Part shown: positions 1 to 64,000 of the stretch, one piece after another
Numbering within the stretch: position 1 is the stretch's first letter
Layout: the number at the start of each line of letters is the position of its first letter
Origin: Desulfobacterales bacterium
GTDB lineage: Bacteria > Desulfobacterota > Desulfobacteria > Desulfobacterales > CAFBRK01
Direction: 5' to 3'
NCBI GenBank assembly: GCA_021737185.1
Contig: JAIPEL010000004.1
Coordinates: 1-64,000, forward strand
DNA: 64,000 bases
Made by a program: the position numbers and the translations under genes
Notes under the pieces: model-generated
What the model was told of the DNA's origin: nothing
Seen by the model: only the letters and a program-made list of their open reading frames with translations
Database searches by the model: none

Positions 1-139
1 GATGGTGATGCCGGGCGACAACGTGACGATCAGCGCGGAGCTGATCACCCCGATTGCGATGGAAAAAGAGCTGCGGTTTGCGATCCGCGAGGGCGGCCGT
101 ACGGTGGGCGCCGGCGTGGTCAGCGAAATCATCGAATAG
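1..139 (+). CDS. tuf: Elongation factor Tu, C-terminal end (partial)
   Basis: The window opens inside a gene whose last 45 codons (from base 2) encode the C-terminal beta-barrel of EF-Tu: MVMPGDNV, then [20 protein letters not shown], then [10 protein letters not shown] before TAG. EF-Tu is the GTPase that delivers aminoacyl-tRNA to the ribosome. The gene lies 19 bases before rpsJ, the common tuf-rpsJ order of the str/S10 operons. The GTPase domain lies outside the window. Confidence 0.97.
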
Positions 140-158
140 GCAAAAGACAGGACCAGCC

Positions 159-470
159 ATGATTATGAACGCCAAGATCCGAATTCGGCTGAAGGCTTAC
201 GATCACAAGCTGTTGGACCAGTCGGCGGTGGATATCGTCGATACGGCGAATAAAACCGGCGCTAAAGTGGTCGGTCCGATTCCGTTGCCGACAAGGATCA
301 ACAAATTTTGCGTGCTGAGATCGCCCCACATCGACAAAAAATCCCGCGAGCAGTTCGAGGTGCGGACCCACAAGCGGCTTCTCGACATTCTGGATCCCAC
401 CCAGCAGACGGTCGATGCACTGATGAAGCTCGATCTGTCGCCGGGGGTTGACGTGGAGATCAAACTATAA
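159..470 (+). CDS. rpsJ: 30S ribosomal protein S10
   Basis: 103 aa, the usual S10 length. It opens [20 protein letters not shown] and ends [10 protein letters not shown], both typical of the family. The reading frame is open upstream to base 54, but that part overlaps tuf, so I start at the ATG at 159 (165 is an alternative) with AGGA just upstream. S10 sits in the 30S head and also joins NusB in transcription antitermination. First gene of the S10 block. Confidence 0.97.
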
Positions 471-506
471 ACCGGTGCCGACAGAGCGCCAACGTGAGAC
501 AGGGCC

Positions 507-1124
507 ATGAGTAAAGGACTGATTGGCAAAAAACTGGGCATGACCGGCCTGTTTATGCCGGATGGGCGATACGTGCCGGTGACGGTGATCCAAGCCGGAC
601 CCTGCGTGGTGACCCAGGTCAAGCGGGCGGCTCGCGACGGCTACAACGCGCTGCAGCTTGGATTCGGCCGGCGCAAGGCATCCCGGGTCAACCGCCCCAT
701 GAAGGGCCACCTGAAGAAATCCGGCGAGCAGCTTTTCTCCGTTCTTCGAGAGTTTCCGGTGGACAACCCAGACGATTTTTCCCTCGGCCAGGAGATCACG
801 CTGGACCTGTTCCAGGTCGGGGACCGGGTGCGTGTGTCCGGAAAAAGCAAGGGAAGAGGGTTTTCCGGCGTCATCAAACGGCATGGATTTCATCGGGGGC
901 CGAAATCCCACGGCAGCAGGAGCATCCGGCCGCCCGGGTCGATCGGCTGCAGCGCCTGGCCTTCCCGGGTGCTCAAAGGAAAAAAGATGCCGGGCCAGTA
1001 TGGAAACGAACGGCAGACGATGCGGAACCTGGAAATCGTGGACATTCGTCCCGAGGAGAATCTGCTCCTGGTCAAAGGGGCGGTGCCGGGTCACCGAAGC
1101 GCCCTGGTGACGATCAGGAAATAA
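507..1124 (+). CDS. rplC: 50S ribosomal protein L3
   Basis: 205 aa, normal for L3. It starts [13 protein letters not shown] and carries the [13 protein letters not shown] and [13 protein letters not shown] stretches, which belong to the extended loop that reaches the peptidyl-transferase centre. L3 is an early-assembly 23S rRNA binder. It follows rpsJ by 36 bases in the standard S10 operon order. Confidence 0.97.
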
Positions 1125-1195
1125 GTCGCTGAAATACCAATGGATGCCGATGCCGGTGGACCGGTCAGGGCCCCCGGCATCCTTACGAGGACGCT

Positions 1196-1816
1196 ATGGC
1201 AGTAGTGGATGTGATCAATACCGCAGGAGAAAAAGTCTCCCAGGTCGAGCTGGCCGAGGCGCTGTTCAACGTGCCGGTCAAAGGAGCGGTGCTGCACGAG
1301 GTGGTCCAAAGCCAGCTGGCCAAAAAGCGCACAGGGACTGCGTCTGTCAAGAACCGAAGCGATGTGCGGGGAAGCACCCGGAAGCTGTTTCGCCAAAAGG
1401 GAACCGGCCGGGCGCGAAGGGGAAACATCAAGTCCCCGCTTTTGCGCGGCGGCGGCGTGGTATTCGGCCCCCATCCCAAGGATTGGGGGTACAAAGTGCC
1501 GAAAAAAGTCCGAAAGCTGGCGCTCAAAATGGCCCTCAGCAGTAAATTGCAAAATGAGGAGCTGGTGATTCTGGACAAGTTCGAACTCGGGCAGGTCAAG
1601 ACCAAAGACTTTGTCGAGATCATCCGCGCCTTGAAGACGGATAATGCCTTGATCGTCACAGCGGACAAAGACGATCGGCTCGAACTGTCGTCCCGGAACG
1701 TACCCGGGGTCAAGGTGATCCGCACCGAAGGCCTGAACGTGTACGACATCCTCAAATACCGCCAGTTGATTTTGCTGGAAGCCTCGATCCAGGGGATCGA
1801 AGGGAGGCTTTCATGA
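1196..1816 (+). CDS. rplD: 50S ribosomal protein L4
   Basis: 206 aa. Family stretches [19 protein letters not shown] and [12 protein letters not shown] are visible in the loop that lines the peptide exit tunnel. In enterobacteria L4 also represses its own operon; no such leader can be judged here because the promoter lies outside the window. Its end overlaps the rplW start by four bases (ATGA), which suggests translational coupling. Confidence 0.97.
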
Positions 1817-2100
1817 TCGAGTATGAAATCATCAAGCGCCCGGTGATCACGGAAAAGACGAGCATTCAAAAAGAGGATCACCGGCAGGTCACCTTCGAGG
1901 TGGACCGCTGCGCCAACCGTGTTGAAATCCGCCGCGCTGTGGAGCGGTTGTTCAACGTACACGTCGCTGCGGTTCGAACGGCACAGGTCAAAGGAAAGGT
2001 CAAGCAGCGGGGGCGGATTGTCGGAAAGCGAAGGGACCGGAAAAAAGCGATCGTGACCCTGATGCCCGGTGAGCGGATCGACTTTTTCGAAGGCGTGTAA
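1813..2100 (+). CDS. rplW: 50S ribosomal protein L23
   Basis: 95 aa, typical. Begins [17 protein letters not shown], the L23 signature, and has [20 protein letters not shown] in the C-terminal half. L23 forms the exit-tunnel rim and is the docking site for trigger factor and SRP. It starts inside the rplD stop (ATGA overlap). Confidence 0.97.
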
Positions 2101-2120
2101 CAGAGGTTAGGAGCAAACCA

Positions 2121-2960
2121 ATGGCGATCAAGAAGGTAAAACCGACATCTTCCGGAAGGCGGTTCCAGACATACGCCAGCTTCGAGGGAATCACGCGGAC
2201 CGAGCCGGAAAAAAGCCTGTTGCGCCCGATCCGCAGCAAAGGCGGGCGAAACGTTTACGGCCGGACAACGGTCCGCTACCGCGGCGGAGGCCACAAACGC
2301 CATTACCGGGTAATCGACTTCAAACGGGACAAGATCGGCGTCCCGGCCAAGGTCGCCGAGATCGAATACGATCCGAACCGGAGCGCGCGCATCGCCCTGC
2401 TGCACTATGTCGACGGAGAAAAGCGGTACATCCTTGCGCCGCTGCTCCTGTCGGTGGGCGACACTGTTGTGTCAGGGCCCGATGCGGACATCAAGCCGGG
2501 AAACACCCTGCCGTTGCACAAGATTCCGTTGGGGACTCACATTCACAACATCGAGCTTCGGCAGGGCAGAGGAGGGCAGATCGTTCGCAGCGCAGGCGCG
2601 TACGCCCAGCTCATGGCCAAGGAAAACAAATACGCTCTGGTCAAACTGCCATCCGGGGAGGTCCGGATGGTGCTGCTCAACTGCAAGGCCACGATCGGAC
2701 AGATCGGCAATGTAGAGCACGAAAACGTCTCGCTGGGCAAGGCCGGCAGGAAACGGTGGCTGGGTCGCCGTCCCAATGTGCGCGGTGTAGCGATGAACCC
2801 GGTGGACCATCCCATGGGCGGCGGTGAAGGCCGCTCCTCCGGAGGTCGTCATCCGTGCACCCCGTGGGGGAAACCGACCAAAGGATACCGTACCCGGAAA
2901 AGCAAGCCGAGCGACCGCTATATCGTCAAGCGGCGGGCCAAGCGGCGAAGCAAGAAATAG
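2121..2960 (+). CDS. rplB: 50S ribosomal protein L2
   Basis: 279 aa. L2 helps subunit association and the peptidyl-transferase centre. The conserved stretch [20 protein letters not shown] contains the histidine discussed for L2 function, followed by [12 protein letters not shown]. It is preceded by AGGAG. Several overlapping frames here (for example the + frame through 3216) are shadows. Confidence 0.97.
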
Positions 2961-3007
2961 CCGGTGGGCGGGCGTCTGCCGGAGAACCGATAGGAGACAC
3001 AGAGACT

Positions 3008-3289
3008 ATGCCACGGTCGTTGAAAAAAGGTCCGTACGTAGAAGACAAGCTCATGATGCGTGTTCAGGTGGCCCAGGAGACCAGAAGCAACCGGGTGATC
3101 AAGACCTGGTCCAGGCGGTCGACCATCGTACCGGAAATGGTCGGGCTTACGCTGGCCGTGCACAACGGAAGAAAGTTCATCCCGGTCTTCGTCTCGGAGA
3201 ATATGGTGGGCCATAAGCTGGGAGAATTCTCTCCGACCCGGACCTTTTACGGGCATGCCGGAGACAGGAAGTCAAGACTGAAGAAGTAA
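3008..3289 (+). CDS. rpsS: 30S ribosomal protein S19
   Basis: 93 aa from the ATG at 3008: [15 protein letters not shown], then [13 protein letters not shown] and [12 protein letters not shown]. The frame is open back to 2855, but that part overlaps rplB. S19 sits in the 30S head with S13. The stop codon TAA (3287-3289) forms the first bases of the palindrome at 3287-3313. Confidence 0.97.
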
Positions 3290-3313
3290 TCAAATTGCCG
3301 GCGCAATTTGATT
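3287..3313. repeat. Palindrome at the rpsS stop codon
   Basis: AATCAAATTGC at 3288-3298, CGGC as loop, then GCAATTTGATT at 3303-3313: an 11-bp perfect stem starting inside the rpsS stop codon. No T-run follows, so it is unlikely to be a strong terminator inside this operon; it may stabilise mRNA ends or tune rplV expression. It resembles in layout, not exact sequence, the TAAAATCGC palindromes elsewhere in the window. Confidence 0.7.
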
Positions 3314-3372
3314 GTATTAAAGGAAATTTCCGGTGTTCCCGGAGATCATGACCGGAGTAGAGGAAAGCAGCC

Positions 3373-3714
3373 ATGGAGGTTAAAGCCGTAGCCAAGTATA
3401 TGCGGATTTCTCCGCAGAAAGTCCGCATGCTGGCCGACGCCGTAAAGGGAAAGCAGGTGGAGGCGGCTCTGGACACCCTCAAGTTTATGCCGCAGAAGGC
3501 CGCGGGGGTGGTGGAGAAGATCATGCGCAGCGCCGTTGCAAATGCCGATCAGCGCCCGGACATTGACGTCGATGCGCTGGTGGTTCGAAATGTCCTTGCC
3601 GATCCGGGTCCCATGCTAAAACGAATCCGGCCCAGGGCCAGGGGAAGGGCAACGCGGATTCTGAAACGGACTTCGCACATCACCGTGATTCTCGCGGAAA
3701 AATCGGTGTCATAA
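3373..3714 (+). CDS. rplV: 50S ribosomal protein L22
   Basis: 113 aa. MEVKAVAKYMRISPQKVRML opens the protein, and RIRPRARGRATRILKRTSHI is the tunnel-lining beta-hairpin and C-terminal strand typical of L22, where macrolide-resistance changes map in other species. Placed between rpsS and rpsC as usual. Confidence 0.97.
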   Translation: MEVKAVAKYMRISPQKVRMLADAVKGKQVEAALDTLKFMPQKAAGVVEKIMRSAVANADQRPDIDVDALVVRNVLADPGPMLKRIRPRARGRATRILKRTSHITVILAEKSVS

Positions 3715-3725
3715 GGAGGTAGAGC

Positions 3726-4382
3726 TTGGGCCAGAAAGTACATCCGATCGGATTGAGACTGGGAATCGTCAAGACGTGGGACTCGCGCTGGTACGCGGAT
3801 AAAAAGCTTTATGCAAGCTACATTCTGGAGGACCACAAGCTGCGCCGCTATATCAAGAAAAAACTCTTTCACGCAGGGATTTCCAGGATCGAGATTGAAC
3901 GGTCCTCCAAGCGGGTCCGGCTGCGCATATACACGGCGCGTCCCGGGATCGTGATCGGGAAAAAAGGGTCGGAGATCGCTCAGCTCAAAAAAGAGCTCGA
4001 AAAGCAGGTCAACCACGAGGTCTTCATCGATATCCAGGAAGTGCGCAAGCCCGAGATCAACGCGCAGCTGGTGGCTGAAAACGTGGCGCTGCAGATCGAG
4101 CGGCGGGTCGCCTTCCGGCGGGCCATGAAGCGGGGCGTGTCGTCTGCCATGCGATTCGGCGCCAAAGGCGTCAAAATCATGTGCGCCGGCCGGCTCGGCG
4201 GGGCGGAAATGGCGCGGCGCGAATGGTACCGAGAGGGAAGGGTGCCGCTGCATACGCTCCGGGCGGACATCGACTACGGGTTTATCGAGGCCAAGACCAC
4301 CTACGGCGTGATCGGCGTCAAGGTGCTTATCTTTCACGGAGAGATTTTGCAGGCGGACCAGCTCCAGGAGGGCGCCGCCTAA
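3726..4382 (+). CDS. rpsC: 30S ribosomal protein S3 (TTG start)
   Basis: 218 aa. Starts at TTG (3726) behind a near-perfect ribosome-binding site AAGGAGGT, giving [14 protein letters not shown], the canonical S3 N-terminus. The KH domain motif [12 protein letters not shown] is present, as are the C-terminal [18 protein letters not shown] residues that line the mRNA entry channel. One of five TTG starts in this block, all in small-subunit genes. Confidence 0.96.
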
Positions 4383-4463
4383 GCTTGACCCACAGGAGAT
4401 CTTCCGGGCGGCGCCGCGCGCGGTTTAGGGGCACGGCAGCCGCAGGATCAAGGAGAATGTCAC

Positions 4464-4880
4464 ATGCTCAGCCCCAAGAAGGTCAAGTACCGCAAGCAGC
4501 AAAAGGGGAGAATGAAGGGCGTGGCCCGAAGAGGCTGCCTCTTGAGTTTCGGCCAGTACGGCCTGCAGGCCGTGGAGTGTGGGAAAGTCAGCTCCAAGCA
4601 GATCGAGGCCGCCCGTATCGCCATGACCCGGCACGTCAAGCGCGGCGGCAAGATGTGGATCCGGATTTTTCCAGACAAGCCGTTTACCAAGAAGCCGGCC
4701 GAAGTCCGCATGGGAAAAGGCAAGGGGGCGCCGGAAGGCTGGGTCGCCGTGATCCGCCCGGGCCGAATCCTGTACGAAATGGACGGGGTCCCGAAAGAGT
4801 TGGCCCGGGAAGCCCTGCGGCTGGCCTCTCATAAGCTTTCGGTCAAGACCCGGTTCGTGGAGAGGAGCGAGCTGAGATGA
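4464..4880 (+). CDS. rplP: 50S ribosomal protein L16
   Basis: 138 aa. [19 protein letters not shown] and [20 protein letters not shown] are L16 signatures; L16 helps position A-site tRNA. An 81-base spacer separates it from rpsC. Its last codons overlap the rpmC start by four bases (ATGA). Confidence 0.97.
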
Positions 4881-5080
4881 AGCCGAACGAAATCCGGGAC
4901 ATGAGCCCCGACGAAATGCAGCAGAAGCTCAAAGACCTGAAACAGGAGCTGTTCAACCTGCGCTTTCAGCATGAGGTGGGCCAATTGGAGAATTCGGCAC
5001 GGCTCAAGCAGATCCGCAAGGACATTGCCAGGGTGCAGACCGTCTTCCGTCACTTTGAACTGCAACAGAAGGATGTGTAA
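4877..5080 (+). CDS. rpmC: 50S ribosomal protein L29
   Basis: 67 aa, two long helices: [18 protein letters not shown], then [20 protein letters not shown], then [12 protein letters not shown]29 lies at the exit tunnel beside L23. It starts within the rplP stop, which suggests coupled translation. Confidence 0.96.
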
Positions 5081-5086
5081 CGAATC

Positions 5087-5353
5087 ATGGCCGCCACGAA
5101 ACCTCGAGGAACCAAAAGGCAGATGACCGGTATCGTCGTCAGCGACAAGATGGACAAGACTGTGGTCGTTCAGGTCGAACGCCTGGTCAAGCACCGGTTG
5201 TACAAAAAATACGTCCGCAGAAGGGCGAACTTTGCCGCCCACGACGAAGCCAACGCCTGCAAGGCCGGCGATCGGGTGATGATCGCCGAATCCAGGCCTC
5301 TGAGCCGGACCAAAAAATGGCGCGTCAGCCGGATCATCGAAAAAGCGATCTAA
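5087..5353 (+). CDS. rpsQ: 30S ribosomal protein S17
   Basis: 88 aa. [20 protein letters not shown] and the [13 protein letters not shown] stretch are typical of S17, an OB-fold primary binder of 16S rRNA helices 7 and 11. It follows rpmC by six bases. Confidence 0.97.
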
Positions 5354-5373
5354 GCCGATAAGGAACAAGAGCA

Positions 5374-5742
5374 ATGATTCAGTCAGAAACAAGATTGACG
5401 GTTGCGGACAACTCCGGCGCCAAGGTCCTTTACTGCATCAAGGTGCTCGGCGGCTCCAGAAGGCGCTACGCGAGCATCGGCGACATCATCGTGGTTTCGG
5501 TCAAAGAGGCGATTCCCAACGCCAAGGTCAAAAAGGGCGACGTCCTCAAAGCGGTGGTCGTGCGGACCAAAAAAGAGATCTCCCGGCCGGATGGTTCCTT
5601 CATCCGTTTCGACGACAATTCCGCTGTGCTGATCAACCAGCATCGGGAGCCGATCGGGACCCGGATCTTCGGCCCGGTGGCACGGGAACTGAGGGCAAAA
5701 CGGTTCATGAAGATCATCTCCCTGGCACCGGAGGTGTTGTAG
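5374..5742 (+). CDS. rplN: 50S ribosomal protein L14
   Basis: 122 aa, the standard length. [19 protein letters not shown] and [20 protein letters not shown] match L14, which contacts 16S rRNA at an intersubunit bridge. First gene of the classical spc segment. Confidence 0.97.
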
Positions 5743-5813
5743 AGCCGGCGGCGGTTATTTCGTAGCAGGGGCAACAGCGGGGAACAGTTTTTTCGACGCG
5801 GAGCAGCGCAACC

Positions 5814-6143
5814 ATGGAAAAGCACACGATTCATTTGAAAAAAGACGACAAGGTCAAGGTAATCAGCGGCCGTGATCAGGGCAAAGTCGGCAAGATTCTC
5901 AGGGTGGACCGGAAAAAGAAACGGGTTCTTGTGGAGAACATCAATTTTGTCAAGCATCATCAGCGGCCGAGCATGAAAAACAGACAGGGTGGCATCGTCG
6001 AAAGCGAAGCGCCCATCGATGTCTCCAACGTCATGTTGATGTGCAACAAATGCGTGACGCCCGCGCGTGTAAAGATGCAGCGGCTGGACGACGGCAAGAA
6101 GGTCCGGGTTTGCAGCAAGTGCGACGAAATCATCGATGCGTAA
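5814..6143 (+). CDS. rplX: 50S ribosomal protein L24, zinc-finger form
   Basis: 109 aa. An N-terminal KOW motif (KVISGRDQGKVGKIL) is followed by a C-terminal half with two CxxC pairs, MCNKC and VCSKC. This is the C+ (probably zinc-binding) version of L24; other bacteria have the cysteine-free form. L24 starts 50S assembly by binding 23S domain I. Confidence 0.96.
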   Translation: MEKHTIHLKKDDKVKVISGRDQGKVGKILRVDRKKKRVLVENINFVKHHQRPSMKNRQGGIVESEAPIDVSNVMLMCNKCVTPARVKMQRLDDGKKVRVCSKCDEIIDA

Positions 6144-6171
6144 AGCAGGCGTTAGCCGGAGGTAGCAGCGC

Positions 6172-6711
6172 ATGTCGAATTTTAGACAATTTTATCTCGA
6201 AAAGGTCGTGCCCCAGTTGACCGAAGCCTTCGGGTACCGAAATCGGATGCAGGTGCCGAAGCTGGAAAAGATCGTGCTGAACATGGGGCTGGGCGAAGCC
6301 ATCCAGAACATCAAGATTCTCGACTCGGCGGTCGAGGAGTTGAAGATGATCTCCGGCCAGCAACCGGTCATCACCCGGGCCAAGAAGTCGATTGCCGCTT
6401 TCAAGCTGCGGACCGGCATGCCGATCGGTTGCCGTGTGACCCTGCGGCGAGACCGGATGTACGATTTCTTCAACAAGCTGGTGAACATTGCAATGCCCCG
6501 GGTTAGGGATTTCCGGGGCGTTTCGGCCAAGGCAATGGACGGGCAGGGAAACTATTCTCTGGGCATCAAAGAGCAGATCATCTTTCCGGAAATCGACTAC
6601 GATCGGATCGACAAGATCAAGGGCCTGAACGTGACCATTGTCACCTCCGCCGAGACCGACAAGGAAGGAAAAGAACTGCTTCGCCTGCTGGGGATGCCTT
6701 TCAGGAATTAA
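6172..6711 (+). CDS. rplE: 50S ribosomal protein L5
   Basis: 179 aa. [17 protein letters not shown] and GYRNRMQVP near the N-terminus and [20 protein letters not shown] near the C-terminus are L5 signatures. L5 binds 5S rRNA in the central protuberance. Followed by 65 bases without a gene before rpsN. Confidence 0.97.
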
Positions 6712-6776
6712 CGGGACGCATTGACGGCCGCAACACAGCAAGCGCGGCGCAGGTCTCGAGAAAAGAGGAGGATGGT

Positions 6777-6962
6777 TTGGCCAGAAAAGCATTGAGAATC
6801 AGGGCCACGCGAAGTGCCAAGTTCAAGGTCCGGGAATACAACAGATGCCCGATTTGCGGCCGTTCGCGGGCGTTTATCCGCAAATTCGGCATCTGCCGCA
6901 TCTGTTTCCGGAAAATGGCGTCCGAAGGCTTGCTGCCCGGCGTAATCAAGTCGAGCTGGTAG
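6777..6962 (+). CDS. rpsN: 30S ribosomal protein S14, zinc type (TTG start)
   Basis: 61 aa, the short zinc-binding (type Z) S14, with CPICG and CRICFRKMA supplying four cysteines. Start is TTG at 6777 behind GAGGAGGA, giving [13 protein letters not shown]. Zinc-free S14 is about 90-100 aa, so length and cysteines agree. Confidence 0.96.
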
Positions 6963-7023
6963 GACCTGCGAAGAAACCCGGCGGGGGTTTTTTCTATACA
7001 ACCGAACGATTCTGGAGAGGAAC

Positions 7024-7422
7024 ATGTCGTTTAGCGACCCGATTGCAGACATGCTGACGCGCATTCGCAACGCTGGAAAAGCCAAGTTCAACAGCGTCGA
7101 TATCCCCGGTTCCCAGCTGAAGACCGATATGGCGCGGGTGTTGAAAGACGAAGGCTACATCCGGAACTATAAGTTCATCAAGGATGGAAAGCAGGGAATT
7201 CTGCGGATCTACCTCAAGTACGACAAGCAGCAGAATCCGGTGATTCGCGAACTTGAGCGGATCAGCAAACCGAGCCGGCGGGTATATGTGGGAAAAGACG
7301 AAATCGCTCCGGTATACAGCGGCACCGGAATTGCCATCATCTCCACTTCCAAGGGTGTTCTTACCGACAAAGAGGCCAGGAAGCAGAGCGTCGGCGGAGA
7401 GGTTCTCTGCCACATCTGGTAG
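7024..7422 (+). CDS. rpsH: 30S ribosomal protein S8
   Basis: 132 aa. [18 protein letters not shown] and the C-terminal [20 protein letters not shown] are diagnostic of S8, which in E. coli represses the spc operon by binding its mRNA near rplE. The stop TAG (7420-7422) directly abuts a 22-base palindrome. Confidence 0.97.
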
Positions 7423-7444
7423 TAAAAGCGCTGGCGCGCTTTTA
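7423..7444. repeat. TAAAA-type palindrome after rpsH, with adjoining hairpin
   Basis: TAAAAGCGC-TGGC-GCGCTTTTA: a 9-bp perfect stem immediately after the rpsH stop. It is followed at about 7450-7466 by a second stem, GTTTCGC-tcc-GCGAAAC. The first stem belongs to the TAAAATCGC-N4-GCGATTTTA family seen at five other gene ends. A related second stem also follows the copy at 57132. Confidence 0.75.
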
Positions 7445-7506
7445 CAAAAGTTTCGCTCCGCGAAACAACTGCGAAAAAAAAGATTTGGAGAAGCGAGGAA
7501 AACGCG

Positions 7507-8046
7507 ATGTCTCGTGTAGGCAAAAAACCGATTCCGTTACCGGAAAAAGTCAAGATCTCGTATGCGGACCGTCAGTTGACGGTCGAGGGACAGAAAGGCA
7601 AGCTGTCTCGGGAGATTCACCCTGAGGTGGACCTGCAAATCGTCGAAGGACAGATTCTGGTCACTCCTCTTGCCGAGACGCGGCAAGGGCAGGCTCTGCG
7701 CGGACTGACCCGCTCTTTGGTGGCCAACATGGTCATCGGCGTCGACACCGGCTTTGAGCGCGTGCTGGAGATCATCGGTATCGGATACCGTGCCGAGGTG
7801 CAGGGAAGCACCATCGTGTTCAATCTCGGCTACTCCCATCCGATCCAGTTTCCGCTGCCTGAAGGAATCACGGCCCGGATCGAGAAAAACAACGTGATCA
7901 AGCTTGCCGGCATCGACAAGGAACTTTTGGGGCAGACGGCCGCGCGGGTCCGAAAGCTCCGGCCGCCGGAGCCATACAAGGGCAAGGGCGTCAAGTACCA
8001 GGAAGAATATATTCAGCGGAAGGCCGGAAAGGCCGGCACCAAGTAA
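7507..8046 (+). CDS. rplF: 50S ribosomal protein L6
   Basis: 179 aa. MSRVGKKPIPLPEKVKI at the start and RKLRPPEPYKGKGVKYQEE near the end are the L6 hallmarks. L6 has two repeated domains and binds near the sarcin-ricin loop. Preceded by AGCGAGG. Confidence 0.97.
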   Translation: MSRVGKKPIPLPEKVKISYADRQLTVEGQKGKLSREIHPEVDLQIVEGQILVTPLAETRQGQALRGLTRSLVANMVIGVDTGFERVLEIIGIGYRAEVQGSTIVFNLGYSHPIQFPLPEGITARIEKNNVIKLAGIDKELLGQTAARVRKLRPPEPYKGKGVKYQEEYIQRKAGKAGTK

Positions 8047-8097
8047 CGAAAAGACCATCCGGGAATCGAACACCGCCCGAACAACGGAGTTAGCGTC

Positions 8098-8466
8098 ATG
8101 GGAAAACTGGATCCCAAAGTCAAATCGCGAATCAAGCGCAAGAAACGAATCCGGAAAAAGATCATGGGCGATTCCCAGCGCCCAAGGCTTAGCGTATTTC
8201 GCAGCGCCCGCCACATCTATGCCCAAGTGATCGACGACACCAGCGGCAGAACCTTGGCTGCGGCCTCGACCTTGGAGCCGACGGTGCGCGGAAAGAAAAC
8301 CTTCGAGAACAAAACCGCGGCAGCTGCCTATATCGGGAAGGTGGTCGCCGAGCGCGCCCGGGAAAAAGGGATTGCCAAGGTGGTTTTCGATCGAAACGGC
8401 TTCCTTTATCACGGAAGGGTAAAGGCCCTGTCGCAGGGAGCCCGGGAAGCCGGCCTGGAGTTTTAG
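8098..8466 (+). CDS. rplR: 50S ribosomal protein L18
   Basis: 122 aa. The basic N-terminal region ([14 protein letters not shown]) is followed by [20 protein letters not shown] and [20 protein letters not shown], typical of L18, a 5S rRNA binder. In usual spc order between rplF and rpsE. Confidence 0.97.
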
Positions 8467-8494
8467 GCATCTCATCAGATAAGGAGGCAGGCCC

Positions 8495-8989
8495 TTGTAC
8501 AAGCAGGATACGGAAGACAGCCAACTGATCGACAAGGTGGTTCATATCAGCCGGGTGGCCAAGGTCGTCAAGGGCGGCCGCCGCTTTAGCTTCAGCGCCA
8601 TCGTCGTGGTCGGCGATGGGCAGGGCAACGTCGGTTTCGGGCTGGGAAAGGCCGGAGAAGTCCCCGAGGCGATCCGCAAAGGGGTGGAAAAGGCCAAAAA
8701 AAGCATGATCGAAGTGCCGCTGGTCGAAGGCAGCATTCCCTTCGAGGTGATGGGCAGGTTCGGCGCCGGCCGGGTGCTGCTCAAACCCGCTTCCCAGGGG
8801 ACCGGCGTCATCGCCGGCGGCGCGGTTCGGGCCGTCTTGGAGGCGGCCGGAGTGCAGGATATCCTTACCAAGTGCATGGGGACCAACAACCCCCATAATG
8901 TGGTGAAAGCCACCATGAGCGGTCTGGAACAGCTCCAGAGCCGCGAGCAGGTGGCGAAAAGACGCGGCAAGGCCGTGGAAGAGCTGTAA
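8495..8989 (+). CDS. rpsE: 30S ribosomal protein S5 (TTG start)
   Basis: 164 aa. It starts at TTG (8495) behind AAGGAGG. The dsRBD-like part is [20 protein letters not shown], and the C-terminal half has [19 protein letters not shown] and [15 protein letters not shown], the S5 signatures. S5 contributes to decoding fidelity. Confidence 0.97.
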
Positions 8990-9003
8990 CGCGAGGCACG
9001 CTC

Positions 9004-9201
9004 ATGGCAGGCAAGCTGAAAGTGACGCTGATAAAAAGCATGATCGGACGCCCGGAAAAGCACCGGAAGGTTCTGCGCGGCATGGGGTTGACGAAGATCA
9101 ACCGGACCGTGGTGCTCAAGGACATTCCCGCGGTTCGGGGCATGATCGAAAAGGTATCTCATCTCGTGAAGGCTGAGGAGGCCACCGATGAAACTGCATG
9201 A
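9004..9201 (+). CDS. rpmD: 50S ribosomal protein L30
   Basis: 65 aa. [20 protein letters not shown] and [15 protein letters not shown] fit L30. Its last 14 bases overlap the rplO start in a different frame, suggesting coupled translation. Confidence 0.95.
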
Positions 9202-9637
9202 ACTCTCCCCTGCGCCCGGATCCCGGAAAAGCCGAAAGCGGCTGGGACGAGGTGTCGCCTCAGGGCAGGGAAAAACCGCAGGACGCGGGACAAAGGGATG
9301 CAACTCCCGCAGCGGCGGCGGCGTAAGGCCCGGGTACGAGGGCGGACAGATGCCGATTCATCGCCGCCTGCCCAAGCGGGGGTTCACCAATATCTTCGCC
9401 AAAAAAAAATATGCGGTCATCAACGTCCGCGATCTTTCCCGGTTCGAGGCCGGTTCGACGGTCGATGAGGCCGAGCTGATCCGCTGCAAAATGGTGAGCG
9501 GCGGCCACGACGGGATCAAGCTGCTGGGGCAGGGTGAAATCGGCGTTTCGCTGACGGTCAAGGTCGACAAGGTGACCGACGGGGCGAAAAAGAAAATCGA
9601 AGCGGCCGGCGGCACCGTGGAGGTGAGTGGTTCATGA
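9188..9637 (+). CDS. rplO: 50S ribosomal protein L15
   Basis: 149 aa. [20 protein letters not shown], then the glycine-rich [20 protein letters not shown] and [15 protein letters not shown] are L15 landmarks. Its end overlaps secY by four bases (ATGA), a close coupling seen in many spc operons. Confidence 0.97.
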
Positions 9638-10950
9638 TCGGCGGCGGCTTCGGCAACATCCTCAAGATTCCGGAACTCAAAAAGCGGGTTCTTTACACCC
9701 TTGCGCTTTTGGCGGTGTACCGCATCGGGGTCCATGTGCCCACGCCCGGAATCGACACGGTGGCCCTGGCGTCGTTTTTCGCGCGCGCCCAGGGGACGCT
9801 GCTGGGGTTGTTCGACATGTTCTCCGGCGGCGCGCTGGAGCGGCTGTCGGTGTTTGCGCTGGGGATCATGCCCTACATCAGCGCCTCGATTATCCTCCAG
9901 CTGTTGACCGTGGTGATTCCTCACCTGGAGCGGCTCTCCAAAGAAGGAGAACAGGGGCGGAAAAAGATCACCCAGTACACCCGTTACGGCACCGTGGTGC
10001 TGAGCGTGATCCAGGGCTTCGGCATCAGCGTCGGGCTGGAGAGCATGAGCTCTCCGGCTGGAGCGCCGGTGGTCATCGACCCGGGCTGGGGGTTTCGGCT
10101 GATGACGGTGCTCACCCTGACCGCCGGTACCGCATTTATCATGTGGCTGGGGGAACAGATCACGGAAAAGGGCATCGGAAACGGCATCTCTTTGATCATC
10201 TTCGCCGGCATCGTGGCCCGGATGCCGACGGCCATCGGCAACACCTTCCGGCTGGTGTCCACCGGCGAGATGGGCATATTCCCGGTGCTGGTGCTCCTGG
10301 TGCTGATGATCGCCGTTGTCGGGTTCATCATTTTCGTCGAACAGGGCCAGAGAAGGATCCCGGTTCAGTATGCCAAGCGGGTCGTGGGTCGGCGGATGTA
10401 CGGCGGCCAGAGCACGCATCTTCCGCTGAAGATCAACACCTCCGGGGTGATTCCGCCGATTTTTGCCTCGTCGATCATCATGTTTCCGGCAACCGTTGCC
10501 AGCTTCATCAACATCCCCTGGATGCAGAGTGTGGCCGAAGCGATGCGACCGGGAAACGTGTTCTACGAGCTGTTGTTCGTCGGCTTCATTTTCTTTTTCT
10601 GCTACTTTTATACGGCGGTGACATTCAATCCCGTGGATGTGGCCGACAACATGAAAAAGCACGGCGGATATATCCCGGGCATCCGGCCGGGCCGAAGAAC
10701 CGCCGACTATATCGACCGGGTGCTGACTCGAATTACGTTGGGCGGTGCGATTTACGTGTCGGCCGTTTGCGTGCTGCCTTCGATTCTCATCTCCAAATTC
10801 AACGTGCCGTTCTATTTTGGAGGAACGGCGCTGTTGATCGTCGTCGGCGTGGCCATCGACACGGTCGCACAGATCGAATCTCACATGCTGACGAGGCATT
10901 ACGAAGGTTTTCTGCGCAAGGGCGGAGGTCGGCTCAAAGGGCGGCACTAG
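9634..10950 (+). CDS. secY: Protein translocase subunit SecY
   Basis: 438 aa with about ten hydrophobic membrane segments. SecY is the pore of the SecYEG channel. Family marks include [15 protein letters not shown] (second transmembrane region), [14 protein letters not shown], and the cytoplasmic loop motif [20 protein letters not shown]. The C-terminus [16 protein letters not shown] is typical. A 529-codon open frame on the opposite strand (9358-10947) is a shadow of this GC-rich gene. Confidence 0.97.
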
Positions 10951-11013
10951 CCGGTGTCAGCGGCCCGGCAGCCGATTCGAGAAACAGCGGACGCGCAAAG
11001 GGGAGATCGTTCC

Positions 11014-11232
11014 ATGGCCAAGGAAGAGCCGATTCAGGTACAGGGCAAAGTCGTTGAGACCCTGCCCAACGCCATGTTCAAAGTCGAACTGGAAAATGGG
11101 CATCAGATTCTGGCGCATATTTCGGGAAAAATGCGGATGCACTTTATCAAAATCTTGCCCGGCGATACCGTGACGGTGGAGCTTTCCCCCTACGATCTCA
11201 CGCGGGGCCGGATCACCTATCGGCAAAAGTAA
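11014..11232 (+). CDS. infA: Translation initiation factor IF-1
   Basis: 72 aa from ATG 11014, an S1/OB fold: [20 protein letters not shown], then [20 protein letters not shown] and RGRITYRQK. The frame extends to 10954, but the internal ATG gives the standard N-terminus. infA comes only 63 bases after secY: the adk and map genes often found here are absent. Confidence 0.97.
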
Positions 11233-11243
11233 GGAGACAGCAG

Positions 11244-11357
11244 ATGAAGGTCAGGGCATCGGTAAAAAAAGTGTGCAGCAAATGCAAAATCGTCCGCCGG
11301 AAAGGCGTCTTGAGAGTCATTTGTCAGAACAAACGCCATAAACAGCGGCAAGGATAG
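11244..11357 (+). CDS. rpmJ: 50S ribosomal protein L36, zinc form
   Basis: 37 aa: [20 protein letters not shown], then [17 protein letters not shown]. The CxxC-n-C-x4-H zinc ligand set (CSKC, CQNKRH) is complete, so this is the C+ form. Good AGGAGA ribosome-binding site 11 bases after infA. Confidence 0.96.
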
Positions 11358-11371
11358 AGGAGGAATGAGCT

Positions 11372-11755
11372 TTGGCTAGAATTGCTGGCGTCGATTTGCC
11401 AAGGAACAAGCGTATCGAGATCGGTCTGACCTACATTTACGGGATCGGCAGGAGCACTTCTCTGGAGATTCTCGATAAGCTGAACATCAACCCGGATACC
11501 AAGACCGACGAATTGACCGAAGCGGAGATCAACAATATCCGTAAGGCGATCGACGACGGCTACAAGGTCGAAGGCGAGCTTCGTACGGCGGTCTCCATGA
11601 ACATCAAGCGTCTCATGGATCTGGGGTGCTATCGCGGACTCAGGCACCGCAGAGGCCTTCCGGTGCACGGGCAGCGTACCTCCACCAATGCCCGCACCCG
11701 CAAAGGACCGCGACGAGCGGCCGTCAAGAAAAAGGGCGGGCCCAAGAAGAAGTAG
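11372..11755 (+). CDS. rpsM: 30S ribosomal protein S13 (TTG start)
   Basis: 127 aa. Begins at TTG (11372) after [48 protein letters not shown] and the basic tail [17 protein letters not shown] are typical; the tail reaches the P-site tRNA. First gene of the alpha segment. Confidence 0.97.
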
Positions 11756-11823
11756 CATCGGCCGAGGCCGGGTGCCGTGCGAAGGCACCGTTTCATGGAT
11801 GATCAGCAGACAGGAATCGATTC

Positions 11824-12210
11824 ATGGCAAAGCGAACGCGTACGAAGAAAAAAGAAAAAAAGAATATTCTCAACGGCATCGTCCATATTCAATCGACCTT
11901 CAACAATACCATCGTGACCATCACAGACCCGACAGGAAATGTGGTGGCCTGGTCGAGCGCCGGGGTACAGGGATTCAAGGGATCTCGGAAAAGCACCCCC
12001 TTTGCGGCGCAGCTGGCGGCGCAGGATGCCGCCAAAAAGGCGCAGGAACACGGGATGCGAAATGTCGAGGTTTACGTGAAGGGACCCGGAGCCGGAAGAG
12101 AATCGGCACTGCGCTCTTTGCAGGGGTCCGGGTTCAACGTGGTGATGATCAAGGACGTGACCCCGATCCCCCACAATGGATGCCGGCCGCCGAAGCGGCG
12201 CAGAGTATAA
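11824..12210 (+). CDS. rpsK: 30S ribosomal protein S11
   Basis: 128 aa. [20 protein letters not shown] and the C-terminal [18 protein letters not shown] identify S11, a 30S platform protein. The 92 bases after it hold GC-rich hairpin-prone sequence but no gene. Confidence 0.97.
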
Positions 12211-12302
12211 CGATCCCGCAGAGGGACCGTCTTGCCCCGGGGCGTGGAAAGCCTCAGTGGTCGAACCGACGGTCCTGAAGGTGGAAACACAAGGAGGAAA
12301 CC

Positions 12303-12932
12303 TTGGCGAGATATCGAGGTTCGGTTTGTCGGATTTGCCGACGTGAAAACCTGAAGGTGTTTTTAAAGGGCGACCGCTGCTTTTCGGACAAGTGCGCCTT
12401 TGATCGGCGCAGCTATGCACCGGGACAGCATGGGCAGCGGCGCCGGGGAAAGATCTCCGACTACGGCGTTCAGCTTCGGGAAAAGCAGAAGGTCAAGCGG
12501 ATGTACGGCCTTTCGGAAAAGCAGTTCCGGCTGTTTTTCGAGCGGGCTGAGCGCAAGAAGGGAATTACCGGCACCAACCTGCTGGTGATGCTGGAGCGGC
12601 GGCTCGACAATGTGGTCTATCGCCTCGGCTTTGTCAACTCCAGAGCCCAGGGACGCCAGCTCGTGCGACACGCTCATTTTTTGGTCAACGGCAGGAAGGC
12701 TTCCATTCCTTCCACCCTGATCAATCAAGACGACGTGATCGAGGTCAAGGAAAAGAGCCGCAGCATGCAGCTCATCACCGATTCCCTCGACGCTGTGGTC
12801 CGGCGTGGGATTCCCCAATGGCTCGAGCTGGAAAAAGACAATATGAAGGGGATCGTCAAGGGATACCCGGTTCGTGAAGACGTTACGATGCCGATTCAGG
12901 AACAGCTCATCGTCGAGCTCTACTCGAAGTAG
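12303..12932 (+). CDS. rpsD: 30S ribosomal protein S4 (TTG start, zinc type)
   Basis: 209 aa. Starts at TTG (12303) after AAGGAGG. The N-terminal CRICRRE...DRCFSDKC provides four cysteines (zinc form). The S4 RNA-binding domain is [20 protein letters not shown] with [12 protein letters not shown]4 nucleates 30S assembly and in E. coli represses the alpha operon; that leader is not testable by eye here. Confidence 0.97.
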
Positions 12933-13001
12933 GCGACACCGAACCGCCGGCGCCCAATTCCCGCAGCGGTTTTTCCCCGAAGACGTTCTGGAGCAGAAAC
13001 C

Positions 13002-14024
13002 ATGTCATCCAATGATATCGTTTATATGAATTGGCAGGAGATGATCAGGCCGGAAAAGGTCGCCGTTGAAAGCAGCAGGGCCGCATACGGCAAGTTCGTC
13101 TGTGAGCCGCTGGAAAGAGGGTTTGGGATCACCATCGGAAACGCGCTGCGTCGGGTGATTCTTTCCTCTCTTCACGGGGCGGCAATCACTTCCGTGAAGT
13201 TCGATGCAGTGATGCACGAGATGAGCGTTATTCCCGGCGTCCTGGAGGATGTATCGGAGATCATTCTCAACCTCAAAGAAGTCCGGCTGAAGATGGCGGA
13301 CCGGGAGCCACGAACGATCACCATCGAATCCAAGGGGGAGGGGATGGTTACCGCTGGAGACATCGTCAGCCCCGACGGAAAGGTGGAGGTGCTCAACCCC
13401 GAACAGCACATCGCCACGCTTTCAGGAGAGGGCGATTTGAAAATGGCGATGACGGTGAAGGTCGGCAAAGGCTACACCCTGGCGGAGCAGAACAAAGACG
13501 AAGAGGCGCCGGTGGGAACGATCCCCATCGACGCGGTGTTTTCTCCCATTCGCCGGGTGAACTACGTGGTCGGCCAGGCCCGGGTCGGCCAGCGCACCGA
13601 CTACGACAAGCTGACCATCGAAGTGTGGACCGATGGCAGCGTTCTTCCAGAAGATGCGGTGGCCTACGGGGCCAAAATCCTGAAAGAACAGATGTCGATC
13701 TTCATCAACTTCGACGAGGGCGCAGAGCCCGAGCCGGAACAAAAGGGAGACCGGGAAGCCAGGCCGAAATTCAACGAAAACCTCTACCGGAGTGTGGAGG
13801 AACTGGAGTTGTCGGTTCGAAGCGCCAACTGCCTGAAGAATGCCGATATCCACAAGATATATCAACTCGTCCAAAAGACCGAGGCCGAAATGCTGAAAAC
13901 GAAGAACTTCGGCCGCAAGTCACTCAATGAAATCAAGGAAGTCCTGTCGGAGATGGGTCTCTCCCTCGGAATGCAACTGGATGGGTTTGTTCCCCCCGAA
14001 GAGGACTCTGAAGAAGGAGAATAG
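13002..14024 (+). CDS. rpoA: RNA polymerase alpha subunit
   Basis: 340 aa. The N-terminal assembly domain (about 1-235) contains [20 protein letters not shown] and the [19 protein letters not shown] stretch. The C-terminal DNA/activator-contact domain (about 255-330) contains [16 protein letters not shown] and [14 protein letters not shown]. Alpha dimerises to nucleate RNA polymerase. The usual rpsD-rpoA-rplQ order is kept. Confidence 0.97.
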
Positions 14025-14032
14025 GCAGCCCC

Positions 14033-14686
14033 ATGAGACATCGCAAATCCGGGATCAAGTTGAATCGTACCGCCAGCCACCGGAAGGCCATGTTTCGAAA
14101 CATGGTTACCTCCCTGTTCAAGCACGAGCGGATACAGACCACCGAGGTCAAGGCCAAGGCGTTGAGAAGCTGGGTGGACCATCTGGTCACCCTGGCCAAG
14201 CGGGGAGACGTGCATGCGCGGCGCCAGGCGCTTTCCATCATCCGGGAAAAGAATGTGGTTCACAAGCTCTTTGAAGACGCGTCGAAGCGGTTCGGAAGCA
14301 TTTCCGGCGGGTACACCCGCATCGTCAAGCTCGGCCTTCGAAGGGGGGATGCTGCCCCCATGTCTCTTCTGGAGCTGGTCACTGCAGAAGACGCCGGCCC
14401 GTCGAAAACCAAAAAGAAAAAGCCGGCCAAAGCCAAGGGTCGAAAAACTGCCGCCGCCTCGGTGCCGGAATCCGCACAGGAGCAGACGCCCGCCGGAGCC
14501 GCCGCAGAGCCGGAAGGAGCCGATGCTGGAGCGGCAAGTAAAGAGGAGGCGCCGCCGGAGGGGGAAAAAGAAGTTGAACCCGGCCCGGAAGCAGCTTCGG
14601 CAGAAGGCGATGAACCGAGCACTGAAGAGATCGCCGTTGAGAAGGAACCGCAGGCAACGGCTGATGAAGAGAAAAAAGAATCCTAG
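14033..14686 (+). CDS. rplQ: 50S ribosomal protein L17 with a long acidic C-terminal extension
   Basis: 217 aa against about 115-130 for usual L17. Residues 1 to about 118 are a normal L17 core ([20 protein letters not shown], then [12 protein letters not shown], then [20 protein letters not shown]). After a Lys-rich link ([15 protein letters not shown]) comes about 80 residues rich in Ala, Glu, Pro and Gly, predicted disordered and strongly acidic. No frameshift is needed to explain it: the frame is continuous and stops at TAG just before the operon terminator. Confidence 0.95.
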
Positions 14687-14730
14687 GGCCCGGATCTTTA
14701 CCTCCCACACGGGCAATTTGATCGACGACA

Positions 14731-14766
14731 AGCCCTGGCGCGGTTATCCGCGTCAGGGCTTTTTAT
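14731..14766 (+). terminator. Rho-independent terminator of the ribosomal block
   Basis: AGCCCTGGCGCGG at 14731-14743, loop TTAT, then CCGCGTCAGGGCT, then TTTTTA. The 13-bp stem (one G-T pair) followed by the T-run is a textbook intrinsic terminator, 44 bases after rplQ. The convergent GGDEF gene's stop codon lies inside the stem. Confidence 0.9.
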
Positions 14767-15841
14767 TCGTTTCTGGGGCCGGCGCAAAGGGAAAAACCCG
14801 AACAGCGGTCCGGCCGGCCCGGTGAGGTTTTTGCTTCTTGGCTTCATACAGCCGGCCATCGGCCCGTTTGAGAAGGCTTTCCGGGGTGTCCTGCGCCTCT
14901 TCTCCCATGGAGGAGATCCCGAATGAAAGGCTGACCGGGATCTTTGCAGAGGAGGCCTCCAGCGGCTGGCTCCGGGCCGCTGCCATCACCCGCTCCATCA
15001 ACCGCTCCGCCGAAGACGAATCGCTTTCCGGCAGAATCAAGACGAATTCATCTCCGGCAAAGCGGGCTGCGACGTCCGAGGTCCGGGTGCAGGCGTTCAA
15101 AATTTGCGCCCAGTGGCGGAGCAGCGCGTCGCCCGTTTCATGGCCGTAAGTGTCGTTGACCTTTTTGAAATCGTCCAGATCGATGAACACCACACTCAAA
15201 GGATGGCCGTATCGTCGGCAGCGGCTGCATTCGCGCTGGAGCACCTTTTTCATGACCCGGCGGTTGAGCAGCCCGGTGAGAGAATCGTGGTAGGCCATGA
15301 ACGAAAGTTTTTCATGGGCGGTCACATTGGAAAGGCAAAGGGACACCTTGACGCCGAGGTGCTTGAGGAAAACGGGGTCCATATCCGGGGTGTACCGGCG
15401 CGGATTTTCGTCTCCCAGGTTGAGGCTGCCGATGACGCCTCCGCCCAGAAAAAGGGGGACCACGGCAAGGGATGCCAGCCGGCCTTTGCTGTGTTCGGGG
15501 AAGAACTCGGCGAAGGCGCCCAAATCCCGGTCGGCCAGCACCGGGATCGGATCGGTTCCCACCACCTTCGCAAAGCGCTGGCGGTCGATTCGGCTGAGCC
15601 GAAGCGCCAGATCCTGCTCGGTTTCCAGCAAGGGAAGCAGTCGGCCGGCTTCGCTGTCCTCGATCAGGGTCAGCCACACATAGGGAACGTCGAACACCGA
15701 TTCAATTTCCGTCAGCAGGACGTTGAACAGATCCTTGAAGTTGAGAATCGACAGAATCCGGCTTTCCACCCGGAAGAATTTTGCCGAAAGCGTTTCGTAT
15801 TCCTCGAGCAGTTGAAGAGGCAGTCTCAAGTCTTGTACCAT
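14753..15841 (-). CDS. GAF-GGDEF diguanylate cyclase
   Basis: 362 aa from ATG at 15841 with GGGAGG just upstream; the frame stays open to 16906 but that part overlaps the CoA-transferase gene. Residues about 20-165 look like a GAF-type sensor (DVPYVWLTLIED, GGGVIGSLNLGDENP). Residues about 190-350 are a GGDEF domain: DSLTGLLNRRVM, VFIDLDDFKKVNDTYGHETG, and the active-site loop as AGDEF (262-266) instead of GGDEF. RTSD (253-256) matches the product-inhibition I-site. It probably makes cyclic di-GMP; the Gly-to-Ala change is tolerated in some active cyclases. No signal peptide or membrane segment, so cytoplasmic. Confidence 0.88.
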   Translation of the reverse strand: MVQDLRLPLQLLEEYETLSAKFFRVESRILSILNFKDLFNVLLTEIESVFDVPYVWLTLIEDSEAGRLLPLLETEQDLALRLSRIDRQRFAKVVGTDPIPVLADRDLGAFAEFFPEHSKGRLASLAVVPLFLGGGVIGSLNLGDENPRRYTPDMDPVFLKHLGVKVSLCLSNVTAHEKLSFMAYHDSLTGLLNRRVMKKVLQRECSRCRRYGHPLSVVFIDLDDFKKVNDTYGHETGDALLRHWAQILNACTRTSDVAARFAGDEFVLILPESDSSSAERLMERVMAAARSQPLEASSAKIPVSLSFGISSMGEEAQDTPESLLKRADGRLYEAKKQKPHRAGRTAVRVFPFAPAPETNKKP

Positions 15842-16027
15842 GGTTCCTCCCGGGTTGCCGGGCTTGCCGTCAATCGCTGCAGTTCCATTGAAGACTACGG
15901 CAACATCCGCGTCGGCGTCAAGTTCGGGAATCCTTTGACATCGCCTGCCCGAGATTTTATACTGATATTTACTTTCCCACTTCAGACGCGTTTTGCTTCC
16001 GTCCTCTTTTTTTTTGTGGAGATCGGT

Positions 16028-16939
16028 TTGCCGGCAGAAAAACGGATGCGCCTTGACGAGGCCATAGACCGCTTCGTCGAAGACGGCAGCTCCGTGGCCT
16101 TGGGCACGGGGCTGGAGACCTGCATTCCCTTTTGCGCGGGACATGAGATGATCCGGCAAAAAAAGCAGAACCTCGTTCTGATCGGGCCGATCTCCGACAT
16201 CCTTTTCGACCAGCTGATCGGCGCCGGATGTGTCCGGAAGGTGCAAGCCGCCTGGGTGGGAAACGTCATTACCGGCTCCGGGTACAATTTCCGACGGGCC
16301 TATGAGCAGAAGCGGCTTGTCGTAGAAGACCACTCCAATCTGACCATGACCATGGCCCTGAGGGCCGGGGCCATGGGCGTGCCCTTCATGCCTTCGAAAA
16401 CGGCGCTGGGAAGCGATCTTCCCCGCAGCAATCCCGGTCTGAAGGCGATTGTTTGCCCTTTTACCGGCGAACGCCTGATGGCGGTTTCCGCCATCCGACC
16501 GGATGTCTGCATCATTGCCGTCCAGCGCGCCGACCCTTTCGGAAACGCCCACGCCTGGGGAAATCTGGGACTCAGCAAAGAGGCCTGCCTGGCCAGCGAG
16601 CATATCATTCTCACCGCCGAGCGCATCGTGGCCCCGGAGGTGATCGGTTCGGATCCGAACCGGGTGCTGACGCCGGCGTTTCGCGTCAGTGCGGTGGTCC
16701 ACGAGCCGTGGGGCGCGCATCCCTCGCCGATGCCCGGGTTTTACAACCGGGATCATCAGGCCTTTCTCGACTACCAGGAGGCGAGCCGGACAGCGGAAGG
16801 ATACAACCGGTGGAAAGCGACCTGGATCGACGGTGTTTCGGACCGCAAGAAATATGTGGATCGTCTGGGCTCCGAACGGATACAGTCCCTGGCCCTGAGA
16901 GAGCATTTGATCTCCGAACCGGCCGATTTCGGATACTGA
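16028..16939 (+). CDS. CoA-transferase subunit A (glutaconate CoA-transferase type)
   Basis: 303 aa. The frame is open far upstream over the GGDEF gene; I choose TTG at 16028 because GGAG lies 6 bases before it and gives MPAEKRMRLDEAIDRFVEDG, matching the GctA-family start (ATG at 16046 is the alternative). Subunit A supplies the CoA-pocket side: SVALGTGLETCIPF, AAWVGNVITGSGYNFRRA, MAVSAIRPDVCIIAVQRADP. It is paired with the B subunit seven bases on. Family enzymes move CoA between carboxylic acids; the substrate cannot be read from sequence. It stands first in the catabolic cluster, before a TRAP uptake system. Confidence 0.85.
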   Translation: MPAEKRMRLDEAIDRFVEDGSSVALGTGLETCIPFCAGHEMIRQKKQNLVLIGPISDILFDQLIGAGCVRKVQAAWVGNVITGSGYNFRRAYEQKRLVVEDHSNLTMTMALRAGAMGVPFMPSKTALGSDLPRSNPGLKAIVCPFTGERLMAVSAIRPDVCIIAVQRADPFGNAHAWGNLGLSKEACLASEHIILTAERIVAPEVIGSDPNRVLTPAFRVSAVVHEPWGAHPSPMPGFYNRDHQAFLDYQEASRTAEGYNRWKATWIDGVSDRKKYVDRLGSERIQSLALREHLISEPADFGY

Positions 16940-16946
16940 CGCGCCG

Positions 16947-17714
16947 ATGGCATCCTACACCTCACAGGAATTGATGGTCACCGCCGCCGCCCGCCATGTC
17001 GCAGACGGGGAAGTGGTCTTTGTCGGAATGCGCCTTCCCCTCCTGGGCTTCCTGCTCGCAAAGGGCACCCATGCACCGAACGCCGTCGGGATATTCGAAT
17101 TGGGCATCGTCCGGGACAGCGCCGCTCCGGCGCCGATTCTGACCATGGGAGATCTGCCGAACCTTTATCGGGCCAACTGGCTCGCCGACACCGGAGACGC
17201 CATGGCCCTGCTGCAGCAGGGGCGCGTCGACCTGAGCTTTATCGGTGGCGCCCAGGTCGACCTTTACGGGAATCTGAACACCACCTGCATCGGAGACCTT
17301 CAACTCCCCGAAACCCGGCTACCCGGAAGCGGGGGGGCATGCGACCTTGCCTGCCTGGCCGGCCGGCACATTCTGATCATGGCCCACCAACGGCGGCGGT
17401 TCGTGCCCCGGGTCGACTACATCACCTCTCCGGGCTACGGCGACGGCCCCGGCTGGCGGCGGCGCATGGGGCTTCCCAGGGGTGGTCCCAGCGCGGTGAT
17501 CACCACCCTGGGCTGTTTTTCTTTTGACCCGCGGAGCCGCCGGATGCGGCTGGAAACGATCCACCCGGGCGTGGCCCCGGAAACGATCCGGTCCGAAACC
17601 GGCTGGCCCATCGATCTTCCCGAAGCGCCGCCCGAAACAACGCCGCCCACCGAATTCGAATTGAAGGTGCTGCGCCGGTTCGATCCGCAAGGATACTGGA
17701 CGGGTAGGCGGTGA
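16947..17714 (+). CDS. CoA-transferase subunit B (glutaconate CoA-transferase type)
   Basis: 255 aa. The family signature FIGGAQVDLYGNLNTTCIGD, then LPGSGGACD and VDYITSPGYGDGPG closely follow GctB. Glu51 in GIFELGIV aligns with the catalytic glutamate of Acidaminococcus GctB (remembered alignment), which argues for real CoA transfer and not the hydrolase role of the related steroid-pathway IpdAB. It starts seven bases after subunit A, so the two are co-translated. Confidence 0.87.
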   Translation: MASYTSQELMVTAAARHVADGEVVFVGMRLPLLGFLLAKGTHAPNAVGIFELGIVRDSAAPAPILTMGDLPNLYRANWLADTGDAMALLQQGRVDLSFIGGAQVDLYGNLNTTCIGDLQLPETRLPGSGGACDLACLAGRHILIMAHQRRRFVPRVDYITSPGYGDGPGWRRRMGLPRGGPSAVITTLGCFSFDPRSRRMRLETIHPGVAPETIRSETGWPIDLPEAPPETTPPTEFELKVLRRFDPQGYWTGRR

Positions 17715-17734
17715 CGCCGGCGGCTCGATTTTGC

Positions 17735-17763
17735 TTGACAAAGTTTCATTGTAGCTGCAAAAT
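17735..17763 (+). promoter_or_regulatory. Candidate sigma-70 promoter for dctP
   Basis: TTGACA (17735-17740), 17-base spacer, CAAAAT (17758-17763). The spacer end holds the near-palindrome TTGTAGCTGCAA (17749-17760), a possible operator over the -10. The -35 is perfect and the -10 is weak. It would start a TRAP transcript separate from the CoA-transferase genes. Confidence 0.5.
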
Positions 17764-17849
17764 AGCTTCTTAAATCATCTTTGGTAAATGAACGATGTTT
17801 AGTGCCAGGGGGAGTGTGCAGAAACCAGCAGGCAAAAAAGGAGGCAACG

Positions 17850-18935
17850 ATGAGGCAAAAGAGTTTAATGATCCTGTCAGCGGTATTGGCGATCGCCTTT
17901 GTCCTGGGGGTCGGTCCGGCGATTGCGGCAGCACCTTCTCTTGACGCATGGAAGCCCGCCTTTGATCCATCCGGCGCCAAGTACAAGTGCATCGTGTCCA
18001 ACGTCTCCCACCCGGTGCTCAAGGGAGTTTACGCCGGCTTTGCCATTCGAGACGAGCTGTGGAAGCGGACAAACGGTCAAATCTACCTCGATTTCAAGCC
18101 GTTTTCCATGCTCGGCGGTGAAGTGGAGGTGCTCAACCAGCTGCAGATGGGTGCCATTCAGGGAATGGGCGTCAGCTCTGTCGCCTCGACCAATCTCGGC
18201 CCCCGGTTCGGCCTGATCAACCTGCCGTTTCTGGTCAACTCCTTTGAAAAGCTCGACAAGTTCGTGGCCAGCGGCAAGCTGTTCGATCACTATATGAACG
18301 CCATGGACCACCAGGGCATCATCGGCGTGGACATCACCGGCTACGGCAACTACGGATGGGCCACCACCCGGCCGGTGAAGAATCTGGAGGCTGCCAGGAA
18401 GGTCAAGTTCAGAACGGCAGAAGCCGCGGTCAACCAGCTCCTTTACAAGCAGTGGGGTCTGAACGCGGTGGTCATGCCCTGGCCCGACGTGCCGGTCGCC
18501 CTGAAGCAGGGGGTCATCGAGGGTCTGGACCACACCCCGAGCGTCTGTCACATCACCAAGAAGTTTGAAGTCGCCAAGTACTACACATACCTCGACTACG
18601 CCCAGGGGCTTTTTATCTGGATCTTCAACAAGGCCTGGTACAACAGCCTGCCCGCAGACCTGCAAACCATTTTCACCGAGACGGTCCACGATGTCTGCGC
18701 CGACATCCGGGAGCAGACCAAAATCCAGGAGGCCGTGGAGATCATGAAGGCCTCCAAGAGCGGCATCGAGTTCTACGCCCTTCCCGGGGATGACATGGCG
18801 TGGCTTAAAAAGCAGGGAGACGCGGTCCACGAGGAATACAAGGCGGAAATCAACAAGCTCTATTCAGGAGACACCTATCGCCCGGCTGACTTTCTCAAGG
18901 AAGTCCAGGACTACATGGGATATCAGCGGCAGTAG
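17850..18935 (+). CDS. dctP: TRAP transporter substrate-binding protein (DctP family)
   Basis: 361 aa from ATG 17850 behind AAAGGAGG. A signal peptide is clear: MRQKSLM, then a hydrophobic core ILSAVLAIAFVLGV and an Ala-rich cleavage zone near residues 26-28. The mature part has the DctP pattern including ARKVKFRTAEAAVNQLLY, with the Arg that clamps a substrate carboxylate in the family, and PDVPVALKQGVIEG. It works in the periplasm and passes an organic acid to DctQM. A strong hairpin follows it, as often between a highly expressed binding protein and its membrane partners. Confidence 0.92.
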   Translation: MRQKSLMILSAVLAIAFVLGVGPAIAAAPSLDAWKPAFDPSGAKYKCIVSNVSHPVLKGVYAGFAIRDELWKRTNGQIYLDFKPFSMLGGEVEVLNQLQMGAIQGMGVSSVASTNLGPRFGLINLPFLVNSFEKLDKFVASGKLFDHYMNAMDHQGIIGVDITGYGNYGWATTRPVKNLEAARKVKFRTAEAAVNQLLYKQWGLNAVVMPWPDVPVALKQGVIEGLDHTPSVCHITKKFEVAKYYTYLDYAQGLFIWIFNKAWYNSLPADLQTIFTETVHDVCADIREQTKIQEAVEIMKASKSGIEFYALPGDDMAWLKKQGDAVHEEYKAEINKLYSGDTYRPADFLKEVQDYMGYQRQ

Positions 18936-18950
18936 ACGGGATCGATCCAA

Positions 18951-18986
18951 AGAGAAAGGGGGCTTTTTTGCTGGCCCCCTTTCTCT
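18951..18986 (+). terminator. Intercistronic hairpin between dctP and dctQ
   Basis: AGAGAAAGGGGG (18951-18962), 12-base loop containing TTTTTT, then CCCCCTTTCTCT (18975-18986): 12 perfect base pairs. No T-run follows the 3' arm, so it is better read as an mRNA-stabilising or attenuating hairpin that lets more dctP than dctQM be made. Confidence 0.75.
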
Positions 18987-19022
18987 TGTGATGTCAACCA
19001 TACCGCCAAGAGGAACCAGCCC

Positions 19023-19526
19023 ATGATCGGCCGATTTTTCAAGTTCGTGGACCGGGCGTTGACCTTCTTCGAAGAATGGACCCTGTTCATCACCGTGATG
19101 GTCGCCCTGGTGGCCTTGTTTTTCAACGTCATTCTCCGCTACGGGTTCAATTATTCCCTGACCTGGTCCGAAGAGCTCGTCCGGGAGGTGATCATCTACA
19201 CCACCTTGATCGGCTGCTCGGCGGCGGTCAAGAACCGGTCCATGATCAAGATCGATGCATCGGTGCAGCTCTTTCCGAAAATGAAGGTGCCCCTGACCTT
19301 TTTCAGCAACCTGGTCACGTTGATCTTTTCGGTGATGGTGCTCTACCTGGGGTGGAAGCTTGCCGCCCTCCAGGTGCAGACCATGCAGAAAACCATCATC
19401 TTGCAGATTCCGCTGGTCTATATCTTTGCCATTCTTCCGTTGATGGGCGCAATGATGCTGATCCGCATCCTGCAGGTGTTTTACGAGGACATTGCCGAGC
19501 TTCGGGCCGGCAGGAAAACCGAGTAA
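19023..19526 (+). CDS. dctQ: TRAP transporter small membrane subunit (DctQ family)
   Basis: 167 aa with four hydrophobic segments (about 18-40, 50-70, 92-115, 133-152), normal for DctQ. The loop YGFNYSLTWSEELVREVIIY carries the family W-x-E-E pattern. It forms the membrane complex with DctM. The stop TAA at 19524-19526 is the first three bases of a TAAAATCGC-type repeat. Confidence 0.9.
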   Translation: MIGRFFKFVDRALTFFEEWTLFITVMVALVALFFNVILRYGFNYSLTWSEELVREVIIYTTLIGCSAAVKNRSMIKIDASVQLFPKMKVPLTFFSNLVTLIFSVMVLYLGWKLAALQVQTMQKTIILQIPLVYIFAILPLMGAMMLIRILQVFYEDIAELRAGRKTE

Positions 19527-19574
19527 AATCGCTGACGCGATAGTCATGCCGACGGCAGGGCCGGCGGCATGACT
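19524..19574. repeat. Composite hairpin element between dctQ and dctM
   Basis: First stem: ATCGC-TGAC-GCGAT, inside TAAAATCGC that includes the dctQ stop. Second stem: AGTCATGCCG (19542-19551) with CGGCATGACT (19565-19574), a perfect 10-bp match. The same two-part arrangement recurs at 45211-45296. Confidence 0.75.
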
Positions 19575-19603
19575 CCGGAGTCGGAAGCAAGGAGCCCCGT
19601 TTT

Positions 19604-20896
19604 ATGGAAACGAGCCACGTGATCATCCTGCTGATCCTGCTGGGCTGCATGGCGTCTTACATTCCCGTTTTCATGTGCCTTTTTTTCACGGCGGTTCTGG
19701 GCTTTGTCCTTTTCACCGACCTGCCCCTGCTGCTGCTGGTTCAGACCCTCCTGCGGAGCATGGACAACTTTGCCCTGGTCGTGGTGCTGTTTTTCATCCT
19801 CTGCGGCAACATCATGACCGCCGGGACCATTGTCGACAAGCTGATCAAGGTGGCCAATGTGCTCGTGAGCTGGCTGCCCGGTGGGCTGGGCATGGCCGGT
19901 GTGCTCGCCTGCGGGCTGTTCGGGGCCATCTCCGGCTCCACCGTGGCCACGGTGGTGGCCCTGGGGGGGTTCATGATCCCGGCATTGATCGACAACGGAT
20001 ACCCTCAGAAATATACCCTCGGGCTGATGACCACCTCCCCCAATCTGGGGGTCATCATCCCCCCCAGCATCGGCATGATCCTTTACAGCATGATCAGCAA
20101 CGTTTCGCTGGAAGGGCTGTTTTTGACCGGTTTCGTGCCGGGGGTTCTGATCATGTTCGGGGTCTGCGCATACTCGTTTGTCATTTTCCGCACGAAGACG
20201 GAAATTACGCGGATGCCGTTTCCCGGATTCGGCGGTCTGATCCGGGTTCTCAAGGAAGGGTTCTGGTCGCTGATGCTGCCGATCATCATCTTCGGCGGGA
20301 TTTTTTCCGGGGCTTTCACCGCAAACGAGGCGGCGGTGGTCGCCTGTATCTACGCTTTCATGGTGGAGCTGTTCATCCACCGGTCGATCCGCTTCGGGGA
20401 GGTGAAGAAGATCACCGTCAGCTCCGCGGTGACATCGGCGACCCTGCTGATCATCGTCGCCGGCGCCTCCTGCTTCGGTCGGCTCCTGACCCTGGAAAAC
20501 ATCCCCGGCGCGATTACCGAGACCGTGCTTTCCGCCATCGATTCGCCGCTGCTTTTTTTGATCGCCATGAATATTATGCTGCTCTTTGTCGGCATGTTCA
20601 TGGACATCATTTCGGCCACCCTGATCCTGGGGCCGGTATTTATCCCCATGCTCGGCGCGTTCGGCATCGATCCGATGCACTTCGGGCTGATCATGACGGT
20701 CAACCTGGCCATCGGCTACTGCACTCCGCCCATGGGGGTCAGTCTTTACATCACCGGAGCCATCGCCAACAAGGACCTGATCTACGTCTCCCGGGCGGTG
20801 ATTCCGTTCATCATTATCCAGTTGATCGTCCTGGGCATCATGACCTACATGCCGAATCTGGTGCTCTGGCTGCCCAGAGCCATGGGGTTTCTGTAG
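19604..20896 (+). CDS. dctM: TRAP transporter large membrane subunit (DctM family)
   Basis: 430 aa, about 12 hydrophobic segments, the channel-forming and ion-coupled part of the transporter. Typical stretches are GLFGAISGSTVATVVALGGF, TTSPNLGVIIPPSIGMILYS and LAIGYCTPPMGVSLYITGAI. AAGGAG lies upstream. It is followed directly by the large word array at 20903. Confidence 0.92.
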   Translation: METSHVIILLILLGCMASYIPVFMCLFFTAVLGFVLFTDLPLLLLVQTLLRSMDNFALVVVLFFILCGNIMTAGTIVDKLIKVANVLVSWLPGGLGMAGVLACGLFGAISGSTVATVVALGGFMIPALIDNGYPQKYTLGLMTTSPNLGVIIPPSIGMILYSMISNVSLEGLFLTGFVPGVLIMFGVCAYSFVIFRTKTEITRMPFPGFGGLIRVLKEGFWSLMLPIIIFGGIFSGAFTANEAAVVACIYAFMVELFIHRSIRFGEVKKITVSSAVTSATLLIIVAGASCFGRLLTLENIPGAITETVLSAIDSPLLFLIAMNIMLLFVGMFMDIISATLILGPVFIPMLGAFGIDPMHFGLIMTVNLAIGYCTPPMGVSLYITGAIANKDLIYVSRAVIPFIIIQLIVLGIMTYMPNLVLWLPRAMGFL

Positions 20897-20902
20897 TAGG
20901 GT

Positions 20903-21190
20903 TCAGATGTTCCGGGTTCGGAAGTTCAGAGGTTCAGGGGTTCAGAGGTTCGGGGGTTCAAAGGTTAAAAAGGTTCAGAGGTTGAGGGGTTCAGAGGTTA
21001 AAAATGTTCAGAGGTTCAAGGGTTCAGAGGTTGAAGGAAAGGCCGATTCTATAACCCGGAACCCGGAACCCAGAACCCCGAACCCAGAACCCGGAACCCG
21101 GAACCCAGAACCCAGAACCCAGAACCCAAAACCCAGAACCCAAAACCCAGAACCCAAAACCCAGAACCCGGAACCCCGAACCCGGAACCC
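20903..21190. repeat. Opposed short-word array (GGTTCAGA / AACCCNGA)
   Basis: Arm 1 (about 20903-21041) repeats GGTTCAGA-type words; arm 2 (about 21056-21190) repeats the 7-mer AACCC(A/G/C)(G/A)A. Arm 2 is close to the reverse complement of arm 1, so the transcript could fold into a long imperfect hairpin. The open frame across it encodes a Pro-Glu-Arg-Thr-Asn periodic peptide and is a by-product, not a gene. No terminal T-run. It may end dctM transcription in both directions. Confidence 0.85.
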
Positions 21191-21224
21191 CGCAGGCCGG
21201 CCGCTGTTTTCTCCGATTTTTTTC

Positions 21225-21254
21225 TTGACTTCGAGAGCCCCCGTTTCCTATAGT
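21225..21254 (+). promoter_or_regulatory. Candidate sigma-70 promoter for the ACT-protein gene
   Basis: TTGACT (21225-21230), 18-base spacer, TATAGT (21249-21254). The -10 region begins a run of direct repeats (TATAGTTA, TATAGTTA, TTGTAGTT through 21277) that could bind a regulator. ATTGTAGTTG at 21269-21278 differs by one base from ATTGTAGCTG at the dctP promoter. Confidence 0.5.
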
Positions 21255-21432
21255 TACATTATAGTTAAATTGTAGTTGTTTGGCCGCCGGCCGCCGGCTC
21301 CGCCGAGCAACAAAACTCGCCGTTTCCGCTCCCACGGGAACATTTTGAAAGCCGCTTTTGCCGCCCGGCCGGAGCCGGGCCCGCGGCAAACACGGGCGAA
21401 CCCTCGCCTTTCCACTTGAAAGAGGAGGCCCC

Positions 21433-21879
21433 ATGAAACTGAAACAAATATCGATCGCCATTGAAAACGATCCCGGTCGGCTGTTCGAGGTCACCGAGGC
21501 CCTGGGTGACGCCGGGATCAATCTGCGGGCGTTGACCTTGGTGGAGAGCGGCGGCGGTTTCGGGGTGCTGCGGATTCTCGTCTCGGATGTGGCCCGCACC
21601 CGCCGGCTGCTCATGGAAAAAAACATGCCGGCCAGGGTTCACGAGGTGATCGCGGTCGAAATCGAGGACAAGCCCGGTCAGCTGGCAAAGCTGCTCAAGC
21701 CGCTGCACGCCAGCGGGGTGAACGTAATCTACACCTACGCTTTTGTGCGCATGTCGACCGGCAACGCCGTGATGATCTTTCGCTTCAGCGACAATGACAA
21801 GGCGGCACAGATCCTCGAGCAAAGCGGCATCAAACTGCTCGACGCCGAGTCCTTCGGCATCCTCGAAGCAGAGGATTAG
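21433..21879 (+). CDS. Double ACT-domain protein
   Basis: 148 aa from ATG 21433 behind GAGGAGG; the frame upstream of that is not used. Two ACT repeats: residues 1-70 (QISIAIENDPGRLFEVTEAL) and 72-145 (IAVEIEDKPGQLAKLLKPLH). Each has the beta-alpha-beta start with the D/E-x-P-G-x-L turn that binds amino acids. Stand-alone proteins of this type are often encoded beside aryl-CoA or phenylacetate-CoA ligases, as remembered, and may be amino-acid sensors. No DNA-binding domain is seen. Role here is unknown. Confidence 0.85.
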   Translation: MKLKQISIAIENDPGRLFEVTEALGDAGINLRALTLVESGGGFGVLRILVSDVARTRRLLMEKNMPARVHEVIAVEIEDKPGQLAKLLKPLHASGVNVIYTYAFVRMSTGNAVMIFRFSDNDKAAQILEQSGIKLLDAESFGILEAED

Positions 21880-21892
21880 AGCGCCCCAAGGG

Positions 21893-21918
21893 CGGTCCGG
21901 CCCCCAATAGGCGGACCG
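21893..21918. promoter_or_regulatory. Hairpin between the ACT gene and the next gene
   Basis: CGGTCCG (21893-21899) and CGGACCG (21912-21918) form a 7-bp perfect stem with a 12-base loop, 30 bases before the next start. No T-run. It could be a processing or attenuation hairpin. Confidence 0.5.
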
Positions 21919-21947
21919 AAGGATGTGTTTATCAGCAAAAGGGGGGC

Positions 21948-22898
21948 ATGATGAGCGAGAATAAGACGTTTGAACCCCGAAAGTTCGCCGTCGTCGGTGC
22001 GGGCCCGGTGGGCTGTATCGTGGCCGCGTTTTTGTCAAAGGGCGGATACGAGGTGGCCCTTTGCGACGTGGTGCCGGAGCTGCTCGAGCCGGCCGCAAAA
22101 AGGGGGATCATCATCGAAGGGGCGGAAACCCTTCAGCAGACGGTTGCCAGGACCTGCCTCAGCGTCGACGAGCTGGCAGACGTGAAGCCCGATGTGATCT
22201 TTGTCACAGTCAAGGCCAACGCCCTGCCGCTGATTGCCTCGGCCATCGAAGAGTTCCATCGGCCGGAAATGATGCTGGTCAGCTGGCAGAACGGCATCGA
22301 TACCGAGCTGGAGCTGGCCCGGCCCCTGGGGCGGGAGTCGGTCCTGCGCGCCGTGGTCAATTACGGCTGCGGGCTGAAAGCCCCCGCCCATGTGGTGATG
22401 CCCTTTCACCACCCGCCCCACAGCATCCAGGAGCTGGAAGCTCCGGCTGCGGGCGCGGCAAAGGCCATCGCCAAGGTCCTGTCCGACTGCGGGCTTCAGA
22501 CGGCGCGCACGGACCAGATCGTTTCCATGGTCTGGCGCAAGACGATCATGAACGCTTCCATGAACCCGGTGTGCGCGGCCACCGGCCTGACCATGTCCCA
22601 GGTCATGGGCGATCCCATCGTGTTTCAGATCGTCGATGCCCTGGTCAAGGAATGCATCCGTGTGGCCCGGGCAAACGAAATCAACGTCGGGTGGGACTAC
22701 TACCCGTACGCGATTTCCTACATGAAAAACGCGGGAAACCATAAACCGTCCATGCTCATGGACATCGAAAACCGGCGCAGAACCGAGATCGACTACATCA
22801 ACGGCAAATTCGTGGAATACGGAGAGCAGGCCGGCGTCAAGACCCCCTACAATCAAACGCTGCGTTCGCTGGTCAAAGGCCTCGAGTCGCAGCTCTGA
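21948..22898 (+). CDS. Ketopantoate reductase family 2-oxoacid reductase (PanE/ApbA-like)
   Basis: 316 aa. The N-terminal Rossmann domain has VVGAGPVGCIVAAFLSKGGY with GxGxxG; the C-terminal helical domain includes VWRKTIMNASMNPVCAATGL, containing the conserved K-x-x-x-N-x-x-x-N-P pattern of the family (Lys and Asn that bind the 2-oxoacid). These enzymes reduce 2-oxoacids with NAD(P)H, classically ketopantoate, but family members make (R)-2-hydroxyacids. Placement between the TRAP/ACT genes and the HgdC-type activator suggests a catabolic 2-hydroxyacid dehydrogenase more than pantothenate synthesis (inference). Confidence 0.8.
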   Translation: MMSENKTFEPRKFAVVGAGPVGCIVAAFLSKGGYEVALCDVVPELLEPAAKRGIIIEGAETLQQTVARTCLSVDELADVKPDVIFVTVKANALPLIASAIEEFHRPEMMLVSWQNGIDTELELARPLGRESVLRAVVNYGCGLKAPAHVVMPFHHPPHSIQELEAPAAGAAKAIAKVLSDCGLQTARTDQIVSMVWRKTIMNASMNPVCAATGLTMSQVMGDPIVFQIVDALVKECIRVARANEINVGWDYYPYAISYMKNAGNHKPSMLMDIENRRRTEIDYINGKFVEYGEQAGVKTPYNQTLRSLVKGLESQL

Positions 22899-22915
22899 AA
22901 ACCAACGGGAAGATC

Positions 22916-23710
22916 ATGACAGGAAGCTCATTGTTTGTCGGCGTGGATGTCGGCGCATCGCGGACCAAGGCCGCCGTCCTCGACGCCCAAAAACACCTGC
23001 TCGGATGGGCGGTCGAAAAATCCGGGATCGATTTTTCCGCCACGGCAGACCGGTGCCTGCAAACGGCGCTTCAAATGGCCGGGGCCGATGCAGCGGCGGT
23101 GTCCAAGACGTTTTCAACGGGCTACGGGCGAAAGAACGTTTCGTATTCTCAGGACACCAGGACCGAAATCGGATGCCACGCCAAGGGGTGCTATCATTAT
23201 TTCCCCTTTGCCATCACGGTCATCGATATCGGGGGGCAGGACAACAAGGTCATCAAGCTCGACGATGCGGGCCGTCGGATCAGTTTCAAGATGAACCGCA
23301 AATGCGCTGCCGGCACCGGCGCGTTTTTGGAGGAGATGTCTCCCCGGCTCGACATCCCGCTGGAGGCCATGGACGATCTGGCACGCCGGTCGACGGACAT
23401 GGTCAAGCTGGGTAGTTTCTGCACCGTGTTTTCTGCCACAGAGGTACTGGAAAACATCCGAAACGGCCGAAAGGTGGAAGATATCGTCAAGGGGCTTTTC
23501 TATTCGGTGATCAAGCGGGTCATGGAAATGGACGCGATGACCGAAAAGGTGGTCATGACCGGGGGGGTGGTGGCCAACAACCCTTATCTGGTTATCATGG
23601 CCGAAGAGATTCTGGGCCGATCGATACTGGTGCCGGAGCATCCGCACCTGACCGGCGCCATCGGGGCAGCCTTGTATGCGATCGAAGACATCGGCGAAAC
23701 TCACCGCTGA
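22916..23710 (+). CDS. ATP-dependent activator of 2-hydroxyacyl-CoA dehydratase / benzoyl-CoA reductase type (HgdC/BadF family)
   Basis: 264 aa, normal for HgdC. The ASKHA ATPase fold is clear: FVGVDVGASRTKAAVLD (phosphate loop 1), VIDIGGQDNKVIKL (phosphate 2) and VVMTGGVVANNPYL (adenosine). Cys130 in NRKCAAGTGAFLE and Cys169 in GSFCTVFSATEV are the pair that, from two subunits, hold the bridging [4Fe-4S] cluster. It uses ATP to push one low-potential electron into its partner, here most likely the protein encoded at 23924. Confidence 0.93.
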   Translation: MTGSSLFVGVDVGASRTKAAVLDAQKHLLGWAVEKSGIDFSATADRCLQTALQMAGADAAAVSKTFSTGYGRKNVSYSQDTRTEIGCHAKGCYHYFPFAITVIDIGGQDNKVIKLDDAGRRISFKMNRKCAAGTGAFLEEMSPRLDIPLEAMDDLARRSTDMVKLGSFCTVFSATEVLENIRNGRKVEDIVKGLFYSVIKRVMEMDAMTEKVVMTGGVVANNPYLVIMAEEILGRSILVPEHPHLTGAIGAALYAIEDIGETHR

Positions 23711-23733
23711 GATGCAGAGGGCGCAGAGATTGG

Positions 23734-23847
23734 AAATGCCTAAAATGCCTAAAATGAGCTTAAATGCCTAAACTTTTGGAAAACTGCCCGTTTGATATGA
23801 AAGCCGGAGCGAAGCGACACCACTATTATAGGCATTTTAGGCATTTA
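23734..23847. repeat. Opposed word array (AAATGCCT / AGGCATTT)
   Basis: Arm 1 at 23734-23773 has four copies of AAATGCCTA-type words; arm 2 at about 23829-23847 reads AGGCATTTTAGGCATTT. The arms can pair across a 55-base loop. It begins just after GCAGAGGGCGCAGAG, whose complement word CTCTGCGCCCTC also occurs near 35439. It lies between the activator and its likely partner gene. Confidence 0.8.
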
Positions 23848-23923
23848 TCATGATCTTAACGGATTTTCATTCAACACAAAGTGGTGAACCGCTAGCACAC
23901 TCAATCTCAACGGGGGAAAATTC

Positions 23924-25171
23924 ATGACAGAAGAAAAAAAAGTCGTCATCAAGAAACTCAATTCGGCAAAAACCATCGGCAAATTCATGGCCGATTATTA
24001 CTATGGTCTGGACCATGCCGCGAAAACCGGAGAAAAGAAAGTGGCCTGGTGCACCAGCGTGGGGCCGGCGGAAATCCTCAGGGCGATGGATTTTGACGTC
24101 TATTTTCCCGAAACCCACAGCGCCATGATCGGCGCCACCCGTATGGCGGCTGATCTGATTCCCAAGGCCAACGCGGTCGGGTATTCGCCGGATATCTGCT
24201 CTTATCTGACAGCCGACATCGGTGGATATCTCGAAGGGGTTTCCCCTTTGGCCAAGGCTTTCGAGGGCATCGAAGGCCCTCCCAAACCCGACGTGCTCGT
24301 GTTCAATACCAACCAGTGCCGGGACGTTCAGGACTGGTTCAGTTACTATGGAAGAGAATACAATGTCCCGGTGGTCGGGGTTCATTCCTACAAGGGCGTC
24401 GAAGAAGTCGAAGACGCCCACATCCAGTCCATCTCCGAACAGATGAAGGAAATGATCCCGACCCTCGAAGAGGTGGCCGGGAAAAAGTTCGATATCGACC
24501 GCCTGCGGGAGGTGCTGGCGCTTTCCCGGGAGTGCTCGGACCTGTGGAAGGAGGTGCTCGATACCGGGGCTGCCGTTCCGTCTCCCATCACCTTTTTCGA
24601 CGGCACCACGCTCATGGGACCGGCCGTGGTGGGGCGGGGCACCCCCGAAACCAACGAAGTCTATCGGATCCTTCTCGCAGAACTCAAAGAGCGCGTTGCA
24701 AACGGGGAAGGCGCGGTGGAAGACGAGCGCTACCGGATCTACTGGGACGGCATGCCGGTATGGGGGCGCCTGAGCGCCCATGCCAAGCTCTTTGCCGGAT
24801 TGAAGACCAATGTCCTGGCCTCCACTTACTGCAACAGCTGGATCTTTTCCGCCCTGGATCCAGCCGAACCTTTCGAAAGCATGGCCCGGGCATACACCGA
24901 ACTGTTCATCGTGCGTGCAGACGAGCCCAAAGAGAGCTACATCAAAAACATGCTCGATTTTTTCAAAGTGGACGGGATTATCTACCACGACGCAAAGACC
25001 TGCCCGGCGAACACCAACTGTCGCTACGGAATGCCCCAGCGCCTTCAGGAAGAGACCGGCATCCCCTTTCTGGTCATCAACGGCGATCTCAACGACCTGC
25101 GGTTGATCTCCGACGAGCAGACCAAAACCAATGTCGAGGCGTTCATCGAGCAGCTGGCGGAATCAAAATGA
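23924..25171 (+). CDS. 2-hydroxyacyl-CoA dehydratase / benzoyl-CoA reductase family subunit (BcrB/HgdB-like), alone
   Basis: 415 aa. Cysteines at 43 (AWCTSVGPAE), 92 (SPDICSYLTADIG), 132 (NTNQCRDV), 204, 303, 360 and 366 (TCPANTNCRYG). C43, C92, C132 and C360 are good Fe-S ligand candidates. The stretches KFDIDRLREVLALS, PSPI and VVGRGTPETNEVY recall BcrB of class I benzoyl-CoA reductase, as remembered. Family enzymes use an ATP-energised electron for radical dehydration of 2-hydroxyacyl-CoA or ring reduction. They are usually two-subunit; no second subunit lies in this window. It could be a homodimer (compare the double-cubane-cluster proteins) or pair with a protein encoded elsewhere. Start ATG 23924. 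Confidence 0.85.
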   Translation: MTEEKKVVIKKLNSAKTIGKFMADYYYGLDHAAKTGEKKVAWCTSVGPAEILRAMDFDVYFPETHSAMIGATRMAADLIPKANAVGYSPDICSYLTADIGGYLEGVSPLAKAFEGIEGPPKPDVLVFNTNQCRDVQDWFSYYGREYNVPVVGVHSYKGVEEVEDAHIQSISEQMKEMIPTLEEVAGKKFDIDRLREVLALSRECSDLWKEVLDTGAAVPSPITFFDGTTLMGPAVVGRGTPETNEVYRILLAELKERVANGEGAVEDERYRIYWDGMPVWGRLSAHAKLFAGLKTNVLASTYCNSWIFSALDPAEPFESMARAYTELFIVRADEPKESYIKNMLDFFKVDGIIYHDAKTCPANTNCRYGMPQRLQEETGIPFLVINGDLNDLRLISDEQTKTNVEAFIEQLAESK

Positions 25172-25176
25172 CAGCT

Positions 25177-25271
25177 TGTGTTTCGTGTTTCGTGTTTGGT
25201 GTTTCGTCCGAGATGGAAAGCATGGCGGCGCCGCTGGCCAAAAACACTGAACACCAAAAACCAAACACTGT
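25177..25271. repeat. Opposed word array (GTGTTTC / AACACCAAA)
   Basis: Arm 1 at 25177-25208 repeats GTGTTTCGT and GTGTTTGGT; arm 2 at 25240-25271 reads AAAACACTGAACACC, then AAAAACCAAACACTG. The two can pair. It fills the gap between the dehydratase-like gene and the acyl-CoA synthetase gene, ending 18 bases before the next start codon. Confidence 0.8.
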
Positions 25272-25288
25272 TTTTTAGAGGAGAAGAT

Positions 25289-27367
25289 ATGCTCGATTCA
25301 TTGTTCAACCCCAAAAAGGTCGCCGTCATCGGCGCCTCGTCCAAGGAACTGCACATCGGCAATCGGGTGATCAAAAACCTGATCGATTTCGGGTTCAAGG
25401 GGGAGATCTACCCGATCAATCCCAAGGCCGATGAGATCCGGGGCATTGCCGCCTTCAAGTCGATCGCGGACGCCCCAGACGGCATCGACGTGGTGCACAT
25501 GGTCATTCCGGCCAAGTTCGTTCCCCAGGCCATGGAAGACTGCGGAAAGAAGGGGGTCAAGAACGTCATCATCAACTCCGGCGGGTTTTCAGAAACCGGT
25601 CCGGAAGGTGCGGCGATCGAAGAGGCGTTTCTCGAACAGGCCAAAAAATACGGCATCCGGGTATTCGGTCCCAACTGCCAGGGGATCATCAACACCGACC
25701 CAAAGGTGCGGGCCTACTGCAATTTTACCTTCACCTTCCCGGACCCGGGCGCGATTTCCATCGTGGCCCTCTCCGGCGGCGTGGCCGAAGTGATCCACCA
25801 GGCGTTTTCCGCCATGGGGGTCGGCACTCGCATTTACGCCTCCAACGGCAACGCCTGTGACATCACCATCCCGGAACTGATCCGCTACCTGGGCGACGAG
25901 CCAGGCACCCATGTCATCGTCACCTACGTGGAGGGACTGAAGGATCCGGCGGGGTTTTTGGCGGCCTGCACCGAGGTGGCGGCCAAAAAGCCGATTTTGG
26001 CCATGAAGGCCGGCCGCACCAAGGAAGGGGCAAAGGCGGCGGCTTCGCACACCGGCGGCCTGGCCAAAGAGGACATTGCCACCGACCTGATCTTTGAAAA
26101 GGCCGGCGTTCTTTCCTTCCGGGACGAAGGAGAGCTCATCCAGGCCGCCGTGGCGTTTGCCGCCGAGCCGATCCCTCGGGGCAACCGGGTGGGCATCATC
26201 ACCAACACCGGCGGCCCGGCCGTGATCGGCACCGACATCATGGCCGCCGCCGGTCTTACCCTGCCGCCGCTTTCGGGAAAAACCGAGCGGGTGCTCAAAG
26301 AAACCCTTTTTGCCGAGGCGTCGGTGGCCAACCCCGTGGACGTGCTGGCCACCGGAACCGCCGAACACTACCGGGCGTGCCTCGACGCCATGATGGAGGA
26401 CGACAATTTCGACGGTGTCTTCGTAAACTTCGTCACCCCTTTTTTCGTCGACACCGACAGCATTGCCCGGGAAATCGCCGAAGTCCACCGCCAAAAGAAA
26501 AAGCCGCTGGTCTGCAACCTGATGACCGACCGCCGCCAGTGGACCGAAACCGTCCGTATCCTCGCAGACGCCGGCGTGCCGTGTTTTGCGCTGCCCGGCG
26601 AAGCGGCCCGGGCCATGTCCGCCCTGGTCCGGTATCGGCAGATTCTGGACCGGGAAAAAGCCGAGATCAAACCCGTTGCCGACGCCGACACCGACAAGGC
26701 ATTGCAGCTTCTGGACCGGGCGAAATCCGCCGGCCGAAGCATGCTTCTTGCAGACGAGGTGTACGGCATTCTGGAGGCATACGGCTTCGACGTTCCAAAA
26801 TGGAGGCTGGCCGAGGACCCCGCGTCGGCGCAAAAGGCCGCCGGGGAGATCGGGTTTCCGGCGGTTCTCAAGGCAGACGCCCCCTCCATCGTCCACAAGA
26901 GCGATGCGGGCGGGGTTGTCCTGGGACTTTCCGACGCCGCGGCCGTCTTCAAGGCTGCAGAAAAGATGCAAAAGAACCTGTCCGCGCCGGATCTTCGATT
27001 CTTCGTGCAGCGGCAGCTGCCTCCCGGACTTGAACTGATTTTAGGCGCAAGAGCCGAGCAGGGGCTCGGCCACGCCGTGGTGTTCGGTCTGGGCGGGATC
27101 TTCGTGGAAGTTCTCAAGGATGTGCGCTTTTGCCTGACGCCGGTGAGCCCGGCAGAAGCGCGGAGAATGCTTTCTTCGATCAAGGGGGCGGCCCTGCTCG
27201 ACGGCGTGCGCGGCCAAAAGGGAGTGGACAAGGAATCGATCGTCGATGCCGTTGTCAGGCTTTCCCAGCTCCTGAGCGACCTGCCGCAGATAAAAGAGGT
27301 GGATCTCAACCCGGTGTTTGCCTTCCAGGACCGCGTGGCCGTGGCAGACGCCCGGATCCTTTTGTAA
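25289..27367 (+). CDS. ADP-forming acyl-CoA synthetase (fused alpha-beta)
   Basis: 692 aa from ATG 25289 with AGAGGAGA upstream. Domains: CoA-binding Rossmann (about 1-125, VAVIGASSKE), succinyl-CoA-ligase-like (about 145-290) with the phosphohistidine site H254 in AASHTGGLAKED, the linker ligase region (about 300-460), and an ATP-grasp domain (about 490-690, PAVLKADAPSIVHKSDAGGV). It interconverts acyl-CoA + ADP + Pi with acid + ATP + CoA, so in a fermenting or sulfate-reducing cell it can harvest ATP from a pathway end product or activate an acid. Substrate unknown. The frame upstream through the word array is not used. Confidence 0.92.
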   Translation: MLDSLFNPKKVAVIGASSKELHIGNRVIKNLIDFGFKGEIYPINPKADEIRGIAAFKSIADAPDGIDVVHMVIPAKFVPQAMEDCGKKGVKNVIINSGGFSETGPEGAAIEEAFLEQAKKYGIRVFGPNCQGIINTDPKVRAYCNFTFTFPDPGAISIVALSGGVAEVIHQAFSAMGVGTRIYASNGNACDITIPELIRYLGDEPGTHVIVTYVEGLKDPAGFLAACTEVAAKKPILAMKAGRTKEGAKAAASHTGGLAKEDIATDLIFEKAGVLSFRDEGELIQAAVAFAAEPIPRGNRVGIITNTGGPAVIGTDIMAAAGLTLPPLSGKTERVLKETLFAEASVANPVDVLATGTAEHYRACLDAMMEDDNFDGVFVNFVTPFFVDTDSIAREIAEVHRQKKKPLVCNLMTDRRQWTETVRILADAGVPCFALPGEAARAMSALVRYRQILDREKAEIKPVADADTDKALQLLDRAKSAGRSMLLADEVYGILEAYGFDVPKWRLAEDPASAQKAAGEIGFPAVLKADAPSIVHKSDAGGVVLGLSDAAAVFKAAEKMQKNLSAPDLRFFVQRQLPPGLELILGARAEQGLGHAVVFGLGGIFVEVLKDVRFCLTPVSPAEARRMLSSIKGAALLDGVRGQKGVDKESIVDAVVRLSQLLSDLPQIKEVDLNPVFAFQDRVAVADARILL

Positions 27368-27435
27368 AGACGAATTTCGAAGGCGGATGCCGCTCACTGT
27401 AAACTGGTTTTTTACAACCTTGAAGGGGTAACACA

Positions 27436-28983
27436 ATGACGGCCTGGCTCAATTTAGGAGAAATCCTCAAGGTCAACGCGAAGAAGTACCCCGATACCGT
27501 GGCGCTGAAGGACCGGGAGCGAAGTTTCAGCTATCCCGCGGTCAACAAGCGGGTGAACCGACTCTCCCACGGCCTGTTGTCCCTCGGGCTGAAGAAGGGA
27601 GACAAGGTCGCCGTTCTTCTGGAAAACAGCATAGAGATCATCGAACTTTACCTGGCCGCGGCCAAAACCGGCATCGTCATCGTGCCGATCAACTTCCGTC
27701 TGGTCGGGGGCGAGGTGGCCTACATCGTCAACGACTCCGACGCCAAGGCACTGATCGTTCATGACATGTTCGTCGAAAACGTCGAGCCGGTCCGCTCGGA
27801 ACTGGCCGATATCTCCCCGGAGCGGTTCATCGTCGTGGGGGAAAAAAAAGACGGCTACGCCCCTTACGAGGCGATGATTGCAGGTGCGTCGGAAAAAGAG
27901 CCGCCGGGTTCGGTCGCCCCGGAAGACACCTGGATCCTGATCTACACCTCCGGAACCACGGGCAAGCCCAAGGGGGTGGTCCGCTCCCATGCGTCCCACA
28001 TCGCTTTTTATCTGATCAACGCCGTTGACTTCGGATTCACGGAAAGCGACATCTGCCTGAATGTCATGCCGCTTTGCCACATCAACTCAACCTATTTTAC
28101 CTTTACGTTTTTGTACATCGGCGGGAGCGTATACGTCCATCCGGCCCGGTCCTTCCGCCCGGAGCAGATCCTGGAGATCGTCGAGCGGGAAAGGGTCACC
28201 TTCATCTCCCTGATTCCGACCCATTACAACCTGATCCTCAACTGCTCCGAAGAGGCCAAGCAGCGGGACCGCAGCTCCATTAAAAAGCTGCTCTGTTCGT
28301 CTGCACCGGTGCGAAGAATCATGAAACAGGCGATCATGGAGTTCTTCCCCGGCGTCGAGCTCTACGAGGGGTACGGGTCGACCGAGGCGGGAATCGTCAC
28401 CGTCCTCAAGCCCCAGGATCAGATGAGAAAGCTCGGATCCATCGGCTTCGAGTCTTTGGGGACCGATTTTGTCAAGATCCTCGACGAGGACGGAAACGAG
28501 GTGCCCACCGGAGAGGTGGGAGAGATTTACTCCCGCGGGCCGATGCTCTTCGACGAATACTACAAGCTTCCCGAGAAGACCGCCGCCTCCTTCAAAGACG
28601 GGTGGTTTTCCGCGGGAGACCTGGGCCGCAAGGACGAAGAGGGCTACTATTACATCGTCGACCGCAAAGACAACATGATCATCACCGGTGGAGAGCACGT
28701 TCACCCCAGCGAGGTGGAAGAGGTCATCGGCAGCCACGAATGCGTGTTCGATTGCGCGGTCATCGGCCTTCCGGATGAAAAATGGGGCGAGCGCGTCGTC
28801 GCCGTGGTGGTCCCCAAAAAAGAAGTCGACGCAGAGGAGATCATCAAATGCTGCCGGGAGAAAGTCGCCGGCTACAAGCGCCCCAAGGAGATCGTTTTTC
28901 TCAAGGAAGACGAGATGCCCCGGACGGCCACCGGAAAGATCCTGCACCGGAAGCTGCGGGAGAAATTCGGCGGACGGTGCTGA
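27436..28983 (+). CDS. AMP-forming acyl-CoA synthetase
   Basis: 515 aa, ANL superfamily. A3 phosphate loop IYTSGTTGKPKGVVRSHAS, A5 YEGYGSTEAG, A7 WFSAGDLGRKDEEG, A8 DRKDNMIITGGEHVHPSEVE and the A10 lysine in TATGKILHRKLRE are all intact. It activates a carboxylic acid through an acyl-adenylate to its CoA thioester. No transmembrane segment. It is the third CoA-activating system within 12 kb, 69 bases after the ADP-forming enzyme. Substrate cannot be read. Confidence 0.92.
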   Translation: MTAWLNLGEILKVNAKKYPDTVALKDRERSFSYPAVNKRVNRLSHGLLSLGLKKGDKVAVLLENSIEIIELYLAAAKTGIVIVPINFRLVGGEVAYIVNDSDAKALIVHDMFVENVEPVRSELADISPERFIVVGEKKDGYAPYEAMIAGASEKEPPGSVAPEDTWILIYTSGTTGKPKGVVRSHASHIAFYLINAVDFGFTESDICLNVMPLCHINSTYFTFTFLYIGGSVYVHPARSFRPEQILEIVERERVTFISLIPTHYNLILNCSEEAKQRDRSSIKKLLCSSAPVRRIMKQAIMEFFPGVELYEGYGSTEAGIVTVLKPQDQMRKLGSIGFESLGTDFVKILDEDGNEVPTGEVGEIYSRGPMLFDEYYKLPEKTAASFKDGWFSAGDLGRKDEEGYYYIVDRKDNMIITGGEHVHPSEVEEVIGSHECVFDCAVIGLPDEKWGERVVAVVVPKKEVDAEEIIKCCREKVAGYKRPKEIVFLKEDEMPRTATGKILHRKLREKFGGRC

Positions 28984-28988
28984 AGAAA

Positions 28989-29098
28989 AGTCAAATGGTC
29001 AATTGGTGGATTGGTCAAATGGGGTATGCGGTTAGTCCTTGCAGGGCCAATCAACGAAAGCCGAATTGACGAATCAACCAATCAACCAATCAACCAAA
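28989..29098. repeat. Opposed word array (TGGTCAAT / CAATCAAC)
   Basis: Arm 1 (28989-29023) reads TCAAATGGTCAATTGG, then TGGATTGGTCAAATGG; arm 2 (29048-29098) repeats CAATCAAC and ends three bases before the thiolase ribosome-binding site. The arms are imperfect reverse complements. Confidence 0.8.
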
Positions 29099-29113
29099 AC
29101 GGAGGTCCACGGC

Positions 29114-30304
29114 ATGCTGACAAAAGCCTACATCCCCTACGGCGGATACTACAGCTCCCCCTTTGCCCGGTGGCAGGGCAGCCTAGCCAATGAAAACGCC
29201 ATCGTGTTGGGCGCCAACACGGCCAAGCGCTGGATGGAGTCAAAGAACCTGGATCCGAAGATGCTCGAATACCTCTTTTTGGGCATCACCGTCGGACAGC
29301 ACTACGTCTTTTACGGCAGCACCTGGGCTGCCCATCTGCTGGGGGCCGGGCACATTCCGGGCGTGACGCTGATGCAGGCCTGCTCGACGTCTACCACCTG
29401 CATCTTCCAGGCGGCGAGCGGGGTGGAAACCGGCCTGTACACCCACCCCTTTGTCCTTGCCGTCGACCGCTGCTCCAACGGCCCGCATACCGTCTGGCCC
29501 AATCCCAAGGGGCCGGGGGGACAGGTCGAATCCGAAGACTGGGTCATGGACCATTTCGGGTTCGACCCTTCGGCGAAAAACGCCATGATCCAGACCGCCG
29601 AGAACGTGGCCGCCGAAAACGGGATCACCCGAGAAGAGTGCGATGCGGTGGCCCTGCGCCGCTACCAGCAGTACACCGATGGCCTCGAAGACGACCGGGC
29701 CTTTCAAAAGCGGTACATGTTTCCGGTCGAAGTGCAGGTGTCCAAGAAGAAGATCTCCACCATCGAGGAGGACGAGGGCGTGATGGAAACCACCGAAGAG
29801 GGGCTTTCCCGCCTCAAGCCGTTGCTTCCAAACGGGGTGCACACCTTCGGCGCCCAGACCCACCCGGCCGACGGCAATATCGGCATGCTCGTCACCACCC
29901 GCGACCGGGCCAAGGAACTGAGCAAGGATCCGGCCGTGGAGGTGCAGGTGCTTTCCTACGGGTATCACCGGGCCAAGTCGGGCTTCATGGCCGCGGCGGT
30001 GGTGCCGGCCTGCCGGATGGCCCTGGAAAAGGCAGGGGTGGACATCGCCGATGCCAAGGTCATCAAGACCCACAACCCGTTTTCGGCCAACGACATTTTC
30101 ATGGCCAAGGAATTCGGCATCGACGTGATGGGCTTCAACAACTACGGAAGCTCCATCGTATTCGGCCATCCCCAGGGACCCACCGCGGGCCGGTGCATCA
30201 TTGAAGGCATCGAAGAGGCGGCCATGGCCGGCGGAGGCTACGTCCTCTTCGGCGGCTGCGCCGCAGGAGACACGGCAGGGGCGCTGCTGCTGAAGGTGGG
30301 TTGA
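29114..30304 (+). CDS. Thiolase-superfamily acyltransferase
   Basis: 396 aa from ATG 29114 behind GGAGG. The thiolase fold is supported by Cys90 in TLMQACSTSTTCIFQAASG (acyl-accepting cysteine), KTHNPFSANDIFMA (position of the NEAF motif), His352 in FGHPQGPTAGR, and Cys382 in LFGGCAAGDTAGA (position of the CxG motif). It would cleave a 3-oxoacyl-CoA with CoA, or condense two acyl-CoAs. The motifs are variant (PFSAND, GGCAAG), so it is a divergent member and the substrate is unclear. Last gene of the + strand catabolic cluster. Confidence 0.85.
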   Translation: MLTKAYIPYGGYYSSPFARWQGSLANENAIVLGANTAKRWMESKNLDPKMLEYLFLGITVGQHYVFYGSTWAAHLLGAGHIPGVTLMQACSTSTTCIFQAASGVETGLYTHPFVLAVDRCSNGPHTVWPNPKGPGGQVESEDWVMDHFGFDPSAKNAMIQTAENVAAENGITREECDAVALRRYQQYTDGLEDDRAFQKRYMFPVEVQVSKKKISTIEEDEGVMETTEEGLSRLKPLLPNGVHTFGAQTHPADGNIGMLVTTRDRAKELSKDPAVEVQVLSYGYHRAKSGFMAAAVVPACRMALEKAGVDIADAKVIKTHNPFSANDIFMAKEFGIDVMGFNNYGSSIVFGHPQGPTAGRCIIEGIEEAAMAGGGYVLFGGCAAGDTAGALLLKVG

Positions 30305-30454
30305 TTGGTTGATTGGTCGAATGGTTGATTGGTCGATCGGCCGAATGGTCAATTGGTCAAATAGTCGAATGGTTAAATGGGAAAGACCGTCTACGGAATT
30401 CTTTCTGCCGATTTAACCAATCAACCATTTAACCATTTGGCCAATCAACCAATC
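30301..30454. repeat. Opposed word array (TTGATTGG / CCAATCAA) between convergent genes
   Basis: Arm 1 (30301-30380) repeats TTGATTGGT, CGAATGGT and CAATTGGT words; arm 2 (30411-30454) repeats ATTTAACCAATCAACC-type words. It separates the thiolase gene and pheA, which run toward each other, and is well placed to stop transcription from both sides. It overlaps the last codons of both genes slightly. Confidence 0.85.
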
Positions 30455-31509
30455 CCTCCATTGGCCGGATAACTTCCAAGCTTTTTCAGCGTGATGGTCA
30501 GCTTTTCCATCTGCGAAAGCACCTCGGCCGCCTTTTCGTCGTTTTCGTCCCCTTCGAAGTCGAGAAAAAAGCAGTAGTTGTCCGGGTCCCGGCGAAGCGG
30601 CATCGAGGCGATCCGGGTCAGGTTGATCTTGGCGTCGGCAAAGAGGCGAAGGACTTCGAACAGCCTTCCGGCTTCGTGCCGAGTGGCAAAGACGACGGAG
30701 GTCTTGTCGCCGCGGCCGTCGTACATGTCCCTGGCCAGGAGCAGAAACCGGGTCGTGTTGGAAGGGCCGTCTTCGATCCCCTCCTTGACGATTTCCAGGT
30801 CGTAGAGTTCGGCGCACAGGGCGCTGGCGATTGCCCCGGCGGCGCGGGGATTTTCCCGGGCGAGCATCTTGGCGGCGCCGGCGGTATCGTAGTAGGGCCG
30901 GGGTTCGAGGCGGTTGCGTGCGAGAAATCCGCGGCACTGGGCCAGGGCCTGGGGATGGGAAAAGACTTGGCGAAGATCCCGGTAGTCCCTGACATCCGTG
31001 GCCAGCAGGCAGTGGTTCACCGGCACCTTGGCCTCTCCGACCACCTTCAGCTTCGTGTCGGTCAGCAGGTCGTTGACCTGGGTAACGGCCCCCTCCAGGG
31101 AGTTTTCCACCGGTACGACCCCGAGATCGAATTCTCCTTCCTCCACCCCGCGGAACACGTCGACGAATTCCAGGCAGGGGATATAGGCGCCGCCGGGGAC
31201 CAGGCGGCGCGCTGCCACCTCTCCGTAGGCGCCGTGTTCTCCCTGGAAGGCGACCAGGGGGCGCTCCTCTTGCTGTAGGCGTTTGCTTTCATCGATGATG
31301 GTTTTCAGCAGGTGGCGGGTAAACGACCGCTCCACCAGGTCCAGGGCCATTCGCTCTGCCCGGGCCAGCAGGTCCGCCTCCCGGGCCGGATCGCTGACAC
31401 TTTCCTTGAATTTCTTGGTGCGAAGGGCAAGCCCCATCCGCTCCTGGAGCAGCACCAGCAGCTCCCGGTCGATCTTGTCGATTTTGATTCTGATTTCTTC
31501 CAGTTTCAT
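30445..31509 (-). CDS. pheA: Bifunctional chorismate mutase / prephenate dehydratase (P-protein)
   Basis: 354 aa. Residues 1 to about 85 form an AroQ-type chorismate mutase (IRIKIDKIDRELLVLLQERM). About 85-265 form prephenate dehydratase (VAFQGEHGAYGEVAA, VVPVENSLEGAV, SHPQALAQC, and the catalytic TRF at 253-255). About 270-350 form the ACT domain with HEAGRLFEVL, where phenylalanine binds in feedback inhibition. It turns chorismate into phenylpyruvate. It follows aroF by 108 bases on the same strand and so lies downstream of the Phe attenuator. Confidence 0.95.
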   Translation of the reverse strand: MKLEEIRIKIDKIDRELLVLLQERMGLALRTKKFKESVSDPAREADLLARAERMALDLVERSFTRHLLKTIIDESKRLQQEERPLVAFQGEHGAYGEVAARRLVPGGAYIPCLEFVDVFRGVEEGEFDLGVVPVENSLEGAVTQVNDLLTDTKLKVVGEAKVPVNHCLLATDVRDYRDLRQVFSHPQALAQCRGFLARNRLEPRPYYDTAGAAKMLARENPRAAGAIASALCAELYDLEIVKEGIEDGPSNTTRFLLLARDMYDGRGDKTSVVFATRHEAGRLFEVLRLFADAKINLTRIASMPLRRDPDNYCFFLDFEGDENDEKAAEVLSQMEKLTITLKKLGSYPANGGIG

Positions 31510-31523
31510 GGGTCACCTTTCGA

Positions 31524-31562
31524 ATGCCTAAAATGCCTGAAATGACTAAAGTGCCTAAAATT
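31524..31562. repeat. Single-arm word array (AATGCCTAAA) between aroF and pheA
   Basis: AATGCCTAAAATGCCTGAAATG, in copies varied by one base, then ACTAAAGTGCCTAAAATT. It is the same word as in the array at 23734, 7.8 kb away, but without an opposed arm. It lies 15 bases upstream of the pheA start on the minus strand. Confidence 0.7.
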
Positions 31563-31617
31563 GTGGAATCCCTTCGCTCGATCCAATTATACAGCAGTAT
31601 TTCCATGGCAGGAGTTT

Positions 31618-32463
31618 TCATCCGATGCTCGATGCTTTTCGATTTTTCTCCTTTGAAATCCCGGCCAGAAACTCCTGCATCGGCCTGATCTTTGCCATGA
31701 TCCCGGCAAACTGCTCCGGGGTCAGGGCCTGGTCGGCGTCGCAAAGGGCTTCCTGGGGTCGGCGATGGACTTCCACCATGATGCCGTCGGCACCGGCGGC
31801 CAGGGCCGCCAGGCTCATGGGTGCCACCAGTTCCGGACGCCCGGTGCTGTGGGTCGGGTCCACGATGATCGGCAGGTGGGTCAGTGCCCGCATGGCCGGC
31901 ACCGCGCTCAAGTCGAGGGTGTTTCGAGTGTAGCGCTCGAAGGTGCGGATGCCCCGTTCGCAAAGGATCACGTCGGGGTTGCCCTCGCTTAATATATATT
32001 CCGCGCAGTTGAGCCATTCTTCCAGGGTCGAATACATGCCGCGCTTGAGCAGCACGGGACGGCCGGCCTTTCCCACCTCCTTGAGCAGGGAAAAGTTCTG
32101 CATGTTGCGGGTGCCGATCTGCAGGACATCGGCAAACTCGGCCACCCAGGAAACGTCCCGCGGATCGATGACCTCTGTGATCACCGGAAGCCCGGTCTCC
32201 CGGCCGGCCCGGGCCAGAATCTTGAGTCCTTCCAGGCCGAGCCCCTGGAAGGAATAGGGCGACGATCGGGGTTTGAAGGCCCCTCCCCGGAGCATGTCCG
32301 CACCGGCTTTTTTGACCGCTTCGGCGGTTTCCATCATCTGCGACTGGCTTTCGATGCTGCAGGGGCCGGCAATGGCGCAAAACCCCTGGCCCATCGTCAC
32401 ACCACCGATCTTCACGGCCGTTTTCTGCACCTGGCTGATCGATGTCAATTTCAGGTTCTTCAT
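31618..32463 (-). CDS. aroF: 3-deoxy-7-phosphoheptulonate (DAHP) synthase
   Basis: 281 aa, the compact AroA type-I-beta form without an extra regulatory domain at either end. Landmarks: FCAIAGPCSIES, GAFKPRSSPYSFQGLG, ITEVIDPRDV, LKRGMYSTLEEWL, ILCERGIRTFE, PIIVDPTHSTGRPE. It joins phosphoenolpyruvate and erythrose 4-phosphate, the entry step of the shikimate pathway. Start ATG 32463 with AGAGGAAAGGA upstream. With no feedback domain visible, control is likely transcriptional, through the Phe-rich leader at 32703-32780. Confidence 0.93.
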   Translation of the reverse strand: MKNLKLTSISQVQKTAVKIGGVTMGQGFCAIAGPCSIESQSQMMETAEAVKKAGADMLRGGAFKPRSSPYSFQGLGLEGLKILARAGRETGLPVITEVIDPRDVSWVAEFADVLQIGTRNMQNFSLLKEVGKAGRPVLLKRGMYSTLEEWLNCAEYILSEGNPDVILCERGIRTFERYTRNTLDLSAVPAMRALTHLPIIVDPTHSTGRPELVAPMSLAALAAGADGIMVEVHRRPQEALCDADQALTPEQFAGIMAKIRPMQEFLAGISKEKNRKASSIG

Positions 32464-32612
32464 GATTCCTTTCCTCTCGGGGAGCGGCCGATATCAGCCG
32501 GCACAGACAACGGGGTGGAGGACTGCTCCAGTTCGTTCAAATCTGCGGCGTCAAGAAGGCGGGTGCCCGCCTTTTCCAAAATGGCCACGGCCACCAGGGT
32601 CGTTTTGAAAAG

Positions 32613-32645
32613 AAAAAGCTCCGGGACGGCCCCGGAGCTTTTTCA
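32613..32645. terminator. Second terminator-like hairpin in the aroF leader
   Basis: On the minus strand: AAAAAGCTCCGGG, loop, TCCCGGAGCTTTTT then CTTTT. The flanking A and T runs make it terminator-like in both directions. It sits between the attenuator and aroF, which is odd because it would also have to be read through when the operon is on. It may be a second attenuation stage. Confidence 0.65.
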
Positions 32646-32648
32646 AAT

Positions 32649-32683
32649 AAAAAACCCCGGGCGGACTTGCGGTCCACCCGGGG
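32649..32683 (-). terminator. Phe attenuator: terminator stem (regions 3:4) of aroF-pheA
   Basis: On the minus strand CCCCGGGTGGAC (32683-32672), 5-base loop, GTCCGCCCGGGG (32666-32655), then TTTTTT: 11 of 12 pairs and a T-run. Its 5' arm (CCGGGTGGAC, 32681-32672) can instead pair over 10 bases with GTCCATCCGG (32720-32711) upstream, giving the antiterminator. The two structures exclude each other, as in amino-acid attenuators. Confidence 0.85.
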
Positions 32684-32702
32684 CGTATTGACGATTGAAC
32701 GA

Positions 32703-32780
32703 CTACACGTCCGGATGGACGCTTCTAAAAAAGAAGCGCCCGAAAATAAACAGCCTGTTGGATCGTGCAGTGCATCCCAT
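32703..32780 (-). CDS. Phenylalanine-rich leader peptide of the aroF-pheA operon
   Basis: 25 codons from ATG 32780 (or 27 from ATG 32786), behind CAGGAG. It encodes LFIFGRFFF, five Phe in nine residues, then RSVHPDV and TAG. The last three Phe codons (TTC TTT TTT) fall in the 5' arm and loop of a 10-bp stem (32741-32732 with 32726-32717). A ribosome stalled there would free GTCCATCCGG to form the antiterminator; a ribosome reaching the stop would cover it. This mirrors the E. coli pheL-pheA leader, which reads [21 protein letters not shown] lies at 32839-32834, but no good -10 follows at the usual spacing. Confidence 0.85.
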   Translation of the reverse strand: MGCTARSNRLFIFGRFFFRSVHPDV

Positions 32781-32917
32781 TGTCATACTCCTGTAAACCA
32801 GATTTTTATTCCCATGCCCCAGACGATTTTCATTGTCAACCTTTTTATCGCTGATGTGCCGAAAGCCTTTTTCTTCTGAGTGCCGGGTTCTTTGTTCTGA
32901 GTTCTGCAGCCGACCAT

Positions 32918-35269
32918 TTATCGGGCCTTTCCGGCCACATCCGGGGCGGCCTGGGCGGCGTTTTGCATATCGACCTCCACTCGAAGGGCCTTGAGCCCCT
33001 GCACACCGGGCAGGTCTTCCAAGTCGAGGAATTCGGGCCGGCCGGTCAGTTCCTTTTCCTCGATGAGAAACTCGATGTGCTGACGCATTTCCCTGGCTTC
33101 GGCAGTGCTGGTATACACAACCGCGATTTTGCCCGGCTGGGTCAGGCGCTCGCCGGTTGCCTTGACCCGGGCTTTGTCGATGCGGGACTTGATGATCTCG
33201 TTTCTCACGTCGTAGGCGCCGTCTACGTCAAAGCGGCGCTCGTCGTAGCGGAACCGGATCGACAGCGGCGCCTCCTGGACCAGGACCAGATGGGCGGTCT
33301 TCAATGGGACTTTCAACTCGGGTCCCACCGCCTCTGCCAACCGGGCCAAGCCTGCAGCGGTTTTCAGCTGCCAGAGGTGCAGGTTTTTCAGGTGCAGATC
33401 GCAGAAGCCCCCCCGTTCCAACAGGGATTCGCCTGCGTAGATCAGGTAGTCGACCCCGTCGGTCCGGTGCCGTTCGAAATAATGGGGAACCAGCCGTTGA
33501 AGCTCCGCTTCCTCGCGGTCCAGATAAGCGGCCATCTTTTCGGTCAGCTGAAAGAGGCTCTCTTCGAGATCCTTCCGGACCCGGTACAATGTGCCCACCG
33601 CCGGGTCGAGTGCTTCCATGTAGTGATCTACAGCCCTTGCCGTTTTGGGGCCATAGGTTTTGAGCTCCGGAAAATGCGCTTCCACCTCGCTTCGGAGAAA
33701 AATCAGTACTGTCGCTTCGTCGTCGCTGTCCAGGCCGGCTTTCAGCCGCTTCATATGGCCTTGGATGCGTTTTTCCAGCTCCCGGAAAATCATCAGGGGC
33801 CGAACCGTGCCTGCCTCCTTGACGATCTTTAGAGCGAGAGCCAACTGGGCCGACAAATCCTCGGAGATGGCCCGGTTTCGTTCCGCGGCTGAACCTCGGA
33901 CATCGGATATGCCATAGATCGGAAAGACGTCCTTGAATACGATGGGGGCCATCTGTGCGTTTTCGTCGGTGCGAAGCGCCTCCAGATGCGCCAGGGCCTC
34001 CTGTTCAAAGCGCCATTCCACCACCGGATGGATCGGGGTGCACTTTTCCTTGATTATCCGCTGAATCTGGCCGTGGAAGTCGTCCAGTGCCTTGTTGACC
34101 GCCATGGCAAACAGCGGCTGGATCTGGGACATGAGCACGGTGTCCATGGGACAGAGGTCTCCGGCTTTGGGAGAGCCCACATCGAGGGTGCCGATGACCC
34201 GCCCCTTGTAAGAAAGCGGAGCGATCATCAGCGAGCGGATTCCCTCCGGGGCCGCTTTTCCCGGTTCCTTCTGAAACCATGCGTCTTTTTCCACATCGGC
34301 GACCCGGACGATATGACCGCTGTCGACGGCGCGTTCAAAGGGGCTGCCGGAAAACAGGGACACGCTTGCATGGCGGGAGCCGGCAAAGATGCAGTCTCCG
34401 CTCTTGTCCGTTCCGGAGTTGAGCAGCAGGATCTGGTTCTGTTCGAGGGCGGCGATGCCGGCCGTCAGCTCCGGCCGCTGGAATAGAACCCGCAGATGGT
34501 GCTGGAGCCGGTCGAATCCTTCCATAGAAACGATCGACTCCTGGTCGATCAGATCCCGTGACAGGGCCGAAACCATCTCCGCTTCAGTAGTGTCGGCTGC
34601 CTTGAACACGGTCAGTCCCTGCAGACCGAAGCGTTCCGGGGGAAGAACTTCCCGGAGGGCTTCAGGATCGGTCAGGTGGTCCAGGACCCATTCTTTCTCC
34701 GTCTCGCCGAGAAGCGAGGCCTCGTCAACCGCGAGTGCTTCAACGAACCGGTAATCCGGATCGATCCGGTAGTGACGCTCCAGGCCGGTTTCCGGATCCT
34801 CCACGATTCGCACCAGCGGGTATTGCACCTGCTGCCGAATTCCGTAGAATCGGTCCAGAATGAAAAGGTACGCCCGAATAGCCAGGCCGCGGTCGAACCC
34901 TTCATCGGTCCTGCTCATTTGCCCCTGAAGGGTTCCGTCTTCTGCAATGAAAAGACGCCGAAAGGCGTCGGTGGCAAATACCGGACGGCGGGAAAACGGG
35001 GAAAAGGCCGCAACGGCTTCGCTTTCCATCGCGGTCGGGGAAAATGCGAGACGAAGCAGTTCCGCTGCCAAGCGTTTGTGCTCTTCTGTCAATTCTGCGT
35101 CCGGCACCGGATCGGGCAGGGCCTCTGCGGCTTCCAGAAATGAGTCGATTTCCATGCTGCGGCAGGCGCCCTCTTGCCCGGCCCGGGCCACCGAGGCCCG
35201 GATGGCCTTGATCAGGGGGCCGAAACTCATGCGGCAGAAAAACGGGTATTTGTCGAGGAGACTCGGCAT
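32918..35269 (-). CDS. Large GAF-domain protein of unknown function
   Basis: 783 aa, start ATG 35269 behind AAGGAG. No signal peptide. Residues about 60-225 form an N-terminal helical part (GLAIRAYLFILDRFYGIRQQ, GLERHYRIDPDYRFVEA). Residues about 225-400 hold a GAF-like sensor (SIVSMEGFDRLQHHLRVLFQ, RSLMIAPLSYKGRVIGTLDV). About 400-783 is a long helical C-terminal region ending in ARVKATGERLTQPGKIAVVY. The layout resembles, from memory, a GAF protein family common in Bacteroidetes that has no known output domain. No GGDEF, kinase or DNA-binding region is visible. Function unknown; it stands alone on its strand and is divergent from the deaminase gene. Confidence 0.75.
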   Translation of the reverse strand: MPSLLDKYPFFCRMSFGPLIKAIRASVARAGQEGACRSMEIDSFLEAAEALPDPVPDAELTEEHKRLAAELLRLAFSPTAMESEAVAAFSPFSRRPVFATDAFRRLFIAEDGTLQGQMSRTDEGFDRGLAIRAYLFILDRFYGIRQQVQYPLVRIVEDPETGLERHYRIDPDYRFVEALAVDEASLLGETEKEWVLDHLTDPEALREVLPPERFGLQGLTVFKAADTTEAEMVSALSRDLIDQESIVSMEGFDRLQHHLRVLFQRPELTAGIAALEQNQILLLNSGTDKSGDCIFAGSRHASVSLFSGSPFERAVDSGHIVRVADVEKDAWFQKEPGKAAPEGIRSLMIAPLSYKGRVIGTLDVGSPKAGDLCPMDTVLMSQIQPLFAMAVNKALDDFHGQIQRIIKEKCTPIHPVVEWRFEQEALAHLEALRTDENAQMAPIVFKDVFPIYGISDVRGSAAERNRAISEDLSAQLALALKIVKEAGTVRPLMIFRELEKRIQGHMKRLKAGLDSDDEATVLIFLRSEVEAHFPELKTYGPKTARAVDHYMEALDPAVGTLYRVRKDLEESLFQLTEKMAAYLDREEAELQRLVPHYFERHRTDGVDYLIYAGESLLERGGFCDLHLKNLHLWQLKTAAGLARLAEAVGPELKVPLKTAHLVLVQEAPLSIRFRYDERRFDVDGAYDVRNEIIKSRIDKARVKATGERLTQPGKIAVVYTSTAEAREMRQHIEFLIEEKELTGRPEFLDLEDLPGVQGLKALRVEVDMQNAAQAAPDVAGKAR

Positions 35270-35813
35270 ATCGGCTCCTTTTGCTGATCGATCGCCAGCT
35301 CAACCATATTCGCCCCGTCCATGGGCGGGCGTCAGCGGAAAATGGCGGCCCCTGCGTCCATGTGGGCGTCATTATGATGACGATGGTTTCATCGCCGAGG
35401 CCGCAGAGGATGCGCAGATGAAGATCTATCAGGGTTTCTCTGCGCCCTCAGCGCCTCGTATATTGAAAGTGAACGGCAAAGACATCCGTGATTGCAATTA
35501 GCACGTTCCTGCAATCTTGACTTTAAACGGATTAACTCGGCGGTGAGTGTTCTTTGATCTGGGATAGGTCACCGAAATTATGCCATCGAACAATAGTATC
35601 CTTTTTCTGAAGGTCCAATCCAGAACCAATATAGGGATGCCGGAGAAAAAGTCCAACTTTTTGGGTTCATCCACGCTGCTGACGGCTGGACATTGCCGAT
35701 CGATCGTGGCAGAGTCGGAACTGCGTTGGCGGGAACCGGTAATCGAACACCGGAAGCGGCGGTATTCGGTTTTTCTTTTTTTCAACATTCAACCCGACCG
35801 GATGAGGTTTTTC
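35270..35813. other. 544-base divergent intergenic region
   Basis: Lies between the GAF gene (minus) and the deaminase gene (plus) and should hold both promoters. Seen: the word CTCTGCGCCCTC near 35439, a CGTCAT-tat-ATGACG hairpin near 35367-35382, and low-complexity T-runs near 35771-35781. Open frames on both strands (for example 35498-35788 minus) have no recognisable family features, and I do not call them genes. No confident promoter. Confidence 0.4.
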
Positions 35814-37598
35814 ATGAAGCGATACCGGCCTGCCGAAGAAGAGATCAAGGTGCTGATGGCCGCTGCGCTGGGGAAGGTGCCTGCCGACCTCGTGGTAAAA
35901 AATGCGCGGCCGGTAAATGTGTTTACCGGTGAAGTTCTTCCGGACATGGCGGTCTGCGTCAAGGACAAGTGGATCGCCTACGTGGGAACCGATGCATCGG
36001 AGTCGATCGGCCCGGAGACCCGGGTGATCGATGCGGCCGGCAAGGTCCTCGCTCCCGGGTTCATCGACGGACACACCCACCTGGCCTGCCTGTTCACCCC
36101 TGCCGAATTCATCCGCCATGCGGCCCCGGGCGGAACGACCACGGTGGTTTCCGAAACCATGGAAGCGTATCCGGTGGGGGGGCTGGAGGGCGTTCTCGAC
36201 GTGATGGCCTCTTTCGCCCACCAGCCGATCAAGATTTTCGGCACCGCACCGGCCATGGCCTCCACCAGTCGGGCGGCCGCGGGCGTCGATGCAGCAGACC
36301 TGGAAAAGATTCTGGACCTGGACGATGTACTGGGCCTGGGCGAGTCATACTGGCAGGCGGTCCTTCAGGAGCCGAACGTTTTCGTTCCGGAGATGGTCGA
36401 AACCGCCGGGCGTGGGAAAACCCTGGAGGGCCATTCGGCCGGGGCCCGGGGCAGGAAGCTTTGCGCCTACCTGGCGGCCGGAATCTCCTCCTGCCATGAA
36501 CCGATCAAAGCAGAAGAAGTCTTGGAGCGGATTCGGCTCGGCATGCACGTGATGATCCGCGAGGGCAGCATTCGGCGGGACCTGGCCGAGATTGCAAAGA
36601 TCATGGAGTTGGGCATCGACACCCGGCGGATGATTCTTTGCACCGATGGAATTTCCCCCGGGGATCTTTTGGAAAAAGGATACATGGAGTACGTGGTGCA
36701 AAAAGCGATCGACAGCGGATTTGACCCGGTCACGGCGATTCAGATGGCCACTCTCAATGTGGCCGAACACTTCCGGATCGACGGCATTGTGGGCGGCATC
36801 GCTCCGGGAAAATGTGCGGACATGGTTCTGCTCCCGGCACTGGAGACCATCTCCCCGGAGATGGTGATCAGCAACGGCCAGGTGATCGCGGAAAATCGCA
36901 CCCTTCTCGTCGAGCCCCGCCTCCATCGATACACCGCCGGCAGCCGCAGGACCATCCATGTCTCTGAGCCGGTATCCCCCGATCTTTTTGCCATTGTCTG
37001 TGACGCCGGCAAGGAGAAGACCGAGGTCCGGGTGATCGAGATGATTTCCGATCTGGTGTCCAAGGAGCGGCACCTGCCGGTTTCCGTGCACGAAGGTCGG
37101 ATCAACGCCGATCCGGGCGCGGACCTTCTCAAGGTGTCGGCGGTGGACCGCGCCAAGAACCCGGGAAAGGTATTTACCGGCCTGATCCGGGGCTTCGGGC
37201 TGAAAAACGGCGCGCTTGCCGCCAGCAGCGCCTGGGACACCTCCGACATCATTGCCGTGGGAGCTTCAGACCAGGACATGGCCGGAGCGGTCAACCGCGT
37301 GTGCAAACTTCAAGGCGGAGCGGTGCTCTGCGTTGACGGAAGCGTGGTCGAAGAAATTCCCATGCCGGTATTGGGCATTATTTCCGACCTTCCCATGGAA
37401 GAACTTGCCCGGCGGCAGGCCGCCATGAACCGCACCCTGGCCGAACTCGGCTGCCCTTTTGCCGATCCGCTGCTCTCCCTGGTGTCCATGACCGGAGCGG
37501 CGATTCCGTTTTTCCGGATCTGCGAAGAGGGGCTGGTCAACTTCAAGACCGGAGAAACGGCGGGCATTTTCGTCGACGAAAATGACCGCCGTTTGTAA
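35814..37598 (+). CDS. Adenine deaminase family amidohydrolase, divergent
   Basis: 594 aa from ATG 35814 (35802 is an alternative); the longer upstream frame is not used. Composite domains: N-terminal beta-sandwich and TIM barrel with PGFIDGHTHL metal ligands, APGGTTTVVSETMEAY, ISSCHEPIKAEE, and a C-terminal adenine-deaminase domain (PLLSLVSMTGAAIPFFRI, then EEGLVNFKTGETAG). Normal adenine deaminases carry a DPHEIAN-type motif where this has SETMEAY, so the metal site is altered and the substrate may differ from adenine. Followed after 108 bases by a permease gene, which suggests linked uptake of its substrate. Confidence 0.78.
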   Translation: MKRYRPAEEEIKVLMAAALGKVPADLVVKNARPVNVFTGEVLPDMAVCVKDKWIAYVGTDASESIGPETRVIDAAGKVLAPGFIDGHTHLACLFTPAEFIRHAAPGGTTTVVSETMEAYPVGGLEGVLDVMASFAHQPIKIFGTAPAMASTSRAAAGVDAADLEKILDLDDVLGLGESYWQAVLQEPNVFVPEMVETAGRGKTLEGHSAGARGRKLCAYLAAGISSCHEPIKAEEVLERIRLGMHVMIREGSIRRDLAEIAKIMELGIDTRRMILCTDGISPGDLLEKGYMEYVVQKAIDSGFDPVTAIQMATLNVAEHFRIDGIVGGIAPGKCADMVLLPALETISPEMVISNGQVIAENRTLLVEPRLHRYTAGSRRTIHVSEPVSPDLFAIVCDAGKEKTEVRVIEMISDLVSKERHLPVSVHEGRINADPGADLLKVSAVDRAKNPGKVFTGLIRGFGLKNGALAASSAWDTSDIIAVGASDQDMAGAVNRVCKLQGGAVLCVDGSVVEEIPMPVLGIISDLPMEELARRQAAMNRTLAELGCPFADPLLSLVSMTGAAIPFFRICEEGLVNFKTGETAGIFVDENDRRL

Positions 37599-37706
37599 AG
37601 AAAAACCAAAGTACATCGTCCGTGAAAGTCCGTGATCGTCCGCGTTGCCTGGCCGCGGCGCACTGCCGAAATCATAGAAGCCGCCATTGGCCGCGATCGA
37701 AAATCC

Positions 37707-39200
37707 ATGAACATCTCCCTCTTCCTTCTTTGCTGGACACCGGTGCTGCTGCTGACCGTGCTGGCGGTTTTGTTCAAACGGCCGGCCCTGGAGCTTTCCA
37801 TCTGGGGATGTTTTTTCACCCTGGCCCTGGTGGTGCTGGGGTTCGACACCCCCGTCGGCATCGCCCTGCTTGCGGCCGCAGACGGGGTGCTGACCACCCT
37901 GCCGCTGCTGCTGGTCATCTTTGCCGGGATTCTGCTTTCCAGCCTCCTGATGTCGACCGGATCGCTTGCCCGGATCGTCGCCTGGTTCAAAGGGGCGGCC
38001 GGAGACGCCTTCGGCCGGAACCTGCTGATCACCATGGGGGTGGGCAACTTCATGGAAGGCGCCGGCGTGATCGCAGAACCCGTGGTGGCTCCCATGCTCC
38101 ATGCGGCCGGGGTCTCGCCCATGGGATCGGCGGCGCTTTCCATCGTCGGCTATGCCGGGCTGATGACGCTGGAGATGGCCGGCATCATCGTCACGGTGTT
38201 GTCCCTGGTCACGGGGATTCCGGTCCAGGAACTGGGGGTGGCATCGGCGTGGCTGTCGATTCCGGCGACCGTGATCATGGCGCTTTGCGTGCCGATTTTT
38301 CTGCCGAAGCCGTCCGGCGGTCTGCGGCGGATTGCGTTGGCCGGCGCCTGCGGCCTGTTTCTCGGCTTCGTCGCCCTGGGATGCGCCGCCTTTGTCGGCA
38401 TCTCGATTTCAGGGATCGTCGCCGGCCTGGCCCTGATTTTTGTCTTTATTTTTTTCGGCCCCCGGGGGCTCAAGCTGAGCCGGCCGGTGTTCATCGACCT
38501 GGCGCCGTTTGTTTTCATGCTTTTGGCCCTGCTGGCCGTGAACACCATACCGGCGCTGAGAACCCTCACTTTCGAAAAGCTGGTGGTCAAGGTCAGCCTG
38601 GTGCCGGTTCACGCCATCACCTTCCGGCCGCTGTTTTCGGCATACCTGTACCTGGCTGCCGCCTTCTGCCTGGCCGCCGTGCTTCTTCAAGTGCCGCGGT
38701 CGCAGCTGGTCCAGGTGCTGCACGGCGGATTTTCCAAGGGCTGGCGGGCCTTCGTGGCCATGGGGCTGTTCGGGGCCATGGGGCAGATGATCGCCTATTC
38801 CGGCTACAGTGCCGATTTCGCCCGGCTTTTCCAGGGTCACAACATTCCCTGGGTGCTGTCAAACGGGCTGAAGCTGACCACCGGCGGATGGTATCCGGTC
38901 TTCGTTCCTTTCCTGGGCTGGATCGGGACCTTTTTGACCGGCTACGGGGTGGCGTCGCTGATGCTCTTCGGCCAGCTCCAGGTGCAGGCGGCCGGCATAC
39001 TCGGCGTTTCGGCCACGTGGCTTTCCGCGGGGCTCGCGGTGGGCGCTTCGCTGGGATCGATTTCCTCCCCGTTCAAGATCGCCCTGGCCACCCCCATGTG
39101 CGACGCGGTGGGCCGGGAAGGGGCGATTTTGAGAATTACGATCCCCCTGGGCATCGGCGCCTCTTTGCTGATCGGCGTCATATTGTGGATGGTGGTGTAA
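37707..39200 (+). CDS. Permease related to L-lactate permease (LctP family)
   Basis: 497 aa from ATG 37707, about 12-14 hydrophobic segments. Re-entrant-like motifs GNFMEGAGVIAEPVVAPMLH (first half) and LAVGASLGSISSPFKIALAT (second half) match the G-x-x-x-S/N-P patterns of LctP-type carriers, as remembered. It should move a small carboxylate or related anion with protons or sodium. Adjacent to the deaminase-like gene. The frame upstream to 37632 passes through a GTCCGTGA word array and is not used. Confidence 0.72.
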   Translation: MNISLFLLCWTPVLLLTVLAVLFKRPALELSIWGCFFTLALVVLGFDTPVGIALLAAADGVLTTLPLLLVIFAGILLSSLLMSTGSLARIVAWFKGAAGDAFGRNLLITMGVGNFMEGAGVIAEPVVAPMLHAAGVSPMGSAALSIVGYAGLMTLEMAGIIVTVLSLVTGIPVQELGVASAWLSIPATVIMALCVPIFLPKPSGGLRRIALAGACGLFLGFVALGCAAFVGISISGIVAGLALIFVFIFFGPRGLKLSRPVFIDLAPFVFMLLALLAVNTIPALRTLTFEKLVVKVSLVPVHAITFRPLFSAYLYLAAAFCLAAVLLQVPRSQLVQVLHGGFSKGWRAFVAMGLFGAMGQMIAYSGYSADFARLFQGHNIPWVLSNGLKLTTGGWYPVFVPFLGWIGTFLTGYGVASLMLFGQLQVQAAGILGVSATWLSAGLAVGASLGSISSPFKIALATPMCDAVGREGAILRITIPLGIGASLLIGVILWMVV

Positions 39201-39223
39201 GCGCAGAACAGCGCTCCTGCGCG

Positions 39224-39460
39224 CTGGAAGGCTGCATATCTGCTGGGAGGCTGGGAGGCCGAAAGGCTGGGATGCTGGGAGGCTGGGAAGCTGGAAGGCC
39301 GAAAGGCCGGGATGCTGGAAGGCTGGGATGCTGGGAAGCAGAAATCAAAAGTATATCCGGAGGCTTTTTTTTGCCTTTTGCGTCCCAGCTTTCCAGCCTC
39401 CTCGCTTCCCAGCAGATACTCAGCATCCAAGCCTCCCAGCGTTCCAGCCTCCCAGCGGTG
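39224..39460. repeat. Opposed word array (GCTGGGAG / CTCCCAGC)
   Basis: Arm 1 (39224-39340) has about a dozen copies of words such as GGCTGGGA, GGCTGGAAG and GCCGAAAG. Arm 2 (39382-39460) has CCCAGC, CTTCCAGC and CAGCCTCC words, the reverse complements. The largest array after the one at 20903. It lies between the permease gene and glycogen phosphorylase and could form a long imperfect hairpin. Confidence 0.85.
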
Positions 39461-39550
39461 CCCCGGCTCTTGCATCGAAACCGTGCGACGGATAAGATGA
39501 GTCCATAACCCCCACCGACTTGGCCGGTCCTTTGCCGGCAGGGAGGAACA

Positions 39551-42004
39551 ATGACCGCCGTCGAAAACCACACCCCGACCGCCTCCTCGGAGGATTTGCT
39601 CAAGGACGTACAGCACCACATCGTTTCCTATCTTGGAAACGACCACCGCCCGCCGCGCAAGCAACCCTATTATTACGGTCTGGCTCTGAGCGTCCGGGAC
39701 CGCCTCGTGGAAAGGTGGCTCAAGACCCAGCGAACCTATTACGAAACCGGCGCCAAACGGGTCTACTACCTTTCCATGGAGTTTTTGCCCGGACGCTTTC
39801 TCGTCAACAGCATGCTCAACATGGGGATGTACGAAACCTGCCGCGACACGATGATGGGCGTCGGATTGAACCTGGCCGACCTGGAAGAGGAGGAGTGGGA
39901 CCCGGGGCTGGGAAACGGCGGCCTGGGGCGGCTGGCCTCGTGCTATCTCGATTCGATGGCCACCATCGGAATTCCGGGCTACGGCTGCGGCATCCGATAC
40001 GACTACGGAATTTTTTACCAGACCATTGTCGACGGCTACCAGGTGGAGCGAAGCGACAACTGGGTGCGGCACGGCAGCGCCTGGGAGATCAAACGCCGGG
40101 GATACAACTACGAGGTCAACCTGTACGGCCGAAGCGAACCCTTTGTCGACGAAGACGACGGCTACACCCGATACCGCTGGGTCGACACCGAAAAGGTCAT
40201 GGCCATGGCCTGCGACTTTCTCGTCGCCGGATACGGCAACGAAAACGCCAACAACATGCGGCTGTGGGCGGCCCAGGCCAGCCGGGAGTTCAACCTCGAC
40301 GAGTTCAACGAGGGAGACTACATCGGCGCGGTGGAGCAGAAGGTCTGGAGCGAGAACATCTCCAAGGTGCTCTATCCGAGGGACGAAATCTCCGCAGGAA
40401 AGGAGCTTCGGCTCAAGCAGCAGTATTTTTTCGTCGCCGCCACCTTCCAGGACCTGCTGCGGCGCTTTCTGAAATATCAAAACGATTTTGCCCATCTGCC
40501 CGATGCTGTCGCCGTTCAGCTCAACGACACCCATCCCTGCATCGCCATTCCCGAGCTGATGCGGATCCTGTTGGACGAACAGGATCTTGCCTGGCAGGAG
40601 GCCTGGGACATCTGTACCCGGGTGTTTGCCTACACCAACCACACCGTTCTGCCCGAAGCCCTGGAAACCTGGCCCGTGGATCTTCTCGGCCGGGTGCTGC
40701 CCCGCCACATGGAAATTATCCGCGAAATCGACCGGCGGTTTTCCCGGGAGCTCAAAGAGGCCTACCCGGACGACCGGGACCGGCAAAAGCGCATGGCCAT
40801 TGTGGCAGACGGCCAGGTCCGCATGGCCCATCTGGCCGTGGTGGGAAGCCACAGGGTCAACGGGGTGTCGGCCCTGCATACCCGCATTCTGAAAGAGCGG
40901 ATTTTTGCCGATTTTCATGCCCATTTTCCGGACCGGCTGATCAACATCACCAACGGAATCACTCCGAGACGGTGGTTGCTCAAGGCCAATCCCTCCCTGG
41001 CGAAGCTGATTACCGACACCATCGGAGACGGATGGCTCCTTGATCTGGACCGCTTGACAGAGCTGATCCCCCACGCGGAGGATTCCGGGTTCAGAAAGGC
41101 GTGGCAGCAGAGCAAACGGACCGGCAAGGAGCGGCTTCAGCGCTATGTGCGCCGAAAGCTGAACATCGAGATCGATCCGGCCACCCTGATCGACGTTCAG
41201 GTCAAGCGAATGCACGAATACAAACGCCAGCTGCTCAACGTGCTGCATGTGGTCTGCCAATACAACCGAATCAAAGCCGGAGCCGGAGAGGATGCGGTTG
41301 CCCGGACGGTCGTCTTTGGCGGCAAGGCCGCGCCGGGCTATTTCATGGCCAAGCTCATCATCAAGCTGATCCATTCGGTGGCCGAGGTGGTCAATGCCGA
41401 TGAGGGTTCGAACGGTTTGCTGAAGGTCGTCTATCTCCCCAACTATTGCGTTTCCCAGGCAGAGAAGGTGATTCCCGCAGCGGATCTTTCCGAGCAGATC
41501 TCCACGGCGGGAATGGAGGCTTCCGGCACCGGCAACATGAAATTCGCGCTAAACGGCGCCCTGACCATCGGCACCCTGGACGGCGCCAACGTGGAAATCC
41601 TGGAGGAGGTGGGAGAAGAAAACATTTTCATCTTCGGCCGCAAGGCAGACGAGGTCGAAGCGCTTCGCTCCCAGGGCTACAATCCGCGCGACATTTACAA
41701 CAACGACGAAGAGCTGAGAACCGCCCTGGACATGATCGGTTCGGGGGCCTTTTCACCCGGCAACCGGGAGCTGTTCGTCCCGGTGGTCGACAGCCTTTTG
41801 AACCGGGGAGATAAATATCTGGTCCTGGCCGATTTCCGGGACTACATCGATACGCAGGAGGCCGTGTCCCGCTGCTACCGGGATCCGGAGCGATGGACCC
41901 GGATGTCGATTCTCAACACGGCGAATATGGGCAGGTTTTCCAGCGACCGCGCCGTTCGGCAATACGCCGAGAAAATCTGGGACGTCAAACCGGTGCTCGC
42001 ATAG
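39551..42004 (+). CDS. glgP: Glycogen/starch phosphorylase
   Basis: 817 aa, normal full length, behind GGGAGG. Family marks: YYLSMEFLPGRFLVNSMLN, DPGLGNGGLGRLASCYLDS, the substrate-loop VQLNDTHPCIAIPELMR, and EASGTGNMKFALNGALTIGT, containing the lysine that binds pyridoxal phosphate. It releases glucose 1-phosphate from storage glucan using phosphate. No other glycogen gene is near. Confidence 0.95.
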   Translation: MTAVENHTPTASSEDLLKDVQHHIVSYLGNDHRPPRKQPYYYGLALSVRDRLVERWLKTQRTYYETGAKRVYYLSMEFLPGRFLVNSMLNMGMYETCRDTMMGVGLNLADLEEEEWDPGLGNGGLGRLASCYLDSMATIGIPGYGCGIRYDYGIFYQTIVDGYQVERSDNWVRHGSAWEIKRRGYNYEVNLYGRSEPFVDEDDGYTRYRWVDTEKVMAMACDFLVAGYGNENANNMRLWAAQASREFNLDEFNEGDYIGAVEQKVWSENISKVLYPRDEISAGKELRLKQQYFFVAATFQDLLRRFLKYQNDFAHLPDAVAVQLNDTHPCIAIPELMRILLDEQDLAWQEAWDICTRVFAYTNHTVLPEALETWPVDLLGRVLPRHMEIIREIDRRFSRELKEAYPDDRDRQKRMAIVADGQVRMAHLAVVGSHRVNGVSALHTRILKERIFADFHAHFPDRLINITNGITPRRWLLKANPSLAKLITDTIGDGWLLDLDRLTELIPHAEDSGFRKAWQQSKRTGKERLQRYVRRKLNIEIDPATLIDVQVKRMHEYKRQLLNVLHVVCQYNRIKAGAGEDAVARTVVFGGKAAPGYFMAKLIIKLIHSVAEVVNADEGSNGLLKVVYLPNYCVSQAEKVIPAADLSEQISTAGMEASGTGNMKFALNGALTIGTLDGANVEILEEVGEENIFIFGRKADEVEALRSQGYNPRDIYNNDEELRTALDMIGSGAFSPGNRELFVPVVDSLLNRGDKYLVLADFRDYIDTQEAVSRCYRDPERWTRMSILNTANMGRFSSDRAVRQYAEKIWDVKPVLA

Positions 42005-42068
42005 CGCAGGATGCAGACCGACGCTGTAGGCCGGAAGGATGGGAAGCTGAAAGACCCGGGAGGCAAGA

Positions 42069-42476
42069 TTGGAAGGCGACGGGGTTTTCGACCGCATGTA
42101 TCAGCGGGCCGTGAGGCTCAAGCAGGACACCCTGGCCCTGTACCTGGCCTACCGCGATCCGCGGGTGTCGAGCTATGCGCGGATCTTTATCCTCTGCGTG
42201 GTGGCCTATGCCTTCAGCCCCCTGGACCTCATCCCGGACTTTATCCCCATACTCGGATACCTGGACGACCTCGTCATTCTGCCGCTGGGCATCTATCTGG
42301 CAGTGAAGATGGTTCCGGCCGACGTCCTTGCCGAATGCCGGGAACGGGCACAGGAAATTTTTACAGACAAAAAGAAGCTCAGCCTCTGGGCGGCGGCGGT
42401 GGTGCTGCTGATCTGGCTTTTGCTTCTCATCCTTCTGACCCTCTGGGTCCTGAAAATGTTTCAGGTCGTCCCGTAG
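42069..42476 (+). CDS. DUF1232 (YkvA-like) membrane protein
   Basis: 135 aa. TTG at 42069 sits five bases after GGGAGG; ATG at 42096 is the alternative. The signature YAFSPLDLIPDFIPILGYLD is the core of DUF1232, here inside a hydrophobic hairpin, and a strong C-terminal membrane helix (LWAAAVVLLIWLLLLILLTL) follows. Function of the family is not known. It is preceded by GGAAGGATGGGAAGCTGA, the same kind of word repeat found at 39224. Confidence 0.82.
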   Translation: MEGDGVFDRMYQRAVRLKQDTLALYLAYRDPRVSSYARIFILCVVAYAFSPLDLIPDFIPILGYLDDLVILPLGIYLAVKMVPADVLAECRERAQEIFTDKKKLSLWAAAVVLLIWLLLLILLTLWVLKMFQVVP

Positions 42477-42539
42477 CCGACCTTTTCGCCTTGGCAAGCG
42501 CTCTAAACACGCATGAATCGGAATCAAACGACAGGTAAA

Positions 42540-43718
42540 ATGGAAATCCGATATCACCCGAACCGGAACAGGGCGGCAGCACCCACCGAGGAGGCCCTTC
42601 GGGCGGTCCCCGCCGATCTTCCTACGATTGTGTGCCGGTTTCACGAGAGCCTGCCCGGTTACCGGGAGACCCCCCTTGTGGCCCTCGAATCCCTTGCCCG
42701 TCGCTTGGGGGTGCAGCGTCTCTGGGTCAAGGACGAAAGCGCCCGATTCGATCTGAAGGCATTCAAGGTGTTGGGGGCAAGTTATGCCATCGCCGCCGCC
42801 ATTGCCCAGGAGACGGGGATCGAGCCCGCCGACCTGACTTTCGACCGGATCCTTTCTGCCGCCTCGGCCATGAGAAAGCCGACTTTCGTTACCGCCACCG
42901 ACGGAAACCACGGCCGGGCGGTAGCCTGGACCGCGGCAAAACTCGGGTGCAGGGCGGTGGTCTACCTGCCCGGCGGATCCTCCCGCCACCGACTCGAGGC
43001 GATCCGCAGCTTCGGCGCGGAGGCCTCCCTCGTCGACGGCAATTTTGACGATGCCGTTCGGTTTGCGGCGGAACAGGCGACGGCAAATGGATGGGTGTTG
43101 ATGCAGGACACCGCCTGGCCTGGATATGAAGCAATCCCCACAGCCATCATGCAGGGATACACAACGCTCCTTTCGGAAAGCTACCGGCAGCTGGCAGACG
43201 AGAGGCCGACCCATTTCTTTATCCAGGCCGGGGTGGGCTCGTTGGCGGCGGCACTGATGGCCTATATCTGCCGGTTTCAAACCGATCCGCGGCCGTATTT
43301 CGCCGTTGTCGAGCCGGCTGCCGCCGCCTGCTTCTACCGCTCCGCCGTCATCGGAGACGGAAAGCCGCATCCGGTTTCCGGTACCCTGGATACCATGATG
43401 GCCGGTCTTGCCTGTGGTGAGCCGAGCCGCCTTGCCTGGTCGATACTGAGCGGCAATGCGGACGGCTTTGTCCTATGTCCGGATCGGACGGCGATCAGCG
43501 GAATGAGGCTGCTCGCCAAGCCGGTGCCCGGCGATGCGCCGATAGTGTCTGGAGAATCCGGGGCCGTCACCGCCGGCCTCGTCGCCGAGCTGGTCGGCAG
43601 CAGCGCCTTGAGAAAAACCGCGCGGCAGATGGGGCTGGGCCCGGATTCGAAGATTTTGATCCTATCCACCGAAGGGGACACCGATCCGGCACTTTACCGT
43701 CGCCTTGTGGGGGGATAA
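42540..43718 (+). CDS. dpaL: Diaminopropionate ammonia-lyase
   Basis: 392 aa from ATG 42540 (AGG just upstream); ATG 42513 lacks a binding site. Fold-type II PLP enzyme: the PLP lysine lies in RFDLKAFKVLGASYAI, with TDGNHGRAVAWTA binding the phosphate side and a glycine loop QAGVGSLAAALMAY. The pattern LKAFK-x-LG with TDGNHG is that of YgeX. It splits 2,3-diaminopropionate into pyruvate and two ammonia. The gene stands alone, without a visible partner. Confidence 0.88.
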   Translation: MEIRYHPNRNRAAAPTEEALRAVPADLPTIVCRFHESLPGYRETPLVALESLARRLGVQRLWVKDESARFDLKAFKVLGASYAIAAAIAQETGIEPADLTFDRILSAASAMRKPTFVTATDGNHGRAVAWTAAKLGCRAVVYLPGGSSRHRLEAIRSFGAEASLVDGNFDDAVRFAAEQATANGWVLMQDTAWPGYEAIPTAIMQGYTTLLSESYRQLADERPTHFFIQAGVGSLAAALMAYICRFQTDPRPYFAVVEPAAAACFYRSAVIGDGKPHPVSGTLDTMMAGLACGEPSRLAWSILSGNADGFVLCPDRTAISGMRLLAKPVPGDAPIVSGESGAVTAGLVAELVGSSALRKTARQMGLGPDSKILILSTEGDTDPALYRRLVGG

Positions 43719-43920
43719 CCGCTGTCGATGCAGGCAGAGGTGCCTGCCGGTTGCTGTCGTGCCGATCCGCAAGGCCGTATGCTTCAGCGGCGGGACGTGC
43801 TATAGGAAATTGAAGACTGACGGCTGCCAACGAAAAGACATAGCGCTGCATTTCTGCCAGGCGGATCGGCCCCGAAGCTTTCAATATCGGTGTTTTGCCG
43901 GCCCTGTTTACAGAAATTGC

Positions 43921-43943
43921 GGCGGCGGTTTTTTACCGCCGCC
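43921..43943 (+). promoter_or_regulatory. Hairpin in front of the NYN-domain gene
   Basis: GGCGGCGGT-ttttt-ACCGCCGCC, a 9-bp GC-rich stem ending 17 bases before the start codon and just upstream of its AAGGA. It could limit access to the ribosome-binding site or mark a processed 5' end. Confidence 0.6.
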
Positions 43944-43960
43944 TGCAGAAAGGATTTTCG

Positions 43961-44716
43961 ATGAACCCGAACGACCCCTCCCAGAATCGCCTTGCCGTTC
44001 TGATCGACGCGGACAACGCCCAGCCGTCCATTACCGATGGGCTGCTCACCGAGGTCGCCAAGTACGGCGTGGCCAGCGTCAAGCGAATTTACGGAGACTG
44101 GACCACGCCGAGCCTGGGCGGCTGGAAAGCGGTGCTGTTGGAGCACTCCATCCAGCCGGTGCAGCAGTTTCGGTACACCGTGGGGAAAAACGCCACCGAC
44201 ACCGCCATGATTATCGATGCCATGGACCTTCTCTACACCGGCCGGTTCGACGGATTCTGCCTGGTCTCCAGCGACAGCGACTTTACCCGCCTTGCCTCCC
44301 GCATCCGCGAAGAAGGACTGCTCGTGTACGGCTTCGGCGAGAAAAAGACGCCCAAGGCGTTTGTTTCGGCCTGCGACAAATTCATTTTCACCGAGGTTCT
44401 CCGGTTTCAGGAAAACGCTGAACCGACGCAGAAGCGCAAAAAACCTGCGGAATTGAAGCAGGACGCCAAGCTGGTCACGCTTCTTCGAAACGCCCTCCAG
44501 GCGGCCTCAGACGAAAGCGGGTGGGCCCACCTCGGAGCCGTGGGCAGCAACATCGCCAAGCAGTCGCCGGAGTTCGACCCCCGAAACTATGGATACGGCA
44601 AGCTGGGTGAACTTGCCGCGGCCACCAAGCTTTTCGAGATCGACGAGCGGCTGCAAAGCGACGGCCACTCCAAGTCGATCTATATCCGGGACAAGCGCCA
44701 AAAATCCGGGAGCTGA
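43961..44716 (+). CDS. NYN-domain RNase-like protein with a LOTUS (OST-HTH) domain
   Basis: 251 aa from ATG 43961. N-terminal NYN/PIN-like nuclease fold (about 10-150): LAVLIDADNAQPSI and LVSSDSDFTRLASRIREEG supply acidic metal-binding residues. C-terminal LOTUS domain (about 175-250): LVTLLRNALQAASDESGWAH, then LGELAAATKLFEI. Proteins with this two-domain architecture are thought to bind and cut RNA; no specific target is known for this one. Cytoplasmic, no membrane segment. Confidence 0.88.
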   Translation: MNPNDPSQNRLAVLIDADNAQPSITDGLLTEVAKYGVASVKRIYGDWTTPSLGGWKAVLLEHSIQPVQQFRYTVGKNATDTAMIIDAMDLLYTGRFDGFCLVSSDSDFTRLASRIREEGLLVYGFGEKKTPKAFVSACDKFIFTEVLRFQENAEPTQKRKKPAELKQDAKLVTLLRNALQAASDESGWAHLGAVGSNIAKQSPEFDPRNYGYGKLGELAAATKLFEIDERLQSDGHSKSIYIRDKRQKSGS

Positions 44717-44748
44717 GCGCCGGAAAAACCGTCCTCCCGCCAAGGGGC

Positions 44749-45198
44749 CTACTTTTTTTCTTCCATGAAAAAGGACATGATCGATTGGCCGTGGGAAAGT
44801 GTCGTCAGGGATTTTCCGCCGAACAGTGTAAGCTGAGCCGGCTCTTCTGCGGCCCATTCATCCAGCATTCGGGCAAAGTCCCGAAATACGGCGGAGCCGA
44901 AAAAGGACCCCGGCACCGGCCCCTTTTCCCACGCCACGGAAACATAGGCGTGAAATCTCTTTTCGTACGGGTTGTGCACCGGCCGCCTGCCGGCCTGCTG
45001 TTCCCAGATATGGATACCGCATTTTCGGGCGATGGTCTCCAGCAGGGTGGACTTTCCGGTGCCGTTTTCCCCCACGAAGAACGTCACCGGCCTATCGAAC
45101 ACGAGCGATTCGGTCTCCCGGAAAACGGAAAGGCTAAACGGGTAGTGCTCCCGGGTCGGGTAGCGGTCGGCATGAAACACGATGCGGCGAAAATGCAT
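44749..45198 (-). pseudogene. AAA/ABC-type ATPase, C-terminally truncated
   Basis: 149 aa from ATG 45198. The Walker A motif FFVGENGTGKSTLLETIA and the signature-like LTTLSHGQSIMSFFME are intact, but the gene stops right after it. Family members of this AAA_21-like type run about 240 aa and continue into a Walker B (LDEPE) and switch region, all absent here. No continuation is found on the same strand; the NYN gene occupies that place. It is probably a non-functional remnant, or a short domain that needs a partner. Its start lies beside a TGACAATCCC segment resembling the end of the 99-bp element. Confidence 0.7.
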
Positions 45199-45210
45199 GA
45201 CAATCCCCGA

Positions 45211-45296
45211 TAAAATCGCTGGCGGGATTTTATTTGAAATGACCGCTTCAAGCGGTTCGACAGTCATGGCTTTGGGCCTTGTCGGCGGCCATGACT
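45211..45296. repeat. Composite hairpin element (three stems)
   Basis: Stem 1: TAAAATC-n-GATTTTA (45211-45232). Stem 2: ACCGCTT-c-AAGCGGT (45242-45256). Stem 3: AGTCATGGC (45262-45270) with GCCATGACT (45288-45296). Stems 1 and 3 recall the pair at 19524-19574. Confidence 0.75.
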
Positions 45297-45640
45297 CTAT
45301 AGCAGCCTTGTTCCAATGGGACAAGATCGATGCGATGATGTGAAACCGGCAGCGGAATGGAACGCACGACCCGGGGTTGGGTCCTGCCGCGTTCCCGGAG
45401 ACGGGGCCGCCCGACAGCCCAACCGATCCACCCGCCTGATCACATCGCCCCCGCCATATCGGTTGCCGTTTTATCAACCCTCCGATATTTTACAAAATTT
45501 GATGAAACTGATACAAGGACCGTCTGATAGAGCGCTTGTCAGAATAACGTTCCGATTGCAGAGGTTGAGGCTTGATTGAGCGCATCGATTCAGATCTATA
45601 ATCTGCACCCCAAGCGCTCTAACCCGGTTCTTATTTTACA

Positions 45641-45739
45641 TATAGGGATTGTCAAACAGCCGCTCTATGACCTTGAGTTCGCTGGGCGCCAGTGCATACA
45701 AGCTCTTTCAAACGGAACGAAAATATGACAATCCCTATA
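45641..45739. repeat. 99-bp element with 14-bp terminal inverted repeats, copy 1
   Basis: Bounded by TATAGGGATTGTCA and TGACAATCCCTATA (perfect inverted ends), with a central CTGGGCGCCAG palindrome. A related copy lies in the opposite orientation at 60303-60400. It ends 41 bases before the histidine kinase start. The rest of the 45199-45780 gap holds the composite hairpins, this element and a partial AAACGGAATATGGCAATCCC copy just after it; no gene is seen. Confidence 0.85.
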
Positions 45740-45780
45740 AATGAAACGGAATATGGCAATCCCAAAACAAGGACCAATTG

Positions 45781-48504
45781 ATGAAAATCCTGCTGGTGGA
45801 CAACGATCCGACGCTTCTCAAATTTCTTCCGCCGCGGCTGGAAAAGGCGGGCCACGAGGTGATCACGGCCTCCGACGGTCTGCAGGCCATGGATATCCTA
45901 TCGGACCTGACCCCCGATGCGATCCTCGTCGACTACATCATGCCCAACGTGGACGGAAAGACACTATGCACGGTGATTCGGCAGAACCCGCGCCTGTCCG
46001 CTGTCTTTATCGCAATTTTGTCGGCAGTTGCCGCCGAGGAAGCGATCGACATCCAGCGCCTCGGGGCCGATTGCTGCATTGCCAAGGGACCTTTCGACCG
46101 GATGCTCGTCAATATTCTCGACGTCCTGGAAGCGCCGAAAGCCGCCGCCGACCGATGCGTCGGCGGGGAGGTGATCGGCCGGGCGGCGGTGTCCCCGCGC
46201 AGAATCACCCATGAGCTGCTGGCCGCCAAAAAGCACTTCGAGATGATCCTATCCCGCATGAGCGAAGGCATCCTGGAAATCAATGCCCAGGGAAGAATCG
46301 TTTATGCAAATCCCGCGGCAGTGGGCTTTAGAGGGCTCAGCGAAAGAGACATTCTGGGAAGGCGGTTTGCCGAAGTCTTCGGCGTTGCCGATGGTTCGGC
46401 TTCAGAAGAGGCACTGAGGCCGTCCGCAAAAAACAAGGAGGTCGCAGAAGGCCAGGTTGTGCTCCACCGCAACGATCACAGGTATGGGATGAAAGTTATT
46501 TTTCTCGAAGAAGGCACTTCCGCAGCCTTGGTCATCCTCACCGATTTCACCGAGCAGCACAGGGCGGAAAAAGCCCTGGCCGAAAGCGAGGAAAAATACA
46601 GGAACGTGGTGGAAAACATCACCGTGGGAATCCTGGTGGCTCAGGACGGACGCTTGGTATTTGCCAACCATGCCATTTCGCGCTTTCTGGGAAAGTCCGT
46701 GGAAGAGCTATTTTCCGAGGAGGATCCTTTCGGCTTCATCCACCCGGAAGACCGGTCCATGGTGCTCGGCCGTCACATGCGGCGGATCAAGGGGGAGCAG
46801 GCTCCTGAACGCTATTTCTTCCGGGTGTTCGATGCGGAAGACCGGACGCGGTGGGTAGAGGTCTCCTGCGTCCTGATCTCCTGGAATGATCGGCCCGCCA
46901 CCCTCAATTTTTTCACCGATGTCACTGAACAGCTTGCTTCCCAGAAGGCCCTGGCCGAAAGCGAGGGCAGATACCGCCATCTGATCAACGTGGCCCCGGC
47001 CGGCATCTACGAGATCGACTACCGGGCGCCGAAACTGCTCAGCGTCAATGACCTGCTTTGTGAATACAGCGGATACAGCAGACAGGAGCTTCTGGAGATG
47101 AATCCGCTCGATCTGCTGACCGAAGAAAGCCAACAACATTACTTGGCGCGGCTCGAAGGCCTCGCCGAAAAGCAGCAGATTTCCGACACAGTCGAATACG
47201 AAGGCATCCGGAAAAACGGCGAGCGGGTCCTGTTCAGACTCAGCGCCAATTACCATTACGAGGAGGGCCAAATCGCCCGCGCCACCTGCGTGGTTCACGA
47301 CATTACCGAACTGCGAAAGGTCGAAGAAGAAAAGAAGCGGTTGGAAAGACAGCTGCAGCAGGCCCAGAAGCTGGAGGCGCTGGGCACCCTCGCAGGGGGC
47401 GTATCCCATGATTTCAACAACCTGCTGATGGGCATCCAGGCACGGATCAGCCTGATGCTCATGCAGGTCGAGCCGTCTCATCCCTTTTACCGTCATTTAA
47501 AGACGATCGAACAATACATTGAAAACGGGGCCGGGCTGACCAAGCAGGTCCTCGGATTTGCCCGCCGCGGCAAGTACCACGTTCAATCGACCGACATGAA
47601 CGAGATGGTGAGGCAGAGCGTGAGCATGTTCGGCCGGACCAAAAAGGAGATCACCATCCACCTCGATCTGGATGAGGCCCTTCCGCCGGCCATGGTGGAC
47701 CGGTCCCAGATCCAGCAGATGCTGCTCAACCTCTACGTCAATGCCTGGCAGGCCATGGACGGCGCCGGGGAACTGACCCTCATCTCCAAAGAGGCCGTGG
47801 TCGGGAACAAAGAAGCGTCTTACGGGGATCTGGAACCCGGCCGCTACGTGGAAGTCCGGGTGTCCGACAACGGGCCGGGGATCGATCCTGCGATTCATCA
47901 GAGAATTTTCGATCCGTTTTTCACCACCAAGGAAAGAGGGCGGGGGACCGGCTTGGGGCTGGCGTCCGCCTACGGAATCGCCAAGAGCCACGGGGGGAGC
48001 ATCTCCGTCGAAAGCGAACCGGGAAAAGGGGCTGTGTTTGTCATCCGACTTCCTGCAACGGAGGATGCGGTCGTCAAGGAAACCATCGCCTGTGACGAGG
48101 CGGCGACCGGAAACGAAACCATTCTGCTGGTGGACGACGAGGAGATCGTGCTCGAATCCGGCAGAGAACTGCTGCAAAAGCTGGGCTACAAGGTGATTAC
48201 CGCAGAAAACGGGCAACAGGCCCTGGACGCGTTCAGGCGGAAGAAAGGCCTGGTCGACCTGGTGATCTTGGACATGATCATGCCGGCAATGAGCGGCGGG
48301 GAGGTATTCGACCAGCTCCGGCAGATCGATCCTGAAATCAAGGTGCTTCTGTCCAGCGGCTACAGCATCGACGGCGAAGCCGCCGAAATTCTGGATCGAG
48401 GCTGCAATGGATTCATCCAGAAACCGTTCCGGGTGGAGCCTTTTTCCCTGAAAATCCGCGAGATCCTGGAGCCATCCAGCGGTTTTCCGGCCGAGCCGCT
48501 GTAG
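45781..48504 (+). CDS. Hybrid sensor histidine kinase (REC-PAS-PAS-PAS-HisKA-HATPase-REC)
   Basis: 907 aa from ATG 45781 (a TTG just before is ignored). REC about 1-120 with phospho-acceptor D51 (AILVDYIMPNVDG). Three PAS domains lie between about 155 and 515. HisKA has His543 in LAGGVSHDFNNLLMGI. HATPase shows N-box NAWQAMDGAGE and G-boxes SDNGPGIDP and GRGTGLGLAS. The C-terminal REC is LVDLVILDMIMPAMSGG. No transmembrane segment, so a cytoplasmic sensor. Its first receiver ends in GADCCIAKGPF, with KGP where receivers have KP, the same variant as the GGDEF protein at 53186. Confidence 0.93.
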   Translation: MKILLVDNDPTLLKFLPPRLEKAGHEVITASDGLQAMDILSDLTPDAILVDYIMPNVDGKTLCTVIRQNPRLSAVFIAILSAVAAEEAIDIQRLGADCCIAKGPFDRMLVNILDVLEAPKAAADRCVGGEVIGRAAVSPRRITHELLAAKKHFEMILSRMSEGILEINAQGRIVYANPAAVGFRGLSERDILGRRFAEVFGVADGSASEEALRPSAKNKEVAEGQVVLHRNDHRYGMKVIFLEEGTSAALVILTDFTEQHRAEKALAESEEKYRNVVENITVGILVAQDGRLVFANHAISRFLGKSVEELFSEEDPFGFIHPEDRSMVLGRHMRRIKGEQAPERYFFRVFDAEDRTRWVEVSCVLISWNDRPATLNFFTDVTEQLASQKALAESEGRYRHLINVAPAGIYEIDYRAPKLLSVNDLLCEYSGYSRQELLEMNPLDLLTEESQQHYLARLEGLAEKQQISDTVEYEGIRKNGERVLFRLSANYHYEEGQIARATCVVHDITELRKVEEEKKRLERQLQQAQKLEALGTLAGGVSHDFNNLLMGIQARISLMLMQVEPSHPFYRHLKTIEQYIENGAGLTKQVLGFARRGKYHVQSTDMNEMVRQSVSMFGRTKKEITIHLDLDEALPPAMVDRSQIQQMLLNLYVNAWQAMDGAGELTLISKEAVVGNKEASYGDLEPGRYVEVRVSDNGPGIDPAIHQRIFDPFFTTKERGRGTGLGLASAYGIAKSHGGSISVESEPGKGAVFVIRLPATEDAVVKETIACDEAATGNETILLVDDEEIVLESGRELLQKLGYKVITAENGQQALDAFRRKKGLVDLVILDMIMPAMSGGEVFDQLRQIDPEIKVLLSSGYSIDGEAAEILDRGCNGFIQKPFRVEPFSLKIREILEPSSGFPAEPL

Positions 48505-48514
48505 CCGCTGCTCA

Positions 48515-49078
48515 ATGACTATGGAAACCAATTCATCGCCGTCAAACGGCGCCAGAAAAGAGCCGGTCAAGATACGCCAGATGGACATCGACGACGTGGC
48601 ACAGGTGTTTCATCTGGGAGAACGCCTCTTTGAAGCAGAGAGCATGCCGAACCTGTATCGGACATGGGATGAATTCGAGGTAATCGAGCTTTTCAACGGG
48701 GATACGGAAAACTGCCTGGTGGCCGAGGTGAAAGACGAAATCATCGGCTTTGCCTTGGGTACCACCATCAGCAAGAGCCGTTCGGCCTGGAAATACGGGC
48801 ACCTGATCTGGCTCGGGGTCGACGAGAACTATCAGCGGTACGGGGTGGCGGAAAAGCTGTTCCTCCGGTTTCGGACAGTGATGCTCGGCCAGGGGGTGCG
48901 CATGCTCATCGTCGATACCGAGGCGGAAAACCTTTCGGCCCTTCGTTTTTTCCGAAAGATGGGCTTCGGAGGCCCGCAGCAGCACATTTATCTTTCCCTG
49001 AATCTTGCCGCCGAGCAGCAGCTGGCGAAGAAAAAAGCTGCAGAGCTCATAAACGGGAGCCCCAAAGACGATGACTGA
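48515..49078 (+). CDS. GNAT-family N-acetyltransferase
   Basis: 187 aa. VKIRQMDIDDVAQVFHL, then HLIWLGVDENYQRYGVAEKL, containing the acetyl-CoA loop (Q-x-x-G/A-type QRYGVA), and TEAENLSALRFFRKMGF, the usual C-terminal strand-helix. It transfers an acetyl group; substrate unknown. Starts 10 bases after the kinase gene and overlaps the next gene by eight bases, so it is likely in one operon with the peptidase. Confidence 0.85.
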   Translation: MTMETNSSPSNGARKEPVKIRQMDIDDVAQVFHLGERLFEAESMPNLYRTWDEFEVIELFNGDTENCLVAEVKDEIIGFALGTTISKSRSAWKYGHLIWLGVDENYQRYGVAEKLFLRFRTVMLGQGVRMLIVDTEAENLSALRFFRKMGFGGPQQHIYLSLNLAAEQQLAKKKAAELINGSPKDDD

Positions 49079-50186
49079 CCCGGCCGCCGCCATAGCGCCG
49101 CAGCGACTGAAAACCCTGCTGCGCCAAATGATCGACATCTACAGCCCCTCGGGCAAGGAGGTCGAGCTTCTCGAGTTTTTGCATCGATATCTGAAGCGAG
49201 TCGGGCTTCCCGTGCACCGACAGGAGGTGGACGACCGTCGATACAACCTGCTGGTGATGCCCGCGACCGAAGATCCTCAGCTGGTGTTGATCGGTCACGT
49301 CGACACGGTGGCGGCCTACGATCTGGACCGGTATGCCGCCGAGGAGGAAGGAGACCAGATCCGGGGGCTCGGCGCTGCAGACATGAAGGGCGGATGCGCC
49401 GCCATGGTCGAGGCCTTTGCCGCCGCCTTTCATCAAGGCGGCGCGCCGCCGCCGGCGGCCCTGGCCCTGGTGGTCGGAGAAGAAGAAGAGGGCGACGGTG
49501 CGCAGCGTCTGGTAGAGGAGCATCACTTCCCCTGGGCGGTGATCGGCGAGCCCACCGATCTCATCCCCTGCCTGAGCCATTCCGGCTACCTCGAAATCCA
49601 GGTGAGGAGCAGAGGCCGCCGGAGACATGCGTCACTGGCCAGCCGGCAGGAAAATGCCGTTGAGCTCATGCTCCACGCCATGCTGGAGATGACCCGGTAT
49701 CTGGAAGAGCGCCGCCCCGATGTGGTCTACAACATACGGGACCTGTTCAGCTCTCAGGCCGGTTTCGTGGTCCCGGATCGCTGCGAGGCCTGGCTGGACC
49801 TGCATCTGCCGCCCGCCGCGCCGGTGGGGGAAATCGCCACCGATCTGGAGGAGATCTTTTCGGCCTACTGCCGGGCGCACCCAAGCGGAGAAGGCAATTT
49901 TCGCCTGTCCACCGTGGACGCCGGCTACGAACTGCCGGAAAAAGGACCCGTGGTCGAGTCCCTTCAAGACATCTACCTGAGCAGGGGCATCAAGTGGAAA
50001 GCCGAGGTCTTCAGAAGCCACTCGGATGCCAACCAGATCTGGGCGGCGGGGATCAAGCCGATTCTGCTGGGTCCGGGCCGCCTGGAGATGGCCCATGTTC
50101 CGGAAGAGTCGGTGTCGTTTGCCCAGGTCTGCGATGCAGCGGAAATCTACTTTACCATGATAAAATCGCTGCCGCGATTTTATTAG
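49071..50186 (+). CDS. M20-family metallopeptidase / deacylase
   Basis: 371 aa. Metal ligands: LIGHVDTV, GLGAADMKGG, VVGEEEEGD, VIGEPTDL and HSDANQIWAAGIKPIL. It belongs to the ArgE/DapE/LysK set that hydrolyses N-acyl or peptide bonds; substrate not certain. The last eight codons (IKSLPRFY) are read from the palindrome at 50161-50182, and the TAG overlaps the stop of the convergent MetF-like gene. Confidence 0.85.
   Translation: MTDPAAAIAPQRLKTLLRQMIDIYSPSGKEVELLEFLHRYLKRVGLPVHRQEVDDRRYNLLVMPATEDPQLVLIGHVDTVAAYDLDRYAAEEEGDQIRGLGAADMKGGCAAMVEAFAAAFHQGGAPPPAALALVVGEEEEGDGAQRLVEEHHFPWAVIGEPTDLIPCLSHSGYLEIQVRSRGRRRHASLASRQENAVELMLHAMLEMTRYLEERRPDVVYNIRDLFSSQAGFVVPDRCEAWLDLHLPPAAPVGEIATDLEEIFSAYCRAHPSGEGNFRLSTVDAGYELPEKGPVVESLQDIYLSRGIKWKAEVFRSHSDANQIWAAGIKPILLGPGRLEMAHVPEESVSFAQVCDAAEIYFTMIKSLPRFY
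50161..50182. repeat. TAAAATCGC palindrome inside the peptidase end
   Basis: TAAAATCGC-TGCC-GCGATTTTA: a 9-bp perfect stem. It lies within the last codons of the peptidase, directly before the two overlapping stop codons of the convergent genes, and could end transcription from both sides. Confidence 0.85.
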
Positions 50187-51163
50187 AAGGCGTAGAACCC
50201 GTTTTTCAGGGGAAAGTCAAAATCGTCCAAAAATTCCGTCCATCGGTCCTGGATCCGGGCCATCCGGTCGAGGATCTGCGCGACGGGCGCAAAGCTCCGG
50301 TGCACGCCGCCGACGTGAATCCCCCGGTATCCGAGCCCCTTGAGTACGGCGGCGAGCCGGGCCGCCCTTTCCACAGCGGCTTTTCGGCCGGCTTCCGGAT
50401 CGGTCCACTCCCGGCGGACCCGGGCAAGCAGATCGTTGGTCACCACGGCGCCGGGTATCCTCCCCTGGTTCATGATGCGGGCCACTTTCGGGTTGAGCAC
50501 ATACACCGAGCCGAGGACCGGAAGATCGAGGCCGAGAAGCGTCTTGATCCTCATCAGCTCCTCGAACTTGCGGGCGTCGTAGCCGAGCTGGGTGATCACG
50601 AACCGGGCGCCGGCGGCCGTCTTCCTGCACAGCTTGGCATACTGGGCAAAGGTTTCCCCTTCGGTCCGCTTGAAGGGAGAAACCGCACATCCGGCAAAAA
50701 AATCGTCCGGATCCCCGGCCTTGCGCATCCGCTCGTCGAGGAGCCGGAGCATGGTCAGCAGGTTTACCGAGTCCAGATCGAAGACCGGCGCTCCCTGTCC
50801 GCCATACCCATTGCCCGTGTAGTCGCCGGTCAGGGCCAGGATGTTTTTCATTCCCATCATGGCAAGCTGCAGGGCGCGGCTTTCCATTCCCACCCGGTTG
50901 ATGTCGCGGCACGTGAAGTGGATGATGACATCCATGCCGATTTTGAATATTTCAGAGCCGAAGGCGTCGGGGCTCAGCGACGGATTGCCGCCGGGATTGT
51001 CGGTCATCGACACCGCAGAGATCCGGCCGTCGGCAAATGCGTCCCTGGCAACGGTCATGACGGTTTCAACGCTCCGGCCCGTCGATTCGCGGCCCGGCAC
51101 CAACTCCAGGGTGACGACAAACCGGCCGGGGGTCAGAAGGTCGTTTTGAAAAACGCGCAGCAT
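50183..51163 (-). CDS. Methylenetetrahydrofolate reductase-like protein
   Basis: 326 aa from ATG 51163 (GGAGG eight bases upstream); an ATG seven codons earlier has no site. A MetF-type TIM barrel: LELVPGRESTGRSVETV, ISAVSMTDNPGGNPSLSPDA, HFTCRDINRVGMESRALQLA, ILALTGDYTGNGYGGQG, DFFAGCAVSPFKRTEGETFA. It would reduce methylene-tetrahydrofolate to methyl-tetrahydrofolate, important in the acetyl-CoA pathway of anaerobes, where it often pairs with a MetV. No metV is visible here. Confidence 0.85.
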   Translation of the reverse strand: MLRVFQNDLLTPGRFVVTLELVPGRESTGRSVETVMTVARDAFADGRISAVSMTDNPGGNPSLSPDAFGSEIFKIGMDVIIHFTCRDINRVGMESRALQLAMMGMKNILALTGDYTGNGYGGQGAPVFDLDSVNLLTMLRLLDERMRKAGDPDDFFAGCAVSPFKRTEGETFAQYAKLCRKTAAGARFVITQLGYDARKFEELMRIKTLLGLDLPVLGSVYVLNPKVARIMNQGRIPGAVVTNDLLARVRREWTDPEAGRKAAVERAARLAAVLKGLGYRGIHVGGVHRSFAPVAQILDRMARIQDRWTEFLDDFDFPLKNGFYAF

Positions 51164-51340
51164 GGATTTTTCCTCCTGCGGCAAAGTATAGGGGTTGCGG
51201 CGGGATTTGACAATGCGATATGAATTTGGGGAAGTTACACACGAAGCCTGTCACTGGCCAACGGGATTCAAAATTCCAAATTCAAGATTCAAGATTCTCC
51301 GACGGGAGATTTATAAGAATCTTAAGGTCCTAACCGGGCA

Positions 51341-51352
51341 GTTTGATCAAAC
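51341..51352. promoter_or_regulatory. 12-bp palindrome GTTTGATCAAAC, first copy
   Basis: A perfect palindrome, 113 bases upstream of the dehydrogenase start. The same 12-mer occurs at 52950-52961, 224 bases upstream of the GGDEF gene start. Candidate operator for an unknown regulator. Confidence 0.5.
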
Positions 51353-51464
51353 GTGCCGCGCCCAACCGCCTCTTCTCAGAACAGGGTTACCGCTGCGATG
51401 GATGGGACCGTGTGTTTGCCTGAAAACCGTTTCCAGAACACGACAGTTCCGGGAGAAAACAGAC

Positions 51465-52535
51465 ATGAAACAGTTCGATCTTCATCTGATCCCCGGTGAC
51501 GGCATCGGCACCGAGGTGGTGGCCGCCGGCAGGCGGGTGCTTCACAGGCTGGAGCTGCTTCACGGCGGCATCTCGTTTCGTTTCCGGGTGCACGACTGGG
51601 GGTGTGAGCGCTACCTGAAAAAGGGCGCGATGATGCCGGCGGAGGGGCTCGGCATCCTGGCCGACGGCGACGCCATTTTGCTGGGGGCGGTGGGGTTTCC
51701 CGGCGTGCCGGACCACGTATCGCTGCGGGGACTGCTGCTTCCGATCCGGCAGGAGTTTGATCAGTACGTGAACCTCAGGCCCGTACGGATGCTTCCCGGC
51801 CTGAGGTCGCCGCTGAAAAGCGCCTCGGCGGGGGGAATCGACTTTGTCGTCATCCGGGAAAACACAGAAGGCGAGTACTGCGGCCAGGGAAGGTTCGAAA
51901 AAGAAGGGACCGAGGAAGAAGCCGCGGTCCAGGAGGCCCGTTTTTCCCGCAGGGGCACAGAGCGGATTTTTCGCTACGCGTTTGCCCGCGCCGCAGATCG
52001 GAAAAGGCCCCGGTTGATCAGCGCCACCAAATCCAACGCCTTGAACTACTCCATGGTGTTTTGGGACCGAATTTTTGAAGAAGTCAAGGAACGGTTTCCG
52101 TCGGTCGAGGCCCGCAGCGTCCACGTCGACGCCTTGGCCGCGCTCCTTGTCCTGCAGCCGCAAAGCCTGGAGGTGGTGGTGGCCAGCAACCTGTTCGGGG
52201 ACATTCTCACCGATTTGGGTGCAGCCCTGCTCGGCGGCATCGGTGTGTCGCCTTCTGCGAACCTCAACCCCGAGCGGCGGTTTCCCAGCATGTTCGAACC
52301 GGTTCACGGCTCGGCCCCGGACATTGCCGGAAAGGGGGTTGCAGATCCGATCGGGACCTTCTGGTCCATTGTCCTGATGCTCGAACACCTGAACCTGGCG
52401 GCCGAGGGCGCGCGATTGATGGCCGCGATAGAATCGGTGCTCAGACGGGGAGATACGCTGACTCCCGATTTGGGGGGAACGGCAACGACCGCCCAGGTTA
52501 CAGACCGCGTTGTCGCGGCCCTCGGCGAAGAATAG
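51465..52535 (+). CDS. Tartrate/D-malate/isopropylmalate-type dehydrogenase
   Basis: 356 aa from ATG 51465 with GGGAG upstream. DLHLIPGDGIGTEVVAAGRR is the NAD fold entry. VIRENTEGEYCGQG carries the substrate-loop acidic residue, VHVDALAALLVLQPQSLEVV the Asp-bearing helix, and ASNLFGDILTDLGAALLGGI with FEPVHGSAPDIAGKGVADP the metal/NAD part. It is closest by memory to the tartrate dehydrogenase/decarboxylase (TtuC/DmlA) group, less to LeuB or Icd. It oxidises a 2-hydroxyacid with NAD+. Confidence 0.85.
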   Translation: MKQFDLHLIPGDGIGTEVVAAGRRVLHRLELLHGGISFRFRVHDWGCERYLKKGAMMPAEGLGILADGDAILLGAVGFPGVPDHVSLRGLLLPIRQEFDQYVNLRPVRMLPGLRSPLKSASAGGIDFVVIRENTEGEYCGQGRFEKEGTEEEAAVQEARFSRRGTERIFRYAFARAADRKRPRLISATKSNALNYSMVFWDRIFEEVKERFPSVEARSVHVDALAALLVLQPQSLEVVVASNLFGDILTDLGAALLGGIGVSPSANLNPERRFPSMFEPVHGSAPDIAGKGVADPIGTFWSIVLMLEHLNLAAEGARLMAAIESVLRRGDTLTPDLGGTATTAQVTDRVVAALGEE

Positions 52536-52655
52536 CCTTGTCTGAAAATAGGCCAAAATGGCACAGTTTCTTATGCGATAAATCTGGCCGTTTCGGCGGC
52601 CAGGGGCGCCGCTCGTATGAAACTTCGTTCGAAGGCAAATGCGACAGGGAAGAAA

Positions 52656-52850
52656 ATTTTCAAATCCCAAGCACCAAATCCCAAACAAATTCCAAATTCC
52701 AAGCACCAAATTCCAAACAAGATACCTTAGAAAGGCTTTGTCCTTGTTTGGATATTGTGATTTGGTGCTTGGTGCTTGCCCTTCGACGTTGCTCAGGGTG
52801 GTGAGCCTGTCGAACCATTTGAAGTTTGGTATTTGGTGCTTGGGATTTTT
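52656..52850. repeat. Opposed word array (AAATTCCAAGCACC / TTTGGTGCTTGG)
   Basis: Arm 1 (52656-52733) repeats CAAATTCCAA, CAAATCCC and AAGCACC words; arm 2 (52738-52850) has TTTGGTGCTTGG copies, reverse complements of arm 1. The rest of the 52536-53185 gap holds a 31-base imperfect direct repeat (ends GCTCGTATGAAAC, 52611-52623 and 52987-52999), the palindrome at 52950, and no gene. Confidence 0.8.
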
Positions 52851-52949
52851 TTTGCCCGCCGATTTTCGTATGTTGCCATCTTACCTCGCTGCAAGGGAGC
52901 GACCGGGCGCAGACCCAGACCATGGGAGCGACGTGCTGTGAAGTTTAAG

Positions 52950-52961
52950 GTTTGATCAAAC
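52950..52961. promoter_or_regulatory. 12-bp palindrome GTTTGATCAAAC, second copy
   Basis: Identical to 51341-51352, 1609 bases downstream. It lies 26 bases before the second copy of the GCTCGTATGAAAC direct repeat and 224 bases upstream of the GGDEF gene start. Confidence 0.5.
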
Positions 52962-53185
52962 TGATCGCCTCGCGGTCAGCGGCGGGGCTCGTATGAAACC
53001 TCCCCATCCGCTTTGGCTTCGGCCGCGGGCATCACATCTCAGGTCGATTTTTCAGGGGTCTGGAGGGGCGGGTTCCGGAAAGCCGCGCGCTGTGGTATGA
53101 AAGAGTACTGAAAACCGGGGAAAACCGCAGCAGGTGTCCTGCTGCTCGTGATGCGAACCCCTTGGGAACGGCAAGGAGCGCTTAA

Positions 53186-54544
53186 TTGGAACCGGCAAAA
53201 CGGAAAATCCTGGTCGTTGACAACCACCCCCTGATTTTAAAATACATTTCCGATCTATTGGAGAAAAATGGATACCAGGTCGAAACCGCAGAAGACGGGC
53301 TGGTGGCGCTCGATCTGCTGAAAGTGTTCTTGCCGGATTGCATCCTGGTCGACTTGATCATGCCCAACATCGACGGGGCAGCCCTTTGTAAAATCATCCG
53401 CAACGACCCCCGGTTCGAAAAAACGCCGCTTTTCATTCTTTCCGCCGTCGCCGTGGAAGACACCTGCCATCTGGAATCGCTGGGGGCGGATTTATGCATT
53501 GCAAAAGGCCCCCTGCCGGAAATGGGAAACCACATCCTCCAGGCGATATCCGGTGTCGGAACAAGAAAAAGCGCGGGAGGCGAAAAAACCGTCATCGGCC
53601 TGGAAAACCTCCACCCCCGGCAAATCACCAAGGAGCTTTTGGGGGCCAACAAGCATCTGGAGGCCATCCTGGAGCATATTTCAGACGGAATTCTTGAAGT
53701 CAGCCGCGACGGCAGGGTCATTTTTGCCAATTCCGCGGCAGCCGAATGCTTTGCCTCTCCGAAAGTGGATTTGCTTGGAAGCGATTTTCTGTCCTGGTTC
53801 CATGAGGAAAACCGTGCCGTTGCAGCCCGGTTTCTGGAAATGACAGGGGGTGAAATCCTGCGAGGCGTCCTGCGGCAGGGAGATCGATACCTGTCGATCA
53901 AGGCGGTTCCCATGGGAACGGACGGGGGGGTGCGCGTCATTTTGCTAAACGATGTGACCGATTATGAGCAGACCCGGCAAGCCCTCGAAGAGTCCAACAA
54001 CGAACTGAAGATGCTGGCCCGATCCGACCCCCTGACCAAGATCGCCAACCGGCGATGGTTCGATGAGCGGCTCAGGAAAGAATGGCGCCGCATGCAAAGG
54101 GAGAGAAGCGAGCTTTCCCTGCTTCTTTGCGACATAGACAACTTAAAGGAGTTCAACGATCGCCACGGGCATATGGTGGGAGACGAGTGCCTGAAGGCCG
54201 TCGCGCGATCCATCGCGGCCCAGACGAAGCGGCCGGCGGACTTTGCGGCACGCTACGGAGGAGACGAGTTTGCCGTCATCCTGCCGAACACCTCGAACAA
54301 AGGTGCGGAACACATTGCCGGACAACTGCGCGGGAAGCTTCTCGAACTGAAGCTGACCGGAGGAGCCCAGGCGCTGAGGGCCCCGGTTTCCATGAGCATC
54401 GGCATCTGCAGCGCCAGGCCCTCCTCTGAAAAGTATACCGCAGAAACCCTTCTTTCCGTCGCCGACGATGCCATGTACGAAGCCAAGAGGCAGGGAAAAG
54501 ATCAGGTCGTCAGCAGAAGCCTGGATGACGAAAGAGGCGATTAA
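53186..54544 (+). CDS. Response regulator with PAS and GGDEF output
   Basis: 452 aa, TTG start at 53186 behind AAGGAG. REC about 1-125 with D56 (CILVDLIMPNIDG), the variant GADLCIAKGP, PAS about 155-270 (SDGILEVSRDGRVIFANSAA), then GGDEF about 285-440 with SDPLTKIANRRWFDE, LLCDIDNLKEFNDRHGHMVG and the canonical RYGGDEF. RPAD, five residues before GGDEF, is an intact I-site. It should make cyclic di-GMP when its receiver is phosphorylated. The whole REC-linker-PAS part is paralogous to the start of the hybrid kinase at 45781. Confidence 0.93.
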   Translation: MEPAKRKILVVDNHPLILKYISDLLEKNGYQVETAEDGLVALDLLKVFLPDCILVDLIMPNIDGAALCKIIRNDPRFEKTPLFILSAVAVEDTCHLESLGADLCIAKGPLPEMGNHILQAISGVGTRKSAGGEKTVIGLENLHPRQITKELLGANKHLEAILEHISDGILEVSRDGRVIFANSAAAECFASPKVDLLGSDFLSWFHEENRAVAARFLEMTGGEILRGVLRQGDRYLSIKAVPMGTDGGVRVILLNDVTDYEQTRQALEESNNELKMLARSDPLTKIANRRWFDERLRKEWRRMQRERSELSLLLCDIDNLKEFNDRHGHMVGDECLKAVARSIAAQTKRPADFAARYGGDEFAVILPNTSNKGAEHIAGQLRGKLLELKLTGGAQALRAPVSMSIGICSARPSSEKYTAETLLSVADDAMYEAKRQGKDQVVSRSLDDERGD

Positions 54545-54550
54545 TGTATG

Positions 54551-54788
54551 CTTTCGGGATTCATGATGCCGCGAAATGGATAATTTGCTGCCGGTATACG
54601 AACTCGCCCCAAAGGATACCTAACATCAGCGCAGCCCAAAATACGATTGAAATCGCTGAGATGTTCGAAGGGTAGCGGCAATCAAGAAGAGCTCCGCGGG
54701 CGCTGATGTAAGGTATCCTAAGGCGCTCTGACGGCGTATACCGCCATCAAATCACCCATTTCGCTCCACTGGAGGCGAATCCCGAAAG
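54551..54788. repeat. 238-base imperfect inverted repeat
   Basis: Left and right arms match in order: CTTTCGGGATTC (54551) with GAATCCCGAAAG (54777-54788), GCGAAATGG with CCATTTCGC, CGGTATACG with CGTATACCG, and an inner 20-bp arm AGGATACCTAACATCAGCGC (54613-54632) pairing with 54700-54719 with one mismatch. Loop of 67 bases. It fills the gap between the GGDEF and patatin genes; no gene is seen in it. Confidence 0.85.
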
Positions 54789-54843
54789 TTGAGTGATTGA
54801 GGTATGCTGACGTCTATAGGCGGATACGGACAGGGGAAAAGAG

Positions 54844-55692
54844 ATGGAAAACAAGATCGGCCTTGCTTTGGGCGGGGGCGGTGCCCGCGGCGCGGTGCAT
54901 GTGCGGGTCCTAGAGGTGCTCGATGAAATGGGCCTGCAGCCGTGCGTCATCTCCGGCACCAGCATCGGTGCGATCGTGGGCGCCCTTTACGGTGCAGGGC
55001 TCTCGGGGGAAGAGATCCGAGAGCGCATCGAACAGATCACCATCTCGGAAAAAGATACCTGGCGGGACATCTTCGACAAGCGGAAAGATCTTTTCAAGTG
55101 GGTTGACGCCCTGATGCCCGGGATGGGCAGCGGCGGATTGATCCGGACCGACAAGTTCGTCCAGTACCTGTTCGAGGACCTCGATGTTGAATCCTTCGAC
55201 GACCTGAGGGTCCCGCTGAAAATCGTGTCCTGCGATTTTTGGACTGAAGAGGCCGTGGTGTATGAGTCGGGGCCGCTGTTCGAGCCCCTGAAGGCCAGCA
55301 TGGCTGTTCCCGGCGTGTTCGCTCCGGTGTTTTACCAGGAGCGGGTGCTGATCGACGGCGGTGTGGTCAACCCGGTACCCTACGACCTCATCCTGGGCGA
55401 GTGCGACATCAGCATCGCCGTGGATATCGGCGCCGAAAAGGTGCGCGGGGAAAAGGAGATTCCAGGGGTGTTCGACGCGCTCCTGGGCTCCCTTCAGATC
55501 ATGCAGCGGGCGATTTTGAGAGAAAAGCGGCGGCACGCCCGGCCGGACATCTACCTTCGCCCGGAGATTCATCAGGTTCGGCTGATGCAGTTTGAAAAAA
55601 TCCACCAGGTCTACGAACAGGCGCTGCCCGCCCTTGAGAAGTTCGAAAAGGATCTGAAACAGTGCCTTGAAAAAAGCGGAGAAGCCGAATGA
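54844..55692 (+). CDS. Patatin-like phospholipase (RssA-type)
   Basis: 282 aa. Catalytic dyad setting: LALGGGGARGAVHV (oxyanion GGGxRG), ISGTSIGAIVGAL (serine in GxSxG) and VLIDGGVVNPVPYD (aspartate in DGG). It hydrolyses acyl esters of lipids. No signal peptide. Its last four bases overlap the cardiolipin synthase start, suggesting a shared membrane-lipid function. Confidence 0.92.
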   Translation: MENKIGLALGGGGARGAVHVRVLEVLDEMGLQPCVISGTSIGAIVGALYGAGLSGEEIRERIEQITISEKDTWRDIFDKRKDLFKWVDALMPGMGSGGLIRTDKFVQYLFEDLDVESFDDLRVPLKIVSCDFWTEEAVVYESGPLFEPLKASMAVPGVFAPVFYQERVLIDGGVVNPVPYDLILGECDISIAVDIGAEKVRGEKEIPGVFDALLGSLQIMQRAILREKRRHARPDIYLRPEIHQVRLMQFEKIHQVYEQALPALEKFEKDLKQCLEKSGEAE

Positions 55693-57134
55693 CGGCTTTT
55701 CTGGCGGAACACCTGATCGCCGCGATAAGTCTTCTCGTCGGGGTGCTTTATATCGCCGGTTTTGTCATGGCCCTGGACGCGGTCATGAAAAACCGGACCG
55801 CTCAGGGAGCCATTGCCTGGGCCGTCTCCCTGGTCACCTTCCCCGTGCTGGCCCTGCCCCTGTATGTCATTTTCGGTAGAAGCAAGTTTCATGGGTACGT
55901 GGCGGCCAGAAGGAGCGATAACCGCGACCTGAAGTCGGTTGCGGACGGACTGGCCGCCTTCGGCCCCACGTTCCAGGCGGCCATGGTATCCGGACGGGAC
56001 AGCTGGCGCGCCCTGGAGATGCTGGCGCTGATGCCGTTTACCCACTCCAATCATGCAACGGTGCTGATTGACGGAAGACAGACCTTTGATGCTCTTTTTG
56101 CAGGAATCGACGCGGCAGAGGACTATATCCTGGTGCATTACTACGTTCTTCGGGACGATCCGGTCGGACGGGATTTTCAAGCCAGGCTCATGGCAAAGGC
56201 CCGGAAAGGCGTCCGGGTATACCTGGTCTACGACGAGATCGGCAGCTTTTACTTGCCGCGCGCCTATCTGGATGCGCTTCGGGGCGCCGGGGTCGAAGTG
56301 CGTCCGTTTCACTCGACAAAGGGGAGGGCCAACCGCTTCCAGCTCAATTTTCGCAACCACAGAAAGATCGTGGTCGTCGACGGGGCAACGGCGTTTGTGG
56401 GGGGGTTGAATGTGGGTGAAGAGTACCTCAAGGGGACTGCCAAGCTCGGCCCCTGGCGAGACACGCACCTTCAACTGACCGGTCCCTGCGTCCAGTGTGT
56501 TCAGCTTGCCTTTTTAGAGGACTGGTACTGGGCGGCGCACACCATTCCGGATCTCAACTGGGAGCCGAGGCCGGCGGCCGAAGGCGATCAGAACATCCTG
56601 ATTCTGCCCACAGGCCCGGCAGACGAGCTCGAGTCGTGCGGGCTGTTTTTCTTGGAGGCCTTCAACGGGGCCCGCAAGCGGCTGTGGATCGCAAGCCCCT
56701 ATTTCGTGCCGGACCGCCAGATCGTAAGCGCCCTTCAGCTGGCTGCGCTTCGCGGCGCTGATGTTCGTCTGATGCTGCCCGAAAAAGCCGACCACCTGCT
56801 GATCTATCTGTCTTCTTTCTCCTATCTGGATGAGGCCGAAAAGGCCGGCGTGAAGGTGTACCGCTACCAGCCGGGATTTCTCCACCACAAGGTGCTCCTT
56901 GTCGACGACGATCTGGCCGCGGTGGGAACGGCGAATCTGGACAACCGGTCGTTTCGGCTGAACTTTGAAATTACCGTCGTGGTCAACGACCGCGAATTTT
57001 CGAGCCGCATCGATGCCATGCTAAGAGACGACCTCGCCCGGTGCCGGCAGGTCCATCCAAACGACCTGGCGGAGCGGCGCCTCTGGTTTCGCGCGGCCGT
57101 CCAGGTGGCAAGGCTGCTGGCGCCGATCCAGTAA
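55689..57134 (+). CDS. cls: Cardiolipin synthase (phospholipase D superfamily)
   Basis: 481 aa. Two N-terminal membrane helices (about 10-65), then two PLD domains with HxK(x)4D motifs: NHRKIVVVDGATAFVGGLN and FLHHKVLLVDDDLAAVGTAN. It condenses phosphatidylglycerol to cardiolipin at the membrane. ATGA overlap with the patatin gene. The stop TAA (57132-57134) opens the TAAAATCGC palindrome. Confidence 0.93.
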   Translation: MTAFLAEHLIAAISLLVGVLYIAGFVMALDAVMKNRTAQGAIAWAVSLVTFPVLALPLYVIFGRSKFHGYVAARRSDNRDLKSVADGLAAFGPTFQAAMVSGRDSWRALEMLALMPFTHSNHATVLIDGRQTFDALFAGIDAAEDYILVHYYVLRDDPVGRDFQARLMAKARKGVRVYLVYDEIGSFYLPRAYLDALRGAGVEVRPFHSTKGRANRFQLNFRNHRKIVVVDGATAFVGGLNVGEEYLKGTAKLGPWRDTHLQLTGPCVQCVQLAFLEDWYWAAHTIPDLNWEPRPAAEGDQNILILPTGPADELESCGLFFLEAFNGARKRLWIASPYFVPDRQIVSALQLAALRGADVRLMLPEKADHLLIYLSSFSYLDEAEKAGVKVYRYQPGFLHHKVLLVDDDLAAVGTANLDNRSFRLNFEITVVVNDREFSSRIDAMLRDDLARCRQVHPNDLAERRLWFRAAVQVARLLAPIQ

Positions 57135-57153
57135 AATCGCTGCTGCGATTTAA
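57132..57153. repeat. TAAAATCGC palindrome at the cls stop codon
   Basis: TAAAATCGC-TGCT-GCGATTTAA (one mismatch), its TAA being the cls stop. The following TTCGTGTTCCGCGAAACA resembles the second hairpin after the 7423 copy. Confidence 0.8.
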
Positions 57154-57252
57154 AAAATTCGTGTTCCGCGAAACAGGTTAGACTAGAAGTGGGTCTATTC
57201 TTCAACGCGGATACTAAGGAGTAACTTATACCCCCGAGGCGATCCGGGATCG

Positions 57253-57475
57253 AGGAGGAGGCCAGGGAATTTTTTTTCTGCGAGCTGCAGACCAAGGCTG
57301 GATCGCCATCACGACGGCACCGAAACCACACCAGCAGTGCGCTGGCAGACCGACAACCGAGGTCGGTGCAGCGTAGCAGCGAGTCGTGCCTATTCTGAAA
57401 TATTTGGTGCGGACAGGCTCCGGTGAGGCACTGGAGAGTTCAGCTCGCAGAAAAAAAATTCCCTGGCCTCCTCCT
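57253..57475. repeat. 35-bp perfect inverted repeat around a nested structured core
   Basis: Arms 57253-57287 and 57441-57475 are exact reverse complements over 35 bases, including an A8/T8 run. The 153-base core also nests: CACGAC (57310-57315) with GTCGTG (57383-57388), GCACCGA (57317-57323) with TCGGTGC (57363-57369), and CCAGC (57331-57335) with GCTGG (57341-57345). No gene in it and no obvious target-site duplication. It ends 90 bases before the next gene. The wider 57135-57565 gap holds nothing else recognisable. Confidence 0.85.
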
Positions 57476-57565
57476 TGCCGGCACCGTCGAATAATGCCTA
57501 AAATGATTCAATCATGGCGGTTCGAGGCGGTGAATCCCATGGATGGATCCCGAAAAGGAGGGCGT

Positions 57566-58549
57566 GTGAAAGCGATCATCGTAAAGGAGCCTGGAGGAGC
57601 GGAACAGTTGGCTTTGGCAGAGGTGCCGGACCCGGATTTCGGGGACAACGACGTCCTGCTGGAGGTTCGGGCTGTCGGGGTGAACCGGGCCGACATTCTC
57701 CAGCGAAAGGGGATGTATCCGCCTCCTGAAGGCGCCAGCGACCTGCTCGGCCTGGAGGTGGCCGGAGTGGTGGAGCGGGTCGGCCCCAAATGCCGGCGCT
57801 GGAAGACCGGCGACCGGGTATTTGCGGTGATCCCGGGCGGGGGCTACGCCCAGAAGGCTGTTTTTCACGAGAGCCTGGGCATGCCGATTCCCGAGACGCT
57901 CGACTTTGCCCAGGCGGCGGCCGTCGGAGAAGTCTTTTTGACTGCATGCCAGGCGTTGTTCTGGCTGGGGGAGGTAAAAGAAAAGGAAAACGTGCTGATC
58001 CACGCCGGGGCCAGCGGCGTGGGAACTGCGGCGATTCAGCTGGCCGGAAAATACGGGTGCCGGGTGCTCGTGACCGCCGGCACCGAAGAGAAGGTAGCGG
58101 CCTGCCGGGAACTGGGCGCCGATGTCGGCATCGTCTACCGCAAAGAGGATTTCAAAGATCGGGTTTTTAAGGAGACCGACGGCCGCGGGGCGGACATGAT
58201 CCTCGACTTTATCGGCGCCTCGTATTTGGAAAAGAACCTGCACTGTCTTGCCGTCGACGGAAGGCTCGTGATTCTCGCCCTGATGGGCGGAAGCCGGGCA
58301 AAGGACGTGAATCTGGGCATGCTGCTGTTAAAGCGGCTGCGGATCATCGGGTCGACCCTGCGCAGCCGCTCTCTCGACTACCGGGCCCGGCTGGCCGAAG
58401 AGTTTGTCCAGCGCTGGCTGCCGAAATTTTGCACCGGCGATCTGAAGCCGATCATTGATCGGGTTTTGCCCTGGGGCGAGGCTGCAGCGGCCCACCGGCA
58501 CTTGGAGGAAAACCGGAACATCGGAAAGATCGTCCTGACCCTAGAGTGA
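57566..58549 (+). CDS. Quinone oxidoreductase (zeta-crystallin / PIG3-type medium-chain reductase)
   Basis: 327 aa from GTG 57566 behind AAGGAGGG; the longer frame to 57386 runs into the inverted repeat. MDR fold: MKAIIVKEPGGAEQLALAEV, GVNRADILQRKGMYPPPEGA, DLLGLEVAGVVERVG, and NVLIHAGASGVGTAAIQLAG with the AxxGVG NADPH loop. No zinc ligands, as expected in the quinone-reductase group. It reduces quinones or enones with NADPH. The stop overlaps or abuts the next gene. Confidence 0.9.
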   Translation: MKAIIVKEPGGAEQLALAEVPDPDFGDNDVLLEVRAVGVNRADILQRKGMYPPPEGASDLLGLEVAGVVERVGPKCRRWKTGDRVFAVIPGGGYAQKAVFHESLGMPIPETLDFAQAAAVGEVFLTACQALFWLGEVKEKENVLIHAGASGVGTAAIQLAGKYGCRVLVTAGTEEKVAACRELGADVGIVYRKEDFKDRVFKETDGRGADMILDFIGASYLEKNLHCLAVDGRLVILALMGGSRAKDVNLGMLLLKRLRIIGSTLRSRSLDYRARLAEEFVQRWLPKFCTGDLKPIIDRVLPWGEAAAAHRHLEENRNIGKIVLTLE

Positions 58550-58551
58550 AG

Positions 58552-59460
58552 ATGACTCAAAAAGAAGACATTCTGATCGATGTGCTCTGCATAGGCCATG
58601 CCGCCTATGACCTGACATTTGCCGTGGACCGGCATCTGGGACCGGACGAAAAAACGACGGCCACGGCAATGGCCGCCTGCGGGGGCGGTCCGGCTGCCAA
58701 TGCCGCTGTGGCGGCCGCCAGGTTCGGAAGCCGGGCCGCTTTTGTCGGATACCTGGGAGACGACGACTACGGCAGAAAGCATCTGGACGAACTGGTTGGC
58801 GCGCGGGTCGAGACCCGTTGGATTGTCCGGGGCCAGGCCCCGACGCCGGTCTCGGCCGCCATCGTCAAGCCGGACGGCAGCCGCGCCCTGGTCAACTACC
58901 GCGCAAAGACGCCTTCCCTGTCGGCCGATGCCGTCGATCTGAACGGCTGCCGGCCGGGAGTGGTTCTTTTCGACGGTCACGAGCCCGAGTTGTCCTTGGC
59001 CTTGATCGACGGTCTTCGGGAAAAGGGGGTGTTCGCCCTGCTCGACGCCGGCTCCCTGCATCCCGGAACCGAGGCCCTGGCTGACAAGGTCGACTATCTG
59101 GCGGTCAGCGAGACCTTTGCCCGGCAGTACACCGGAGAAAGCGACCCGACTTGCGCCCTCGACCGGCTGGCAGCGGCCGCCCCGGTGGCCGTGATCACCC
59201 TCGGCGGCCGCGGACTGGTCTGGAAAAGCGGAGAGCACACCGGAGAAGTGCCCGCCTTTTCCGTTTCCGCGGTGGACACCACCGGCGCAGGGGATGTTTT
59301 TCACGGGGTTCTGGCCGCCTGCATCGCCGCTGGAAAAGAGTGGGATTGGTGCCTGCGCTGCGCTTCCGCCGCTGCCGCGCTTTGCTGCCAAGGGCTCGGG
59401 GCCCGGGCCGCCATCCCCACCCGCAAGCAGGTTGTCGGTCTTCTCGGCGCCAGCGGCTGA
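58552..59460 (+). CDS. PfkB-family carbohydrate kinase
   Basis: 302 aa from ATG 58552 (GTG 58546 overlapping the previous stop is possible). Signatures: GGGPAANAAVAAARFGSRAA (PfkB motif 1) and VDTTGAGDVFHGVLAACIAA (motif 2 with the catalytic Asp and the anion hole). It phosphorylates a sugar or nucleoside; ribokinase-like proteins of this length vary in substrate and I cannot choose. Confidence 0.9.
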   Translation: MTQKEDILIDVLCIGHAAYDLTFAVDRHLGPDEKTTATAMAACGGGPAANAAVAAARFGSRAAFVGYLGDDDYGRKHLDELVGARVETRWIVRGQAPTPVSAAIVKPDGSRALVNYRAKTPSLSADAVDLNGCRPGVVLFDGHEPELSLALIDGLREKGVFALLDAGSLHPGTEALADKVDYLAVSETFARQYTGESDPTCALDRLAAAAPVAVITLGGRGLVWKSGEHTGEVPAFSVSAVDTTGAGDVFHGVLAACIAAGKEWDWCLRCASAAAALCCQGLGARAAIPTRKQVVGLLGASG

Positions 59461-59573
59461 ACGCCGCGGCTTGAGTGGTTAAATGCCGCCGTGCCGTTCC
59501 ACCGCCGTTTTCGGGATGTCCCCCGCATCGGCACGGCTGCGTGTTTGAAATAAGGAAAGGGTTCTTTATTTTC

Positions 59574-60242
59574 ATGGGACAGACCGCCTCTGCCATTTCG
59601 GCCGTCGTCTTTGACCTGGACGGCACCCTGCTCGATACCCTCGCCGACATCGCAAACGCCTTCAATGCGGTGCTGGAAAAAAGAGGCTTTGCCAAGCATC
59701 CTGTGGAGGCATATCGAGATTTCGTCGGCGATGGGCCGCAGGTGCTCACCGAGAGGGCCCTGCCGGAAAGCCGCCGGGACTCGGAAACCATCGAAGACTG
59801 CTTGAAGGACTACCTGGATCATTACCGGTCCCAGACGCAGATGACGGCCCGCCCGTATCCGGGAGTCCCGGAGCTGCTCGACGGTTTGAGCCGGCGCGGC
59901 ATCCCCATGGCGGTGGTGTCGAACAAGGTCCACGAGGCCGCGGTGCGCAGCGTGAAGGAGCTGCTCGGCACCTGGCGGTTTTCGCCGGTGTTCGGGTTTC
60001 GGGCGGACGTCCCCAGAAAACCGGACCCGTTCATGGCCCTGGCCGCCGCCCGGCAGCTGGGCCTTGCCCCGCAGCAGATCGCCTTTGTCGGGGACACGGG
60101 GGTAGACATGCAGACGGCGGCGGCTGCGGGGATGATTCAGGTGGGGGTCCTGTGGGGGTTTCGAACCGAAGAGGAACTCCGCGATAATGGTGCGAGGATT
60201 CTGCTCGATCATCCGGAGCGTCTGCTCGTCTACCTGTCGTAA
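59574..60242 (+). CDS. HAD phosphatase, phosphoglycolate phosphatase-like
   Basis: 222 aa from ATG 59574. HAD motifs: I VFDLDGTLLDTLADIANAFN, II AVVSNKVHE, III RADVPRKPDP, IV IAFVGDTGVDMQTAAAAG. The DLDGTLLDT plus cap-1 helical insert and length match Gph, which removes the phosphate from 2-phosphoglycolate made in DNA repair. The GGAAAGG site is about 13 bases upstream, farther than usual. Confidence 0.88.
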   Translation: MGQTASAISAVVFDLDGTLLDTLADIANAFNAVLEKRGFAKHPVEAYRDFVGDGPQVLTERALPESRRDSETIEDCLKDYLDHYRSQTQMTARPYPGVPELLDGLSRRGIPMAVVSNKVHEAAVRSVKELLGTWRFSPVFGFRADVPRKPDPFMALAAARQLGLAPQQIAFVGDTGVDMQTAAAAGMIQVGVLWGFRTEEELRDNGARILLDHPERLLVYLS

Positions 60243-60302
60243 AATCGTGGCACCCCGCCAATACCGTCGGACCGGCTCCTTGAATCCGGCCAATCTCGGT
60301 GT

Positions 60303-60400
60303 TATAGGGATTGTCATATTTCCTTTCCGTTTGAGAAAGCTTGATATGCACTGGCGCCCAGCGCACTCCAGATGATAGATTGGATGTTTGACAATCCCTG
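60303..60400. repeat. 98-bp element with terminal inverted repeats, copy 2
   Basis: TATAGGGATTGTCA at 60303 and TGTTTGACAATCCCT near 60399, opposite in orientation to copy 1 at 45641-45739. Roughly 80 of 99 positions agree by eye. The central GCACTGGCGCCCAGCG is identical. It ends 18 bases before the next start codon. Confidence 0.85.
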
Positions 60401-60418
60401 TCGAAGGGAGGGGAGGAA

Positions 60419-60790
60419 ATGACCGAAATCCGCATCGTCGTCGGTGAAATCAGCCTGAACGCCTTGATCGAGGACACCCCCACTGGTCGAAAGATCGCCG
60501 AGGCGCTCCCGCTGCAGGCAGAAGCCACCCGCTGGGGAGAAGAAATCTACTTTGAAATTCCGGTCGCCGCCGAGGCCGAAGAAGACGCCCGGGCCGAAGT
60601 GGCGGTGGGGGAGCTTGCCTACTGGCCCATGGGATCGGCGTTCTGCATCTTTTTCGGTCCGACGCCAGTGAGCACCGGAACCGAGCCGCGCGCCTACAGC
60701 CCGGTCAATGTGTTCGGCCGCATCCAGGGAGATCCCGCCGTTCTGAAGTCCGTGCCGGACGGAGCGCAGGTTCGCGTCGTCAAAACTTAA
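60419..60790 (+). CDS. Cyclophilin-like fold protein
   Basis: 123 aa. GEISLNALIEDTPTGRKIAE, LPLQAEATRWGEEIYFEIPV, VAVGELAYWPMGSAFCIFFG and NVFGRIQGDP match small stand-alone cyclophilin-like proteins such as TM1367, as remembered. No peptidyl-prolyl isomerase active-site set is clear; function unknown. Starts right behind the 98-bp element with GGGGAGG as binding site. Confidence 0.75.
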   Translation: MTEIRIVVGEISLNALIEDTPTGRKIAEALPLQAEATRWGEEIYFEIPVAAEAEEDARAEVAVGELAYWPMGSAFCIFFGPTPVSTGTEPRAYSPVNVFGRIQGDPAVLKSVPDGAQVRVVKT

Positions 60791-60827
60791 GCACCGAAAA
60801 GCCGCAGATCATCAAGCTGGAGGAAAG

Positions 60828-61322
60828 ATGATGGCCCAGTTTGCTCCCGACAAGGACATGGCTGCAAGTTTTGCCGAACTATCGGCCTCGGCCGCCCGCA
60901 ACCGGCTTTTTTCCCAGAAGGCCAAGGCCGACGGAAAGCCGAAAACCGCCCTCCTGTTCAGCGCCATTGCCGAAGCCGAAGACATCATGGCGCGAAGGGC
61001 ACTGATTGCGCTGCGGGGAAAGATTTCCTCCCTGGACGACTATTTGGACGAAATCGCCGAGACCAAGAAGCAGGCCGCCGAACAATTCGCCCAACGCGCC
61101 CGTGCCGCCGAGAAAAAGGGGGAAGACAGTGCATCCGAGGCATACGGACGGTTCGGCGCCGTATCCAGAAACCACGGCGAGCGGCTCGGTGCAGGCGGTG
61201 GCGAAGAAGAATCGGCCCTGTATGTCTGCCAGATATGCGGCTACATCGCGGAGGGAGAAGTTCCGGAAAGATGCCCGGTCTGCAATGCGGTGGCCAAAAA
61301 ATTCCGGGCCCACAGCCTATGA
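60828..61322 (+). CDS. Rubrerythrin-like protein with intact rubredoxin centre and degenerate diiron site
   Basis: 164 aa (ATG 60828; 60831 is equally likely). A helical rubrerythrin-like domain (about 8-120, FAELSASAARNRLFSQKAKA) is followed by a rubredoxin-like centre YVCQICGYIAEGEVPERCPV with CxxC and CPVC. In ordinary rubrerythrins the helices carry E-S-M-A-R-N-R and E-K-E-H motifs; here these read SASAARNR and DIMARR, so most diiron ligands appear lost. The iron-sulfur-free [Fe(Cys)4] centre should still form. It may be an electron carrier or a sensor, not a peroxidase. Confidence 0.75.
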   Translation: MMAQFAPDKDMAASFAELSASAARNRLFSQKAKADGKPKTALLFSAIAEAEDIMARRALIALRGKISSLDDYLDEIAETKKQAAEQFAQRARAAEKKGEDSASEAYGRFGAVSRNHGERLGAGGGEEESALYVCQICGYIAEGEVPERCPVCNAVAKKFRAHSL

Positions 61323-61966
61323 TGGAAGGCGGTAGACGAGGGGATTCAGGCCTGGCGGAAGGCCTTCCCGATGAAAAATTCGCAGCCCTGGAGGCGATCT
61401 ACCGGGTCCACGAAAAGGCGCTCCAACCGTTCGTGAAAGAGGCGATCTGCCGGCCTGGGTGCAGCTTTTGCTGCACCCACTACGGCCCGCTCGACATCAC
61501 CACCTTAGAAGGGCTTGCGATCCGGGGGCGGCTTTCCGCATTCAAGGGACGGCAGCAGGCACGGATGCAGGAGCGGATCCGGCGCAACCGGAAGCTCAAG
61601 GAGATGGGAGAGGCCGCCGTCTGCCCCTTTCTCGATGCAGCCCAGCGCTGCCGCATCTACGAGGCCAGGCCCTTTTCCTGCCGGCAGCTTTATTCGCTGC
61701 AGCCCTGCGAGGGAAGAGGCCCGACGGTGCACCGGCAGGCCGCGGCGCTTGCCAAAGAGACGGTGCAAAAGATCCAGCGCCTCGACGACACCGGCTATTC
61801 CGGGCACCTGACCTATATCCTGGCTCTTTTCGACGACCGGTCCTTCCGGCGGCTCTATCTTGCCGGCGGCTTTGATCCGGCGCGGATCGAATCGTTTGGA
61901 AGATCGCACGGTCTGGTCATCAACCGGGGGGTTTCCCCGGCCGGCGGCACCGCGGAGGCGACATGA
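61319..61966 (+). CDS. YkgJ-family cysteine-cluster protein
   Basis: 215 aa from ATG 61319, which overlaps the previous stop. The family cysteines lie in ICRPGCSFCCTHYGPLD and in VCPFLDAAQRCRIYEARPFS, then CRQL. Family proteins are thought to bind zinc or an Fe-S cluster; the role is not established. It overlaps the downstream gene by four bases and belongs to the same tight operon. Confidence 0.85.
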   Translation: MMEGGRRGDSGLAEGLPDEKFAALEAIYRVHEKALQPFVKEAICRPGCSFCCTHYGPLDITTLEGLAIRGRLSAFKGRQQARMQERIRRNRKLKEMGEAAVCPFLDAAQRCRIYEARPFSCRQLYSLQPCEGRGPTVHRQAAALAKETVQKIQRLDDTGYSGHLTYILALFDDRSFRRLYLAGGFDPARIESFGRSHGLVINRGVSPAGGTAEAT

Positions 61967-62385
61967 TCGACCCTGAACTGGAAAAGGCGATCAGAAAAAG
62001 GATCGCCAAGATCCCCATCGTCGACACCCTCAACATGGATATCACCGCTTTTTCGGCGGGGGGCTGCGAGATGATCGTCCCGCGCAAAACTGCCTACGAC
62101 GGGGTCTACGAGTCGTTTCACGGCGGGCTGATGCTCACGGCGGCAGACAGCGCCGCCTGCTTTGCCCTTTTCACCCTGGCCGGGGCCGATGCCCGGCTCA
62201 CGACCACCGACATGGGCATTCGATTCCTGGCGCCGTGTCGGAGCGACCTGACGGTTCGGGCCGAGGTGATCAAGTTCGGGCGCACCCTCTGCCCGGTGGG
62301 CGTCGACCTGCTGGACGACAAAGGAAATCTCACGGCCGTGGCCCAGGTCAGCTACATCCGGATCGATGCCCTGAATGGTTCATAA
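61963..62385 (+). CDS. PaaI-type hotdog thioesterase
   Basis: 140 aa. The hotdog core with ESFHGGLMLTAADSAACFAL, holding the H-G-G catalytic turn and the following helix, and TTDMGIRFLAPCRSDLTVRA. It hydrolyses an acyl- or aryl-CoA thioester. Starts in the YkgJ stop (ATGA). Substrate unknown. Confidence 0.87.
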   Translation: MIDPELEKAIRKRIAKIPIVDTLNMDITAFSAGGCEMIVPRKTAYDGVYESFHGGLMLTAADSAACFALFTLAGADARLTTTDMGIRFLAPCRSDLTVRAEVIKFGRTLCPVGVDLLDDKGNLTAVAQVSYIRIDALNGS

Positions 62386-62412
62386 ATTCGAACGAATCGG
62401 ATAGGAGGCCGC

Positions 62413-63438
62413 ATGGAATTTCGAGCGATCCAAAAAGAAACCGTCATCTTAAACCCGCTCAAGGACATGGAGCGCCGGTTGATCCCCAGCGAGATCCGCT
62501 TCGATCCGCTCACCGGCCGAAGCGCGCGGATCTGCCACTTCATGAAGCTGCAGTGGGATAAGCCGGACTTCGAGAAGATGGTGGCCGGCACCGAGGCCAA
62601 CTGCCCGTTCTGCCCGGAGCGGGTGATGAAGGTGACGCCCTGTTTTCCGGACGAAATCCTGCCCGGCGGCCGGATGGTGGCCTCGGACGGCATGGTCCTG
62701 TTTCCGAATCTGGCCCCCTACGACAGTCTGGGCGCCGTGGCCACCATGGGCGGCCGACATTTCATTCCCATGACCGAAATCGAAAAGGACCGGATCGTTC
62801 GGGCCTTCGACCTGGCCATGGGGTTTTTCCGGCACGTGAAGGAAATCGGGCACCCCGAGGCGGTCTACCACCTGATCAACTGGAACTACATGCCGGTGTC
62901 GGGCAGCTCCATCATCCACCCCCACCTTCAGGTATTTTCCACCTCCTCGGCCCCGAACCTCATGCGTGAAGAGCTCCAGGCGGCCAGGGCCTATATGGAC
63001 AAAAACGGCAGCAACTACTGGGACGATCTGGTGGCTGCCGAGACCGAGAAGGGCCAGCGGCTGCTGGGCCGGATCGGCCGGACCACCTGGCTGACGGCCT
63101 ACGCTCCCATGGGCGTGGCCGGAGACGTGGTGGCCGTGGTCGACGGCGCCCGCTCCACCCTGGAGCTGACCGACGAAGACCTGGCAGACATCGCAGACGG
63201 GCTGCGAAAGACCATGGCCGCCTACGACAAGATGGGCATCTACAGCTTCAACATGAATTTTTTCAGCGGCACCGAGGGAGACGACTTTTCCCGCTTTCAC
63301 CTGGTCTTCTCCCCCCGGACCTTTTTCAACCAGGCCCTGGGAACGCCGGATATCGGTGCGCTTCGCAACCTGTTCAACGAGACGCTGTGCATGGCGTTTC
63401 CCGAAGAGATCAACCAAAGTTTAAAAGCAAGCTTTTAA
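62413..63438 (+). CDS. Galactose-1-phosphate uridylyltransferase-like (HIT superfamily) protein
   Basis: 341 aa behind AGGAGG. Zinc ligands NCPFCPE near residue 64, and the HIT active site SSIIHPHLQVFSTSS, where GalT has HPHGQ; H-x-H with Q keeps the nucleophilic His pattern. FNMNFFSGTEGDDFSRFHLV is the C-terminal HIT part. It probably transfers a nucleotidyl or phosphate group between sugar phosphates, but the match is loose and the real substrate may not be galactose. Confidence 0.78.
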   Translation: MEFRAIQKETVILNPLKDMERRLIPSEIRFDPLTGRSARICHFMKLQWDKPDFEKMVAGTEANCPFCPERVMKVTPCFPDEILPGGRMVASDGMVLFPNLAPYDSLGAVATMGGRHFIPMTEIEKDRIVRAFDLAMGFFRHVKEIGHPEAVYHLINWNYMPVSGSSIIHPHLQVFSTSSAPNLMREELQAARAYMDKNGSNYWDDLVAAETEKGQRLLGRIGRTTWLTAYAPMGVAGDVVAVVDGARSTLELTDEDLADIADGLRKTMAAYDKMGIYSFNMNFFSGTEGDDFSRFHLVFSPRTFFNQALGTPDIGALRNLFNETLCMAFPEEINQSLKASF

Positions 63439-63507
63439 TGCAGTCTGGAAATCCTGTTCCTAAGGATCAGGTAAGAGGAATTTGGCTCTGCCATAGGTGA
63501 TGAAGAG

Positions 63508-63552
63508 TAAAAAATACGAAGCACGAAATCCGAAATACGAAACAAATTCAAA
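63508..63552. repeat. Single-arm word array (ATACGAA / CACGAAAT) just before a start codon
   Basis: AAATACGAAGCACGAAATCC, then GAAATACGAAACAAATTCAA, running right up to the ATG at 63553. No ribosome-binding site separates it from the gene. Confidence 0.7.
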
Positions 63553-64000
63553 ATGACGGATACTGATACGCCTTCAGCCTGGGACCGAGTCTCAATTCAC
63601 GGCGGCCACAGCGGGCAGTTCTGCCTGCACGCCAAGGACAGCCTCGAGGCGGTGGTGCAGGCCTATATCGCCCAGGGTTTTTCCTGGGTGGGGATCACCG
63701 AGCACCTGCCGCCGCCGTCGGACCGGTTTCGCTACGAGGACGAAATCTCCGCAGGTCTGAGCGCCGCCTTTCTCCAGGACCGCTTTTCCCGGTACATCGA
63801 GGAGGCCAGAAGACTTCAGGAAACCTGCCGCGGGCAAATCCGGATCTACGTCGGCATGGAGACCGAGGCCTACACCGGGGCGATCCCTTTCTGCCGGGAG
63901 CTGATCCGCGAACACCGCCCGGACTACATCGTCGGTTCCGTGCACCATGTCGACGACGTCAACTTCGATTTTTCCGCCGAACACTACCAGGCCGCCGTCT
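63553..64000 (+). CDS. PHP-domain histidinol-phosphatase-like protein (partial)
   Basis: 149 codons up to the window end; no stop reached. SIHGGHSGQFCLHA is the first PHP metal motif (HGGHSG in place of the usual DxHxHS), with GITEHLPP, GMETEAYTGA and VGSVHHVDDVNF. The HisJ/HisK set removes phosphate from histidinol phosphate in histidine synthesis. The ATG lacks a Shine-Dalgarno sequence, and the word array supplies its A-rich leader. Confidence 0.85.
   Translation, partial: MTDTDTPSAWDRVSIHGGHSGQFCLHAKDSLEAVVQAYIAQGFSWVGITEHLPPPSDRFRYEDEISAGLSAAFLQDRFSRYIEEARRLQETCRGQIRIYVGMETEAYTGAIPFCRELIREHRPDYIVGSVHHVDDVNFDFSAEHYQAAV

Follow-up and report, generated by a model that had tools for sequence, protein, structure and literature searches.

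The locus analysed here raises two questions: how could a radical dehydratase work when only one subunit is encoded, and which acid would it serve? To our knowledge, the characterised relatives of the HGD-D radical dehydratase all need two kinds of subunit. Published 2-hydroxyacyl-CoA dehydratases are alpha-beta heterodimers with a second PF06050 subunit, an arrangement held to let them store and recycle the electron (PMC11574389). The window, the whole stretch of 64,000 nucleotides that was analysed, covers positions 1–64,000 of the forward strand of contig JAIPEL010000004.1 (assembly GCA_021737185.1) from a Desulfobacterales bacterium (Desulfobacterota; Desulfobacteria; CAFBRK01), the genome of which is 91% complete. 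Between positions 16028 and 30304, all on the + strand, it carries gctAB, TRAP transporter genes, an ACT gene, panE, an activator, one HGD-D gene, an ADP-forming synthetase, an AMP-forming ligase and a thiolase.

Pfam and PDB matches recovered every gene that a sequence-only reading had named, at the same positions and on the same strand, although that reading overlooked an ACT_8 domain-pair protein (21433–21879; PF19571, 7e-20), which is part of the conserved set and a probable aromatic amino acid sensor. The CoA-transferase is of the GctAB type, as had been proposed: the GctA-like subunit (16028–16939, CoA_trans) matched 1POI chain A at about 1e-37 to 8e-37 and the GctB-like subunit (16947–17714) matched chain B at 1e-48; its Glu51 lines up with the IVESGL-motif Glu of 1POI_B, which we take to be the catalytic Glu of glutaconate CoA-transferase. 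The TRAP genes DctP (17781–18935), DctQ (small permease, 19023–19526) and DctM (large permease, 19604–20896) each exceeded their Pfam cut-offs, as did the PanE/ApbA, BcrAD_BadFG, PF06050, ATP-grasp_5/CoA-binding, AMP-binding, Thiolase_N and Thiolase_C profiles further downstream. The PanE/ApbA-family 2-oxoacid reductase (21948–22898), a proposed arylpyruvate reductase, has annotated ketopantoate reductases as its best PDB matches, whilst the ATP-dependent [4Fe-4S] activator of the BcrAD/HgdC/HadI type (22916–23710) scored 202 bits to TIGR00241, over its cut-off, and matched HadI (4EHT, 7e-51). The HGD-D gene (23924–25171; PF06050, 3e-66) is followed by the ADP-forming, ATP-grasp acyl-CoA synthetase (25289–27367), the AMP-forming acyl-CoA ligase (27436–28983) and a proposed benzoylacetyl-CoA thiolase (29114–30304), which keeps the QACST, THNPF, GHPQ and GGCAAGD motifs (the catalytic Cys, His, His and Cys motifs).

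Structure prediction of the HGD-D protein alone, a check the earlier reading had suggested, gave the HadB fold (3O3M_A, TM 0.89), with the catalytic subunit of class I benzoyl-CoA reductase at TM 0.85; the modelled protein is thus a HadB-like catalytic alpha subunit rather than the BcrB-like one first supposed. Its Ser45, Glu63, Cys92, Cys132, Cys360 and Val135 match HadB in the alignment, and the three cysteines, invariant in 104 orthologues, correspond to the three with which HadB binds a site-open [4Fe-4S] cluster. The 2-hydroxyacyl-CoA logic proposed for the cluster is supported. Characteristic of the single-subunit family are four invariant extra residues, Cys43, Cys204, Cys303 and Met277. 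At the double-cubane cysteine positions, inferred by profile alignment and the BzdN ligand spacing (PMC11971306), the family has Cys at five of six, against three in two-subunit relatives, and the sixth is the invariant Met277. Membership of the double-cubane proteins was rejected on this pattern and on an NF040772 score of 63.5 bits against a cut-off of 350. The DCCP/DCCP-R pair (E. coli YjiM/YjiL) resembles the HGD-D protein in being a one-gene component with an activator, but shares only ~20% identity with it, whereas the HGD-D protein has a HadB-like active site and a catabolic gene context. In the tree the single-subunit family forms one fully supported clade, but HadB, MbdO and BzdO sit on branches of too great a length for its root to be placed.

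The single subunit proposed by the sequence-only reading held in the window genome and in relatives alike. In the window genome no second HGD-D gene of the two-subunit type was found, the PF06050 genes include no N-type subunit, and the only other PF06050 gene encodes a double-cubane protein. An ordinary two-subunit dehydratase with its partner encoded elsewhere is highly improbable: the 91% completeness leaves room for such a gene and a subunit of another fold would escape a PF06050 search, yet the HGD-D orthologue is the sole PF06050 gene in four relatives that are 93–98% complete, and the complete D. magnum genome holds the orthologue and only one DCCP-type PF06050 gene. Moreover, a beta-type gene adjoins 20 of 22 two-subunit paralogues in the class, whilst none was seen at the loci of the single-subunit family. 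The dehydratase would need no beta subunit and presumably acts as a homodimer.

Neighbouring genes are kept together in other genomes; of the two results that the sequence-only reading had named as refuting it, a second subunit and neighbours scattered in relatives, neither was found. Among 75 orthologous loci flanked on both sides by 7 kb or more (some genomes being present in both sub-samples), the HGD-D orthologue was accompanied by the activator at 69, panE at 62, the ligase at 59, the ADP-forming synthetase at 51 and ACT at 22, a grouping far beyond chance. The CoA-transferase and the TRAP transporter, which the sequence-only reading had counted within the set, lay near only 3/75 and 6/75 loci; they are add-ons outside the core, the CoA-transferase being lineage-specific. 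The core comprises panE, activator, HGD-D, acd, lig and thl, with ACT. Orthologues occur in ~87 of 389 genomes of the class and also in Chloroflexi, Thermoplasmatota, Spirochaetes and others, with the core linkage kept across phyla, and many holders of the module are anaerobes of the ocean floor and sediments, both bacteria and archaea. Some divergent orthologues (L048, L058, L060 and L061) have no module around them. Other neighbours of orthologous loci, named by NCBIfam, are IorAB, PaaK, beta-oxidation enzymes, a HAD-ECH fusion, 6-hydroxycyclohexenecarbonyl-CoA dehydrogenase and BamA. The bamA gene is present in 71 of 87 genomes with an HGD-D orthologue and in 52 of 302 without (odds ratio 21, p = 1e-28), within 16 kb of the orthologue in 20 genomes; it is absent from 16 orthologue-bearing genomes, some of them incomplete. 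In the window genome BamB, BamA, IorAB, PaaK and a HAD-ECH fusion (66%) lie together on contig C160.

We consider it probable (roughly 0.68) that the core is a module by which phenylalanine-type aromatic acids are degraded anaerobically to benzoyl-CoA by way of a dehydratase without a beta subunit, a reading in which we infer substrate, direction and step order. Overall, arylpyruvate would pass through aryllactate, aryllactyl-CoA and a cinnamoyl-type CoA to benzoyl-CoA and acetyl-CoA. The TRAP transporter would take up the aromatic acid, PanE would interconvert arylpyruvate and (R)-aryllactate, and the AMP-forming ligase, or the CoA-transferase where present, would make aryllactyl-CoA. The activator would then use ATP to pass a single electron to the HGD-D protein. 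There the [4Fe-4S] cluster, bound by Cys92/132/360 and open at its fourth site, would take off the 2-hydroxyl by way of a ketyl radical, yielding the cinnamoyl-type CoA and regaining the electron. A hydratase/3-hydroxyacyl-CoA dehydrogenase encoded on contig C160 and the thiolase would yield benzoyl-CoA and acetyl-CoA, the former to be processed further by Bam enzymes, whilst an aryl-CoA end product is probably used by the ADP-forming synthetase to gain ATP. As a weaker extension, phenylacetate could enter through PaaK and IorAB, the latter acting as a carboxylase to phenylpyruvate. Doubtful, though conceivable, is a fuller version in which the one-gene dehydratase carries a larger or altered double-cubane-like cofactor (extra ligands Cys43, Cys303, and Met277 or Cys204), one polypeptide doing the work of alpha and beta, and completes the path on which sulfate reducers convert phenylacetate/phenylpyruvate to benzoyl-CoA, passing through reductive carboxylation, phenyllactyl-CoA and cinnamoyl-CoA.

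Desulfococcus multivorans, which grows on phenyllactate, specifically forms two clusters at 2.77 Mbp on phenylacetate and phenylpyruvate, the main text making no statement on detection of the HGD-D protein; its authors proposed a phenylglyoxylate route, called the path to benzoyl-CoA "unclear" and read the HGD-D region as converting phenyllactate to phenylpyruvate (PMC5109826). The D. multivorans HGD-D orthologue sits inside these clusters, which share with the window the orthologous activator, PanE, ACT, ligase, TRAP and thiolase, but lack GctAB and the ADP-forming synthetase beside HGD-D. The window DctP is 67% identical to the cluster DctP, the ligase 70% identical to one of the two cluster ligases (FadD4 being one of those two), and the thiolase 67–68% identical to C24650 and C24750, both assigned in that study, one of them to cinnamate/3-phenylpropanoate degradation (PMC5109826). 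The acid, left as unknown by the sequence-only reading, need not be so, since gene context and these proteomics point to phenylpyruvate, phenyllactate and related aromatic acids. A need for the module in phenylacetate degradation by all sulfate reducers was rejected: D. toluolica Tol2, treated as a phenylacetate/phenylalanine degrader (PMC5109826), has no orthologues of HGD-D, thiolase or PanE in its genome, and another route therefore exists.

That the single-subunit dehydratase instead serves another 2-hydroxyacyl-CoA (2-hydroxyisocaproyl-, 2-hydroxyisovaleryl- or another non-phenyl acid) seems unlikely: among solved relatives HadB, which acts on the 2-hydroxyisocaproyl substrate, comes closest, sequence alone cannot reveal the substrate and 16 genomes have the module without bamA, but the linkage to thiolase, IorAB, PaaK and benzoyl-CoA genes and the phenylacetate/phenylpyruvate-specific expression in D. 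multivorans argue for aromatic acids. Very unlikely is a one-subunit class I reductase, in which HGD-D and activator would reduce an aromatic ring or enoyl-CoA. The protein is homologous to BzdO and MbdO, shares Cys43 with MbdO, and is linked to the ring-opening genes bamA and had; against this, HadB is the closer structure, ring reduction has no role for the conserved panE, and 52 genomes have bamA without the HGD-D gene. At the position of the BzdO acid/base residue His131 (PMC11971306) the HGD-D protein carries Val135, which it has in common with HadB, although MbdO has Phe there and the feature is not universal in class I. Of the two activities the sequence-only reading had left side by side, dehydration is favoured and aromatic thioester reduction unlikely, because the window genome already has BamA and an orthologue of BamB, which scored 1264 bits against 4Z3W. 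Class I benzoyl-CoA reductases (BzdNO-PQ, MbdON-PQ) have a homologous catalytic subunit and activator, but comprise two PF06050 and two activator-type subunits where the cluster has one each; membership was rejected on subunit set, the missing His131 and BamB in the genome.

The phenylalanine-type module most resembles HadBC/HadI of C. difficile, acting on (R)-2-hydroxyisocaproyl-CoA, and FldABC/FldI of C. sporogenes, acting on phenyllactyl-CoA, with which it shares the BcrAD-type activator, a clustered 2-oxoacid reductase and CoA activation, and, in HadB, a PF06050 catalytic subunit with the same three cluster cysteines and Ser/Glu. It differs in its lack of a beta subunit, in its four invariant extra residues and in using a class I CoA-transferase or ligases in place of a FldA-type transferase, and its product would enter beta-oxidation to benzoyl-CoA, not reduction to an arylpropionate. 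The module looks like an unrecognised route and may fill the published gap in sulfate-reducer degradation of phenylalanine-type acids. It offers a concrete, isotopically testable answer to the question raised by the proteogenomic work on D. multivorans (PMC5109826), in organisms that drive marine-sediment carbon turnover. A large cross-phylum family without a beta subunit and with two further double-cubane Cys positions also makes a double-cubane origin of two-subunit radical enzymes directly testable.

Three listed start codons are probably wrong. For the synthetase, 25289 is more likely than the listed 25178, because the listed GTG sits inside a GTGTTTC repeat; the thiolase probably starts at ~29114 (listed 29039), and GctA possibly at 16046.

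Annotation of 16028-30304, in a window that is contig C3 of a 4.54 Mb genome (91% complete), placed gctA, gctB, dctP, dctQ, dctM, ACT_8, panE, a BcrAD/HgdC-type activator, the proposed dehydratase gene HGD-D (PF06050, 23924..25171, + strand), an ADP-forming acyl-CoA synthetase, an AMP-forming ligase and a thiolase on one strand in that order. All genes listed for this stretch by the sequence-only reading were found, although the ACT_8 protein had been overlooked and three starts shift, to 25289 (synthetase), 29114 (thiolase) and perhaps 16046 (gctA). Among the matches listed, the closest named relative with the entire set in the same order is the Olavius algarvensis Delta 3 associated bacterium.

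The idea that these genes belong together held for part of the set when window genes were searched by tblastn in 75 loci that extend 7 kb or more to either side of an HGD-D orthologue (two sub-samples, sharing some genomes): the activator was found in 69/75, panE 62/75, the ligase 59/75, the ADP-forming synthetase 51/75, the thiolase 38/75, ACT 22/75, dctP 6/75 and gctA 3/75. A genome scan gave 352 relatives, the best 80 of which (65-81% identity) include Desulfobacterales, Anaerolineae, Spirochaetes, Ignavibacteria and Thermoplasmatota, phylum assignments that are open to misbinning of MAG contigs; the Chloroflexi and archaeal modules, however, have gene orders of their own. Several of the Anaerolineae/Chloroflexi loci (L097, L100, L106, L119, L131) join bamA, 6-hydroxycyclohexenecarbonyl-CoA dehydrogenase and a 3-hydroxyacyl-CoA dehydrogenase/enoyl-CoA hydratase (HAD-ECH) fusion with the dehydratase module, an AOR-family enzyme and a CBS-ACT protein. 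Thermoplasmatota loci (L122, L126, L137, L141, L144, L149) encode dehydratase, synthetase, ligase and PanE; in most of them a divergent activator is read from the other strand, and a PadH-like NADH reductase is frequently present.

The claim that only one dehydratase subunit is encoded was borne out. A PF06050 search of the window genome (91% complete) found HGD-D and one double-cubane cluster protein (DCCP), with no partner subunit, and in four relatives 93-98% complete (G031, G040, G038, G053; 20 genomes searched) the orthologue is the sole PF06050 gene. The complete Desulfonema magnum genome (8,027,777 bp) has the orthologue and one further PF06050 gene, of the DCCP-type group (408 bits). 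By comparison, a beta-type gene adjoins 20/22 two-subunit alpha paralogues of the same class (~37% identical to HGD-D). The single-subunit orthologues form one fully supported clade, with 51-83% identity vs ~39% and below for paralogues. We regard HGD-D as a candidate single-subunit 2-hydroxyacyl-CoA dehydratase in a well-supported candidate pathway. A literature search, mostly outside subscription papers, found no description of such an enzyme; component D is by the definition of a 2024 review a heterodimer of alpha and beta, its second cluster storing the electron (PMC11574389), and a 2026 benzene study notes, without pursuing it, that another sulfate reducer has a singular FldB-like gene of 30% identity (PMC13416013). 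The YjiM-like DCCP gene of the window genome, on contig C67 (L001), is accompanied by a separate activator. Divergent orthologues (~54-65% identity) at L048 (9397), L058, L060 and L061 are solitary, without panE and ligase.

Among solved chains HadB is nearest in sequence (8e-57), followed by MbdO and BzdO, and an AlphaFold2 model (pLDDT 86.8, pTM 0.89) matched HadB at TM 0.89, MbdO and BzdO at 0.85, DCCPs at 0.74-0.78 and beta-type chains at 0.66-0.69. Cys92, Cys132 and Cys360, which correspond in the alignment to the three ligands of HadB, do not vary among 104 orthologues; HGD-D also shares Ser45 and Glu63 with HadB, as well as Val135, where BzdO has its catalytic His131 (PMC11971306). Cys43, Cys204 and Cys303 are 98-100% conserved among orthologues, whereas HadB has Ser, Asn and Pro. 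In a profile alignment with 11 DCCPs, Cys43, Cys92, Cys132, Cys303 and Cys360 pair with five DCCP cysteines whose spacing resembles the BzdN double-cubane ligands (36/73/100/263/293/327; PMC11971306), the sixth position being Met277, invariant in a 51-sequence alignment. All 22 two-subunit alphas instead have Ile/Val, Leu/Ile and Thr/Ala at positions 43, 277 and 303, thus loss of the beta subunit accompanies extra potential ligands, and we infer from these alignments that the extra cysteines could bind a larger cluster. Because Trp46 and substrate occupy the corresponding space in BzdO (PMC11971306), the extra cysteines and Met277 may, by analogy, line the substrate pocket instead. A second double-cubane-like family with BzdN-like cysteine spacing (L174-L179) is present in relatives.

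Recurrent neighbours of the orthologues are IorA (TIGR03336), IorB, a PaaK-like ligase, the HAD-ECH fusion, 6-hydroxycyclohex-1-ene-1-carbonyl-CoA dehydrogenase (TIGR03201), BamA (TIGR03200) and aldehyde:ferredoxin oxidoreductase, the three TIGR matches all over cut-off. In a set of 389 genomes from the class, 71/87 of those with an orthologue also have bamA, vs 52/302 of those without (odds ratio 21, p = 1e-28, uncorrected for shared ancestry), and bamA lies 12-16 kb from the orthologue in 20 genomes. Contig C160 of the window genome encodes BamB (1264 bits to 4Z3W), BamA, an SCP-x type thiolase, enoyl-CoA hydratase, IorAB, a HAD-ECH fusion (66% to Desulfococcus multivorans) and a PaaK that matches a cluster representative at 82%, approximately the set that forms one stretch with the dehydratase gene in some relatives, for example L075.

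The single-contig genome of D. multivorans DSM 2059 has the orthologue at 2.791 Mb, where the genes run IorA, IorB, ACT, PanE, activator, HGD-D, two ligases, DctPQM and two-component genes, with thiolase, hydratase fusion and Hbd in the adjoining stretch. This arrangement fits the two adjacent clusters published at 2.77 Mbp, of which TRAP, FadD4, Hbd5, hydratase C24740 and thiolase C24750 are formed specifically on phenylacetate and phenylpyruvate (PMC5109826); we assigned locus tags via gene order, with an uncertainty of ~1 gene. The window thiolase matches C24750 at 68% and C24650, assigned to cinnamate/3-phenylpropanoate (PMC5109826), at 67%. Phenyllactate supports growth of D. multivorans, which has neither padB nor padEFGHI. 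The authors termed the strain's conversion to benzoyl-CoA unclear and took hydratase, dehydrogenase and thiolase to produce phenylglyoxylate (PMC5109826), in our view a less natural chemistry. The gene set reads naturally as an aryllactyl-CoA dehydration route to benzoyl-CoA, in which PanE would reduce arylpyruvate to aryllactate, the ligase or CoA-transferase would form the CoA thioester, HGD-D with its activator would dehydrate this by radical chemistry to a cinnamoyl-type CoA, and beta-oxidation and thiolysis would yield benzoyl-CoA. More speculatively, IorAB and PaaK might admit phenylacetate by carboxylation to phenylpyruvate, or might form a parallel oxidative branch to arylacetyl-CoA, which the ADP-forming synthetase could conceivably turn into acid and ATP. 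Tyrosine- and tryptophan-derived acids are possible further substrates. In the 5,197,905 bp genome that we take to be D. toluolica Tol2 no orthologues of HGD-D, the thiolase or PanE were found, therefore more than one route exists among sulfate reducers.

Convergent with the module lie chorismate mutase/prephenate dehydratase with ACT and DAHP synthase genes (30445-32463, - strand), so that phenylalanine biosynthesis adjoins a proposed phenylalanine-type catabolic module. Several intergenic gaps are filled by short tandem repeats of 7-9 bp units (e.g. AACCCAG x20, GGTTCAGA, GGTCGATT), at 20900-21190, 23734-23772, 25178-25207, 29072-29097 and 30299-30374 in the window, and one such repeat created the spurious GTG start of the synthetase.
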